Of a stretch of 64,000 nucleotides of DNA, positions 1-64,000 are shown in pieces. A model generated the notes under the pieces. That model was not told the DNA's origin. It saw only the letters and a program-made list of their open reading frames with translations, and made no database searches. The translations under genes and the position numbers were made by a program. Within the stretch, counting starts at the first letter, position 1. Every line of letters begins with the position of its first letter. The DNA comes from Arenicola marina (Eukaryota; Annelida; Polychaeta; Arenicolidae): positions 22,443,639-22,507,638 of the forward strand of contig OZ025263.1 of the NCBI GenBank assembly GCA_964019135.1, read 5' to 3'.

Positions 1-266
1 ATTATAATATTATATTTGTTAGTAAATTATGTTCTTATAGCTTATTTTGTATAAAAATATATTGTTATAAGATAATATATATTTTTATTTAAATCTTTAT
101 AAGATTAAATATTTTAAATTAGATTTTTATAAGATTATATTATTTTAATGTATTATTACTATAAGATTAATATATTTTATTATTACTATAATATTATTAT
201 ATTAATATTATTATTGTGATAACATGTGGCTGTTATTATTGCGTAACATATGCCCGCGTCTTTCAG
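1..266 (+). other. 3' end of an intron, AT-rich
   Basis: Very AT-rich sequence with loosely repeated 'ataagatta' blocks (about 50-180). It ends in the acceptor ctttcag at 260-266. No coding signal is seen. Confidence 0.7.
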
Positions 267-484
267 GCGAGATGGAACAATACGCCATCCGAGGCCCCAA
301 CGGAGAGATGATGCGACCCCGATACCCAGGGGCCATGCAGGGCATGCGGCATCCCCCGGGCGGACCCCTCCAAGGGGCGGGCCGCGGCTACCCCCAGGGC
401 ATGCCCCCGGGGATGGGGCCGGGGGGCCCGTACCATCCCTCACAACGCCACCCCAGTCAGTTCATGGAGATGCAGAGGCAGCAG
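267..484 (+). CDS. KMT2C/KMT2D: exon 1 of window (Pro/Gly/Met-rich)
   Basis: Acceptor tttcag precedes 267 and donor cag|gtatgt follows 484. The exon enters in phase 1, completing a split codon, and leaves in phase 0. It encodes a low-complexity GMRHPPG / [13 protein letters not shown] segment ending in EMQRQQ, typical of the disordered middle of KMT2C/D proteins. The reading in the other open frame lacks this Met/Gly/Pro pattern. Confidence 0.8.
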
Positions 485-1625
485 GTATGTGACAGTGACT
501 ATATATATGCCTCTCCCTGGGGTTTTCGAGGGCCAAGTTAGCCTTCATGTATGGCCTTTAAATGATACATCGTGCGTCGCTATTTATGGATTGCGCATTT
601 ATGGAGCACATGATAGGGGTCGTAGTCTATATGGAAAATAAGTTTGTTATGCAGGATAAGCACAACTCCGGCTCACTCTGAATGTATAATACACCTGAAA
701 AATGAGAAATATGGGCGGTTCTTTGACAAGCGAGAGGCCATTGAAAAAATAATTTGTGGTTAGTTTGGGTCTGGGTCATTAAACACTTGATCATGTGCAG
801 GGAAAAGTCTGGGAAATGTCTGGGACCCCCCCCCCCCCACCCCTCTCCCCCTGCGCCCTTAGTGCTGGGAACATATGGATGTGTCTAGTTTTAAGTTATG
901 GAGCCAAAACGGAGATGCGGGGTGGGTGAAATGGGAGTGTGATGGATCGTTACTGCGATGGGCCATGAGGACATGTTGTTTAACCATGTCTAAAAGTCTG
1001 CATGTATCATAGACCTGTATTCGCGCACTAACTGCGGTAGATGATATCTTTGACTGTTGCCTTTCTTTGCGTCTCCTTCGCCTCTGATGCTTGCGGTGGT
1101 GGTATATCCAGGCTCCAAAACTCCTGCTTAGCATGTCACTTGTTACTAAAATCTCCTCTGACCAGTAACAAAAATCGCCCACTGTAATCTCACGCTCCAC
1201 TGGCGCCGGGTGTTCAAGCCGTAACGGGTGGCACGATACAGCCGTACCCACTGAAAGTGCCGTCACAACCCAGTCAAATCAAATTGATCCGTACCGGAAT
1301 TGTAATGTGTTGCTTGTTTGGAGTCCGAGCTTTAATTCGACTCCACCGATCAATGTTAAGTTCAGCTCCAGGGTCTAAACAGGCGTTATAATGGGCCATA
1401 AAATAAGAATATATGTGAATGTTATTATTGTGGGGCACGGGTAAGTTCTGAGCCGGGGACGCTGGATGTTTTGTTGTGGTTATGGTTTCCTATGTACTGA
1501 TGTAGGGCGCTCGGTTAATATGGTACTTTAGCTCTCGAATGACTTATCTTTGCTGTACTCTGGGGCACCTGGTTTGACTACCTGCCAGCACGCCAGCCTG
1601 TAGTCTGTCTATCTGTCGTCAGTCA

Positions 1626-1669
<44 letters not shown>

Positions 1670-4600
1670 GACTGCCTGGCCCTGTCCTATCGCCGCTGTC
1701 TCTCTCTTTCTGTCTCCAGGAGACTCCACTCTCTGCCTCGGAACGTCACCGTATTCCCTACCTTCAGATGTTCCAGGATCGCCTCCGCCAGCGGTCCGCC
1801 GCCCAGGGGGGTGGACCCCCCCGGGGGCCCGCCCAGTTCCTGCCCGCGGGTCACCCCGTACCCCCCAGAATGCCGCCGGGCGCCATGGAAGCGCAGTTCA
1901 GGCCCGGGATGCGACCCCAGGGCATGCCCCCGGGGGCCCCGCCCGGTGCCCCCGGCGCGCCGCCCACCTCTCCCGGCGCGGGGTCGCGCTATCCCACAAT
2001 GCAACACCAGCTGCAGCACCCGCAGATGGGTGCCCGAATGATGAGGGCGCCGCCAGGGGGCGCGACCAGAATGGCCTACGGCGCGCCGCCGCCGCCGCCG
2101 CCGCAGCAGCAGCAGCAGCCCGGGATGATGCCTGGAGTAGCCGGACCCCACCCCAGGCCGCCCCACCCTCCCGTCCTCATGGAAACCGGCATGCGACCCC
2201 CACGTCTGGCAATCCCTCAACAGCAACATCAGCCAGGGGTCCCCCCGCCAGGATCGCAGCCGGGGACCCCAACCACCCCTCTGACCCCTCTGACCCCCGG
2301 GCAGGCCTCTCCAGGGCTTCTGCGACCCCCGTTGCCTGGCCACCCGGGGGTCGGTCCCCGGCCCATGGAGGCCCAGGGAGCGGGGGCCGTACCCTCGCTG
2401 ACTGCCATCACCACCATCTCCACCCAGAGCATCACCCAACCTCTCGTCACCAGCGCCGCCGTGCCCGTCACCCAGCACCAACAAACGGTCTCCATACCAA
2501 CCGGAGCCCACGGCCCCGCCGTGCCGGGACACCCCCACCCCCACCCTCACAGATCATGCGAAGAAGGCGAAAAATCGGATGACCAGTTGGAAGACCTTTT
2601 CAAGTGTAAGTTTTCAATCTCTCTTAGAGTCATGTTTTTCGATAATAATTTTTTTTATTAGTTGCTTTTCCTCCGTGATATAACGGGGATTAAAGTAGTA
2701 TTGTATCTTGGCTTATTCTTTCTGACCCGACTCCCTCGCCTCCCGTCCACCCCCCCCCCCACCCCCTACCTCTTATAACCACTATAGTCTAGATTCAGGC
2801 AGTCGTATAGTCTAAAAGGGGGGCGGGAGGAGGCATCTGTTATTGGACATAATTATTTGGTTCTTATGTTAAAACATTTGATATACTTTTTTTAATTGCA
2901 ATATAACATATTTATATAGTCTTGTATTTATGTATCTTAACGTTTAAAAAAGGCGTTCAGACACTTATGCCTGAAACAGACAACTTATACCTGGAAAAGA
3001 CACGACACTCCAGACACTTATGCCTGTTTTTCCGTCTTCTCTTTGCCAGGCGACGGTTCCTTTAACCTGCTGGAGTACGCAGACCCGGAATTGGACCAAA
3101 CTCTGTCCGAGGTGCACGACAAAAGCATCTTCGACGAGCATCTGGGCATCAAAAAACTGGAGGAGGAAGAGGAGGAGGAGGCGGCTGCAGTTGCCGCCGC
3201 CGCCGCAGCAGCAGCCGCAGCAACTACTGCATCTGGAACAGCATCAGAGGGAGGGAAGCCGGAGTATGGAACAGCAACTTCAACCACTTCCTCTCCCACA
3301 GCGGTGACGGCGTCGTCCGCCACCCCGAAGGAGCCCCCCCGTAAGGTGACTAGGAGGGGTCAAACGGAGGAAAAAGCCAAAGCGGCTGTTCCAAAAACCG
3401 CGCCCACCCCCGCCGCGGGCGATGCTGTAAAACCCAAGGAAGCTGTGACGGCGACTCCTGCCGCGCCAACGACTGCTTCTACCACCGCCACTGCCGCTGA
3501 CAAGAAGAGCATTGAGACTCCCACACCGGCAGCCCCGGCCCCAGCAGTCGTCCTGGCAGCCCCGGCCGTCGCCTCAGCAAAGCCTTCCCCCACGACGGCC
3601 TCCCCGAAAGCGAAGGCCGCGCAGCCTAAAGCCAGCAAGGCCTCCCAGCGGGAAAAGAGCGAGACCGCCGTTGCCAAGGAGACGGATCGCTCGGTGACCC
3701 CTTCCAGCGGCAGCGGAGGTTCGGGACCCTCGACGCCTGGCAGCGCCGACTCCTCCAAGAATTCCACCAGGAGTTCCGACTTCCAGTCCAAATTCCTCGA
3801 GTTCAGCCAGCGGCGGAGTCAGTCTCGCGACGCCGACGGCGCCGAGGTAGAGCCGAAGAAGAAATCTGGCTCCGGTGGCGCCGCCGCCGCCGCCGCTGCG
3901 TCCGCTACAGCCAGTACCACCACCACCACAACGACCACCAGCACCGTGGCCACGACGACGACGACGACGTCCATCTCCCCGACGACGAGCGTGCCCCCCG
4001 CCGTCAGCAAGCGGTCCAAGTCGCCAACGGCGCGGGCCAGCACTCCCACAGCGCGGGCCAGCACCCCCACGGCGCGGGCCAGCACCCCCACGGCGCGGGC
4101 CAACACCCCCAGGTCGGCCACTGGCCCGCGCGGCGACCGCTCCGCCTCCAACGGGGCGAAGAAGCGGCGCGCCAGCGGCGGCCCGGGCGTCACCACTAAG
4201 GCCGACGGCAAGAAGTCCCCCGTGACCAAGTCCCCCGAGGGCCGTGAGCGCGGCGGCGGAGGGAGGCGGGACCGGGACAAGGACCGGGACGGCCCTGGTG
4301 GGTCGAGGCCCGGGTCGGCCGCCGGCAGCCTCCCCATGCAGGTGGACGGTGCCGCCGACGACGACGACGATGATGATGATGGTGATGGTGGGTACAGCGA
4401 CGAGGAGATGGCGATGTACGGCGCCATCATGTTGCGGCGGGAGGGGCGGTGGGGCTGCGGCTCCCAGCCGGACCCGGAGTCGGACCCGGAGTCAGAGTCG
4501 GCCCTGGGGCCGGACGTGGATCCGGACCGGGACCTGGGCCTGTCTCCCATCATGCAGGTGGATGGCGCGGGCGATGAGAAGCCGGACAAGTCTGACACGG

Positions 4601-6936
4601 AGACCGCCAGCGTGCCCCCCTCGCCCGCCTCCCGCCAGGACTCAGGCCCCACCGAGACCCCGCAGATGGCCCCCGGCGGGGTGCCCGTCGTGTCCGCCGG
4701 CGCCCCTGCCCCAGCGCCCGCCCAGGACCAGGCCCCCGCCGCCGGCGCCGCCCCCGCCCCCGCCGTCGCTGCCACCGGACCACAAGTCGCCCAGGTTACG
4801 CCTTCGGCCGGTCAACCCGGAGGGGTGCCGTTACCGGAGCAACAACAGCAGCACCAGCAACAACTGCAGCAACAACAACTACAGCAGCAACAACAACAAC
4901 TACAGCAACAACAACAACAACAACTACAGCAGCAGCAGCAGCAACAACAGCTGCAGCATCAGTCAATGGGTCAAGTCCCCATGGCAACGAGCCACCAGCA
5001 GGTCGTTTCCATGGGGATGGCACCGGCCGGGGTTGGTCCCGGGGCGGGGACCCAGGTGCGGATGCTAGGCGTGGGCCCGCGGCCGCCGCACACCGGTCAG
5101 CCCGGCATGCACGAGGCGCCCACCTCCCAGGGCATCCCCCGCAACATCCAGCAGATGCTGAACCAGGGGCCCCCGCCGCCGGGCTCCATGGGGATGGGGA
5201 CCCGACCCCCAGCCAGCAGCCAGCTGGCCGCCATGGCCGGGATGGCGCCGCGCATGCCCGGGATGGCCGCCCACCCCCCGGGGACCCAGCCCCCGCAGAT
5301 GCACCCGGGGCAGGCCGGCCCGCAGCAGCAGCAGCAGCAGCAACAGCAGCCGCAGCAGCCGCAGCAGCACGTCAACGTGCCCATGTCCTCTCAAATGCAG
5401 ATGCAGCAACAGCAGTACAGGGCTCCTCTGTCTTCTATGGTGGCCATGGCAACCGGCACGGGGGGCCATCTGCCCATGCAGATGAGGACTCGCATGGAAG
5501 GACCCCACAGCGGCAGTCCCATGCGCGCCCCTCCCCCCTACCCCGGCCAGCAGATGCAGTTTCACCCCGGCGGCCACCCGGGTCACCACCCTGGTTACCA
5601 GCAAGGTCAGATGGTGATTCAACAAGGTCAGATGCCCCCCGGTCACCCGCGACACATGCAACAGGTCCACCTGAGTCAAATGCCCCGCCGTATGGGGCCT
5701 ATGCCAGGGCAAATGGTCTCGGGGCACCCGGGTCAAATTATCCAGCAAGGCCCCATGCCTCAAGGTCACCCCGGTCAAATGCCCGGCCAGATGCCCCAAG
5801 GTCATCCAGGTCAGGCAGGTCAGATGCCTCAAGGTCATCCAGGTCATGCGATGCATCAACTGCCGCCCGGTCACCCTGGTTACCAACAACAGATGATGGG
5901 TCAGAGGCCCATGGGGGTCGGGGGACAACCGCCCCACCCCCACTCGTCTCAGCACGGGCCGCTCATCCACTCACCTCACCCCGGACAGTCCCCGCGGCCG
6001 ATGTCGTCCCCCCACCCCAGCCCGTCACCCCACCCCGTCCTGTCCCCTCACCCAGGACAGTCGCCCCACCCAGGCCAGTCCCCTCATCCCGGACAGTCCG
6101 GGCAGTCCCCTCACCCGGGGCAGTCCCCTCACCCGGGGCAGTCCCCTCACCCCGGGCAGTCCCCCCACCCCGGGCAGTCCCCCCACCCCGGGCAGTCGCC
6201 CCACCCCGGGCAGTCTCCACACGCGGTGCACTCCCCACACTCCAGCCCGCACCCTGGTCAGTCCCCACGGTCGGGTCAGTCGCCTATGGGACCCCCTCCG
6301 ACCATGGTGGGCAAGCCCCAGCAGACCTCGCAGGGAGGGCCCCACCCCTCCGCTTCCCCGCAGGCCGGCATGATGTCACCCAAGCCCGTCAACTCGCCCC
6401 ACCCCCGCCCCAGTCCCCTCCCGGGACCCGGGCCGTCCCCGCAGTCCCTCATGGGGCAGCAGGGGGTGGCCTCCCCCCGCTCAGGACCCTCCCCGCACCC
6501 CTCGGCCTCCCCCATTCACTCCCCGCACCCGCTGTCCCGGTCCGGCACCCCGCAGATGTCCCCACGCGGACCCCTGACCCCCGGGTCGGCCCCCGAGACC
6601 CCGCTGTCGACACCCACGGGGCAGGTCCCCCTCCTCCACCAGGGTGACGCCTTTGGCGGGAGGACGTCTCAGGGGCCCCCGGAGTACGGCCCCACCCCGG
6701 GCAGTCCGGCAGTCTCCCTGACGCCCTCACCCCAGCACAGCATCTCCCAGCTGACGGGCACGGCGGCCCCGACCATGACGGCCGGCACCGTCCCCGGGGT
6801 GGCCCAGACGACGCTCGCGACCCCCGCGCAGGGGTTCCCCCCGCAGCAGTTGATGGTGCAGGGGCCCCAGCACGGGCCGCAGCCGCCCCCCGCCCTGCAT
6901 CACATGCCCCGCCACATGGGCCCCCCGCCTGGTATG

Positions 6937-6968
<32 letters not shown>

Positions 6969-9900
6969 ACATCAGATGCAGCAGATGCAGCAGCAACAGC
7001 ACATGCAGCAGCAGCAGCAGCAGGGCGGCCTACGCCTGATGTACCAGCACCCCGGGGGTCCCCGCCCGAGGATGATGCTCTCGGTGCGGCCCCGCCAGCC
7101 GATGGACCCCCAGCAGGTGCCCGTGTCGGCCGCCGGGGACCCCAACCAGCCGCACTCGACCATCGGGGCCTTGCTCAGCCAGCAGCGAGGGGGGGCCCCG
7201 CCGCCGCACTCCATGGCCAGCCAGATGCAGATGCAGGGTCCCCCGGGCATGCGCATGCCGCACCCCGGGGGCGGCGGCCCGCAGCCCTTCCACCCGGGCA
7301 TGCGGCTGGCGCCCCCCAACTCCACCGTGGTCACCACCCAGCCCATGATGGGCGCGCCCGGCCCGCCTCTCCAAGGGGGTCCACCCTCCACCCAGGCGCA
7401 GTTCGGTCACATGGACCCCGCCGGGATGATGCACTCCGGGGGTGGGGGGCCGGCTGGGGGGCCGGGTCAGATGGCTCGGCACCCGGCCGCCGGCAAGCAG
7501 CCCTCCCCTCACGCGGGCACTCCGGCTGGCGGGGCGGCCAACAGGAAGGCTCCTGTGCTGCTGGATGAACAACCCCTCCTGCTAGAGGACCTTTTGGAGC
7601 AGGTGAGTGCGCACCGTGTCTACCACTCGCCGTCATCTCCAGCTTAACACTGACCAGTAATGTAATATTGCCTTTTATTAATACTCTTCAAACTGTCGTT
7701 AATTTGTGTATCATAAATTCATATAGTCCGGTACTTTTCTTGAAAAGATGTCAAACTTGTGCGACTAATGCAGTAATTTACAGGGTTGTTTTGCTTTAAT
7801 CATGTGGCAATGCTTTTATCTGTTAAATGTTTGAATGTGCTAGACAGCCAAGTGTACCATGTATACTATATAGATGTGTATCACTGTGAGCCAGTGCATG
7901 GGTAGTTCACGCTTCGAGTAGAGACCTCACTTCACAGTCCGGAGTGTTCAGTCGCACCACCCTCCCCCCCCCTTTATTTTTTTTGCCGGCACCATAATAC
8001 GCGGCACTGAGCTAGATCTATATATATATGCACTATAATCAGTAAACAGACATCGCTGACACACGTCACCCACGCGATTAGTTGAGGTATACAGCCATAA
8101 GACGGCATGAGTGAGTGAGTTACTTCAGGTCTATGTACCTCTGTAGTGGTGTTGGTGTCGGCTGCACTGTGTCCATAAAGGTCCATGTGTGGATCACAGG
8201 GATCCGCCATGTCCTTCCAGGAGAAGCGAGAACAACGCCGCCAGGTTGAACAACAAGCCATGATGCACCAACAGCAACAGCAACCGCAGCAGATCCAGGG
8301 CGTCGGGCCCCACCTGCCTCAAGGTGGTGGTCAGGGTGGTCAGGGTCCCCAGGCGGCGGGCGCAGGACCGCCGACCTCCGGCCCCCCGCCGGTCTCCGGG
8401 CACCCTGGAGGGCTGGCGGGCGCCGGGCAGCCACGCCCCTCGCCGGCCCCCCCGTCGGGCCCCCCGCCGGGCCCCGGGAGCGACCCAGGCTCCGGACTGG
8501 CCGAGGAAGAGTTCGTCAAGATGAACATGGAGGGGATGATGTCGCCGGAAGTGAGGACAGCCACCGGAAGTGGCCCCGCGCCGGGACAGCCGCCAAGGTC
8601 AGTCACACGCCGAGAAAGATTGATTTGTATGCTGATTATGCATGTAACAGGGACAAATGACATAAATTATCAGACAATTTCCATATTCTCACACGCTAAT
8701 GAAAACTGGAAATATCAAAGCAGAAATGTGTCGGTGGTGGTTTTGGTGTAAAAAAAATCAGTTTTCAGTAATTATTGTAATTCAATAATTATTTCTATTT
8801 CCTTCAACTAACGCGATTGCTTTGTTAGTAGGCTCCAACACATGCAAGAAGCTGGACCTTGGACTCAACACCACGGTCACCAGGCCCCCATGGGGCTGGC
8901 CGGTCACCATGACAACATGCCCCCGGGAGTCCAAGCCGGTCCTCTGGGACCCAGGCAGCCCACCCCTCAGCACAGCCCCCGCACGCCGTCGCCCTACCCC
9001 AGCCCGCAGCAAGGCGGGCCAGGGGTGATGGGCGGCCCCGGAATGGGGCCTGGGGGACAAATGGGCCCCTCCACGGGGGTCCTGTACCCCCCGGCCAGTC
9101 ACAGCCCGGCCGGCCCCCAGCCTCCGCCGGCCGAGCCGCCGCCCAAGCCTCCGGGGCCTCCGAAAGGTAGGAGGCCCAAGAGTAAGCAGGTTTACATTCT
9201 TGGCATGCTTGGTTTGATACCCTGTCTTCCAAGCATGGCGGAACCCTGCTCCGACCCTAGTCGTTTCGCAGACGGAATCCAGAGCCTCTAGTACTTGTGT
9301 TCAGGCGTGTATCTAATGCGAAACGAAATTCTACGATCGCTTTTTCTGGTCTAATTCCTTCTGAGGCCCTTGATGAAGTTTCTGAAACAACGAACTTACT
9401 AACGTGCTCTGCGTACACCCTGGCTCGATATGTCAGCTATAGTCTACATCTATTTTTATTTAGAGCTATCCAAATATCTTAACTGGAATGCGATATAATC
9501 CGCTAAAGAAACAAAGACCAAGAAAGAATTTACTAACACCTGCGTGTTGGTGTATTTAAACATATACCCTTGCTATATATGTCAATTATCCCGTTTACGA
9601 TGTTCATGTGACCTAACCCTAACCCCTACTGGATGGGACTGGAATGGATATCTTCAGCATCCATAGTGTAACTTAGTACATGATGATGATATGACCAATG
9701 GAAGCAAATGGAAATGAACCCGTGGAAGCCGTTATGGCAGTAATTCTTGCTCAGTTGCCAAGCGCACTGAGCTGCACACCACACTAGGGGTTCGAACTCA
9801 CTACCACGACAAGGTTAAACTTGGCCCGTTGACCGTAGCCAGGCATCTCCTGCCTTGCTTGACGCCAAACTGAACTTCACTAAATCCAACATGGCGCAGT

Positions 9901-12900
9901 GCGTCACAGAAACCATGGCAACCCGAAAAACACGTGGTCTGGGCGTCGCTATGGTAACGGAAACCCGTCGCTATGGAGTCGCTCAAAGAGCGTAGCTGCT
10001 GATATGTGCTTATTTGTATCTAACGACTGGTGTGACCACTCGGTCCCAGGTACGAGGCGTGCCAAGGCCTTGCCTGGGCCAGTGATGTGTATGTTAATGG
10101 TAAACGCGGCTTGAGCTAACATGAATGCCCCACCCTTTCGTACGTAGCTTAGATCGCTATAGCCTTAATTAACACTATGCAGGATGGCCTTTTCTGTCAC
10201 TGCCCGATGTGTTTGCTGCATGACTTATGAAAACTGAATAGCTACATAACGGAGTCCAGTCAATATGGGCTGTTGGCATGCAACATTAGTAATCAATAAA
10301 CCTGTTCATTATCATCATTTTGTAAAATCTAAATTCATATTGAAGGGATCTCAATGTTTTAGCCGTGAAGAATAGACTACAATGTGTAATTTCATGTAAT
10401 GTTATCATCATTTTGTAAAATCTCAATTCATATTGAAAGGATCTCAATGTTTTAGCCTTGAACATGTTGAAGAATAGACTGTGTAATTTCATCTTGTAAT
10501 GTTATCATCATTTTGTAAACTCTGAATTCATATTGAAGGGATCTCAATGTTTTAGCCCTAAAGAATAGACTACAATGTGTAATTTCCTCTTGTAATGTTA
10601 TGGCAAGAGGTGTCTGTGGGTCGTTATTCCACGTTACCACGAACCAGGCTTTCGTTGTTGCTCACTTATTATAAGTGCCTACCGCTTTAGTGCAAGAATC
10701 GTTTCCCTGGTCCCTAAAATGGCGGACGGAGCGCTCTTTCAATGTGTCAATGGCGGGGTAAGCATGTATGACCGTGTGGGGGATGGCCTTGGCTTGCAGT
10801 GCCGGCGGGGTAAGCATGTATGACCGTGTGGGGGATGGCCTTGGCTTGCAGTGCCGGCGGGGTAAGCATGTATGACCGTGTGGGGGATGGCCTTGGCTTG
10901 CAGTGCCGGCGGGGCAGCCCATGACGGAGGAGGAGCGGCGCCAGCAGGTACATTACGAGGAGTGGCTCATGCAGCACGGCAACTGGCTGGGTATGCAGGT
11001 CAAGTACCTGGAGGCCGAGGTCGGCAAGCACCGCAAGGTCAAGAAGGCGCTGAACGCCAAGCAGAGACAGGTGGGTCACGTGCGCGGTGCCACGTGCGCC
11101 GGGGCGCGGTGCCACGTGCTTATTGTCGCCTGGGATCTGAGGGCCGCCCCGATAGCGCAGTGGGTTAGAGCGCGCGCGTGGAGCGTTCTGGCCATCTGGC
11201 AGAGCCTAACGGCACGTGGATCGGTGGTTCGAGCCCCGCTGTGGCCATGTCTGTGTGGTCGCAGGATAAAGATCCCATGTCCTTCGCAAAGAGTAGGGGG
11301 TTACCCCGGGGACATGGCTCCACGCTTCTCTTTCTTCGCCCATTGACGCGATATAACCAGAATTGGTTAAAGCGTCCGGCATATACAGCCATATGTATAT
11401 ACATACTGTGGAGGTATTTGTGCGGGCGAGATAAAGATATATAGAGATAAAGATCTATTATATCTGCGCAATGAGTAGGGGGATACACCCGGAGACGTGG
11501 CTCTTCTCCATCTTGCCATTGTCACGATAAATCCTCCCTTTTGTTATCACTGTACGCAAACGACGGCCCGTAACTGCAGATACGGTCAACCAAAGATGGC
11601 GGAAGGTAGTGTCAGTTGAATATTTTATTCGTCATTTGTTTGAAACTGACTGCATCGGCCGTGACAAATCTTCTACATCGTCCAACGAAGTTATGAGGCT
11701 GCTATTGTGAAAACAAGATAACAACCATTGCTCTAATTAGATCGTAGTGACGTCATGTAAAAATCTACGATGTTAGCTATAAGTGAAACTTGGGGTCAAC
11801 GTGCGGTGAACACTGCAAAAACGCTCGACATCATTTCGAAAGGACATCACAGATGACTCGCCAATGACCTATTGCTCATGATTTGACCGCGAATTGACAC
11901 TTCACTGGACATACCGTCCTCCCTTTTTAGTTGCCCGTATGTGTGGTTACGTCGTTAAGCCTAGGTCCTGATGAGCTATAATCGAGGGGTGTAACAGGGA
12001 AATGGATGTAAGAGGATAACGTTAATCTTGGCGCCCGGACAGGCCAAGAAGCAGGGCGGCGAGCTGTCGGAGGCGGACACTGCGCATCTGGAGCAGACCA
12101 GTCAGGAGCAGAGCAAGCTCCAGAAGCAGCTGGAGAGCTTCCGCAAGCAGCAGCGAGCACACCAATCGACGATCCAGGACTACAGAGCCAAGCAACAGGT
12201 GTGTGTGGCGGTCCGGGTCCGGGTCGTTGGGGGGGAGGGGGGGGGGAGTGGTGTCAGGATCGTTGGGAGGGGCGGGGGCGGTGTCAGGGTCGTTGGGAGG
12301 GGAGGGGCGGTGTTAGGGTCGTTGGGAGGGGAGGGGCGGTGTCAGGATCGTTGGGAGGGGCGAGGGCGGTGTCAGGGTCGTTGGGAGGGGAGGGGCGGTG
12401 TTAGGGTCGTTAGGAGGGGAGGGGCGGTGTTAGGGTCGTTGGCAGGGGCGGGGGCTGTGTCATGGTCGTTGGGAGGGGCGGGGGGGGGGAGTATCAGGTT
12501 CGTTGGCAGGGGCGGGGAGGTGTCAGGGTCGTTGGCAGGGGCGGGGAGGTGTCAGGGTCGTTGGCAGGGGCGAGGAGGTGTCAGGGTCGTTGGGATTTAT
12601 ATTTGTCATATTATTATAAGTTATATTATAAGTTTATATTACTTTTCTCCAGGAGAGGTTTGGCGGCCCGAATTGGGGGCCCCCAGGACAGGTTGGCCCC
12701 CAGGGCCCCCCCGGACCCATGGGACCCCAGGGACTCATGGGGTCAATGGGACCTCTGGGGCCCCACGGTCCCCCGGGACCCCCAGGCCTGGCCTCGGGCC
12801 CCCCCGGCATGATGCCCCAGCCCCCGCAGACCATGACGGCCATGGGGCCGGTGGCCTCGGTGACGTCCCCGCCTCCCCGGATGCCCGGGGCGCCGGGGCA

Positions 12901-15900
12901 GAACCCGCCCGTTGCCCCGGGAGACGCCCTCCACCCGCGAGCCCCCGGCAGTGTGATGAGCGCGCCGGTGCGCCTGCCCCCCTCCGCCCGGCAGGAGTAC
13001 GACGCCTACATGCAGGACCGACTGCGGGTGATGAGCCAGGGCCCCAGGGCCACGCTGGTGTCCGGGGTAAGTGTTGGCCACCCTCCCGCCCACCACCACT
13101 CCATCCCCCTCCCGCCCGCCCGCCCGGCCCCCTCTCCTCTCCCCCCTCCGTGTACCCCCCCCCCACCCTATCAACGCCCATACTCTGCTGCACCCGTTTT
13201 TTCAAACACCAGCACTCTTCTTCCCACTGTGCCTCCCCCCTCCCCCCCCCGATAAAACACCGCCCCCCTGTGTGTGAAACAAGTCTGCCGACCATGCTAT
13301 CTCCCTATACCACGACGAGCTTACTCCTCTCAGTACCCCTAACATAGCTGCATCAGCATGGGGATCCACAACATCACCATAGTAACTGTCTGGTTGTGTT
13401 GCACCCTTTTATGGCCGCCGCTACAGTGGTGAAGCTCTTGTGGACCACCCTCACCCCTGATGAACCGCTCTCATTCACCCTCACCCCTCACAAACCACTC
13501 TTGTGGACCACCCTCACCCCTGATGAACCGCTCTCATTCACCCTCACCCCTCACAAACCACTCTTGTCGACCACCCTCACCCCTGATGAACCGCTCTCAT
13601 TCACCCTCACCCCTCACAAACCACTCTTGTCGACCACCCTCACCCCTGATGAACCGCTCTCATTCACCCTCACCCCTCACAAACCACTCTTGTCGACCAC
13701 CCTCACCCCTGATGAACCGCTCTCATTCACCCTCACCCCTCACAAACCACTCTTGTGGACCACCCTCACCCCTGATGAACCGCTCTCATTCACCCTCACC
13801 CCTCACAAACCACTCTTGTCGACCACCCTCACCCCTGATGAACCGCTCTCATTCACCCTCACCCCTCACAAACCACTCTTGTCGACCACCCTCACCCCTG
13901 ATGAACCGCTCTCATTCACCCTCACCCCTCACAAACCACTCTTGTCGACCACCCTCACCCCTGATGAACCGCTCTCATTCACCCTCACCCCTCACAAACC
14001 ACTCTTGTCGACCACCCTCACCCCTGATGAACCGCTCTCATTCACCCTCACCCCTCACAAACCACTCTTGTCGACCACCCTCACCCCTGATGAACCGCTC
14101 TCATTCACCCTCACCCCTCACAAACCACTCTTGTCGACCACCCTCACCCCTGATGAACCGCTCTTATTCACCCTCACCCCTCACAAACCACTCTTGTCGA
14201 CCACCCTCACCCCTGATGAACCGCTCTCATTCACCCTCACCCCTCACAAACCACACTTGTCGACCACCCTCACCCCTGATGAACCGCTCTCATTCACCCT
14301 CACCCCTCACAAACCACTCTTGTCGACCACCCTCACCCCTGATGAACCGCTCTCATTCACCCTCACCCCTCACAAACCGCTCTTGTGGACCACCCTCACC
14401 CCTGATGAACCGCTCTCATTCACCCTCTCCCCTCACAAACCACTCTTGTGGACCACCCTCACCCCTGATGAACCGCTCTCATTCACCCTCACCCCTCACA
14501 AACCGCTCTTGTGGACCACCCTTACCCCTGATGAACCGCTCGCATTCACCCTCACCCCTCACAAACCACTCTTGTCGACCACCCTCACCCCTGATGAACC
14601 GCTCTCATTCACCCTCACCCCTCACAAACCACTCTTGTCGACCACCCTCACCCCTGATGAACCGCTCTCATTCACCCTCACCCCTGATGAACCGCTCTTG
14701 TGGACCACCCTCACCCCTGATGAACCGCTCTTGTGGACCACCCTCACCCCTGATGAACCGCTCTCATTCACCCTCACCCCTCACAAACCACTCTTGTGGA
14801 CCACCCTCACCCCTGATGAACCGCTCTCATTCACCCTCACCCCTCACAACCCAATAACTTTCCCCTGTCCCATGACCCTCATCAACCTTACTCCTCATGA
14901 GACCGCTTGCCAGTCTCAGTGACGCTGTACCCCTCTCACCCGTGAGGCCTGGCATTCACTAGACACCGGTCTTTATTTACCCTACCCTTAATCCCTCCCC
15001 CCCTTAAACCGTCCTTAAACCGCCCATAAACCACCTTTAAACCGCCCTTAACCAACTCTTTACCCGCCCTCACCCCCACCCTTAACCCGCTCTTTACCCG
15101 CCCCTAACGAGTTCTGCATGCCCCCTCCCCCCACCTCTATCCCCCTCCCCCCCCCTTTCCCGCCTCCCCACCCATGCCTCCCCATGACCCCCCTCCTCTC
15201 CCCCCCCCCCCCTCCCCCTGGGGTGACCAGCCTGGTGATGTCTGTTCTCTTCCCTTAGATGTGGGAGCCCCACTGCCTGCCAGGCCCCGCTCTGGGTCTC
15301 CAGCGTCAAGCATGTGTAGGTGGACCCCAACTAACAGCGATTGTCTCTCTGCATGCAGAGTTTACAAATGAACACCGCAGATCGACTAGTCAGGGTGTCT
15401 TTTCTTCATTTGTCTTTACCTCCAGTGATTGTGTTTTTGTTTTTTTTGTGTTTTTTTTCAAGAATCATGCATCGGATATAAAACCCTATGAATCAAACCT
15501 CATTTTCCAGCAAATATTATTATAAGGCATTTTTTAGCACATCATGCTTAGGTAGAATATTTATAACCAAATTTATTCTATTGCTTCTTTTTGATTGATT
15601 GATTGATTGGTTGAACGAATCACCTTTTTCTTTTTTGATAGAAGTGTTTTCACTATTATTATAATAATAATAATATGACAATGAAAAAGTGCCACAACAA
15701 CGCTGGCGTCAGTTTTGCTGCCAATTGCTTGGGAAGCTGTAGTGTGGGGCTAGTTAACAAATAGAGATAGAAATTGTGGCTGGCTGGGAGTAACCCCCCC
15801 GACAGCCGCCCATGCTTTCCATTATAGGGTGCCTTGCATTGTGAAGGTGATGGTCGCCTGTTGTCTTGGCCCGAGCAAAGCCCCTGAAGCACTGAGCCCC

Positions 15901-18900
15901 AGGTGTCCTGGTGCTTCACACACTGTTTCTCTGCTAGACACGTTTGCGCTGGGTGGTCTTTTTACATGTGGTGACATTAATACCATATTCGGACTATTTT
16001 GAAGGCAGTCCAATTGTTATGCATTGTCTCCTATTTTTCCTCCTCGGTTCAGCAGATAGGGGAAGAATTAGAACAGCTGAAAAAGTCTCTACACCAGTTG
16101 TTAGAGCAGGTTGGCAATTTCTTCTTAACTACGTATCTGTAAAGAACTGCAGCAATTGACCCGTATTTATTCAAAATCTACGATCAGCGGATCGGAATTA
16201 CATTTTTGTTTACAAAATGCATAGAATATAATGAACACGATATATTGATAAAGTTAAATTAAATGTTTTTAATTGGTACTTTTAATTTACATGGCATTTG
16301 GCTGTAATACGATGAAGGGTGAACTGCTGTGGTTTTTCTCTATAGGGCGGCTCCTGTAGTTTGTCGCCTGTTTCTGTTGTCGGTTTGTGGTTGTTAACAG
16401 TATGGGAATGTTCGTGTGTTGTCCGCCATCGCCTGTCTTAATACATTCATTACGGAATTAGAGGTGTCATTTTATTTTTCGTTTTTTCTTCATTTTGGTC
16501 AGACGGTAAAGTTCCTTGCAATACATATTGAATATTGACCGACCGGGTATAAAAACCAAACAAAAAAGGCCTTTGTCTGTCGGAGTTTGACACGTGTTTG
16601 TGTTTTTGTAGAGCTTTCGCGGGTCAGTGTGATATGTTTGTATAGTGATAGTAGCTCCTGTGATAGGACTGTGTGGGGTATCGTTGGCGTATTGTCGTGG
16701 TGAGTGGCTGGCTGCTGTTAGGACTAGTTGGTCTGTTCGTCACTAGGCGGCGCCCGGGTTCATGGGGACACGTGGGGCTGTCGTGTCCCGGTTGTCGTTC
16801 TATTTCAGTTCTCGTCTACGTCATTACATGTTAATTAACGGCGTCCTCGTTTCTCGTCATGAAGATGTTTTGTCGCCATGGCAACGGCCTGGTTTAACCC
16901 TCATACTGCCCATGCCATCTGATACCCTCCGGTACACACCCTGTGAAGTGTGAGTACCTGGCTATCGACCTTGTCGGATATATATATCAACGTGTTGAGA
17001 GGAGACCATTTTCCATGAAACACCGTCTGGATTTTCATATTGTCTCCTTCGTCGGTCTCATCGTAGTCTAGTCTCACGTCTCCAATCCGTGTCCTGGTAT
17101 AATATTGTTATCGTGTATCGTCTCGTTGTGGGTATAGCCCACGTATACGTCAGTTGGCGGTGTTATACCGGGGTGCGATCCTCCAGCATCAAGCATGATT
17201 TGTGCCACGTGGCATCCATCATTGTTCGAGGAGGTGTCTGCACAAAGATGGCCAAAACCATCGTTTCCATGCTTGGTCGAGGATCTGGTTTGACGTCATT
17301 GTGACGTCACCGTTCTGGTTCGATTCTCTGCGGTGCCATTCTTTATCGACGTGGCCGTTCGCCCTGATTTATGAGGTGGTCTCTTCCACATCTATAGCTA
17401 TATAGGCACTGCTACGTATCGTGTATGCCAGGTGGTTTGCAGGGAGCGTGCCGCCGCTGCACATGTAGTTATTTCTTAACACATGAAAGGTTCTTGCCAC
17501 AGCTTGAGCTACTGAGCGTTGCCTGTGTCCATCTGTCGGATTGGCCAATGCTATTACTTCTGGGTTTTTTTTCCAGTTGTAGCCTTTTAGACTTTCGTCA
17601 TACGGCTATAGATACTTAGTCTTTCTTCGGACGGCTATAGATATTTAGGCTTTCTTCGGACGGCTATAGATATTTTGGCTATCTTCGGATGGCTATAGAT
17701 ATTTAGGCTTTCTTCGGACGGCTATAGATATTTAGGCTTTCTTCGGGTGGCTATAGATATTTTGGCTTTCTTCGGACGGCTATAGATATTTTGGCTATCT
17801 TCGGATGGCTATAGATATTTAGGCTTTCTTCGGACGGCTATAGATATTTAGGCTTTCTTCGTGTGGCTATAGATATTTTGGCTTTCTTCGGACGGCTATA
17901 GATATTTTGGCTATCTTCGGATGGCTATAGATATTTAGGCTTTCTTCGGACGGCTATAGATATTTAGGCTTTCTTCGGGTGGCTATAGATATTTTGGCTA
18001 TCTTCGGATAGCTATAGATATTTAGGCTTCCTTCGGACGGCTATAGATATTCAGGCTTTTTTCGGACGGCTATAGATATTTAGGCTTTCTTCGGACGGCT
18101 ATTGATATTTTGGCTTTCTTCGGACGGCTATAGATATTTAGGCTTTTTTCGGACGGCTATAGATATTTAGGCTTTCTTCGGACGGCTATAGATATTCAGG
18201 CTTTCTTCAGACGGCTATTGATATTTTGGCTTTCTTCAGGTGGCTATAGATATTTTGGCTATCTTCGGATGGCTATAGATATTTAGGCTTTCTTCGGACG
18301 GCTATAGATATTCAGGCTTTCTTCAGGTGGCTATAGATATTTTGGCTATCTTCGGATGGCTATAGATATTCAGGCTTTCTTCAGACGGCTATTGATATTT
18401 TGGCTATCTTCGGATGGCTATAGATATTTTGGCTATCTTCGGATGGCTATAGATATTTAGGCTTTCTTCGGGTGGCTATTGATATTTTGGCTTTCTTCGG
18501 ACGGCTATAGATATTTTGGCTATCTTCGGACGGCTATAGATATTTTGGCAATCTTCGGATGGCTATAGATATTTAGGCTTTCTTCGGATGGCTATAGATA
18601 TTTAGGCTTTCTTCGGACGGCTATAGATATTTAGGCTTTCTTCGGACGGCTATAGATATTTAGGCTTTCTTCGGGTGGCTATTGATATTTTGGCTTTCTT
18701 CGGACGGCTATAGATATGTTGGCTATCTTCGGATGGCTATAGATATTTAGGCTTTCTTTCGACGGCTATAGATATTTTGGCTTTCTTCGGACGGCTATAG
18801 ATATTTTGGCTTTCTTTCGACGGCTATAGATATTTTGGCTTTCTTCGGACGGCTATTGATATTTTGGCTATCTTCGGATGGCAATAGATATTTTGGCTTT

Positions 18901-21900
18901 CTTTCGACGGCTATAGATATTTTGGCTTTCTTCGGACGGCTATAGATATTTTGGCTATCTTCGGACGGCTATAGATATTTAGGCTTTCTTCGGACGGCTA
19001 TTGATATTTTTGGTTTCTTCTCACGACAATGGCTATTCAGCGTTTCTTGTGTCATTGCTATTTTGGACTTCTCACGAAAATAGATCCCTAAGGTTTCTCC
19101 TCTATAGCTATTGCTATAGCTATTTAGGGTTTCTCCTCCGGGCAGTAGCTATATAGAGATTCTCTTCACAACAGTAGATCTTTAGGGTTTCTATTCACGA
19201 CAGTAGATCTTTAGAGATTCTCTTCACAACAGTAGATCTTTAGGGTTTCTCCTCAGGGCAGTAACTATTTAGGATTTCTCGGCTATTGCTGTAAAGCAAT
19301 GTTGACTGTAATATGCATAGTGACAGACCTTATGAGTCAGCCCGCTGCCCATAGCTTGATCGCTGCTCGCCTTTAGCCAAACTCCGCCCTTCACGTATCT
19401 GTCTCTCTATCCACCTATCTCTATTGCCTATCTATTTCGCTAGCTCTCCACTTTAACGTATCTGCCAGTCTAGGTAGACCGCCCTCGGCAGGCTAAGTGA
19501 TTAAGTCTACTAGTGACCGCTGTAGCTGCACGGGGCATGGGAGAACACCTCCTTGATTATAAGCCAATCTCCGCTAACTGTAGTAAATTCACCGTGCTGT
19601 GGTGGTTGTCTTGTGTTACCTGTGTCGCCTATACTGATTGGTGGTTATAAGGCTGGCGAAAACATATTTTGGATTAATTAATTAATTAATGAACTAATAC
19701 CGCTGCTAACTAGCTTTTTAATGCTTTTGACTTTTTTGTAGGATTTTTTTTGTTGTAGACTCGCTTCACGTACACGTCGTAGTGCTTATGATAAGACTGG
19801 GCTGTACTGTTAATGTGTGGGTTGGAGCCAGATGTTGTTTTAGTCGCTGTTACTCTGCGATACGATGTCATGGATTTCATTTGTTTTACACCAAGGGCCA
19901 ACTCTAAGCACCCTACTTTTTAAAACCATATTATGGCCAGCTATTTAACTCTTATTTTGAAAATCCATGTCTAAATAAGTCGTCATGCATTGCGAGCAAG
20001 GGTAGATTTAGTCTGAAAGTTGTACTTTAATACATCTGTCCTATATTTATTAATCTACCAACTCGCCACCCATTGGGCTGAATAAAACTTTACTTACCAT
20101 AAGTAGAAAAGTTTAGTAGTAAGTTTATTTAGCACAAGAGGCCATCAGGCCCATAGTACATACAGGGTTATAACATAATTAATACGGTGTAACAGGATAT
20201 ATACAGGTTAAATTTCAACGTTTGTTTGGTGCAATGTCTTTGCCTTGTATAAATGTATATCTTGCCTTCCACTATCATTTAAAGCTTTTCATCAAATTTT
20301 GACTTAATTATGTTTTACTTAATTATGCAACATTGTCTTGGTTTCTATTGCACCCATGATTCCTGGACCTTAATGTTAACCATCAGGCCAAACCCATTAT
20401 TAATCTGACAACATGTAGACGGGTGTGAGCGACTGACCATTCTGCATGGGGAGAGGGTATGCTAACGCCAAATTTGAGAGGTGTGACTTTTTCTGCAGCT
20501 ATTTAAGCTGTTTTGATACATTTCTTTGTGCTAAGCCTCCTATGCGTGAACGATGGTTCCTTCATGAGCAATAAGTGAGCGATACGTGGGTTAGTCACAC
20601 AAAAGAAGATGGTGCTGTGGTGAAATTATGCATGGGGAGAAGATATCCTGACGCCAAGTTTTGGAGATGTGGAAGTACAAAGGGTAGATGATATATTTAC
20701 ACAACTAAGGATAGATAACATATTTAGACCACCAAGGGTAGGTGACAGACTTATACCACCAAGGGTAGGTGACATACCGGTATTTACACCACCAAGGGCA
20801 GGTGACATATTTACTCCACTAAGGGTAAGTGACATTTACACCACCAATAGTAGGGGACAGACTTACACCACCAAATGTATGTGACAGACTAACACCACCA
20901 AATGTATGTGACAGACTTACACCACCAAATGTATGGGACAGACCTACACCACCAAGGGTGGGTGACATATTTACGCCACTAAGGGCAGGTGACATATTTA
21001 CACAACCAAGGGTAGGTGACATATTTACACAACCAAGGGTGGGTGACATATTTACGCCACTAAGGGCAGGTGACATATTACACAACCAAGGGTAGGTGAC
21101 ATATTTACACCACCACGAGTAGGTGACATTAGGCTAGGTAACATATTTACACCACGAAGGGTAGGTGGCATTAGGGTAGGTGACATTTACACCACCAATG
21201 GTAGGTGGCGGCCGGTGCTGAAGAAGGTTGCCCACTTTCAGGACGAGAACAACCCGTTCAGCGAGTCCTACCAGCAGCGCCAGCAGTATGAGAAACTCCA
21301 GAAGCAGGAGGAACAGCGGCTGCAGATGGTCAGGCACGTGGAGGAGCAGAAGGCCCTGCAGCAGATGGAGGGGGGCGTCTCCATGGCGACCATGCCAGGT
21401 GAGGGGGGCGTCTCCATGGCGACCATGCCAGGTGAGGGGGGCGTCTCCATGCCGACCATGCCAGGTGAGGGGGGCGTCTCCATGCCGACCATGCCAGGTG
21501 AGGGGGGGGGGGTGGGGGCGTGCCTGGGGCTGTGATAGTTGGGGTGGGGTTAGCTTGGGGGATAACGATTTTGTAACTACAATTTAACAGGCGCGTGGCG
21601 TATTTGACTTCAGGCCAAGCGGTTGCGGGTTCAAATCCCCTGTGTGTCTGACGCCGTGGCCTCCAGTCATATGTGCACTAGGGTGGCCTAAAACACCGAA
21701 CAACCCATCCCTTCCATGATCCTTCATCCTTTCATCTCTTCGTCCCTGAAATCATATTCCGGTTTTAACTCATTCGGGCACGAAGATGGTCATGAAGGCC
21801 AATCCATGTTCTGTTATCAGTGGCGGATTTCACGAACGCCGTTTGGCTGACTACGGAGCTTAATCGACTAAAGTTCCGTTCTATGTTAGTGAAATAGATA

Positions 21901-24900
21901 TAGAAATATAGAAATAGACCCCAGCACCACATGTGAGGACTTAGGTGTTCACCAGTGTCGTCTCTTGTTGCTCTCCAGACACTCCCATGATGATCGCTGA
22001 GCCCGGACCCCGGTCCTTCCCCTTCTCGCCAGATGGCGCCCCCAGGTTTCCCGGTCAAGGTCCGCGATTTCCCGGAGAACTTTTGCGGATGCAAGGTGAG
22101 TAGAACCGCAAACAACGAAATGTGTTGCCAGGACAGCATATCCTCCCTGTGGCTCAGTGGGTAGTGCTCTTCAGATCGGCCACCCGTGTTCGATCTTTGG
22201 GTGAGTCTGGGATGTGTCCACATTGTTCTCAATGGCATGAGACGGTGTTTCATTTTGCTTAGTCCACGTGTGTACTGAAAGATACTTCAATTTTGAAATA
22301 CCGATATGTCTCTGCTCTTGGCCTCCAGATGTGCCAAAAGCGAAAATAATCCTAATCATAAGATGATGTTTACTTACATTTTGACATTTTTGTGAAGTTT
22401 AGTTTAGCGTAAGTGAGTAAGGATTATGAATACGGGCCCTGCGATTGGTGGTTCGCTGTTGACCCGCGCGGTGGCGCCACCGGGTATATTTCTGTGCAGG
22501 TAGTGACTTAATATAATCTGTTTGCAGGGCCTCGTTTCCCCTGCGCTCCGGGCCAGCCACCCTTCTCCAAGGCCGGGGGCCCGGGGGGTGAGGTGCCCGG
22601 CCTGGGCATGCGACCGGGGATGACCTCATCCTACGACCCCCAGAGCCAGCACAACGTACCCTTTCCGCAAACGTCAGGCGCGCAGCAAATGTATCCAGGT
22701 ATCCTAACGCGCCGTCCGTCCGTCCGTCTCCTGTGTTTTAAGTAAATGCATCTGTGACGTCACAATGGTATGACGTCACGTATGTCTTGATTTATTTATT
22801 TTTTCCTTTGTTGCCTATCAGTTTCGTTCCTAGTCAGTCTGTTTGCTTGATTACTCGGTATGTATCGTTGGTCAGCACTGGATCATGTTGGGTTATCGGT
22901 GTTTGTGACCTGCATGTGACCTGGTTACGTAAGGGCGTCCGCTGCGCACGCCATCTGGCGACTGGGCGCGCGACTAGGAGCCTTGTCGTTAGCTGTTAAC
23001 TTCTCACTGAAGCTCCTTGTATAAATAGTTAACGTTTCAGTCAACACTTTATTCGCCTGCTCAACGCGGTTATGACCTCGGGAATGGGGGGCGGATGTAT
23101 ACCGGTTTTAAACAAAGTATATATATTAGTATAAATAATCAGTCACATCTTGTGACTCGATCATCGCACAAAACGACCCATGGTACGAACAAAACTCGGG
23201 AATAACTGTAGGGGCACAAGGCAAAGTCCTTCTAGCATCTAGAAAGAACCTTTTGGTAGATACCGCACGTACTTCATCTTTACTGAATCGTATCTGTCGT
23301 GGTTAATGATTTTGTCTACGTTCCCCGAGAGCTCCCAGCTTATTCATGGGATAAATTTGTTATGGGAAAAATACAATAAATTATTGAAATATATATATGT
23401 TTGGTTGTACATATATTGCGGAGGCATATGAACAAAGTGTTGACTAAGTTTTGTTGATAAGTTGACTTAGCGTTGTTATCGCTGCTGGTGTGACTGTGCT
23501 TTGTGATGGCCACTTGTTGTACAATGTGGTACAGTGTGGTACAGTGCATATCTGTCGACCTTTGTAGGCATCGCCCCCATGACAACAGTTCCCGGCCAGC
23601 TAACGGCTACCGCGACACAGGCGCAAATGATCTCGTCAGATGGCGCCACCGTTCAGTTGCCGCTCCCTTCGACTCAGTCGTTGATGGGCTGCGCGGGCGG
23701 CGTCCAGGGGGGACCCCCTAGCTCCCTCCCCCTGGGTGCCTTCACGGGCCTGTCCTCCCCGTCCCTGCCACCCCTGGGCGGCGAGCAGCTCAAGGTCTCC
23801 CCCGGGGTGACCCACGCCGGTGGGGGTGGTGTGCAAGCCCCCCTCGTCGCCCCCCAGGAACCCCCCCAGCCCGCGCCCCCCAAGCGCAAGAAGCCCCGGC
23901 AGAAGAAAAAGAAGAAGGCTGACGACGTGCCCCCCGGATTCCCGCCCGGCCCCCCGGCCGCCGCCGCCACCCCCGAGGGGGGGTTTGAACTGGGGCCCAT
24001 GTCCTTCGGAGGGCTTGGCCAGCACGTGGCGGCTGACGGCGCCCTAGGTTGGTCCTGTTGTGTGACTCTTCCCCGAGTTATCTCTCTTCCATTATCTACT
24101 ACTCCACCCCGCCTCGCTCCGCTCCACACCACACCAGCACCGCGGCCCTCGGTGTGGGCGGCTCCAGGGTGGCCGAGGCATGGCTTCTACCGCACATCGC
24201 TCAGCCTGAGCAGCTTGCTCCAACCTCTCTCCCTCTCTCTCTCTTCTCTCTCCCCCACTCTCTCGCTCTCGCTGGTCCCAAATATATTCTCCATCTCGCT
24301 GTTGCGGAATCTCTCTCTGTTTCTCGCGCTCGGTCTTTTCTCTCATCTCTCTATCTGTCTCACCTCTCACTCTGCCTAGTGGTCTCTTCTCTAACCTCTC
24401 ACTCTGCCTGGTTTTCTCTTCTATAACCTCTGACTGCCTGGTTGTCTCTTCTCTCACCTCTCACTGCCTAATTGTCTCTTCTTTCAATCTGGACGGCTCT
24501 GTCCATCTCTCGGTCTGGCTCTATCTCGCTCCGTCTCTCACTGTTTCTCGCTGTCTTTTCTCCCTATCTCTCACTCGCTATCTGTCTCTGGTATTTTTCC
24601 TATATCGCTCACTCTCTGTGCCGGTCTCTGGCTATTTCTCTCTAGTTCCTTCCCTCTCCCTTTCTCTATCCCGGTCGGGTGCGTGGCTCTTCATTTGGTA
24701 ACATTTACCCGCATGTTCCCCTGGTCTTCGTCCCCTTGTATAAACGTCTTCTGTCTCAGAGCGGTAAGGTTGGATACTTGACGTCGCAAGATATCCGTTA
24801 GCATGTAGCGCTCTTGTCTGCATTCTCTCCCCGTATCAACGCATCTCTGTTCCTGGGTTCGGGTGGTGTCAATCCTCTCTGTACCTGAGTTCGGGTGGTG

Positions 24901-27900
24901 TCAATCCTCTCTGTTCCTGGGTTTGGGTGGTGTCAATCCTCTCTGTTCCTGGGTTCGGGTGGTGTCAATCCTCTCTGTTCCTGGGTTCGGGTGGTGTCAA
25001 TCCTCTCTGTTCCCGGGTTCGGGTGGTGTCAATCCTCTCTGTTCCTGGGTTCGGGTGGTGTCAATCCTCTCTGTACCTGGGTTCGGGTGGTGTCAATCCT
25101 CTCTGTTCCTGGGTTCGGGTGGTGTCAATCCTCTCTGTATCTGGGTTCGGGTGGTGTCAATCCTCTCTGTTCCTGGGTTCGGGTGGTGTCAATCCTCTCT
25201 GTTCCTGGGTTCGGGTGGTGTCAATCCTCTCTGTTCCTGGGTTCGGGTGGTGTCAATCCTCTCTGTATCTGGGTTCGGGTGGTGTCAATCCTCTTTGTTC
25301 CTGGGTTCGGGTGGTGTCAATCCTCTCTGTTCCTGGGTTCGGGTGGTGTCAATCCTCTCTGTTCCTGGGTTCGGGTGGTGTCAATCCTCTCTGTACCTGG
25401 GTTCGGGTGGTGTCAATCCTCTCTGTACCTGGGTTCGGGTGGTGTCAATCCTCACTGTTCCTGGGTTTGGGTGGTGTCAATCCTCTGTACCTGGGTTCGG
25501 GTGGTGTCAATCCTCTCTGTACCTGGGTTCGGGTGGTGTCGATCCTCTCTGTACCTGGGTTCGGGTGGTGTCAATCCTCTCTGTTCCTGGGTTCGGGTGG
25601 TGTCAATCCTCTCTGTATCTGGGTTCGGGTGGTGTCAATCCTCTCTGTTCCTGGGTTCGGGTGGTGTCAATCCTCTCTGTTCCTGGGTTCCGGTGGTGTC
25701 AATCCTCTCTGTTCCTGGGTTCGGGTGGTGTCAATCCTCTCTGTTCCTGGGTTCGGGTGGTGTCAATCCTCTCTGTTCCTGGGTTCGGGTGGTGTCAATC
25801 CTCTCTGTTCCTGGGTTCGGGTGGTGTCAATCCTCTGTACCTGGGTTCGGGTGGTGTCAATCCTCTCTGTACCTGGGTTCGGGTGGTGTCAATCCTCTCT
25901 GTTCCTGGGTTTGGGTGGTGTCAATCCTCTCTGTACCTGGGTTCGGGTGGTGTCAGTCCTCTCTGTACCTGGGTTCGGGTGGTGTCAATCCTCTCTGTAC
26001 CTGGGTTCGGGTGGTGTCAATCCTCTCTGTACCTGGGTTCGGGTGGTGTCAATCCTCTCTGTTCCTGGGTTTGGGTGGTGTCAATCCTCTCTGTTCCTGG
26101 GTTCGGGTGGTGTCAATCCTCTCTGTTCCTGGGTTCGGGTGGTGTCAATCCTCTGTTCCTGGGTTCGGGTGGTGTCAATCCTCTCTGTTCCTGGGTTTGG
26201 GTGGTGTCAATCCTCTCTGTACCTGGGTTCGGGTGGTGTCAATCCACTCTGTACCTGGGTTCGGGTGGTGTCAATCCTCTCTGTTCCTGGGTTCGGGTGG
26301 TGTCAATTCTCTCTGTTCCTGGGTTTGGGTGGTGTCAATCCCCTCTGTTCCTGGGTTTGGGTGGTGTCAATCCTCTCTGTTCCTGGGTTCGGGTGGTGTC
26401 AATCCTCTCTGTTCCTGGGTTCGGGTGGTGTCAATCCTCTCTGTACCTGGGTTCGGGTGGTGTCAATCTTCTCTGTTCCTGGGTTCGGGTGGTGTCAATC
26501 CTCTCTGTTCCTGGGTTCGGGTGGTGTCAATCCTCTCTGTTCCTGGGTTCGGGTGGTGTCAATCCTCTCTGTACCTGGATTCGGGTGGTGTCAATCCTCT
26601 CTGTTCCTGGGTTCGAGTGGTGTCAATCCTCTCTGTTCCTGGGTTCGGGTGGTGTCAATCCTCTCTGTTCCTGGGTTCGGGTGGTGTCAATCCTCTCTGT
26701 ACCTAGGTTCGGGTGGTGTCAATCCTCTCTGTTCCTGGGTTCGGGTGGTGTCAATCCTCTCTGTTCCTGGGTTCGGGTGTTGTCAATCCTCTCTGTTCCT
26801 GGGTTCGGGTGGTGTCAATCCTCTCTGTTCCTGGGTTCGGGTGGTGTCAATCCTCTGGTCCTAGGTTCGGGTGGTGTCAATCCTCTCTGTACCTGGGTTC
26901 GGGTGGAGTCAATCCTCTCTCTACCTGGGTTCGGGTGGTGTCAATCCTCTCTCTACTTCTGGGTTCGGGTGGTGTCAATTCTCTCTGTACCTGGGTTCGG
27001 GTGGTGTCAATCCTCTCTCTACTTCTGGGTTCGGGTGGTGTCAATCCTCTCTGTTCCTGGGTTCGGGTGGAGTCAATCCTCTCTGTACCTAGGTTCGGGT
27101 GGTGTCAATCCTCTCTGTACCTGAGTTCGGGTGGTGTCAATCCTCTCTGTTCCTGGGTTCGGGTGGTGTCAATCCTCTCTGTTCCTGGGTTCGGGTGGTG
27201 TCAATCCTCTCTGTTCCTGGGTTCGGGTGGTGTCAATCCTCTCTGTTCCTGGGTTCGGGTGGTGTCAATCCTCTCTGTTCCTGGGTTCGGGTGGTGTCAA
27301 TCCTCTGGTCCTAGGTTCGGGTGGTGTCAATCCTCTCTGTACCTGGGTTCGGGTGGAGTCAATCCTCTCTCTACCTGGGTTCGGGTGGTGTCAATCCTCT
27401 CTCTACTTCTGGGTTCGGGTGGTGTCAATTCTCTCTGTACCTGTGTTCGGGTGGTGTCAATCCTCTCTCTACTTCTGGGTTCGGGTGGTGTCAATCCTCT
27501 CTGTTCCTGGGTTCGGGTGGAGTCAATCCTCTCTGTACCTAGGTTCGGGTGGTGTCAATCCTCTCTGTTCCTGGGTTCGGGTGGAGTCAATCCTCTGTAC
27601 CTGGGTTCGGGTGTTGTCAATCCTCTCTGTACCTGGGTTCGAGTGGTGTCAATCCTCTCTGTTCCTGGGTTCGGGTGGTGTCAATCCTCTCTGTACCTGG
27701 GTTCGGGTGGTGTCAATCCTCTCTGTTCCTGGGTTCGGGTGGTGTCAATCCTCTCTGTTCCTGGGTTCGGGTGGTGTCAATCCTCTCTGTTCCTGGGTTT
27801 GGGTGGTGTCAATCCTCTCTGTTCCTGGGTTCGGGTGGTGTCAATCCTCTCTGTTCCTGGGTTCGGGTGGTGTCAATCCTCTCTGTTCCTGGGTTCGGGT

Positions 27901-30900
27901 GGTGTCAATCCTCTCTGTACCTGGGCTCGGGTGGTGTCAATCCTCTCTGTTCCTGGGTTCGGGTGGTGTCAATCCTCTCTGTTCCTGGGTTCGGGTGTTG
28001 TCAATCCTCTCTGTTCCTGGGTTCGGGTGGTGTCAATCCTCTCTGTTCCTGGGTTCGGGTGGTGTCAATCCTCTCTGTACCTGGGTTCGGGTGGTGTCAA
28101 TCCTCTCTGTTCCTGGGTTTGGGTGGTGTCAATCCTCTCTGTTCCTGGGTTCGGGTGGTGTCAATCCTCTCTGTTCCTGGGTTCGGGTGGTGTCAATCCT
28201 CTCTGTTCCTGGGTTCGGGTGGTGTCAATCCTCTCTGTTCCTGGGTTCGGGTGGTGTCAATCCTCTCTGTTCCTGGGTTTGGGTGGTGTCAATCCTCTCT
28301 GTACCTGGGTTCGGGTGGTGTCAATCCACTCTGTACCTGGGTTCGGGTGGTGTCAATCCTCTCTGTACCTGAGTTCGGGTGGTGTCAATCCTCTCTGTTC
28401 CTGGGTTCGGGTGGTGTCAATCCTCTCTGTTCCTGGGTTCGGGTGGTGTCAATCCTCTCTGTTCCTGGGTTCGGGTGGTGTCAATCCTCTCTGTTCCTGG
28501 GTTCGGGTGGTGTCAATCCTCTCTGTTCCTGGGTTCGGGTGGTGTCAATCCTCTGGTCCTAGGTTCGGGTGGTGTCAATCCTCTCTGTACCTGGGTTCGG
28601 GTGGAGTCAATCCTCTCTCTACCTGGGTTCGGGTGGTGTCAATCCTCTCTCTACTTCTGGGTTCGGGTGGTGTCAATTCTCTCTGTACCTGGGTTCGGGT
28701 GGTGTCAATCCTCTCTCTACTTCTGGGTTCGGGTGGTGTCAATCCTCTCTGTTCCTGGGTTCGGGTGGAGTCAATCCTCTCTGTACCTAGGTTCGGGTGG
28801 TGTCAATCCTCTCTGTTCCTGGGTTCGGGTGGAGTCAATCCTCTGTACCTGGGTTCGGGTGTTGTCAATCCTCTCTGTACCTGGGTTCGAGTGGTGTCAA
28901 TCCTCTCTGTTCCTGGGTTCGGGTGGTGTCAATCCTCTCTGTACCTGGGTTCGGGTGGTGTCAATCCTCTCTGTTCCTGGGTTCGGGTGGTGTCAATCCT
29001 CTCTGTTCCTGGGTTCGGGTGGTGTCAATCCTCTCTGTTCCTGGGTTTGGGTGGTGTCAATCCTCTCTGTTCCTGGGTTCGGGTGGTGTCAATCCTCTCT
29101 GTTCCTGGGTTCGGGTGGTGTCAATCCTCTCTGTTCCTGGGTTCGGGTGGTGTCAATCCTCTCTGTACCTGGGCTCGGGTGGTGTCAATCCTCTCTGTTC
29201 CTGGGTTCGGGTGGTGTCAATCCTCTCTGTTCCTGGGTTCGGGTGTTGTCAATCCTCTCTGTTCCTGGGTTCGGGTGGTGTCAATCCTCTCTGTTCCTGG
29301 GTTCGGGTGGTGTCAATCCTCTGGTCCTAGGTTCGGGTGGTGTCAATCCTCTCTGTACCTGGGTTCGGGTGGAGTCAATCCTCTCTGTACCTGGGTTCGG
29401 GTGGTGTCAATCCTCTCTCTACTTCTGGGTTCGGGTGGTGTCAATTCTCTCTGTACCTGGGTTCGGGTGGTGTCAATCCTCTCTCTACTTCTGGGTTCGG
29501 GTGGTGTCAATCCTCTCTGTTCCTGGGTTCGGGTGGAGTCAATCCTCTCTGTACCTGGGTTCGGGTGGTGTCAATCCTCTCTGTTCCTGGGTTCGGGTGG
29601 TGTCAATCCTCTCTGTACCTGGGTTCGGGTGGTGTCAATCCTCTCTCTACTTCTGGGTTCGGGTGGTGTCAATCCTCTCTCTACTTCTGGGTTCGGGTGG
29701 TGTCAATCGTCTCTCTACTTCTGGGTTCGGGTGGTGTCAATCCTCTCTGTTCCTGGGTTCGGGTGGTGTCAATCCTCTCTGTTCCTGGGTTCGGGTGGTG
29801 TCAATCCTCTCTGTACCTGGGTTCGGGTGGTGTCAATGCCCTGTGGCGTTGGTCTCCCTTGTTTTGGCATGTCCCTGACTAACGAGCCGGACTTTTGGCG
29901 TGCTTAGCCTATAGGTTCTGTGGTTGGCTCAACGTTTAACATCTGTCTTTCGGTGAATGTCCAGCGCTGTCTCCCTTCCATCCCATTGAGACTCACACGT
30001 ATTATGTTTCAGTGCCACGCTGAAACGTAGCTGTTTGCGAAATGTTTGCATGTTATTCAACACTGCACTATTTCTCCTTTTATTAATAGTGCAAGAAGCT
30101 GGCCTCTTGCGTTAGTTACGGGTGTAGATAAGATATTTAGTGATGCAATCTGATGGTAGAACACCTTACCTGAAAGATATCCTCTGTACTTACGTCGCAC
30201 GTAACGTCCTTTCCCTTTCCTTTGCTGGTTAATAATGTATTTTTTAATGTTTTTGTATTTAGATATATTTTCTGTACTAACAGTCTGGAGTGCTATATTT
30301 GTAAAACATTCAATTTTCTTGTTTAAGTTTGTATTTACTGTGGAGTGTGTAGGACGCACGGTCCTTTGAATTACATTTATTGATATTGGTTTTGTGGGGG
30401 ACTGATGTTATCATGCAGCTATCCCAAATATCATATCTTAAGTGATATAACCTACCAGGACTTAATGATGTGCGTAACGTTTGTTGTTTCGGATATGGAC
30501 GTCTTAAAGACAAACGCTTAAAGTTGCATGTCTAGCTGACCGTTGCAACGGGTGCACCAAACTAAACGTTTTATACTTTAGTGTCTAAATGGGTGTTCGT
30601 GGCAAGTAATAGTGTGCTGGATGTGTCAAGCGATGGCGAGATGTGGGGAGACGGCCATGTAGACCTGAGTCACCTTGTTTGGAGGGACAATTCAAGGAGT
30701 TTTATTGTTTGGTCATTGGCAGATATTTGGTCCAGGGTATGGTGTTTAAAGTTTGTTAGGAACCTTAAGGCCTTAGATTTGTGTTCTTATACTCAAACTC
30801 GATCTTCGCAAATAGCAAAACAGCTAGATATGCTACTTTAATATATCTAAACATGTAGATCTCTCACTACTTTGCTCATTGCCAATTTATCCTAGGACAA

Positions 30901-33900
30901 TAATGTAAATACGATTATTCGTGAATTTCGCCACTTATGTAACCAATCCCCCCCCCTCCTCCTCCCTCCTCCCTCCCCCTGATGCAGGCCAATCAATGAT
31001 GGGCCTCCCACCCCCCGGCCACCCGGCCCTCGGGGGCGGCCTTCACCGGGACAAAGACCGCCCGCCGTCCCACCTGCCCTTGCCCCCAGCCACCAGCGGC
31101 ATGTCGGAGCTGCAGAAGCTAGTCAACATGCAGCCCGAGCTGGCCCGCAGCCACGCCGGCGACCTGGGGCCGGGGGCGGGAGCCGGGGCCGCCCTGGCCG
31201 CCCACGCCCAAGCTCACGCCCAGGCCCAGGGTATCCCCACTGCCCAGCCCCTGGCCCCCCACATAGCGGCCCAGCAGGACGGCAGGATGATGGAGGGCCA
31301 TGAAGGCGAGCGAGGCTTGGACGGAAGTAAGTCTCAGTCTTCCTTGTGGCTTCAGTAGCAACCACGTGGTGCTGGATGCAGTGTTTTACATTCATTAAAT
31401 TTAATTAAAGTTGTATGCGCTTATTTCTTTAGTTTTAAGTTTCGTACGCTATTCTTTACAGGAAATATTAATTATATTTTTTTAAAAAATCTAAATTATA
31501 ATTTATAGATAATCTTAATTTTATTTTATAAATAATCTTAATTTTATTTTATAAATAATATAAATTTTATTTTATAAATAATCTTAATTTTATTTTATGA
31601 CTAATACTTTGTTGGCTTACAGCGATAGTTAATGTTGTAGCCATTATGGATAAAAATCCCAACTGTTTAGATATGTTTTGCACGGAACTTCATTCGTATG
31701 GTGTGTTTTCTCGTTCCTTATGTCTGCCATGTAATCCCGCCAGGTACCAAGTTGAAGAGTGGCCTCACGGAGGAGGAACTGAAGACATTGAAGCAGAATG
31801 TCCTGCTCAAGAAACTCCTCAGCTCGAAGCGAGGCGAACTGATGGCCGAGGTATGTATATTGGCTTCTTATTGCCATATACAGTTGAATTTGATTCTGGT
31901 TGCTATGGGAGATGTTTATGACGTCAGCAGGACGGCGAGGGAGCCTCCCTGGATCAGTTGGTAAGCGGGCTGAGCTGTTGATCAACAGGTTGTGGGTTCG
32001 AACCTGGCACCTACATCGGGGGCGTCTGACATCATGTCACTGTCCCGGGAGGTTTCTCGGCTCAACATTAGCCTGGGGCCGGCCCGACAGCTCTGTGGGT
32101 TAGGGCGCTCACATTGAGCGCTCTGGCCACCTAAGAGCCTAACGGCACGTGGATCTATGGTTAGAGCCCCGCTGTGGCCATGTCTGTGTGGTCGCAGGAT
32201 AAAGATGCCATGTCCTTATTCGCAAAGAGTAGGGGCTTATCCCCGAGGACATGGCTCCACTCTCCCTTCCTTCTCCCATTGACTCCCAATTATTTTCCTT
32301 AGGACGACGAGAATTTTTTATTTTGTTTACAAAAGTGACAGATTTCCAGATTTGTGGCGTCACATCATTTCTTTGTCCCCGGTAGGTGTCTCGGCCCAGG
32401 CTAACCTTGATGTGGTTGTGGTTTATTTGGTCTTGAAGGCCTTAAGGCCCAACTGACCCAACATATAATCATACAAACAGCTTGCATGGCACGCAGTGTT
32501 TTATAGAACACACATTTAGGTGGTGGAACAGACTATCTTCAAATAAGATGAAGTTCCTCAGGGTCGTTACCCTGCATCTACCCTACATCATTATGACACA
32601 TTAGGGTCCGATAAAGATCCGATGTTGGGGGGGGGGTTCCAAAACATAGAATCAATATATATCTTACGAATATCCGCCTACTTGGTACAACAGAACTGTA
32701 CCTGAAGTTTTTCCATTTGCAAGTATAGATGTAATTCTTAACAATAATAAATATCTGATTGACCAGTATCTTGTTTTGTCCGTTTCCTAACCCTAGCATA
32801 GCTGATTTAAAATTCAAATTATCATTTATTACATGCACATTTCTACCGTCTAGCGCTGTAGATAGGCTGGTCCAAAGTCGCTGTGCAACCTCACATTCCC
32901 AGATGTAGATGTTCTATAGTTTCATTAACCTTATGACAAAAGCAACATTTTTCAGTGTCTACCAGTTCACATAGAAACAAAAATGTATTGGTAATTACAG
33001 TTCTGCATAAAAATGATATTGGAAGCTTCGCAGTTTCTCGTCAACAACAGAACTCTTGTGTACATGCGATATCAGCCTAAGACACGCACGGTTTGCTGTT
33101 GGCAGGACGGGGATGACTCCGTGGAGCTGACGCCGGAGCAGCAGCGGCAGCTGGAGATGATCGAGAGCATGCCGCTCACCATGGAGCTGGAGATCTCCCA
33201 GGACGAGTGGGACAAGAAGACACCAGAGGAGAAGGACCAGATCCTAGGTGAGCATTATACAGAATCTGTTAATCCTGGCTGTGACTTGAGGCCCCATCTC
33301 TCTCCACACCAGAGGAGAGGGATCAGATGCTGGGTGAGCATTATACAGAATCTGTTAATCCTGGCTGTGACTTGAGGCCCCATCTCTCTCCACACCAGAG
33401 GAGAGGGATCAGAGGCTGGGTGAGCATTATACAGAATCTGTTAATCCTGGCTGTGACTTGAGACCCCATCTCTCTCCACACCAGAGGAGAGGGATCAGAT
33501 GCTGGGTGAGCATTATACAGAATCTGTTAATCCTGGCTGTGACTTGAGGCCCCATCTCTCCACACCAGAGGAGAGGGATCAGATGCTGGGTGAGCATTAT
33601 ACAGAATCTGTTAATCCTGGCTGTGACTTGAGGCCCCATCTCTCTCCACACCAGAGGAGAGGGATCAGATCCTGGGTGAGCATTATACAGAATCTGTTAA
33701 TCCTGGCTGTGACTTGAGGCCCCATCTCTCTCCACACCAGAGGAGAGGGATCAGATCCTGGGTGAGCATTATACAGAATCTGTTAATCCTGGCTGTGACT
33801 TGAGGCCCCATCTCTCTCCACACCAGAGGAGAGGGATCAGATCCTGGGTGAGCATTATACAGAATCTGTTAATCCTGGCTGTGACTTGAGGCCCCATCTC

Positions 33901-36900
33901 TCTCCACACCAGAGGAGAAGGACCAGATCCTAGGTGAGCATTATACAGAATCTGTTAATCCTGGCTGTGACTTGAGACCCCATCTCTCTCCACACCAGAG
34001 GAGAGGGATCATATCCTGGGTGAGCATTATACAGAATCTGTTAATCCTGGCTGTGACTTGAGGCCCCATCTCTCTCCACACCAGAGGAGAGGGATCATAT
34101 CCTGGGTGAGCATTATACAGAATCTGTTAATCCTGGCTGTGACTTGAGACCCCATCTCTCTCCACACCAGAGGAGAGGGATCAGATCCTAGGTGAGCATT
34201 ATACAGAATCTGTTAATCCTGGCTGTGACTTGAGGCCCCATCTCTCTCCACACCAGAGGAGAGGGATCACATCCTAGGTGAGCATTATACAGAATCTGTT
34301 AATCCTGGCTGTGACTTGAGGCCCCATCTCTCTCCACACCAGAGGAGAGGGATCAGATGCTGGGTGAGCATTATACAGAATCTGTTAATCCTGGCTGTGA
34401 CTTGAGACCCCATCTCTCTCCACACCAGAGGAGAGGGATCAGAGGCTGGGTGAGCATTATACAGAATCTGTTAATCCTGGCTGTGACTTGAGGCCCCATC
34501 TCTCTCCACACCAGAGGAGAGGGATCAGATGCTGGGTGAGCATTATACAGAATCTGTTAATCCTGGCTGTGACTTGAGGCCCCATCTCTCTCCACACCAG
34601 AGGAGAGGGATCAGAGGCTGGGTGAGCATTATACAGAATCTGTTAATCCTGGCTGTGACTTGAGGCCCCATCTCTCTCCACACCAGAGGAGAGGGATCAG
34701 ATGCTGGGTGAGCATTATACAGAATCTGTTAATCCTGGCTGTGACTTGAGGCTCCATCTCTCTCCACACCAGAGGAGAGGGATCAGAGGCTGGGTGAGCA
34801 TTATACAGAATCTGTTAATCCTGGCTGTGACTTGAGGCCCCATCTCTCTCCACACCAGAGGAGAGGGATCAGAGGCTGGGTGAGCATTATACAGAATCTG
34901 TTAATCCTGGCTGTGACTTGAGGCCCCATCTCTCTCCACACCAGAGGAGAGGGATCAGATGCTGGGTGAGCATTATACAGAATCTGTTAATCCTGGCTGT
35001 GACTTGAGGCCCCATCTCTCTCCACACCAGAGGAGAGGGATCAGAGGCTGGGTGAGCATTATACAGAATCTGTTAATCCTGGCTGTGACTTGAGACCCCA
35101 TCTCTCTCCACACCAGAGGAGAGGGATCAGATGCTGGGTGAGCATTATACAGAATCTGTTAATCCTGGCTGTGACTTGAGGCCCTATCTCTCTCCACACC
35201 AGAGGAGAGGGATCAGATGCTGGGTGAGCATTATACAGAATCTGTTAATCCTGGCTGTGACTTGAGGCCCCATCTCTCTCCACACCAGAGGAGAGGGATC
35301 ATATCCTGGGTGAGCATTATACAGAATCTGTTAATCCTGGCTGTGACTTGAGGCCCCATCTCTCTCCACACCAGAGGAGAGGGATCAGAGGCTGGGTGAG
35401 CATTATACAGAATCTGTTAATCCTGGCTGTGACTTGAGACCCCATCTCTCTCCACACCAGAGGAGAGGGATCAGAGGCTGGGTGAGCATTATACAGAATC
35501 TGTTAATCCTGGCTGTGACTTGAGACCCCATCTCTCTCCACACCAGAGGAGAGGGATCAGATGCTGGGTGAGCATTATACAGAATCTGTTAATCCTGGCT
35601 GTGACTTGAGGCCCCATCTCTCTCCACACCAGAGGAGGGGGATCAGAGGCTGGGTGAGCATTATACAGAATCTGTTAATCCTGGCTGTGACTTGAGGCCC
35701 CATCTCTCTCCACACCAGAGGAGAGGGATCAGAGGCTGGGTGAGCATTATACAGAATCTGTTAATCCTGGCTGTGACTTGAGGCCCCATCTCTCTCCACA
35801 CCAGAGGAGAGGGATCATATCCTGGGTGAGCATTATACAGAATCTGTTAATCCTGGCTGTGACTTGAGACCCCATCTCTCTCCACACCAGAGGAGAGGGA
35901 TCAGATGCTGGGTGAGCATTATACAGAATCTGTTAATCCTGGCTGTGACTTGAGGCCCCATCTCTCTCCACACCAGAGGAGAGGGATCAGAGGCTGGGTG
36001 AGCATTATACAGAATCTGTTAATCCTGGCTGTGACTTGAGGCCCCATCTCTCTCCACACCAGAGGAGAGGGATCATATCCTGGGTGAGCATTATACAGAA
36101 TCTGTTAATCCTGGCTGTGACTTGAGGCCCCATCTCTCTCCACACCAGAGGAGAGGGATCAGATGCTGGGTGAGCATTATACAGAATCTGTTAATCCTGG
36201 CTGTGACTTGAGACCCCATCTCTCTCCACACCAGAGGAGAGGGATCACATCCTGGGTGAGCATTATACAGAATCTGTTAATCCTGGCTGTGACTTGAGAC
36301 CCCATCTCTCTCCACACCAGAGGAGAGGGATCATATCCTGGGTGAGCATTATACAGAATCTGTTAATCCTGGCTGTGACTTGAGGCCCTATCTCTCTCCA
36401 CACCAGAGGAGAGGGATCAGATGCTGGGTGAGCATTATACAGAATCTGTTAATCCTGGCTATGACTTGAGGCCCCATCTCTCTCCACACCAGAGGAGAGG
36501 GATCATATCCTGGGTGAGCATTATACAGAATCTGTTAATCCTGGCTGTGACTTGAGACCCCATCTCTCTCCACACCAGAGGAGAGGGATCAGATGCTGGG
36601 TGAGCATTATACAGAATCTGTTAATCCTGGCTATGACTTGAGGCCCCATCTCTCTCCACACCAGAGGAGAGGGATCAAAGGCTGGGTGAGCATTATACAG
36701 AATCTGTTAATCCTGGCTGTGACTAGGGCATTATACAGAATCTGTTAATCCTGGCTGTGACTTGAGACCCCATCTCTCTCCACACCAGAGGAGAGGGATC
36801 ATATCCTGGGTGAGCATTATACAGAATCTGTTAATCCTGGCTGTGACTTGAGGCCCCATCTCTCTCCACACCAGAGGAGAGGGATCATATCCTGGGTGAG

Positions 36901-39900
36901 CATTATACAGAATCTGTTAATCCTGGCTGTGACTTGAGGCCCCATCTCTCTCCACACCAGAGGAGAGGGATCAGAGGCTGGGTGAGCATTATACAGAATC
37001 TGTTAATCCTGGCTGTGACTTGAGGCCCCATCTCTCTCCACACCAGAGGAGAGGGATCAGAGGCTGGGTGAGCATTATACAGAATCTGTTAATCCTGGCT
37101 GTGACTTGAGGCCCCATCTCTCTCCACACCAGAGGAGAGGGATCAGATGCTGGGTGAGCATTATACAGAATCTGTTAATCCTGGCTGTGACTTGAGGCCC
37201 CATCTCTCTCCACACCAGAGGAGAGGGATCAGAGGCTGGGTGAGCATTATACAGAATCTGTTAATCCTGGCTGTGACTTGAGACCCCATCTCTCTCCACA
37301 CCAGAGGAGAGGGATCAGATGCTGGGTGAGCATTATACAGAATCTGTTAATCCTGGCTATGACTTGAGGCCCCATCTCTCTCCACACCAGAGGAGAGGGA
37401 TCAAAGGCTGGGTGAGCATTATACAGAATCTGTTAATCCTGGCTGTGACTAGGGCATTATACAGAATCTGTTAATCCTGGCTGTGACTTGAGACCCCATC
37501 TCTCTCCACACCAGAGGAGAGGGATCATATCCTGGGTGAGCATTATACAGAATCTGTTAATCCTGGCTGTGACTTGAGGCCCCATCTCTCTCCACACCAG
37601 AGGAGAGGGATCATATCCTGGGTGAGCATTATACAGAATCTGTTAATCCTGGCTGTGACTTGAGGCCCCATCTCTCTCCACACCAGAGGAGAGGGATCAG
37701 ATGCTGGGTGAGCATTATACAGAATCTGTTAATCCTGGCTGTGACTTGAGGCCCCATCTCTCTCCACACCAGAGGAGAGGGATCAGAGGCTGGGTGAGCA
37801 TTATACAGAATCTGTTAATCCTGGCTGTGACTTGAGACCCCATCTCTCTCCACACCAGAGGAGAGGGATCAGATGCTGGGTGAGCATTATACAGAATCTG
37901 TTAATCCTGGCTGTGACTTGAGGCCCCATCTCTCCACACCAGAGGAGAGGGATCAGATGCTGGGTGAGCATTATACAGAATCTGTTAATCCTGGCTGTGA
38001 CTTGAGGCCCCATCTCTCTCCACACCAGAGGAGAGGGATCAGATCCTGGGTGAGCATTATACAGAATCTGTTAATCCTGGCTGTGACTTGAGGCCCCATC
38101 TCTCTCCACACCAGAGGAGAGGGATCAGATCCTGGGTGAGCATTATACAGAATCTGTTAATCCTGGCTGTGACTTGAGGCCCCATCTCTCTCCACACCAG
38201 AGGAGAGGGATCAGATCCTGGGTGAGCATTATACAGAATCTGTTAATCCTGGCTGTGACTTGAGGCCCCATCTCTCTCCACACCAGAGGAGAAGGACCAG
38301 ATCCTAGGTGAGCATTATACAGAATCTGTTAATCCTGGCTGTGACTTGAGACCCCATCTCTCTCCACACCAGAGGAGAGGGATCATATCCTGGGTGAGCA
38401 TTATACAGAATCTGTTAATCCTGGCTGTGACTTGAGGCCCCATCTCTCTCCACACCAGAGGAGAGGGATCATATCCTGGGTGAGCATTATACAGAATCTG
38501 TTAATCCTGGCTGTGACTTGAGACCCCATCTCTCTCCACACCAGAGGAGAGGGATCAGATCCTAGGTGAGCATTATACAGAATCTGTTAATCCTGGCTGT
38601 GACTTGAGGCCCCATCTCTCTCCACACCAGAGGAGAGGGATCACATCCTAGGTGAGCATTATACAGAATCTGTTAATCCTGGCTGTGACTTGAGGCCCCA
38701 TCTCTCTCCACACCAGAGGAGAGGGATCAGATGCTGGGTGAGCATTATACAGAATCTGTTAATCCTGGCTGTGACTTGAGACCCCATCTCTCTCCACACC
38801 AGAGGAGAGGGATCAGAGGCTGGGTGAGCATTATACAGAATCTGTTAATCCTGGCTGTGACTTGAGGCCCCATCTCTCTCCACACCAGAGGAGAGGGATC
38901 AGATGCTGGGTGAGCATTATACAGAATCTGTTAATCCTGGCTGTGACTTGAGGCCCCATCTCTCTCCACACCAGAGGAGAGGGATCAGAGGCTGGGTGAG
39001 CATTATACAGAATCTGTTAATCCTGGCTGTGACTTGAGGCCCCATCTCTCTCCACACCAGAGGAGAGGGATCAGATGCTGGGTGAGCATTATACAGAATC
39101 TGTTAATCCTGGCTGTGACTTGAGGCTCCATCTCTCTCCACACCAGAGGAGAGGGATCAGAGGCTGGGTGAGCATTATACAGAATCTGTTAATCCTGGCT
39201 GTGACTTGAGGCCCCATCTCTCTCCACACCAGAGGAGAGGGATCAGAGGCTGGGTGAGCATTATACAGAATCTGTTAATCCTGGCTGTGACTTGAGGCCC
39301 CATCTCTCTCCACACCAGAGGAGAGGGATCAGATGCTGGGTGAGCATTATACAGAATCTGTTAATCCTGGCTGTGACTTGAGGCCCCATCTCTCTCCACA
39401 CCAGAGGAGAGGGATCAGAGGCTGGGTGAGCATTATACAGAATCTGTTAATCCTGGCTGTGACTTGAGACCCCATCTCTCTCCACACCAGAGGAGAGGGA
39501 TCAGATGCTGGGTGAGCATTATACAGAATCTGTTAATCCTGGCTGTGACTTGAGGCCCTATCTCTCTCCACACCAGAGGAGAGGGATCAGATGCTGGGTG
39601 AGCATTATACAGAATCTGTTAATCCTGGCTGTGACTTGAGGCCCCATCTCTCTCCACACCAGAGGAGAGGGATCATATCCTGGGTGAGCATTATACAGAA
39701 TCTGTTAATCCTGGCTGTGACTTGAGGCCCCATCTCTCTCCACACCAGAGGAGAGGGATCAGAGGCTGGGTGAGCATTATACAGAATCTGTTAATCCTGG
39801 CTGTGACTTGAGACCCCATCTCTCTCCACACCAGAGGAGAGGGATCAGAGGCTGGGTGAGCATTATACAGAATCTGTTAATCCTGGCTGTGACTTGAGAC

Positions 39901-42900
39901 CCCATCTCTCTCCACACCAGAGGAGAGGGATCAGATGCTGGGTGAGCATTATACAGAATCTGTTAATCCTGGCTGTGACTTGAGGCCCCATCTCTCTCCA
40001 CACCAGAGGAGGGGGATCAGAGGCTGGGTGAGCATTATACAGAATCTGTTAATCCTGGCTGTGACTTGAGGCCCCATCTCTCTCCACACCAGAGGAGAGG
40101 GATCAGAGGCTGGGTGAGCATTATACAGAATCTGTTAATCCTGGCTGTGACTTGAGGCCCCATCTCTCTCCACACCAGAGGAGAGGGATCATATCCTGGG
40201 TGAGCATTATACAGAATCTGTTAATCCTGGCTGTGACTTGAGACCCCATCTCTCTCCACACCAGAGGAGAGGGATCAGATGCTGGGTGAGCATTATACAG
40301 AATCTGTTAATCCTGGCTGTGACTTGAGGCCCCATCTCTCTCCACACCAGAGGAGAGGGATCAGAGGCTGGGTGAGCATTATACAGAATCTGTTAATCCT
40401 GGCTGTGACTTGAGGCCCCATCTCTCTCCACACCAGAGGAGAGGGATCATATCCTGGGTGAGCATTATACAGAATCTGTTAATCCTGGCTGTGACTTGAG
40501 GCCCCATCTCTCTCCACACCAGAGGAGAGGGATCAGATGCTGGGTGAGCATTATACAGAATCTGTTAATCCTGGCTGTGACTTGAGACCCCATCTCTCTC
40601 CACACCAGAGGAGAGGGATCACATCCTGGGTGAGCATTATACAGAATCTGTTAATCCTGGCTGTGACTTGAGACCCCATCTCTCTCCACACCAGAGGAGA
40701 GGGATCATATCCTGGGTGAGCATTATACAGAATCTGTTAATCCTGGCTGTGACTTGAGGCCCTATCTCTCTCCACACCAGAGGAGAGGGATCAGATGCTG
40801 GGTGAGCATTATACAGAATCTGTTAATCCTGGCTATGACTTGAGGCCCCATCTCTCTCCACACCAGAGGAGAGGGATCATATCCTGGGTGAGCATTATAC
40901 AGAATCTGTTAATCCTGGCTGTGACTTGAGACCCCATCTCTCTCCACACCAGAGGAGAGGGATCAGATGCTGGGTGAGCATTATACAGAATCTGTTAATC
41001 CTGGCTATGACTTGAGGCCCCATCTCTCTCCACACCAGAGGAGAGGGATCAAAGGCTGGGTGAGCATTATACAGAATCTGTTAATCCTGGCTGTGACTAG
41101 GGCATTATACAGAATCTGTTAATCCTGGCTGTGACTTGAGACCCCATCTCTCTCCACACCAGAGGAGAGGGATCATATCCTGGGTGAGCATTATACAGAA
41201 TCTGTTAATCCTGGCTGTGACTTGAGGCCCCATCTCTCTCCACACCAGAGGAGAGGGATCATATCCTGGGTGAGCATTATACAGAATCTGTTAATCCTGG
41301 CTGTGACTTGAGGCCCCATCTCTCTCCACACCAGAGGAGAGGGATCAGAGGCTGGGTGAGCATTATACAGAATCTGTTAATCCTGGCTGTGACTTGAGGC
41401 CCCATCTCTCTCCACACCAGAGGAGAGGGATCAGAGGCTGGGTGAGCATTATACAGAATCTGTTAATCCTGGCTGTGACTTGAGGCCCCATCTCTCTCCA
41501 CACCAGAGGAGAGGGATCAGATGCTGGGTGAGCATTATACAGAATCTGTTAATCCTGGCTGTGACTTGAGGCCCCATCTCTCTCCACACCAGAGGAGAGG
41601 GATCAGAGGCTGGGTGAGCATTATACAGAATCTGTTAATCCTGGCTGTGACTTGAGACCCCATCTCTCTCCACACCAGAGGAGAGGGATCAGATGCTGGG
41701 TGAGCATTATACAGAATCTGTTAATCCTGGCTATGACTTGAGGCCCCATCTCTCTCCACACCAGAGGAGAGGGATCAAAGGCTGGGTGAGCATTATACAG
41801 AATCTGTTAATCCTGGCTGTGACTAGGGCATTATACAGAATCTGTTAATCCTGGCTGTGACTTGAGACCCCATCTCTCTCCACACCAGAGGAGAGGGATC
41901 ATATCCTGGGTGAGCATTATACAGAATCTGTTAATCCTGGCTGTGACTTGAGGCCCCATCTCTCTCCACACCAGAGGAGAGGGATCATATCCTGGGTGAG
42001 CATTATACAGAATCTGTTAATCCTGGCTGTGACTTGAGGCCCCATCTCTCTCCACACCAGAGGAGAGGGATCAGAGGCTGGGTGAGCATTATACAGAATC
42101 TGTTAATCCTGGCTGTGACTTGAGGCCCCATCTCTCTCCACACCAGAGGAGAGGGATCAGAGGCTGGGTGAGCATTATACAGAATCTGTTAATCCTGGCT
42201 GTGACTTGAGGCCCCATCTCTCTCCACACCAGAGGAGAGGGATCAGATGCTGGGTGAGCATTATACAGAATCTGTTAATCCTGGCTGTGACTTGAGGCCC
42301 CATCTCTCTCCACACCAGAGGAGAGGGATCAGATGCTGGGTGAGCATTATACAGAATCTGTTAATCCTGGCTGGGACTTGAGGCCCCATCTCTCTCCACA
42401 CCAGAGGAGAGGGATCATATCCTGGGTGAGCAAAGAGGATTTCATCCGGATTGCAGTGGGTTTTTTTTTGGTTTTTTTAAAGTTTGTTGGCAAACGTATA
42501 TCGTGCCATTCCTGGTGATAGAAGAAGGAAATGAGATGTTACGTTATGTACTGGGTCCAGTTGTTGAACTACCCTGAGAGATGTGTGCCCGCGACCACTG
42601 ACATCTTTTTCCAGTCTCATGATAAAGGCACGTGGATCGCTGGTTCGAGCCCCGCCGTGGCGATGTGTGTGTGGTCGCAGGATAAAGGTCCCATGTCTTT
42701 CTTCGCAAAGAGTAGGGTATTACCCCCGGGGACATGGCTCCACTCTCCCTTCCTTCTCCCATTGACGCGATATAACCAAAAGTGGTTAAAGCGTCTTGAA
42801 TATCCAACCAACCTGCCACATGAACAGAATGCCGCCATCAATGTAGGTAGGAGCTACTGTAGGGAGGTTGGGACGTGCACGCCTGGTATCAATATGACCA

Positions 42901-45900
42901 GTCCTACAATTTACGTAGGAACTACTTCAAATGTTTAATAGCGAACGTTCACACCTCATAAAAAAAAAAACGCCATCACATCTCGTCTTATGTCGTGTAC
43001 GTTACGTGGTTCGTTCAGAATTCCGCCGCGAGGAGTTCGAGCGGCGCCACCGTCTGGGCGCGCACGCCGTGGAGGGCCCGCCGAAGAAGAAACGGCGCAA
43101 GAAGGCGAAAGACGCGGCGGCGGCTGCTGCGGCGGCCACGGCGGCGACGGCGGCGGAACCCCGGGAGCCGGGCGCCCGGAAGAAGGTGCGGAAAGTGCCG
43201 ATGAACCCCAGCAACCTGGCGGACACCATCGCGGCGGTGGCGGCGGGCGCCGGGGAGCTGACGGCCCCGCCCTCGGCCACCTCGGCGGCCACCACCCCGG
43301 ACACCCCGCCGCCCCCCAGCGTGGTCCCCGCCAAGGAGGAGGACGTCGACTTCGGCGCCGTCACCGAGAAGATCGTGCAGCAGCTGCGCGCGCTGCCGGT
43401 CATCGCGCTGCAGGAACCCGACATCCGGGGCCTACGCTCCGGAAGTCCGGTCTGCGGCTCCATAACGGACATCATTGGTGAGTGGGCGACGCTCCAAACG
43501 CGACGGAACAATTCTGTCTTATTATATCGTGAAAATGTGTACGCTAAAAACTCGACAGTCTGTACCTTATTATAATGCAAAAATGTGTGATTTTTGAAGT
43601 GTGTGATGTGAGCATATGCAGGTGTATAGGTTGGGTGTGTAATGGAGGGACCGTATAATGCAGGGACCACTGTATGACTGAAGCTTACTCGTAACCCTTA
43701 TATGCAGTCGCGGAGAGTTACAAACTTACATAATTAATACATTATGTCCGTCGTAAAGTTGGGGCCGCCCGGATAGCTCAGTGGGTTAGAGCGCTCGGAT
43801 TGAACGCTCTGGCCAGCTGAGGGCCTAACGGCACGTGGCTCGGTGGTTCGCGCCCCGTGATAGTCATGTCTGTGTGGTCGCAGGATAAAGATCTCATGTC
43901 CATCTTCGCAAAGAATAGGGGGTTAACCCCCGGGGACATTGCTCCGCTCTTCCCTTTCTTTTCCCATTGATTCCCCTATGACCAAAATTGATTAAAGCGT
44001 CCTGAATATACAGCCAACCGTCGCAAGTTTTCTTCTCGTGACTTTTTCAGATTTGGTAATAACGCTAGTAACCGTGGATGTCTCCTTTACCGATGGCCTT
44101 ATGCGCAGTTCTATTAGAGATACGGATTTTGTTTTTTTATCGTGCCATGGCTGTACAAGTATTGCATTTGCACTGACAGACGAGTTGGATGTGAGCGGTC
44201 CGTTCGGCTGTGGTAACCTGAAGGGACTGCCGGATTTCTACAACCTGTTCCCGTTCGCCGTCCACGTGGCGCCCTCTATCGAGGAGAGTCCGGTCCCCAG
44301 GCTGGTGGAGGATGGAGGCCCGAAGCCCGGATTAGAGTCGGAAATGCAACGCCGCCTTATGGGAGACGGTGCCTCGGCATTCTCCGGTAAGAGCCGCCTG
44401 TTGACGCAGTTAGCGGGGGTGGTTATTGAGCCTGGTAGTAGTCACTTTATAGACATTATTTGAAACTCGGTGCATCTCCTTGGCCAAATCGTTGTTTGTA
44501 CATATTATAAAATGCTTTCTCCGACTAGGCAATTAATTTTTTAATAGTATCTTTTTTTTTGGTATACAGTATGTTCTGTATTGCTTTCCATAGAAATAAT
44601 TTATAATTTATTCTAATCATAAAAATAATAATAATAACTCGGTTCCCAGCGGTTCTATTGTACATGCATAATATCGCATTATTTGATGTGTGTCAATCTG
44701 CAGCAGCGCTCCCTGGCGGTGCCGAGCGCCTGTTGCCAGGCAACCAGGGGTTCCCCCCAGGGTTCCTGGGCCCCAACGAGAGGTTCATGGGTCTACTGGA
44801 CCAGGCCCCCTACCGCGGGGTCTCCGACAAGCTGATGCTGCCCAGTCCCCCCTTCATGGAGGCCAGACCCGAGCTGTTGTCAAGGTGAGTCTCCATGGCA
44901 ACGACCTGACGCTACTTGCATCACATGGTATAGGGATACATCCGTCAGACCATAACCCGTTTTTCTTCATGTATAACTATGCACCAAATATGTCATTACT
45001 CAACTACTGAAAATTGAAACTTAATTTTGTCCGTTCTTCCACGTTACGGTAAAATCTATAGCATAGCTCACTTATTACACATCCCAACCAGTTGCAATCG
45101 ATTTCGTCGAGGCTAGCATCGAAATCAGTTTAAACATATTTTTATTTACGCAATCGGAAAGCAGGCATTGCCCCTACAAATTGCTTTTGCTTCTTCATAA
45201 TGGATATTATGAAGTGATTCCACCTGGACCTGTTTCGCTTTTTTCTTGTATGATAAATGGTGTGCCTCGCTCCAATGGAGGGAAATGAAGTAAGTGGCAC
45301 CGACATTGTATCTAAGACGTGGTTTTAAGACGGTGCAGATGTGTGCTTTTAGCGTGCGGAGACGTCGCTCCGCTATGGTGCACAAGACTCCACTAAGAGC
45401 CGACTCGGTGCAGTAAGTGGCTATAGCATAAGGTCTATGGCCAATTCATTGTTCTCCAGTTCAGTTTATGTTTTTGTTTCCCTTGCGTTTGTTCTATTTC
45501 CGCCTTATTCGACCGTGCGCCATCGCCAAGATATAGCTCCTGGACTGAAAATATTAGGCGGAATGGCGGAGGGGTTCTCAGAATTACTGTGGAGATGAGT
45601 TTAACCACGTGTCTAGCCACATATCCGCCTCCTGTCTAACCACGTGTCTAGCCACGTATCCACCACATGTCTAACCACGTATCCGCCACATGTCTAACCA
45701 CGTATCCACCACAAGTCTAAGCACGTGTCTAACCACATGTCTAGCCACGTATCCACCACATGTCTAGCCACGTATCCATCACATGTCTAACCACGTATCC
45801 ACCACACACCCACATGTCTAGCCACACATCCGCCACTTGTCTAGTCACGTACCCGCCATGTCTAAGGACATATCTAACCACGTGGCTAGCCATGTATCCA

Positions 45901-48900
45901 CCACGTGTCTAACCACGCATCCACCACATGTCTAGCCACGTGTCGGCCACATGTCTAACCACGTATCCACCACATGTCTAACCACGTATCCACCACATGT
46001 CTAACCACATGTCTAACCACGTGTCTCCCCGCTGTCGGCGCAGGGCCAGCGACCAGTCCCCGGCCACCGTGGTGTCCTCCTCCTCCCCGGAGTTGAGCCT
46101 TGAGGAGCGGCTGGGTCAGACCCGCTACCCGGGCCTCCGCCTCATCCCCACCGCCGACAGCGACAAGACCGAGGACCAGCGGGCCCTGGCGCGGGCCTCC
46201 CCAGAGGTGCCCGTCATCTGCCCCATCCCAGTCAAAGGTAAGCCCGTCATCTGCCCCATCCCAGTCAAAGGTAAGCCCGTCATCTGCCCCATCCCAGTCA
46301 AAGGTAAGCCCGTCCTCTGCCCCATCCCAGTCAAAGGTAAGCCCGTCATCTGCCCCATCCCAGTCAAAAGTAAGCCCGTCATCTGCCCCATCCCGGTCAA
46401 GATAACCCCGTCTCTGCCGTCTGTCCCTGCCGTCTCCTCTCCGCAGACGCATTTTCTTTGTTAAAGGGAAACTATGAAACCAAAAGAGTTCAACCCGAGA
46501 AGAATTTTGTTTTCATTAATCTCATAACAGAGTAATCATCTATGAAACGCTAACCACTGCCCCAGTCCTAGAGGTAGGCCATTGCAGCTGATGATGGCGT
46601 CACGGTAGCGGTCAGATATCTCCCACCTCGCACGGGAGATAAATATAAAAAGCTATAGGAGAATAGTTTGGCTAGGAGTTTGATATGGGGACCCCGTAGT
46701 GTTGTGTATAACGCGGTGTATATCAGGTGCCTCTCTCTCTCTCCCCGTGCCAGCCTCCCCTGTCAAGCTGAAGGAGGAGGATCTCGAGCGGGACATGGCG
46801 GAGGCAGGAATACCAAAGCTGGAGAAGGTAAGCCTACCATGTCGGAGGCCTCGGTGCCGTCATGCTGCGCCAGATGTATATATAATCTCATTACTCGTTG
46901 TGGTTACACATTCAAGACACGCGTTACTATAAAACTGTGGTGTAGCATTTCTAGAAACGTATAACTTAAACATCTACCCGATTACAAAATGTGAGATTAA
47001 TATCCTTTGTGAGTCTTACAGTGTCTTACACGGGTCTAATTTACTTTCCACTGACGAAAAATTCCTCAGTGTTTTTGTCCCTTTTCCGGTATATTTCCGA
47101 CTCGAAACGATTTAGGTAAATAACAGAATGCTTATATTTCACTAATAAGAGGTTTAAGTAAGCCTATGTTGTAGTCGTTATGTAATATTTGTGTAGAATC
47201 ATTTGTTGACCTTTTTCACTTGTGCCTTATGATGAATTTATTAATTTGAGTTTTTGATCCGTTTAGTTTACTCTTTTGTATTGTGTCGTATTCGAGGTGA
47301 TCTTTCACATGTGTATTGGTTGTTGAAAGCCTCGCAAAATAAATAAAAATTTAGGCAAAAAAATTAACTGGTCGTCCCCAATATCAAGGCTTGAACGACA
47401 AAGCAAGTGTTTTACTTGTCAAACTATGGTGTTCTCTTGTTTAGTCTTGGACGTACTGAATAGACTTAAACCACATAAGCAAAGCGTGTTGTGACTATGT
47501 AATGATGTCCCCTGTTTGTTTCATCAGGCGGAAAAGGAGAACGCCGACCTTGCCCCCCTGGAGGAGGTCAAGTCCAAGATGTTGCATTCCTCGTTTCCGC
47601 AACCGCTGCGCGACAACCAGATGTCCGTGACCTTGACCTTGAACACGCACGCGGCAGACGACATAGGCGGAGTGATCGCCGCCATCGCCGACCTGCTCAA
47701 GATCGCCGTGCCCCCCTCCTACGAGATCAGTCGCAGCCCCTCCCCCACCCACCACCTCTACAAGACCGGGGTTGGCGCCAAGCGTGAGTGTCCCGCTCCG
47801 ATAACCCAGCCGGGGCCGGCCCGATAGCTCAGTGGGTTAGAGCCCTCACCTTGAGCGCTCTGGCCACCTGAGAGCCTGACGGCACGTGGTTCGGTGGTTC
47901 GCGCCCCGCTGTGGCCATGTCTGTGTGGTAGCAGGATAAAGATCCCATGTCTTTCTTCGTAAAGAGTAGGTGGTTGCCCCCGGGGACATGGCTCCACTCT
48001 CCATTCGTTCTCCAATTGACGCGATATAACCAGAGTTGGTTAAAGCGTCCTGAATATACCAACCAACCGATAACCCAGCTTTCCCGACAATTTATTTTAG
48101 GGGGTTACTCAAAAAGAATACCGTCGAGTCACCTCCAACACATATATTTATAGAAAACAGGACTAAAAAAACCGACTATATATATATATAAATATAAGTT
48201 TCTCTTTATATCCATCCTAAAACAGTATAACAGTGATATATAATTGCTGACTCTCTGACTCGTTGTATTCGCCATGTGTTTCAGATAAGGAAGAGGCTGT
48301 CAACATTCAGTCGTTGATTAAGTCCAAACCCAAGTTTTGCCGTCACTGTGACGTCGTCGTTCTAAACTCGGGCGTCCGCAAGAAGAAAACCGAGATATCA
48401 TACCTCTGTCGAGAAGAGCGGGTAAGTCATTAATTAGCGGTAGTACCGGATCAACGGTTGCCCTCCCCATGACGAAAGAACTTGTAAGTCTCGAACCACA
48501 TATAATTTACTGTCTATCCAGAAAAAAGGTGATTGTACGGAACTAAGACTCTCCTGCTTCTGTGGCAAACAGTAAGTGAAGATATCAGTGAACATTCCCT
48601 CATCCTATTTGGACCGAGACCCATGGACACTGCCCGAAATATGGGTGTGCGTTTACATCACCTGCCAAGGCGCTTGGTGTATAAATACTATGGTACACAC
48701 TTTATGGAGAGCGAGAACGCTGTTTGCAATTATCCACATGTATGTATATTAACGACTGCAAACACAGTCTGAAGAAACACATACTTGGACAAACCGCATG
48801 AGTTCCTCCATGTAAGTGTTTATCGACACATCTGTACATATCAGTGCGTGCCTATCTGGTACCATGCTGACCGATGGCCCGGAAGTGCGAATTAAACGTT

Positions 48901-51900
48901 CACTTGACCTTGACCTATCTCTTGTGTGTATACCCGTTAACACGTGGCTCCCCTGCTTCAGGAGGGCATGTATGGGGACCAGGAGATTGTCTTCTGTAGC
49001 ACCAACTGCTACATGCAGTTTGAACTCTCCATGAAGTCAGCCATCGAGCACGAAAAAAGGGTCAGTCTCGTGGTATTGTCATATTTCCAATATCTAGATA
49101 ATAACAAGATAAAAACAACATAATGTTTGTAGAAAGAGATGTCAGAATGTAACAATTGGCATTGTAACAATTAGTAAAATCTAATAAATTGGTAATATTA
49201 TTCGATGAACTGGCCTTACAGTGGACAAGTTCAACTTGTACACATGCCATTTGTCCGCTCTGTGACTTTAACGTTTCCCCGTGCCTACCCCTACCCCCCC
49301 CCCCCCCCCCCCTTCCAGCAGCAAGAGATGATGCTCGACGCCACCTCCCTGGCCTCCGCCTCCTCCACCCCCTCCTTCACCCACATCACCTCCCCGCCGG
49401 GCGCCACGGAGGTCAAGGACATTGTGCCTCGTCTTGGCTCTCAGGACAGCCAATCAGGAGTGGCCTCTGAGGTGCCCACCCCCATGGTGTCGCCGGAGAA
49501 GCTGCTGCAGCCACTGGAGGTGCACACCGCCCTGACCCCCTCCTCCACCTCCCAGCTGGAGGCTGGCCCCTCTACCCCCTCCCACACGCCTACCCAGAGC
49601 CTCACCCCACGCAGCAAGATGGAGCGACTGAGGGAGAAGGAGAAGCGACGGAGAGGTAGCTCGGCCAGCGCCGACGGCGTCGCGCCCAAGGTAAGGGGAT
49701 AATATATATGCATGAAAAATATTAAATATTTATATTAAAATGATTTTAATATGAAGATTTTTCAATCGTGCGTCGATTTATACTTGGGATTGTAGCCTAG
49801 GAAAGTGCAGAGAAACAGATATGCCTGACGCTATGGAATTTATCGTAAAAGATTATATATAATTTAAAAAGAACTCCAACGTTACCCGACTATTATGATG
49901 ATTTGAGCTTATGTTTTCTTCTCGCTCCCTACTTTGATGATCCCGCACTGGAAATGAGGCCAATATGTGTTATTTTGTTACTTAGCCTATAACATTTTTT
50001 GTCTCTAACGGTAAAAGCTTGTCTCCTCCGTTTGGCCTCGGGTCCACGGTACATGAAGAAGAAAATTTGACTTAATGATATTAGTCAATCTAAATCTAAA
50101 TGGTTTATCTTGATATTGCCAAACTGGCTGAAACGGCTGTTAAGGATAACTAAGTCGCAATCAAACAATAGAAATAATGGTGCTGAAATTACAAACACCT
50201 TTAGCATTACACGTGATGATAAAATGTCGTCTGCTTGTTTGCGCAGGTGAAGAAGTGGCGCGGTGTGCGCTACAAGCGGTGGGACGTCTCGTGCGCCAAG
50301 ATGGACAAGGCAGTGGTGCCACCTAGCGAGCAGGAGATGAACGAGGTAATTTGATACTTTGTACTTTTGCTTTACGGCATTTGTTTACAGCATTTGTAGA
50401 CAAAGAATAAAACCTCTGGTCCTTTAATTGGAATAAAGAAGGATAATAGAGAATTAATAAAATGGAATAATAAAGATTTTTTTTTACAAAAAACACGCAA
50501 GAAAGTATCGTTGTGAAGGGATCTTTACAACGCTTATAATAAATCACCACCAGTAACATGATTGATCATTACTAAATGATCATGGCTCCACTCTCCCTTC
50601 CTTCTCCAATTGACGCGATATTGCCAAAAAGTGGTTTAGGCGTCCTTAATATACAACCAATCAATGATGTATTTAATTTCCCTTTACAGCTGATCGACAA
50701 GCTGGGCATGACCTTGAAGCCAGGCCGGAAGCACTGCGACAAGAGACGCTGTGTGCTGTGTCAGCAGAACGGGGACGCCGCGGCGGACGGACCCGGCAGG
50801 TGAGCGGTGGCGCCATGCGGCGGACTCGCACGACAATATCCCCACCCCTCCTATGATATCATTGTGGATTCGTTCTGACAGATTAGTTTGACCAGGATTT
50901 ATTTTCCTTGAAGAGCCAAAATGCTACTCAAAGTTGCCATTTTCTCTTAAAAGTTCATTTGCATGGATTATATATATGTATACTTTAGTTATCGGAATAG
51001 TTTCTTGATTTGGGTGTCCAGGGCGCTGTGACAGACAACGGGTCATGGGTGCGAATCCTGGCACCTGGATCTGGATCTGGATATGACCTTCATGGTCAAA
51101 TGGGTTAAAATCCTAGATACGACCTTCATGGGTTAAAAGCCACTTAGCCCAACCTACTTGGCGTTAATGTGCACAAACAGGGCCTAAGACAACACCTGAC
51201 CTCTGCTTGCAACCTTGATACCACCTTCACGAGATAAAAACCTCAATACGACCTTCATGGGTTAAAGACCTTGATACGACCTTCATGGGTTAAAGACCTT
51301 GATGCGACCTTCATGGCTTAAAGATCTTGATACGACCTTCATGGGTTAAAGACCTTGATGCGACCTTCATGGGTTAAAGACCTTGATACGACCTTCATGG
51401 GTTAAAGCCACTTTCCCCAACCTACTTGGCGTTAATGTGTACAAACAGGGCCTAAGAAAACACCTAACCTCTGCTTGCGACCTTGATACGACCTTCATGG
51501 GTTAAAGCCACTTTCCCCAACCTACTTAGCGTTAATGTCAGCACAAACATGGCCAAAGAAAACACCTGACCTCTGCTTGCGACCTTGATACGACCTTCAT
51601 GGGTTAAAGCCACTTTCCCCAACCTACTTAGCGGTAATGTCAGCACAAACATGGCCAAAGAAAACACCTGACCTCTGCTTGCGACCTTGATACGACCTTC
51701 ATGGGTTAAAGCCACTTTCCCCAACCTACTTAGCGTTAATGTCAGCACAAACATGGCCAAAGAAAACACCTGACCTCTGCTTGCGACCTTGATACGACCT
51801 TCATGGGTTAAAGCCACTTTCCCCAACCTACTTAGCGTTAATGTCAGCACAAACATGGCCAAAGAAAACACCTGACCTCTGCTTGCGACCTTGATACGAC

Positions 51901-54900
51901 CTTCATGGGTTAAAGCCACTTTCCCCAACCTACTTAGCGTTAATGTCAGCACAAACAGGGCCAAAGAAAACACCTCTGCTTGCAGGCTGCTGAACGCGGA
52001 CGCCGGCAAATGGGTGCACCTGAACTGCGCGCTGTGGTCGTGCGAGGTGTACGAGACGATGAACGGCGCCCTGGTGAACGTGGACGCGGCCTGCAAGCGG
52101 GGCCTCACGCTCGACTGCTCGGCCTGCGGCAGCAAGGGCGCCACCGTGGGCTGCTTCAAGCAGCGCTGCGCCAACGTCTACCACGTGGCCTGCGCCCAGG
52201 AGGAGGGCGCCGTCTTCTACCAGGACAAGGTGGGTGTCTCAGTCTATACACAGCAGTGTATTATGGGGGCATGACGGGTTTGTCTCCCTGGTTAAGGCCC
52301 GTGAGAGTGATTAGTTATTATACTGAAAGCTGGGCTTGGGCAAAAACGTCAACTATACTATGATGGTTCGCTCGTAACCCGGACGAACAACTATATGTAG
52401 AGCATGGGATAGGTCCATATAGTGATAGTGCATGGGACGATGTGTAAAGGTGATTTGGAGACAATGCTCTTCCCAATATTGACTGTAGTTATGAATTAAT
52501 ATTATTAATATGAGTTACTTTGAATTTATAATCATATTATGATGGTCTTAGTCCGGGTCAGCCATCCCAAATGTCGACATTATATAAGCTTACATTCACC
52601 ATTTACTGTTTTAATACTTGCACATTTAGGAAAATAAATGTACCTTGGACTTGGACTTATAATACTAATAATTACATTAGTTTTTATTTATTTTTTTAAT
52701 TTTTATTTCTTTGTTCACTAAGAATGCATACAGTAAATACATACAAGGTTCAATACGGAAAAAACACAGTACGACACTGCGGGTTACAAGTATAGTAATC
52801 TAGTGACCAGTACAAACAAAAGATAATCATTACATTATGGTCCTTGCTCCATGTGCTTGTGTCCCCGTTGCAGACGATCCTCTGCCCGCTCCACGTGCCC
52901 AAGGTGTCGGCCGAGGACGAGCTCCGCTGTATCGCCGTCTTCAGGCGAGTCTACATCAACCGGGAGGAGAACCGCCAAGTCGCCTCCGTCATCCATCAGG
53001 ACGAGAAGAAGTTCCTCTTCCGGATCGGCGGCCTGGTGATCCATAACATCGGCCAGCTGCTGCCGCATCAGATCCAGACGGGAAGGTTCCACACCAGGGA
53101 TCACATCTACCCGGTGAGTCCGGTCTCTGGATGGGTGGGGTTCAAGGGCCGTATTGATAATCCCCTCGTAACTTAAGGTCGAAAACTGCATTTTCATATC
53201 TTTTTGTCTTTTATTGTGCAGCTCGTTGTGGTGCCCATTATTACGAATCCTCTTCAATATAATTTTAGCACTTTCTTAATTAAAAAAATCCACTTCTTGG
53301 GTATATATATATTTTGAACCCGATAATCGCTTGAAAAATCTTTCACTTAGCGCTAAGTCTTGTGGCGTAGCCTAAGTGGCGATTATGAAAACGGCCCCAG
53401 AGGTCTGAATGGATGTGAGTAAATATTCTGATTGACTTTGGAGGGGATCGATCGACCTCCCCGGTGTAGTGGTTATTAGCGCACTAGACCGCAGGTCAAT
53501 AGATCCTCGGTTCAAATCCGAGCCCTAATCTGGGTCATGTGTCATCTTTCATCATCCCCGGGGGTTCCTTGGTCCCTAATCTGGGTCATGTTTCATCCAT
53601 TTATCTTTCATCATCCCGGGGGGTTCCTTGGTCCATAATCTGGGTCATGTTTCATCTTTCATCATCCCCGGGGGTTCCTTGGTCCCTAATCTGGGTCATG
53701 TTTCATCTTTCATCATCCCGGGGGGTTCCTTGGTCCATAATCTGGGTCATGTTTCATCTTTCATCATCCCGGGGGGTTCCTTGGTCCATAATCTGGGTCA
53801 TGTTTCATCTTTCATCATCCCCGGGGGTTCCTTGGTCCCTAATCTGGGTCATGTTTCATCCTTCATCATCCCCGGGGGTTCCTTGGTCCCTAATCTGGGT
53901 CATGTTTCATCTTTCATCATCCCGGGGGGTTTCTTGGTCCATAATCTGGGTCATGTTTCATCCATTTATCTTTCATCATCCCGGGAGGTTCCTTGGTCCA
54001 TAATCTGGGTCATGTTTCATCTTTCATCCTCCCGAGGGGTTCCTTGGTTCTTAATCTGGGTCATGTTTCATCTTTCATCATCCCGGGGGGTTCCTTGGTT
54101 CTTAATCTGGGTCATGTTTCATCTTTCATCATCCCGGGGGGTTCCTTGGTTCTTAATCTGGGTCATGTTTCATCTTTCATCATCCCGGGGGGTTCCTTGG
54201 TTCTTAATCTGGGTCATGTTTCATCTTTCATCATCCCGGGGGGTTCCTTGGTTCTTAATCTGGGTCATGTTTCATCTTTCATCATCCCGGGGGGTTCCTT
54301 GGTTCTTAATCTGGGTCATGTTTCATCTTTCATCATCCCGGGAGGTTCCTTGGTCCATAATCTGGGTCATGTTTCATCTTTCATCATCCCGGGGGGTTCC
54401 TTGGTCCATAATCTGGGTCATGTTTCATCTTTCATCATCCCGGGGGGTTCCTTGGTCCATAATCTGGGTCATGTTTCATCTTTCATCATCCCCGGGGGTT
54501 CCTTGGTCCCTAATCTGGGTCATGTTTCATCCTTCATCATCCCCGGGGGTTCCTTGGTCCCTAATCTGGGTCATGTTTCATCTTTCATCATCCCGGGGGG
54601 TTCCTTGGTCCATAATCTGGGTCATGTTTCATCCATTTATCTTTCATCATCCCGGGAGGTTCCTTGGTCCATAATCTGGGTCATGTTTCATCTTTCATCC
54701 TCCCGAGGGGTTCCTTGGTCCCTAATCTGGGTCATGTTTCATCTTTCATCATCCCGGGGGGTTCCTTGGTCCCTAATCTGGGTCATGTGTCATCTTTCAT
54801 CCTCCCCGGGGGTTCCTTGGTCCATAATCTGGGTCATGTGTCATCTTTCATCATCCCGGGGGGTTCCTTGGTCCATAATCTGGGTCATGTTTCATCCATT

Positions 54901-57900
54901 TATCTTTCATCATCCCGGGGGGTTCCTTGGTCCATAATCTGGGTCATGTTTCATCCATTTATCTTTCATCATCCCGGGGGGTTCCTTGGTCCATAATCTG
55001 GGTCATGTTTCATCCATTTATCTTTCATCATCCCGGGGGGTTCCTTGGTCCATAATCTGGGTCATGTTTCATCCATTTGTCTTTCATCATCCCGGGAGGT
55101 TCCTTGGTCCCTAATCTGGGTCATGTGTCATGTTTCATCTTTCATCCTCCCGGGGGGTTCCTTGGTTCTTAATCTGGGTCATGTTTCATCTTTCATCATC
55201 CTGGGGGTGTTCCTTGGCCCAGTTTAGCCCTTCTGTGCACAAAAGCGGCCTAAAAAACACCAACTTATCGGGGTTTTTTTTTCGATCTTTCCCCATTGAC
55301 CCATCTCTACCTGTGCCGGGGGCCGGTCCGATAGCTCAGTTTATTAGAGCGCCCGCCTTGAGTGTTGTGGCCAACTGAGAGCCTAACGGCACGTGGATCG
55401 ATGGTTCGAGCTCCGCTGTGGCCATGTCTGTGTGGTCGCAGGATAAAAATCCCATGTTCTTCACAAAGAGTATGGGTTACCCCCGGAGACATTGCTCCGC
55501 TCTCCCTTCCTTCTCCCATTGGCGCGATATGACCAAAAGTGTTGAAAGCATCCTGAATATACAACCAACTAACCACAACAGCGGTCTATAATACCAACTT
55601 ATCATGTGTTTTTCAATCAATCCCCATTCGTTGACCCTTTTCTGCCTGTTCCGTGTTGTAGGTGGGCTTCAAGAGCACTCGCTTTTACTGGAGCTTCCGT
55701 CAGATCCACCGCCGCTGTCGCTTCGTCTGCAAGATCACCGACCACGAGGGCGGGCCGCAGTTCTCCATCCGGGTCCTGGAACACGGCATGGAGGAGATGA
55801 CGGTCAAGGACTCTTCTCCCAAGGGTAAGCTGTTCATCTCTGAAGAATAATTGGTTATACATTAGTATGTATAACACATTAGTATGTATAACCAAGTAGA
55901 ATCCTGGCGAATGTACACAAATAAATATACCAATACCCACAATTATATATATGGAGTCCGCTAGATGGCGCCACTACTGACTAGCAGGTGCAATATCTAT
56001 ATGTATAACATGGGTATTTGCCCCTTTCTAGCGGCCTGGTGCAAGGTGCTGGAGCCTCTGGAGAAGTTACGCCGGGAGAGCGACCTGGTCAAGATGTTCC
56101 CGTCCTACATCTCTGGCGAGGACCTCTTCGGACTCACCGACCCCACCGTCGTCAGGATCACGGAATCCGTAAGTCAGAGGGCTAGCGCCCTCTGCGGTGG
56201 AGATCGGAATTAAATCTGTTACACATTTTTTGTTTTAGCAAAATTTACAGCGGTAATGATTATATATATTTATTAAATTAAACCACAATGATTATATCTA
56301 TTTATAGAATTAAACCACAAAGATTATATTTTTTTATAGACCTGAACAACAATTATTATATATTTTTATAGACTTAATAGACAACAATGATTATGTTTTA
56401 CCGTGACCCTATGATGTTCCACAGCTTCCCGGTGTCGAGCTGTTCAGCGGCTACCACTTCAAGTTCGGTCGCTCGCCAATGTACGAACTGCCTCTGGCCA
56501 TTAACCCGACCGGGTGTGCGCGCTCGGAACCCAAGCTCCGCACCCACTTCAAGCGGTACGTACTTCACAAAGAGTAGGGGGTTACCCCCGGAGACATGGC
56601 TCCATACTCCCTTCCATCTTCTTCTTCCTCCCTTCTCCCAGTGACGCGATATGATAAAAAGTGGTTAAAGCGTGCTGAATATACAACCAACCAATCAAGC
56701 GGTACGTATTCTGGCAGGCATGGGCCGCCCGGGAAATGAAATGTTGGTTTTGGATGTATGAGATAGTCCTGTTATATACAATTTGCCCTCCCCTCCAGGG
56801 GGTCCCCGCCTTGGCCCAGTGGGTAGCGCGTTCGGCTATTGCCGAGTGTGCTTTCGTTAGGACAGCCCGAGCGGCCGGTGCGAGGTTCGAATCCCACCAT
56901 GCAAAAGTTTGTGCATTATAAAGAAGTCTTGTAAGAACTTTCAGGGTTTTAATATTGACTCTTGACTTATTTAGAAAACACTTAAACCAGTATGGCACGA
57001 TATGGCCTTCCAGGCTGAAAGTGCCGTTAAGCCCCAATCAAATCAAATTCTTTCGTAAGAAGTAAGGGGGTTACTCCCCGGAGACATGGCTCCTCTGTGT
57101 CTTCCTTGACCTCTATCATTGTCGTGATATGACCAACAGTTAATTAACATTAACAATTAATGATAGAGAAAGGTCGTCACCTAGATACCCCATTTGATCA
57201 GCGGCTGTGCAGATACTGCCCAGGGTTTGCATTTGACGAAGTCGAATCCCAATTACATTTTCTTTTTGGATGTAAATTGTACTCTTATCTCTAGATATAT
57301 TGACAATCCAACGACCGAAGCCTTTACTGACCTAATGAATAGTTCAGACGAAACGACATTGTATAACCTGTGTAAATTCATGACCACTGCCTTTAATTAA
57401 ACGGGGGAGACAGCAGAGCTGTTTGTCCCAGTAGCGTATGTTCATCTGTTTTGCTGTACTTGTATATCGGTTATTATTTGTACCCTGGTTGCAGGCCACC
57501 TTAAGTAACTTCTTCTATATGACCAACAGAGGTTAAAGCCTCCTACGTAAATCCCTCAGTCGATCAATAATTCAAGCCGTCTCCCTCCCCTCCCCTCCAG
57601 GCCCCACACACTGCACAGCAGCAGCAACTCGCGGACCCTGCCCACCACGGTGACCGTCATCCCGGGGGATGTCAACTCGCCCTACAACAAGCAGTTCGTC
57701 CACTCCAAGTCCCAGCAGTACCGCCGCCTCAAAACCGAGTGGCGCAACAACATCTACCTGCGGCGCTCCAACGTCCAGGTCAGTCGCCAGGCGGCGCTTA
57801 CGGCTGCGGGGCCCCGGGTGGCCTTGGTTTGGGGCCCGCCACCAACCAGGGCCGCTATATACTTATAAACCACATAGGACGCTACTACGCAATGTATACG

Positions 57901-60900
57901 TGATGTACTGAGTAGAGCTTTTGGAAATGGTTTTGCCCCGGCAAAAAACACTGAGGCCATTCACCGAAACCTCTGTAAGAACGGAGGAACATGCCAGCTC
58001 ATAAATATCATTTAGGGCCGGTATGCACGAGAAACATTTTTATCGGTCCTAGCCTCTCACGCTGCCAGCGGTGGCGCCCTGGTTCACCACAAGTCAACTT
58101 TAAACTTTGGCACTTTTCTCATTCTTAAAAATGCCTTTTGGTGAGTGGTAATGTTCCGTTCTTCGCCCGCAAAACTGTTACAAAAATACGAGTAGATTTA
58201 TGTAGGGCTAAGTATGGTTTATGAATACGGCCCCAGGGAATGACTGTGAGAGGACTTCAGGATTTCTCCGGGGGATTTCCTCCATAAATGACCTTGATTT
58301 ACCTGGGGTGGACAAAATAAGTTCTTGGCCATATATTTATGAATAAAATCACGTTTAGATCGTTTACAATCGCAGGATTAAAGTAATATGTCCTGTAAGT
58401 TTTATATTTAAAAAGTTTCAACTAGGTCACTTCTGTCTTGAATTTAAATCCTGAAAGCCTGTGGGCTCTTCGGAGAGAAGCAAATTTGTTCACCAGAGCA
58501 GAAGTTGGTGGCCGGCTTTATGTCTCGCGCCTTTTCGCTGTTCGGCAGTCTTTGTGATGTCGACCGCGGCTCACTAGGACGTCCGCGCGCGATAAACTAG
58601 TTCGCGCAGTTCTATATTTAAATTGTTGTTTTGCAGACTCAACGAGATATAAAACCTAGGCATCATTATTGTGAAATACTTTTTCTGGATTCTAAAATTT
58701 CTAAAAATCTAAGATGGCGCATGTAAGTAGGCTGCTTTAACTGACATTGTTGTGTGACCTTGTAGGGCCTGGGTCTGTTCGCGGCGCGTGACCTTGAGAA
58801 GCACACGATGGTGATCGAGTACATCGGCGAGCTGATCCGGAACGAGACGGCTGAGACCCGGGAGAAGAGCTACGACCAGCAGGTGAGCCAGCCGCCCTCT
58901 CATTGATCAGTGTGGTGGTGACGTAGGTGAGGCAGCCGCCCTCTCATTGGTCAGTATGGTGGTGACGTAGGTGGGGGAACCGCCCTCTCATTGGTCAGTA
59001 TAGTGGTGACGTAGGTGGGGGAACCGCCCTCTCATTGGTCAGTGTGGTGGTGACGTAGGTGGGGGAACCGCCCTGTCATTGGTCAGTATGGTGGCGACGT
59101 AGGTGGGGGAACCGCCCTCTCATTGGTCAGTGTGGTGGTGACGTAGGTGTGCAAGACGCCCTCTCATTGGTCGCCGTTGTGGTGACGTAGGTGAGCCAGC
59201 CGCTCTCTCATTGGTCAGTATGGTGGTGACGTAGGTGAGCCAGCCGCCCTCTTATTGGTCAGCGTGGTGTATACGTAGGTGAGCCAGCCGCCCTCTCATT
59301 GGTCAGTGGTGATGACGTAGGTGAGGGAACCGCCCTCTGATTGGTCAATGGTGATGACGTAGGTGAGTCAGTCGCCCTCTCATTGGTCAGTGGTGATGAC
59401 GTAGGTGAGCCAGCCGCCCTCTGATTGGTCAGTGGTGGTGACGTAGGTGAGGGAACCGCCATCTGATTGGTCAGTGGTGATGACCTAGGTGAGGGAACCG
59501 CCATCTGATTGGTCAGTGGTGATGACCTAGGTGAGGGAACCGCCCTCTGTATGGTCAGTGGTGATGATGTAGGTGAGCCAGCCGCCCTCTCATTGGTCAG
59601 TGGTGATGACCTAGGTGAGGGAACCGCCCTCTGATTGGTCAGTGGTGATGACGTAGGTGAGTCAGTCGCCCTCTCATTGGTCAGTGGTGGTGACGTAGGT
59701 GAGGGAACCGCCATCTGATTGGTCAGTGGTGATGACCTAGGTGAGGGAACCGCCCTCTGTATGGTCAGTGGTGATGATGTAGGTGAGCCAGCCGCCCTCT
59801 CATTGGTCAGTGGTGATGACCTAGGTGAGGGAACCGCCCTCTGATTGGTCAGTGGTGATGACGTAGGTGAGTCAGTCGCCCTCTCATTGGTCAGTGGTGG
59901 TGACGTAGGTGAGGGAACCGCCCTCTGATTGGTCAGTGGTGGTGACGTAGGTGAGCCAGCCGCCCTCTCATTGGTCAGTGGTGATGACCTAGGTGAGGGA
60001 ACCGCCCTCTGATTGGTCAGTGGTGATGACGTAGGTGAGTCAGTCGCCCTCTGATTGGTCAGTGGTGGTGACGTAGGTGAGCCAGCCGCCCTCTTATGGG
60101 TCAGTGTCGTGGTGACGTAGGTCCGGCAACCGCCCTCTCATTGGTCAGCGTAATGGGGAACCCTGATTGGTCCATGGTGGTGATTGAACCATATCCGGGA
60201 AACCAGCAAACAAAGCGTAATATAGAAGTATAGTCAGAGCGGGTTCAAAATAAGTCAACTGCTGAGGGGAGATCCTGCCCGAAGACATCCGTTTTCAATT
60301 TTCATGGGATTTCAGAAAAGAAAATTACGCCGACATGTATATAAAAGTAACATAACGGTGATATCGAAGTGTATAGTAAGACGTTTAAAAATAAATTAAG
60401 TGGTAGATGTGATCTTGCCCAAATGCACATCTAAAAGATATTACGTTCAAAGAAATCAAAAAAGATTTTCAAACAAAGAAGCAACAAATACATATTTTAA
60501 AAAAAAATCTTCAAGATCTATCTATATTTTGATATATATATATATATATTATATATCTTCCGACAGAACCGCGGGGTGTACATGTTCCGCATTGACGACA
60601 ACATCGTGGTGGACGCGACGATGGCGGGGGGGCCGGCCCGCTACATCAACCACTCCTGCAACCCCAACTGTGTGGCCGAGGTGGTGCCCTTCGAGAAGGA
60701 CAGCAAGATCATCATCATCGCCAAGCGGAAGATCGTCCGGGGCGAGGAGGTACGTCACAGCCAGACGGGGGGTGGGCGGCATTATCTATACGTCTATATC
60801 ATTGTGTATATGCCACGTAACACCTTTGTGTGCACAGTAGCTTAATTACCCCACGACCCAAGGGTCTCAAGGGAAACAAGTTGCGCATCCGGAAACATCT

Positions 60901-61303
60901 TCCATGCTGAATGGTCCCGATTCATTCACACGTGGTTCGCGTATCCAGAGCGAATGCTCTTCCCACGATGAGAAGAGGGGAAATTCTCCAAATCGGTTTG
61001 ATTGTATTGTAGTCCGGATCTTCCTGGAGCGAAGGTTCTATCTAACCCCAAATTGTTTCATGGACGTTACCGTGTTTTCTAATTATAATTTAACCTGTTG
61101 GTCACGACCAATAAACTTAATGTTCCCATGCTGAATAGTCCCGGTACTTTTATGCTCTGAAGACGCCTCTCATGCTCATGTTCTTATTCCTTGGTTTTGT
61201 ATTTATCCAGTTGACCTACGACTACAAGTTTGACTTTGAAGACGACCAACACAAGATCCCCTGTTTGTGCGGGGCTCCTAATTGCCGAAAATGGATGAAC
61301 TAA
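267..61303 (+). CDS. KMT2C/KMT2D: KMT2C/KMT2D-type histone H3K4 methyltransferase, C-terminal ~4,096 residues in 35 exons
   Basis: The spliced product carries the signature C-terminal modules of the MLL3/MLL4 (Trithorax-related) family in order: LLEDLLEQ plus coiled coil, VTLTLN/IADLL block, CRHC zinc segment, extended PHD, FYRN, FYRC, GCARSEP Win motif, SET ([11 protein letters not shown]) and post-SET (CLCGAPNC), ending KWMN and stop. Family knowledge: the enzyme transfers methyl from S-adenosylmethionine to H3K4, mainly mono-methylation at enhancers, in a nuclear COMPASS-like complex with WDR5, RBBP5, ASH2L, DPY30, UTX, PTIP and NCOA6. Exon phases match at all 34 junctions I assigned, and the total (12,293 nt) is consistent with one open frame ending at 61301-61303. 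The N-terminal PHD fingers and the start codon lie upstream. Invertebrates usually have one KMT2C/D gene, so C versus D is not assignable. Least certain junctions are exon 5/6 and the end of exon 12. Confidence 0.96.
485..1719 (+). other. intron 1
   Basis: No exon seen. It holds a poly-C run near 827-840, the tail of a SINE-like element at about 1205-1290 (ending 'gtcaaatcaaat', shared with 57030-57050), and a (gtct)n microsatellite at about 1617-1672. An antisense open frame at 859-1266 resembles nothing I recognise. Confidence 0.6.
1617..1672. repeat. (gtct)n microsatellite
   Basis: An almost perfect tetranucleotide run of about 12 units, 48 bp upstream of the exon 2 acceptor. It adds to a pyrimidine-rich stretch before the splice site. 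Confidence 0.9.
1720..2605 (+). CDS. KMT2C/KMT2D: exon 2 (Pro-rich, short Q run)
   Basis: Acceptor tgtctccag precedes 1720, phase 0. It opens [16 protein letters not shown], then a long disordered Pro/Gly/Met region with [11 protein letters not shown] near 2090-2120. It ends with an acidic stretch ([11 protein letters not shown]) that continues into exon 3. Donor t|gtaagt at 2606 gives phase 1, which fits exon 3. An in-phase alternative donor two bases earlier does not fit exon 3. Confidence 0.88.
2606..3049 (+). other. intron 2
   Basis: AT-rich sequence with a C-rich tract near 2750-2765. A short repeated phrase, 'agacacttatgcctg', occurs around 2959-2973 and 3012-3026, just before the acceptor. 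No gene is seen. Confidence 0.7.
3050..7602 (+). CDS. KMT2C/KMT2D: exon 3, giant low-complexity exon (1,517 codons)
   Basis: Acceptor tttgccag precedes 3050. It opens with [16 protein letters not shown], a conserved KMT2C/D motif. Then come an acidic run, polyAla, Ala/Thr/Lys-rich segments, a 7-residue TARASTP repeat (about 4022-4113), an Asp run (about 4350-4380), polyQ blocks (about 4838-4965, 5323-5370, 6937-7022), GHPGQ repeats (5560-5880) and HPGQSP hexapeptides (about 6040-6270). It ends [11 protein letters not shown], with an LXXLL-type motif, at donor cag|gtgagt (7603). Vertebrate KMT2D also has a giant Q-rich exon here. The whole exon is probably disordered and may support condensate or coactivator contacts; that role is inferred. 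Confidence 0.95.
7603..8220 (+). other. intron 3
   Basis: No repeat or gene recognised apart from a short C run and T run near 7963-7983. The acceptor is gtccttccag. Confidence 0.7.
8221..8597 (+). CDS. KMT2C/KMT2D: exon 4 (EKREQRRQ coiled coil, Pro-rich)
   Basis: Starts [12 protein letters not shown], continuing the conserved [13 protein letters not shown] junction of the family in phase 0, then short Q runs and Gly/Pro-rich sequence. It includes [18 protein letters not shown]. Donor aag|gtcagt at 8598 gives phase 2. Confidence 0.92.
8832..9166 (+). CDS. KMT2C/KMT2D: exon 5 (Pro-rich)
   Basis: Acceptor gttagtag precedes 8832, and one base completes the Arg codon. It encodes [17 protein letters not shown] followed by Pro/Gly-rich sequence ending PPKPPGPPK. 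The preferred donor is aag|gtagga at 9167 (phase 1), which pairs with the acceptor at 10901-10903. A weaker donor, cag|gtttac at 9190, would add GRRPKSKQ and needs the phase-0 acceptor ending at 10917. Confidence 0.78.
9167..10903 (+). other. intron 5
   Basis: Contains a tRNA-like patch at about 9740-9810 (box B-like ggttcgaact), a three-copy repeat at 10308-10595, and the 52-bp acceptor repeat at 10749-10914. The rest is unremarkable, and no exon is seen. Confidence 0.65.
10308..10595. repeat. three-copy tandem repeat, ~94-99 bp
   Basis: Copies begin 'ttatcatcattttgtaaa' at about 10309, 10403 and 10502, and share 'ggatctcaatgttttagcc' and 'gaatagact'. A 9-bp insertion distinguishes the middle copy. 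AT-rich, not coding. Confidence 0.88.
10749..10914. repeat. 52-bp tandem repeat carrying a 3' splice site
   Basis: Three acceptor-bearing copies, with cttggcttgcag ending at 10799, 10851 and 10903, exactly 52 bp apart. Each of the first two is followed by ten bases that match the first ten bases of exon 6 and then by gtaagc, a donor-like sequence. The unit is therefore the last ~42 bases of the intron plus the start of the exon. Confidence 0.92.
10904..11070 (+). CDS. KMT2C/KMT2D: exon 6 (conserved coiled coil)
   Basis: Encodes [16 protein letters not shown], then [18 protein letters not shown] and KALNAKQRQ. This matches the family block of the type 'EEQIGAHRKSKKALSAKQR' in vertebrate KMT2C/D. 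Donor cag|gtgggt at 11071 is phase 0. The start assumes the acceptor at 10901-10903. Confidence 0.9.
11141..11390 (+). mobile_element. tRNA-derived SINE, family A, near full length
   Basis: Head resembles a tRNA: A-box-like 'gatagcgcagtgggttagag' and B-box-like 'ggttcgagcc'. The body has 'ctgtgtggtcgcaggataaa' and 'ggggacatggctccac', and the tail 'gacgcgatataaccag..ttggttaaagcgtcc'. At least eight related copies occur in this window, which defines the family. Confidence 0.9.
11432..11532 (+). mobile_element. SINE family A, diverged internal fragment
   Basis: Contains ataaagat, 'gagtagggggatacacc', 'cggagacgtggctc' and a cattgtcacgata tail, matching the family body with many changes. Confidence 0.65.
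12043..12198 (+). CDS. KMT2C/KMT2D: exon 7 (conserved coiled coil)
   Basis: 52 codons in phase 0-0. It encodes [18 protein letters not shown], then [18 protein letters not shown] and a YRAKQQ end. This aligns with the vertebrate block of the form 'QKQLEQIRKQQKEHAELIEDYRIKQQ'. Donor cag|gtgtgt at 12199. Confidence 0.95.
12205..12597. repeat. G-rich minisatellite, ~33-35 bp unit
   Basis: About 11 or 12 copies of 'gtcagggtcgttgggagg' plus a ggggcgggg run. The array starts within about ten bases of the exon 7 donor and occupies almost the entire intron. The + strand has dense runs of three or more G, so the pre-mRNA could form G-quadruplexes (inference). Confidence 0.9.
12653..13066 (+). CDS. 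KMT2C/KMT2D: exon 8 (collagen-like Gly-Pro tract)
   Basis: Acceptor ttttctccag precedes 12653, phase 0. The first third is a Gly-X-Y run ([19 protein letters not shown] and on) of about 15 near-regular triplets, followed by Pro/Met-rich sequence and a charged end, [18 protein letters not shown]. Donor ggg|gtaagt at 13067, phase 0. The YMQDRLRVM segment resembles a conserved helix, which supports coding. Confidence 0.88.
13437..14850. repeat. 63-bp minisatellite, ~22 copies
   Basis: The unit contains 'accctcacccctgatgaacc', 'gctctcattcaccctcaccc' and 'ctcacaaaccactcttgt', followed by g or c then gaccacc. Because 63 is a multiple of 3, two frames stay open across the entire array. That explains the long open frames here; there is no other sign of coding. 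Confidence 0.95.
16053..16109 (+). CDS. candidate 57-nt exon, coiled coil (unconfirmed)
   Basis: Acceptor-like cctcggttcag ends at 16052 and donor-like cag|gttggc starts at 16110. The 19 codons read [19 protein letters not shown], with Leu/Ile at heptad spacing and an LXXLL match (LHQLL). Phase 0-0 would fit between exons 8 and 9. The donor is weak and I cannot match the segment to a known KMT2C/D exon from memory, so it is left out of the main model. Confidence 0.4.
17595..19015. repeat. 29-bp minisatellite, ~48 copies
   Basis: The unit contains 'ggctatagatatttaggctt' and then tcttcggac, with alternations of ttt[ta]gg, ct[tat]tc and gga[ct]gg. Degenerate relatives (gtagctatttagg, gtagatctttaggg) continue to about 19290. 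Every unit carries stop codons. Confidence 0.93.
20095..20230 (-). mobile_element. possible LINE 3' UTR remnant
   Basis: A 'gtttatttagcacaagaggc' start, 'catcaggcccatag' and AT-rich text resemble the opening at 32420-32470, which belongs to an antisense LINE end. Weak evidence, based only on this similarity. Confidence 0.35.
20680..21210. repeat. 27-bp minisatellite abutting exon 9
   Basis: About 19 copies of 'accaccaagggtaggtgaca' plus tatttac, with variants. The last copy (accaccaatggtaggtgg) lies about 30 bp before the exon 9 acceptor. Confidence 0.92.
21242..21398 (+). CDS. KMT2C/KMT2D: exon 9 (NPFS coiled coil), with four tandem donors
   Basis: Acceptor cccactttcag precedes 21242, phase 0. 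It encodes [20 protein letters not shown] followed by [10 protein letters not shown] and [12 protein letters not shown]. This matches the family block resembling 'NPFSDSFQ..R..RLREQ' in vertebrate KMT2C/D. The first donor is ccag|gtgagg at 21399, phase 1. Three further identical donors follow at 21432, 21465 and 21498, each adding 11 in-frame residues. Confidence 0.9.
21366..21497. repeat. 33-bp repeat carrying a 5' splice site, 4 copies
   Basis: The unit is gtgagggggg, cgtctccatg, g/c, cgaccatgccag. Each copy ends ccag and is followed by gtgagg. Read as protein each unit is GEGGVSM[AP]TMP with no stop. Confidence 0.94.
21586..21740 (+). mobile_element. tRNA-derived SINE-like element, family C
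   Basis: Box-B-like 'gcgggttcaaatcccc' at about 21625, then 'gtgcactagggtggcctaaa' and acaccgaacaacc. The tail resembles those at 51170-51210 and 55225-55260. Confidence 0.55.
21979..22095 (+). CDS. KMT2C/KMT2D: exon 10 (Pro/Phe-rich)
   Basis: Acceptor ttgctctccag precedes 21979. Phase 1 in, phase 1 out at caag|gtgagt (22096). It encodes [20 protein letters not shown] and a segment ending [10 protein letters not shown]. Low complexity. Supported by splice sites and phase. Confidence 0.8.
22096..22527 (+). other. intron 10
   Basis: Holds a tRNA-like SINE head at about 22141-22200 (ggctcagtgggtagtgctc, gtgttcgatc). The remainder is unremarkable. Confidence 0.5.
22528..22698 (+). CDS. KMT2C/KMT2D: exon 11 (Pro/Gly-rich)
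   Basis: Acceptor ctgtttgcag precedes 22528; donor cag|gtatcc at 22699; phase 1-1. It encodes [18 protein letters not shown] through [17 protein letters not shown] to QQMYP. No known domain. Confidence 0.8.
22699..23567 (+). other. intron 11
   Basis: Two TGACGTCA palindromes 16 bp apart (22755 and 22771). Otherwise AT-rich, with no repeat or gene recognised. Confidence 0.65.
23568..24047 (+). CDS. KMT2C/KMT2D: exon 12 (Pro-rich with basic [12 protein letters not shown] cluster)
   Basis: Acceptor acctttgtag precedes 23568, phase 1. It encodes [18 protein letters not shown], Gly/Ser/Pro-rich sequence, then [14 protein letters not shown] (a likely nuclear localisation signal) and [18 protein letters not shown]. 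The 3' end is placed at ctag|gttggt (24048), phase 1, to match exon 13. This donor is not strong. Confidence 0.78.
24048..30987 (+). other. intron 12, 6.9 kb
   Basis: Begins with (ct)-rich low-complexity sequence (24200-24660), then the 5-kb 32-bp minisatellite (24846-29845). The 29850-30930 part looks unique. A polypyrimidine run (30945-30980) precedes the acceptor gatgcag. Confidence 0.75.
24846..29845. repeat. 32-bp minisatellite, ~155 copies, with higher-order structure
   Basis: The unit reads 'ctctctgttcctgggttcgg' plus gtggtgtcaatc, with ttcc/tacc/tatc variants, 30-bp ctctg copies and 33-bp ctctctctacttctggg copies. Marker 'ctctggtcctagg' recurs at about 26853, 27303, 28551 and 29319. 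The 1,248-bp (39-unit) and 768-bp (24-unit) spacings show block duplications. All three + frames stay open because the unit has no stop and 32 is not a multiple of 3, so the resulting open frames of up to 1,064 codons are artefacts. Confidence 0.95.
30988..31326 (+). CDS. KMT2C/KMT2D: exon 13 (Ala/Gly/Pro-rich)
   Basis: Phase 1 in (completing Gly), phase 1 out at gga|a|gtaagt (31327). It encodes [16 protein letters not shown], then [18 protein letters not shown] and [17 protein letters not shown]. Confidence 0.87.
31480..31605. repeat. 23-bp AT-rich tandem repeat, 4-5 copies
   Basis: Unit 'ataatcttaattttatttta' plus ta, in intron 13. Confidence 0.85.
31744..31850 (+). CDS. KMT2C/KMT2D: exon 14 (helical, LXXLL)
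   Basis: Acceptor cccgccag precedes 31744; donor gag|gtatgt at 31851; phase 1 in, 0 out. It encodes [18 protein letters not shown], then [23 protein letters not shown] fits the LXXLL nuclear-receptor-box pattern, and KMT2C/D proteins are known to carry such motifs. Confidence 0.92.
31945..32074 (+). mobile_element. tRNA-derived SINE, family C, 5' part
   Basis: Head 'ggatcagttggtaagcgggc' and box B 'gtgggttcgaacctggc', then 'tgtcccgggaggtttctcgg' and ctcaacattagcc, where the family A element begins. Confidence 0.65.
32075..32288 (+). mobile_element. SINE family A
   Basis: Head 'ggcccgacagctctgtgggt', 'ggcacgtggatctatggtta', body 'ctgtgtggtcgcaggataaa' and 'ggacatggctccactctccc'. It lacks the last part of the tail. 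Confidence 0.88.
32417..32990 (-). mobile_element. non-LTR retrotransposon (LINE), 3' terminal fragment
   Basis: On the minus strand, about 32969-32900 reads [19 protein letters not shown], the C..C...ET..HL pattern found near the C-terminus of many LINE reverse-transcriptase proteins. Further along, [18 protein letters not shown] matches the usual helix after it. Stops and frame breaks interrupt it. The AT-rich 3' UTR runs toward 32417. Confidence 0.7.
33106..33247 (+). CDS. KMT2C/KMT2D: exon 15 (acidic helical, source of the 86-bp array)
   Basis: Acceptor gctgttggcag precedes 33106, phase 0. It encodes [18 protein letters not shown], then [20 protein letters not shown] and KDQIL. Donor ctag|gtgagc at 33248, phase 1. 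The last ~28 bases of this exon, together with the first 65 bases of the intron, are the template of the tandem array that follows. Confidence 0.93.
33248..42430. repeat. 86-bp minisatellite of ~107 splice-site-bearing units
   Basis: Each unit begins gtgagcattatacag at the intron start, continues 'aatctgttaatcctggctgt', 'gacttgaggccccat', and reaches ctctctccacaccag. A 21-nt stretch copied from the end of exon 15 follows, and then the next gtgagc. The first unit spans 33248-33333, the second 33334-33419. The 21-nt stretch reads EERDQML, EERDQRL, EERDHIL or EERDQIL in the exon's phase, with no stop in those I read. A few 84-bp units (ctctccacaccag) and fused units ('gtgactagggcattatacag' near 36725, 37448, 41098, 41822) occur. 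Confidence 0.96.
33421..42065. repeat. 4,374-bp block duplication inside the 86-bp array
   Basis: Marker variants recur at one offset: the 84-bp unit at about 33555 and 37929, aaggaccag at 33919 and 38293, and fused units at 36725/41098 and 37448/41822. Everything I compared between about 33421-37690 and 37795-42064 agrees. Confidence 0.88.
42431..43018 (+). other. end of intron 15
   Basis: Unique sequence, then a 5'-truncated family A SINE (42627-42813), then AT-rich sequence with an A run (42961-42970). The acceptor is ggttcgttcag. Confidence 0.7.
42627..42813 (+). mobile_element. SINE family A, 5' truncated
   Basis: Starts at 'ggcacgtggatcgctggttc', contains 'tgtgtggtcgcaggataaag', and ends with a 'gacgcgatataaccaaaagt' tail and 'atatccaaccaacc'. 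Confidence 0.88.
43019..43477 (+). CDS. KMT2C/KMT2D: exon 16 (basic, Ala-rich)
   Basis: Phase 1 in, completing a Glu codon with exon 15 (or with any array cassette), and phase 1 out at attg|gtgagt (43478). It encodes [20 protein letters not shown], a [11 protein letters not shown] basic cluster (likely nuclear localisation signal), polyAla, [20 protein letters not shown], and a C-terminal [20 protein letters not shown] with [12 protein letters not shown]. Confidence 0.93.
43478..44179 (+). other. intron 16
   Basis: Contains a full-length family A SINE (43761-44019). The open frame upstream of 44180 (44038-44179) is AT-rich and probably intronic. An alternative acceptor at 44048-44050 would give a longer in-frame exon. 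Confidence 0.6.
43761..44019 (+). mobile_element. SINE family A, full length
   Basis: Head 'ggatagctcagtgggttaga', 'cggcacgtggctcggtggtt', 'gtgtggtcgcaggataaaga', and tail 'attaaagcgtcctgaatata' cagccaacc. Confidence 0.92.
44180..44386 (+). CDS. KMT2C/KMT2D: exon 17
   Basis: Acceptor gcactgacag precedes 44180; donor tccg|gtaaga at 44387; phase 1-1. It encodes [38 protein letters not shown], and ends [10 protein letters not shown]. The upstream boundary is chosen by codon composition. The acceptor at 44050 would extend it by 43 residues. Confidence 0.8.
44387..44703 (+). other. intron 17
   Basis: AT-rich with T runs and 'aataataataataact'. Nothing else seen. The acceptor region is tcaatctgcagcag. 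Confidence 0.65.
44704..44884 (+). CDS. KMT2C/KMT2D: exon 18, NAGNAG acceptor
   Basis: Phase 1 in. It encodes [38 protein letters not shown] and [19 protein letters not shown]. Donor caag|gtgagt at 44885 gives phase 2. The acceptor is ctgcagcag, so starts at 44704 and 44707 are both possible and differ by one Ala. Confidence 0.88.
44885..46043 (+). other. intron 18
   Basis: Unique AT-rich sequence to about 45600, then the E-box-like minisatellite (45603-46027). The acceptor ctgtcggcgcag directly follows the array. Confidence 0.65.
45603..46027. repeat. degenerate ~22-24-bp repeat rich in CACGTG/CACATG
   Basis: Alternating phrases ccacgtatccaccacatg, tctaaccacgtgtctagcc and similar, in about 18-20 irregular units. 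At least six copies of the palindromic E-box CACGTG are present, among them near 45605, 45639, 45722 and 46018. The last unit lies 14 bp before the exon 19 acceptor. Confidence 0.88.
46044..46237 (+). CDS. KMT2C/KMT2D: exon 19, with tandem donors
   Basis: Phase 2 in (completes Arg). It encodes [38 protein letters not shown], then [15 protein letters not shown]. The first donor is aaag|gtaagc at 46238, phase 1. Identical donors follow at 46271, 46304 and 46337, and a variant aaaa|gtaagc at 46370. All are in the same phase, so each adds 11 residues, [11 protein letters not shown]. Confidence 0.9.
46205..46400. repeat. 33-bp repeat carrying a 5' splice site, ~6 copies
   Basis: The unit is gtaagcccgtcatctg plus ccccatcccagtcaaag. 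The last copy has changed (ggtcaagataacc) and lost the donor. No stop occurs in the exon frame across the array. Confidence 0.95.
46754..46827 (+). CDS. KMT2C/KMT2D: exon 20 (charged)
   Basis: Acceptor ctctccccgtgccag precedes 46754; phase 1 in, 0 out; donor aag|gtaagc at 46828. It encodes [18 protein letters not shown] and GIPKLEK. Confidence 0.9.
46828..47527 (+). other. intron 20
   Basis: AT-rich. No element or gene recognised. Confidence 0.65.
47528..47783 (+). CDS. KMT2C/KMT2D: exon 21 (VTLTLN / IADLL block)
   Basis: Acceptor gtttcatcag precedes 47528, phase 0. It encodes [18 protein letters not shown], then [37 protein letters not shown]. This closely matches the conserved vertebrate KMT2C/D block of the type 'VTLTL...AAEDI.GV.AAIADLL', including the LXXLL-like IADLL. 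Donor agc|gtgagt at 47784 (phase 1). A SINE begins 28 bp downstream. Confidence 0.96.
47784..48284 (+). other. intron 21, half filled by a SINE
   Basis: The SINE and its target-site duplications take 47798-48079. The rest is AT-rich with (ta)n near 48175-48190. Confidence 0.8.
47811..48066 (+). mobile_element. SINE family A, full length, with 13-bp target-site duplication
   Basis: The duplicated target ccgataacccagc lies at 47798-47810 and 48067-48079. Head 'gatagctcagtgggttagag', box B region 'ggttcggtggttcgcgcc', and tail 'gttggttaaagcgtcctgaa'. Intact ends suggest a fairly recent insertion. It sits 14 bp after the exon 21 donor. Confidence 0.93.
48285..48421 (+). CDS. KMT2C/KMT2D: exon 22 (CRHC zinc segment, first half)
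   Basis: Acceptor catgtgtttcag precedes 48285, phase 1 in, completing His. It encodes [55 protein letters not shown] is nearly invariant in KMT2C/D and supplies the first Cys/His ligands of a family-specific zinc-binding segment. Donor cgg|gtaagt at 48422. Confidence 0.97.
48422..48961 (+). other. intron 22
   Basis: No repeat or gene recognised. The acceptor is ccctgcttcag. Confidence 0.65.
48962..49060 (+). CDS. KMT2C/KMT2D: exon 23 (zinc segment, second half)
   Basis: 33 codons, phase 0-0. It encodes [43 protein letters not shown] corresponds to the family FCS.NCF motif, completing the Cys pairs. Donor agg|gtcagt at 49061. Confidence 0.96.
49319..49690 (+). CDS. KMT2C/KMT2D: exon 24 (Ser/Thr/Pro-rich linker), NAGNAG acceptor
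   Basis: A poly-C tract and ttccag precede 49319, phase 0. It encodes [18 protein letters not shown], many SP/TP sites ([22 protein letters not shown]), and ends with the basic [16 protein letters not shown]. The acceptor reads ttccagcag, so one Gln is optional. Donor aag|gtaagg at 49691. Confidence 0.9.
49691..50246 (+). other. intron 24
   Basis: AT-rich, no element recognised. Confidence 0.65.
50247..50345 (+). CDS. KMT2C/KMT2D: exon 25 (KRW segment before ePHD)
   Basis: Phase 0-0, 33 codons: [33 protein letters not shown]. It matches the vertebrate 'KGVRWKRWSI...EDEIDE' segment just before the extended PHD. Donor gag|gtaatt at 50346. Confidence 0.95.
50346..50689 (+). other. intron 25 with SINE 3' fragment
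   Basis: AT-rich. It includes a family A tail (50582-50662) flanked by short aatgat repeats, ending 27 bp before the exon 26 acceptor. Confidence 0.7.
50582..50662 (+). mobile_element. SINE family A, 3' fragment
   Basis: 'atggctccactctcccttcc', 'ttgacgcgatattgccaaaa' and 'aatatacaaccaatc' match the family tail. Confidence 0.85.
50690..50799 (+). CDS. KMT2C/KMT2D: exon 26 (ePHD, first zinc knuckle)
   Basis: Acceptor cctttacag precedes 50690. It encodes [37 protein letters not shown]. The CVLC pair opens the extended PHD domain. Donor gcag|gtgagc at 50800, phase 2. Confidence 0.96.
51018..51215 (+). mobile_element. tRNA-derived SINE, family C, source of the adjacent arrays
   Basis: Box-B-like 'gggtgcgaatcctggcacct' at about 51048-51067, then gaccttcatggtcaaatg, and a tail 'gcgttaatgtgcacaaacag' ggcctaagac. 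The tail phrase is the one repeated in the arrays that follow. Confidence 0.6.
51224..51985. repeat. 27-bp and 102-bp minisatellites ending at the exon 27 acceptor
   Basis: First, 'accttcatgggttaaagacc' ttgatacg units of about 27 bp. Then five ~102-bp units containing 'gttaaagccactttccccaa', 'cctacttagcgttaatgtca' and 'gaaaacacctgacctctgct' tgcgacc. The unit end tgcgacc corresponds to tgcag|g at the real acceptor (51981-51986), so the array covers the 3' splice-site region. Confidence 0.92.
51986..52229 (+). CDS. KMT2C/KMT2D: exon 27 (ePHD core)
   Basis: Phase 2 in (completes Arg). It encodes [75 protein letters not shown]. The Cys/His spacing ([29 protein letters not shown]) is that of the KMT2C/D extended PHD, which family studies link to histone H4 tail binding. 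Donor aag|gtgggt at 52230. Confidence 0.98.
52230..52873 (+). other. intron 27
   Basis: AT-rich. A stretch at about 52700-52790 (tttctttgttcactaag, catacagtaaatac) resembles an antisense LINE 3' end, weakly. No gene. Confidence 0.55.
52874..53113 (+). CDS. KMT2C/KMT2D: exon 28 (ePHD end and FYRN)
   Basis: Phase 0-0. [17 protein letters not shown] completes the zinc site (CPLH). Then [20 protein letters not shown] and [20 protein letters not shown] start the FYRN domain. Vertebrate KMT2C/D reads similarly (AVFRRVYVQRDE, FHTIGQLLPQQ). Donor ccg|gtgagt at 53114. Confidence 0.98.
53455..55265 (+). mobile_element. tRNA-derived SINE interrupted by internal minisatellite expansion
   Basis: Head: 'ggtgtagtggttattagcgc' and box B 'cggttcaaatccgagcccta' at about 53509-53528. 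Tail: 'cccttctgtgcacaaaagcg' gcctaaaaaacacc. Between them lies the array. Head and tail together resemble a family C element of normal length. Confidence 0.6.
53535..55215. repeat. 51-bp minisatellite, ~32 copies
   Basis: The unit contains 'atctttcatcatcccggggg', 'gttccttggtccataatctg' and ggtcatgtttc. A 59/60-bp variant carries an extra 'tccatttat'. Long open frames across it are repeat artefacts. Confidence 0.95.
55318..55575 (+). mobile_element. SINE family A, full length
   Basis: Head 'gatagctcagtttattagag', 'ggcacgtggatcgatggttc', 'gtgtggtcgcaggataaaaa', and tail 'gaaagcatcctgaatataca' accaact. Confidence 0.9.
55662..55824 (+). CDS. KMT2C/KMT2D: exon 29 (FYRN end, FYRC start)
   Basis: Acceptor gtgttgtag precedes 55662, phase 0. 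It encodes [59 protein letters not shown] is the FYRN signature and the Ile/Val-rich strands start FYRC. Donor aagg|gtaagc at 55825, phase 1. Confidence 0.97.
56032..56168 (+). CDS. KMT2C/KMT2D: exon 30 (FYRC)
   Basis: Acceptor cccctttctag precedes 56032; phase 1 in, 0 out. It encodes [51 protein letters not shown] and F..Y..GEDLFGL are family hallmarks. Donor tcc|gtaagt at 56169. Confidence 0.98.
56235..56398. repeat. AT-rich ~40-bp tandem repeat, 4 copies
   Basis: 'aatgattatatatatttatt' and aattaaaccaca phrases recur at about 56255, 56288, 56320 and 56385, just before exon 31. Confidence 0.7.
56425..56555 (+). CDS. KMT2C/KMT2D: exon 31 (FYRC end, WDR5-binding Win motif)
   Basis: Acceptor gttccacag precedes 56425, phase 0. 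It encodes [51 protein letters not shown] (56512-56532) is the arginine-containing Win motif that docks into WDR5 in MLL-family enzymes. Donor cg|gtacgt at 56556, phase 2. A SINE is inserted 6 bp into the intron. Confidence 0.98.
56563..56694 (+). mobile_element. SINE family A, 3' half, inserted at the exon 31 donor
   Basis: 'cacaaagagtagggggttac', 'cccggagacatggctccata', 'gtgacgcgatatgataaaaa' and 'tgaatatacaaccaaccaa'. A 14-bp target duplication, tcaagcggtacgta, lies at 56549-56562 and 56695-56708. It spans the exon end and donor. Confidence 0.95.
56801..57050 (+). mobile_element. tRNA-derived SINE, family B
   Basis: Head 'ccttggcccagtgggtagcg' and box B 'gcgaggttcgaatcccacc' at about 56879-56897. 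Tail 'ctgaaagtgccgttaagccc' caatcaaatcaaatt. A related tail lies at 1230-1290. Confidence 0.8.
57050..57155 (+). mobile_element. SINE family A, diverged fragment
   Basis: 'ttcgtaagaagtaagggggt', 'ccccggagacatggctcctc' and a gtcgtgatatgaccaacag tail. Confidence 0.7.
57180..57500 (+). mobile_element. non-LTR retrotransposon (LINE), 3' terminal fragment
   Basis: Reads [19 protein letters not shown] then [13 protein letters not shown], the C..C...E...H..F.C pattern at the C-terminus of LINE proteins. A stop interrupts it shortly after. A later open piece ends [11 protein letters not shown] and stop, as such proteins often do. A likely 3' UTR follows. Confidence 0.75.
57601..57778 (+). CDS. KMT2C/KMT2D: exon 32 (pre-SET linker and SET start)
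   Basis: Phase 2 in (completes Arg), 0 out. It encodes [54 protein letters not shown]. Vertebrate enzymes read '[30 protein letters not shown]' here. Donor cag|gtcagt at 57779. Confidence 0.98.
57779..58765 (+). other. intron 32
   Basis: No repeat or element recognised. The acceptor is gaccttgtag. Confidence 0.65.
58766..58882 (+). CDS. KMT2C/KMT2D: exon 33 (SET, N-terminal half)
   Basis: Phase 0-0. It encodes [48 protein letters not shown] is the S-adenosylmethionine-binding G.G motif of SET. Donor cag|gtgagc at 58883 is also the first base of the following array. Confidence 0.98.
58883..60150. repeat. 42-45-bp minisatellite with donor-, CCAAT- and CRE-like motifs, ~28 copies
   Basis: Units read gtgagccagccgccctctc, attggtcagtggtgatgac, gtag. 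The array begins at the exon 33 donor, and many units begin with gtgag. Each carries attgg (inverted CCAAT) and most tgacgtag (CRE half-site). Length varies by 1-3 bp, and the first unit has 'cattga', a stop in the exon frame. Confidence 0.94.
60567..60749 (+). CDS. KMT2C/KMT2D: exon 34 (SET, catalytic half)
   Basis: Acceptor cttccgacag precedes 60567, after a (ta)n run; phase 0-0. It encodes [65 protein letters not shown] is the invariant NHSC core for S-adenosylmethionine and substrate binding. All expected residues are present, so the enzyme looks functional. Donor gag|gtacgt at 60750. Confidence 0.99.
60750..61210 (+). other. intron 34
   Basis: No element recognised. An imperfect repeat of 'catgctgaatggtcccg' occurs at about 60903 and 61128. 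The acceptor is tttatccag. Confidence 0.6.
61211..61303 (+). CDS. KMT2C/KMT2D: exon 35 (SET end, post-SET, stop)
   Basis: Encodes [30 protein letters not shown] and a TAA at 61301-61303. YDYKF provides the active-site Tyr. CLCGAPNC with the NHSC Cys forms the post-SET zinc site. The last residues match the vertebrate end (CRKWMN). Confidence 0.99.
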
Positions 61304-64000
61304 CCCGACACCAGCAGTGCCCTCCGTCCCCACTGACGTCACAGCTGTCTGCTGATGACGTCATCTGGTGGTTCACGTATCCATGGCAACACGGCTTCAG
61401 ATTTCACGCAGCGATTCCGTTGTGATTTTTATAAATATAAATATTTGGATTTTTTTTTTAAATTGTTGATAGCTCATATGACGCTTAGGCGTGGGTAGTA
61501 GCTATACAGGCAGAAGCGGTGGCTATAGCACTGTAGCTATACCAGATCAGCAGACCGCTGTTTACGGTATGCGTGTGATCTGCGATGCAATACCGACAAG
61601 CTGACATCGGCGTGATATACGCTACTTCATGTCCTGGTTTGATCGCCTTTGTCCGCTACCCACGCGCAGCCTTGACCTTTGTACACTAACCCACGCGCAA
61701 CCTTGACCTTTGCGCTACCCGCACGTCATGTAATAATGAACGACTAACCTATAACTATGACATATATATCTATATACATATATATATAGATATAACAGGT
61801 GTAATTTAAGTATAAAAGAGATTGTGTTCAAAACAAGGTGTAGGATTGGGAGTTTTTCAGGTCAAAAATGACTCCACAGTGACTCCACAGTGACTACTCG
61901 TCGTTCTATATATATATATACCGTGGATGATGTCAAGTAATTCAGCAGTAGTGGTTTGTGGTGAGTGAGCTGAAAACGCTCTTCCCCTGTGGGTGGGAGG
62001 GTATGCATGTTCCTTGACGGCCAGGCGGAGACGAAGCTCGCTCGGTCTCTCGCCTTTGTGGGTCCCCGTTCTCCCCCAAAACTTCGAGGACGTTCAGAGG
62101 CAGAACGACTGCTGCTTCTTCGACATTCTTGCCGCCGAGGAATGGCCGCCGTGACCTCTGACCGACTTTCTCAGCCGGTGCCCCTGATAAGCGATGTAAA
62201 CTGTGGAGTCAGTGCGTAGGTTCAAGACGATTTGTGACGTCGAATCGTAGGCTTGGTTTCCCCGCCCAACAGCTCACGTTTGACCTGACCCAGATTCTGT
62301 TACGACCTCTGGTAAATCTGCCTCCACATCGACGCCGCCCAGCTTAGACATTCCGCGAGAACGTGTATATATATATATATATATATATATACATCCACCA
62401 GTGTAACTTCCTGTGCGGAATCAATCAGAAAACACGACGGTGATTGGTCGAAAATCCGCCTTCTGGTGACGTCACCCATCTTGATCAGCCAATCACATTT
62501 GTACATAGTACGCGAGCGTCAAGCTACTGTGTGTGTCCACATGGTCAAGGTTAAAAAAATATCACCGGATTTATTTACTTGCTTTTTTTTTGTCCTGGGC
62601 AGACGAGAGAAACGTACGCATCTACCGACCTGAGTGATCTGGGAGACTGAGGTCTCCCACCGCTGCCTGTACATTAGAATAATTGTGGTCATCCTTGTCG
62701 TTCCGCGGGTCCTAGGAAGCTCAGCTGATCTGACAAGGCCGCAAACAGAGCGTCCATTTCATTGACGTCATCAAATCGTGTGTAGTTAATTAGGCTAAGG
62801 GGTCTGCAAGTGTGACGTCAACGGGCTGTGATGACGTCGTAGGGTTGATTGTCTACTTAAGGTAACCCCAGGGGTTGTTCATATAAATACGTGGGGAGAA
62901 TGTCATATCGACACCGTAATTTAAGTAATTGTTCTATGTAAAATCCGTGGAAGGGATTTGTTACGTTTTGTATGTTTAGTGCAACGAACTGATATTTCGT
63001 CCCTTGTTTTCCGTTATTTTTTTCTTGGTGTATTACTGTTTTTTGGTCTTGTTTTTTTTTCTTTTAACGGAGAGAGGGGGGGGGGGGTAGGGTGGGTGAG
63101 GGTGCGTGCGCACCAGGAATAGGACGAGATTTGTGGACCACTACCTCTCACTGACGGCCAGTGGACCCTCACGGCTTGTGCCGTTCGAACTGCTGCTAGT
63201 TACCCGAGGGTCCGGCTTTTACAATGCGTACCTCTGCTTCAGCTTGTCACCATTGACTTTGGGGGGTACAAACAAGCGTATATAGCTGTGTTGATATAGC
63301 CCCAATTACAAGTCATCAATTGTTTTCTTGCTGCTTCGGTTTAGAAAGAGCACTTGCAGATATTGAATGTGTCACGGTGCGAATGGTGTTATGGTTTGAG
63401 ACGAAAATGTACGGTGTAGACGCGTGCTTGGATAGTGTCGCCATCTGCTGGTCTCTCAGAGTGCTAACTCCTTTCGCTTGCAAGCCAGTTTTCGAATAGT
63501 GAACGCCTACAACAAATAGTTAGATGTGAGAATGTTAAACCTGGGCGTTTCGCCCCAAACTGTATCCCCACTTCAATAAGACGGCTGTAAGGTGTCTCCA
63601 GCGATGTTCTGTTTAAAAGTAACAGTCTGACCGATTTTGGTGTTTTCTCTCGTACGGTACCGAGTTTTTTTCCGAGGTCTGTATTTTTCGTAGAATTTCT
63701 TGGCGTGCTAAGCACATGCTTGTCTGGAGTGTATTTGTCTGCCCCCCCCCCCCACCCCCTCTTCTGTGTCTATGGATATTCCCCAGGGTTGTATGTAAGC
63801 TGGGAGTTGCTTTTATATCCAGTCTCATTATATATCTGGTGGTTGATGTATTATGGTTTGTCAGTGTGGGATTTTGTGGTGTGTCTTGGTGAACAGAATG
63901 TCCCGCCCCCCTAATACACACGCACCGTGTTGATATGGTTTGTAGGCAAAGGAGGGAGTGGATTTTTTTTTTGGGAGTGGGGGGGGGGGGGTATAGGGAT
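61304..64000 (+). other. 3' UTR and downstream flank
   Basis: No credible coding sequence. I see no canonical AATAAA here, so the UTR end is not placed. Contents: TGACGTCA palindromes at 61334, 61356, 62467, 62763 and 62813; (ta)n runs near 61770-61790, 61908-61920 and 62366-62390; and a poly-G run in 63074-63088. A small open frame at 61989-62219 has no recognisable features. Confidence 0.6.

Follow-up and report, generated by a model that had tools for sequence, protein, structure and literature searches.

The exon-15 boundary array

The window is a 64,000-nt stretch of the forward strand of Arenicola marina contig OZ025263.1 (positions 22,443,639–22,507,638). The gene carrying the array described below is a KMT2C/D homologue. 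All features lie on the + strand, the exons are predicted, and the numbers 15 and 16 follow an earlier interpretation of this DNA made from its letters alone (here the sequence-only reading). The mitochondrial gene order of the organism, read by eye, is nad3-nad2-cox1-tRNA(GTT)-cox2-atp8-cox3, which points to an annelid; ARAGORN found no tRNA genes on that mitochondrial piece. Searches for GFP-family proteins, prompted by the amphioxus mirages, and for cuticle proteins, prompted by peptides resembling arthropod Trr, gave no match, but both absences carry little weight since the control genomes were silent as well.

Exon 15 (33106–33247) follows the acceptor tgctgttggcag with GACGGG and has an open frame ending in ...EEKDQIL plus one nucleotide. 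Its predicted authentic donor is the first gtgagc (33248–33253). Exon 16 (43019–43477) picks up the frame at 43019 and is in phase with exon 15. The 9.8-kb intron between the two exons harbors a tandem array of an 86-bp unit (33220–42431) with tandem-repeat scores of 6562 to 11897, far beyond chance. The array starts within exon 15 because the exonic ACACCAG is part of the unit, and the last 28 nt of the exon (33220–33247) form the first copy of the unit's exonic part. The last copy stops after its gtgagc (42426–42431) and continues into AAAGAGG. The remaining intron (42432–43018) leads to the exon-16 acceptor ggttcgttcag.

The unit consists of 28 nt of exon end and 58 nt of intron start and is thus a tandem duplication across the exon-15 donor, which agrees with the earlier proposal of a boundary duplication that ran away. 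Only the last 28 of the 142 nt of exon 15 are included, so the array is not a duplication of the whole exon (tandem exon). About 107 tandem mini-introns had been claimed for positions 33248–42430. The tandem layout is confirmed but the number has to be lowered to 106 gtgagc donors at 33248–42426 (counted as GGTGAGC, between 33247 and 42426), which delimit 105 units from donor to donor, of which 99 measure 86 nt, two 84 nt and four 124 nt. The 84-nt units start at 33506 and 37880, and their 2-nt gap falls in the pyrimidine tract. The 124-nt units (36686–36809 and those starting at 37412, 41060 and 41786) each carry a partial duplication of 38 nt that brings no additional donor.

Each of the 105 units has the arrangement described in the sequence-only reading, with a gtgagc donor, a mini-intron of 65 nt, a 3' site and a 21-nt cassette. 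The acceptor CACACCAG is a composite of intronic ctctctcc and exonic acaccag. There are 105 occurrences of the string CACACCAGAGGAG, each with exactly 21 nt between its AG and the gtgagc that follows. Exon 15 ends on one extra nucleotide and exon 16 resumes the frame; therefore the cassettes are in phase 1-1. They are also in frame and free of stop codons in all units, as the sequence-only reading had stated for the variants it covered.

A block of 50 units (4,374 bp) is present twice (33248–37621 and 37622–41995) without a single mismatch, and with the block length as the shift the identical run extends over 4,454 bp. At least 109 genome matches to the unit were obtained, all within this array among the matches listed.

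Unit variation and splice-site strength

For column counting, the 38-nt partial duplication was removed from the four long units and the 2-nt gap was filled in the two short ones. After this treatment there are 19 unit types among the 105, and columns 1–33 and 49–70 are invariant. No unit has lost the donor, the branch-like ttaat, the AG or the frame. The 12 variable columns all fall outside the 16 signal columns (P = 0.07), and selection on the splice signals was set aside at this value. Variable columns are more frequent in the cassette (7 of 21) than in the intron (5 of 65; P = 0.007), with the caveat that exon 15 has the same state at four of the seven differences and that the events are few.

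There are ten different cassette sequences. In two of the 105 cassettes the sequence matches the final 21 nt of exon 15 exactly. The most frequent type, with 34 of the 105 cassettes, deviates from this exon end at 4 of 21 positions (counted by eye). The absence of stop codons says little, because a stop could arise from only 2 of 60 single changes. Six of the changes in the cassettes are nonsynonymous and three synonymous (counted by hand). As far as can be judged from these sequences, there is no sign of protein constraint on the cassettes.

Splice matrices were built from the gene's own predicted sites (18 donors and 20 acceptors). The unit donor outscores 2 of the 18 predicted donors, and 27 of 745 random GTs score as high. 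The unit acceptor outscores 2 of the 20 predicted acceptors and is equaled or exceeded by 187 of 533 random intronic AGs; its score with this local matrix is 0.9 as compared to 7.1 for the exon-16 acceptor. The pyrimidine tract, on the other hand, is excellent and as rich as the gene's best: its 10 pyrimidines in 12 positions are matched by 3 of the 20 predicted real acceptors and by 21 of the 533 random AGs. The two acceptor measures thus disagree. None of the 19 introns delimited in the gene is shorter than 234 nt, as opposed to 65 nt for the mini-introns.

Recurrence in the gene and in the genome

The gene contains four sibling arrays that extend over predicted splice sites. An array of 52 bp x 3.1 (10752–10914) contains the predicted acceptor at 10904. 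Two arrays of 33 bp have an open frame; one (x 4.2, 21368–21507) includes CCAG/GTGAGG at the predicted exon end 21398 and the other (x 6.4, 46209–46418) AAAG/GTAAGC at the predicted exon end 46237. The fourth array (42 bp x 29.7, 58881–60148) begins at the first SET-domain exon's donor (58882). In the window, 5 of 21 arrays lie over one of 41 boundaries (P = 0.0015), an excess that falls to 3 of 21 (P = 0.053) without the two boundaries placed inside arrays.

Genome-wide, tandem triples of CAGGTGAG number 15,934 versus 2,888 for the reversed control (5.5-fold), and the single motif 55,511 versus 21,270 (2.6-fold), these and the following motif counts being weighted by long arrays. Triples of AAGGTAAG number 7,058 versus 956 reversed, including a run of the pentamer AAGGT. 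Upon inspection, 4 of 4 CAGGTGAG arrays and 3 of 6 AAGGTAAG arrays begin at an exon-like end, as compared to 0 of 2 for the reversed-motif control. In the surrounding 264 kb, no exon was found next to three of the four other GGTRAG arrays inspected. For arrays of the acceptor type the excess is only 1.48-fold (15,907 TTTCAG triples versus 10,755 reversed), and the 72 array units of the 264 kb show no clear excess of acceptor motifs. The boundary-type repeat seems to be widespread in the genome. Neither the four sibling arrays over predicted splice sites nor this genome-wide recurrence had been mentioned in the sequence-only reading. Together they favor a general mutational process over a device specific to exon 15.

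Origin of the array and comparison with known systems

Most likely (probability about 0.7), the array is a passive minisatellite of the mirage type known from amphioxus, with exon 15 being joined to exon 16 and the array being discarded. Read from the sequence, an 86-bp tandem duplication across the exon-15 donor was followed by amplification and, late, by the doubling of the 50-unit block. Each copy acquired an accidental 3' splice site because the breakpoint fused the intronic pyrimidine tract to the exon's ACACCAG/AGG, and it thereby resembles an intron of 65 nt with a 21-nt exon behind it, a layout directly visible in the array. By analogy with amphioxus, the spliceosome would join exon 15, and occasionally a cassette, to the better-scoring exon-16 acceptor, and the rest of the array would be discarded with the 9.8-kb intron. 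Since the cassettes are in frame and stop-free, rare inclusion would probably be mild, which may help the array to persist in an important gene. Intact splice sites in all units would also be expected from selection for use, an observation that speaks against passivity.

Regular use of the internal sites would turn the array into a working ladder of mini-introns, with a variable number of EERDQML-like heptapeptides and with the array length setting the protein length. The donor, acceptor and stop-free cassette kept in 105 of 105 units and the rich pyrimidine tract are in line with this, and the purine-rich cassette may resemble splicing enhancers. The short mini-introns, the weak acceptor by the local matrix, the absence of any sign of protein constraint on the cassettes and the uninformative lack of stop codons argue against it, and we regard such use as unlikely. 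Equally doubtful is the wider proposal that donors are hot spots of minisatellite birth and that this array consists of ~105 splicing-competent mini-introns, partial use of which would add to a histone methyltransferase a variable number of charged heptapeptides that differs between individuals. The many donors could instead act by competition for U1, which would slow or adjust splicing of the intron while they themselves stay out of the mRNA. There are 106 of them within 9.2 kb, and they exceed most random GTs, but the functional role is putative and the existence of similar donor arrays at other places in the genome suggests a mutational by-product; such a splicing buffer is quite improbable.

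A similarly low probability is assigned to an initial insertion, either of an introner-like element or through break repair involving filler, in which a 34-nt target was duplicated and the tandem arrangement arose only later. In favor of it, a stretch of 52 nt of other sequence has ACACCAG...gtgagc on either side, and the last copy ends after gtgagc. On the other hand, the listed genome matches all come from this locus, for which reason an introner or mobile element was rejected, and other donor arrays (e.g. A–C on C1) retain a longer portion of the unit's intronic part at their ends, in agreement with simple tandem duplication. That the assembler itself made the exact 50-unit doubling and inflated the copy number would fit the long identical run. 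A single half, however, still comprises ~50 units, and minisatellites commonly undergo recent block duplication; a partial artefact is regarded as highly improbable.

Introner elements are ready-made intron units and in this respect resemble the unit of the array, which is, in contrast, not dispersed over many loci but confined to a single one among the matches listed. Evidence for intron gain by tandem duplication consists mostly of inferences drawn from individual cases. In a genome with many young boundary arrays, the steps leading from a duplicated boundary to a usable mini-intron could be traced at numerous loci, and the question would arise why donors attract minisatellites. Intron-breeding tandem arrays were reportedly described by Zhuo in 2007. 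They share with the array the possible creation of introns and alternative splicing by boundary minisatellites, as do the human repeats at exon–intron boundaries in segmental duplications (excerpts of PMC2812944). Both differ in resting on transcripts, and the units of the gene-modifying set average 30 bp x 4. In intron gain as outlined in part of PMC4974935, the duplication likewise supplies both splice sites of the would-be intron, and gtgagc and CACACCAG are found in every unit of the array. The duplicated piece of that model is exonic, contains AGGT and leaves the protein unchanged, whereas here it spans an existing donor and a used copy would add 7 residues (21 nt).

The closest resemblance is to the mirages of amphioxus, minisatellites of exon–intron boundaries in Adh3, the globins BflGb6 and BflGb9, TnC and PGBD5, whose spare splice sites, judging from RT-PCR, left regular splicing undisturbed (excerpts of PMC3087553 and PMC3902484). 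As in these excerpts, the unit spans a boundary, the first copy is the gene's own boundary, AG and GT signals recur in the copies, and the copies are homogenized (19 types among 105, with the 50-unit block identical). The array differs from the mirages described there in its annelid host, in its ~105 copies and in a unit that by chance holds a donor, a branch-like ttaat, a pyrimidine tract, an AG and an in-frame cassette. The comparison suggests that mirages, described in amphioxus, also exist in a different phylum.

Layout and origin of the 86-bp array

The array is real and striking. The repeat scan and the donor motif count place it on the forward strand at window positions 33220–42431, where 106 copies of GGTGAGC delimit 105 donor-to-donor units (99 of 86 nt, two of 84 nt and four of 124 nt). 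The sequence-only reading was right about a large tandem array, and its figure of about 107 units is replaced by this count. All 109 unit matches reported from the species' own genome (867 Mb, 762 contigs; the window is C18:22443639-22507638) lie inside the array. With all units brought to 86 columns, 19 types are present among the 105. Columns 1–33 and 49–70 are invariant; the 12 variable columns are 34, 35, 44, 46, 48, 71, 72, 76, 79, 81, 82 and 85.

The repeat starts at 33220, 28 nt upstream of the donor. Thus, the unit consists of 28 nt from the end of exon 15 and 58 nt from the start of the intron. At the breakpoint, intronic ctctctcc is fused to exonic acaccag|AGG, and this junction provides the acceptor of the unit. 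Two of the 105 cassettes are identical to the exon-15 end, which would be the expected ancestral state. The final copy stops after gtgagc and is followed by AAAGAGG. This truncation is most simply explained by a later deletion; alternatively, an insertion may have duplicated its target. The first 4,454 bases of the array are repeated without mismatch at +4,374 bases (50 units). Judged by its sequence, this doubling is a recent block duplication, unless it was made by the assembler.

Host gene and splicing potential of the units

Pfam family matches were obtained for four of five exons tested, namely an extended-PHD type exon (51987–52229), an FYRN exon (52874–53113) and two SET exons (58766–58882 and 60567–60746); exon 56425–56553 had no Pfam match. 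Searches with two exons gave KMT2D and KMT2C as the best solved relatives. The splice sites (19 donors and 20 acceptors) were assigned visually, using open frames and splice consensus, and are predictions, not transcripts; two further donors, within arrays, were joined to this set. The 19 introns delimited range from 234 to 9,771 nt, and missed exons may sit inside some of them. Along 4.3 kb of the mitochondrial contig (15.9 kb), the gene order is nad3, nad2, cox1, tRNA (GTT anticodon), cox2, atp8, cox3, which we take to be the annelid order.

The array is best interpreted as a passive boundary minisatellite; its mini-introns may possibly be used. As noted earlier, the cassettes are in frame and stop-free: the ten cassette sequences (peptides EERDQML, EERDQRL, EERDHIL, EERDQIL, EEKDQIL and EEGDQRL) contain no stop codon, and the frame, in phase 1 at the end of exon 15, continues into exon 16 (10 residues). 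Only 2 of 60 possible single changes in the cassette would make a stop, and a hand count gives six nonsynonymous and three synonymous events. In matrices built from about 20 other predicted sites of the same gene, the unit donor outscores 2 of 18 donors (6 of 18 for the exon-15 donor) and is equalled or exceeded by 27 of 745 random intronic GTs. The unit acceptor outscores 2 of 20 acceptors and is matched or beaten by 187 of 533 random intronic AGs; its score is 0.9, versus 7.1 for the exon-16 acceptor. From −15 to −4 it has 10 pyrimidines of 12, a value that 3 of the 20 predicted real acceptors and 21 of the 533 random AGs attain. The two acceptor measures disagree.

Arrays at other exon boundaries

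Five of the 21 arrays in the window carry one of the 41 predicted boundaries (acceptor 10904; donors 21398, 33247, 46237 and 58882). Under random placement, 0.91 arrays on average carried a boundary, and five or more did so in 0.15% of 20,000 trials. Two of the five boundaries had been placed inside arrays noticed beforehand; without them, 3 of 21 arrays and 39 boundaries give P = 0.053. The enrichment in the window alone is suggestive only. The main case for a passive boundary minisatellite is independent of it, and its odds are therefore the same.

Several of these arrays have distinctive units. The 52-bp array at window 10752–10914 lies upstream of an exon (ttggcttgcag|TGCCGGCGG|gtaagc); its unit, a 43-nt intron-like piece plus a 9-nt cassette of in-frame length, is a second one with both splice-site types. 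The 33-bp arrays at 21368–21507 and 46209–46418 lie at predicted exon ends with the frame open across the listed copies, and could serve as alternative donors, each contributing 11 residues, or else be coding repeats. Abutting AG|GT arrays, resembling zero-length exon chains or recursive splice sites, are present at window 58881–60148 and in an inspected piece of another contig, C1:2331000-2338999 (acgtag|gtgagg; gttacag|gtgagag). A 102-bp array (51379–51975) ends just before the acceptor AG of the extended-PHD exon, and its copies have gcGA where the exon reads gcAG.

In the 264 kb around the window, 72 array rows cover 21.7% of the sequence. Minisatellite of period at least 20 (the 72 rows) makes up about 22% of C18:22343639-22607638, including 156 × 32 bp (window 24844–29837) and 226 × 38 bp. 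The donor-type motif GGTRAG is found in the unit of 11 rows forward (three of them fragments of the 86-bp array) and one in reverse; the reversed motif gives 3 and 2. One of the four GGTRAG arrays beyond the window, 18.6 kb upstream of it, comes after an exon-like open frame; no exon was seen at the other three (129270, 148430 and 148951).

Genome-wide, three CAGGTGAG at 34–64 bp spacing gave 9,953 + 5,981 matches versus 1,213 + 1,675 for the reversed pattern, and single CAGGTGAG 30,178 + 25,333 versus 9,903 + 11,367. The triples thus exceed the level accounted for by the motif's own excess, with match counts weighted by long arrays. For AAGGTAAG, 3,682 + 3,376 matches stand against 313 + 643 reversed. 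The arrays inspected are small samples from one end of one contig, judged by eye. The first 100 places among the CAGGTGAG matches listed comprise four arrays, all starting at the end of an exon-like frame; one presumably follows an HDAC6-like zinc-finger exon and precedes its next exon. Six of the ten AAGGTAAG arrays among the matches listed were inspected: three start at a clear exon-like end, 13738546 is antisense beside an exon that we assume to be dynein-like, 19632391 has an ambiguous exon context, and no exon was seen at 465534. The dynein-like minus-strand exon (C1:13738200-13738560) is seemingly flanked on both sides by boundary arrays. One of seven arrays of the acceptor-type motif TTTCAG among the matches listed was inspected and leads into an exon, presumably mitochondrial-peptidase-like. 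Neither of two reversed-motif arrays inspected (11 or 12 among the matches listed) adjoins an evident exon within about 100–300 bases of flank.

Relation to known mirages

Among the listed open papers, judged by title and abstract opening, none deals with annelid boundary minisatellites. In the amphioxus work, RT-PCR and Adh3 data suggest that mirages leave regular splicing undisturbed, and its authors suggest that introns may originate from them (PMC3087553). TnC and PGBD5 are described as further cases (PMC3902484), human exon-intron boundary repeats as able to yield novel introns (PMC2812944), and tandem duplication is reviewed as a route of intron gain (PMC4974935). The 86-bp array carries the sequence features of a mirage, but differs from the amphioxus cases in copy number, in its accidental complete module and in its host.
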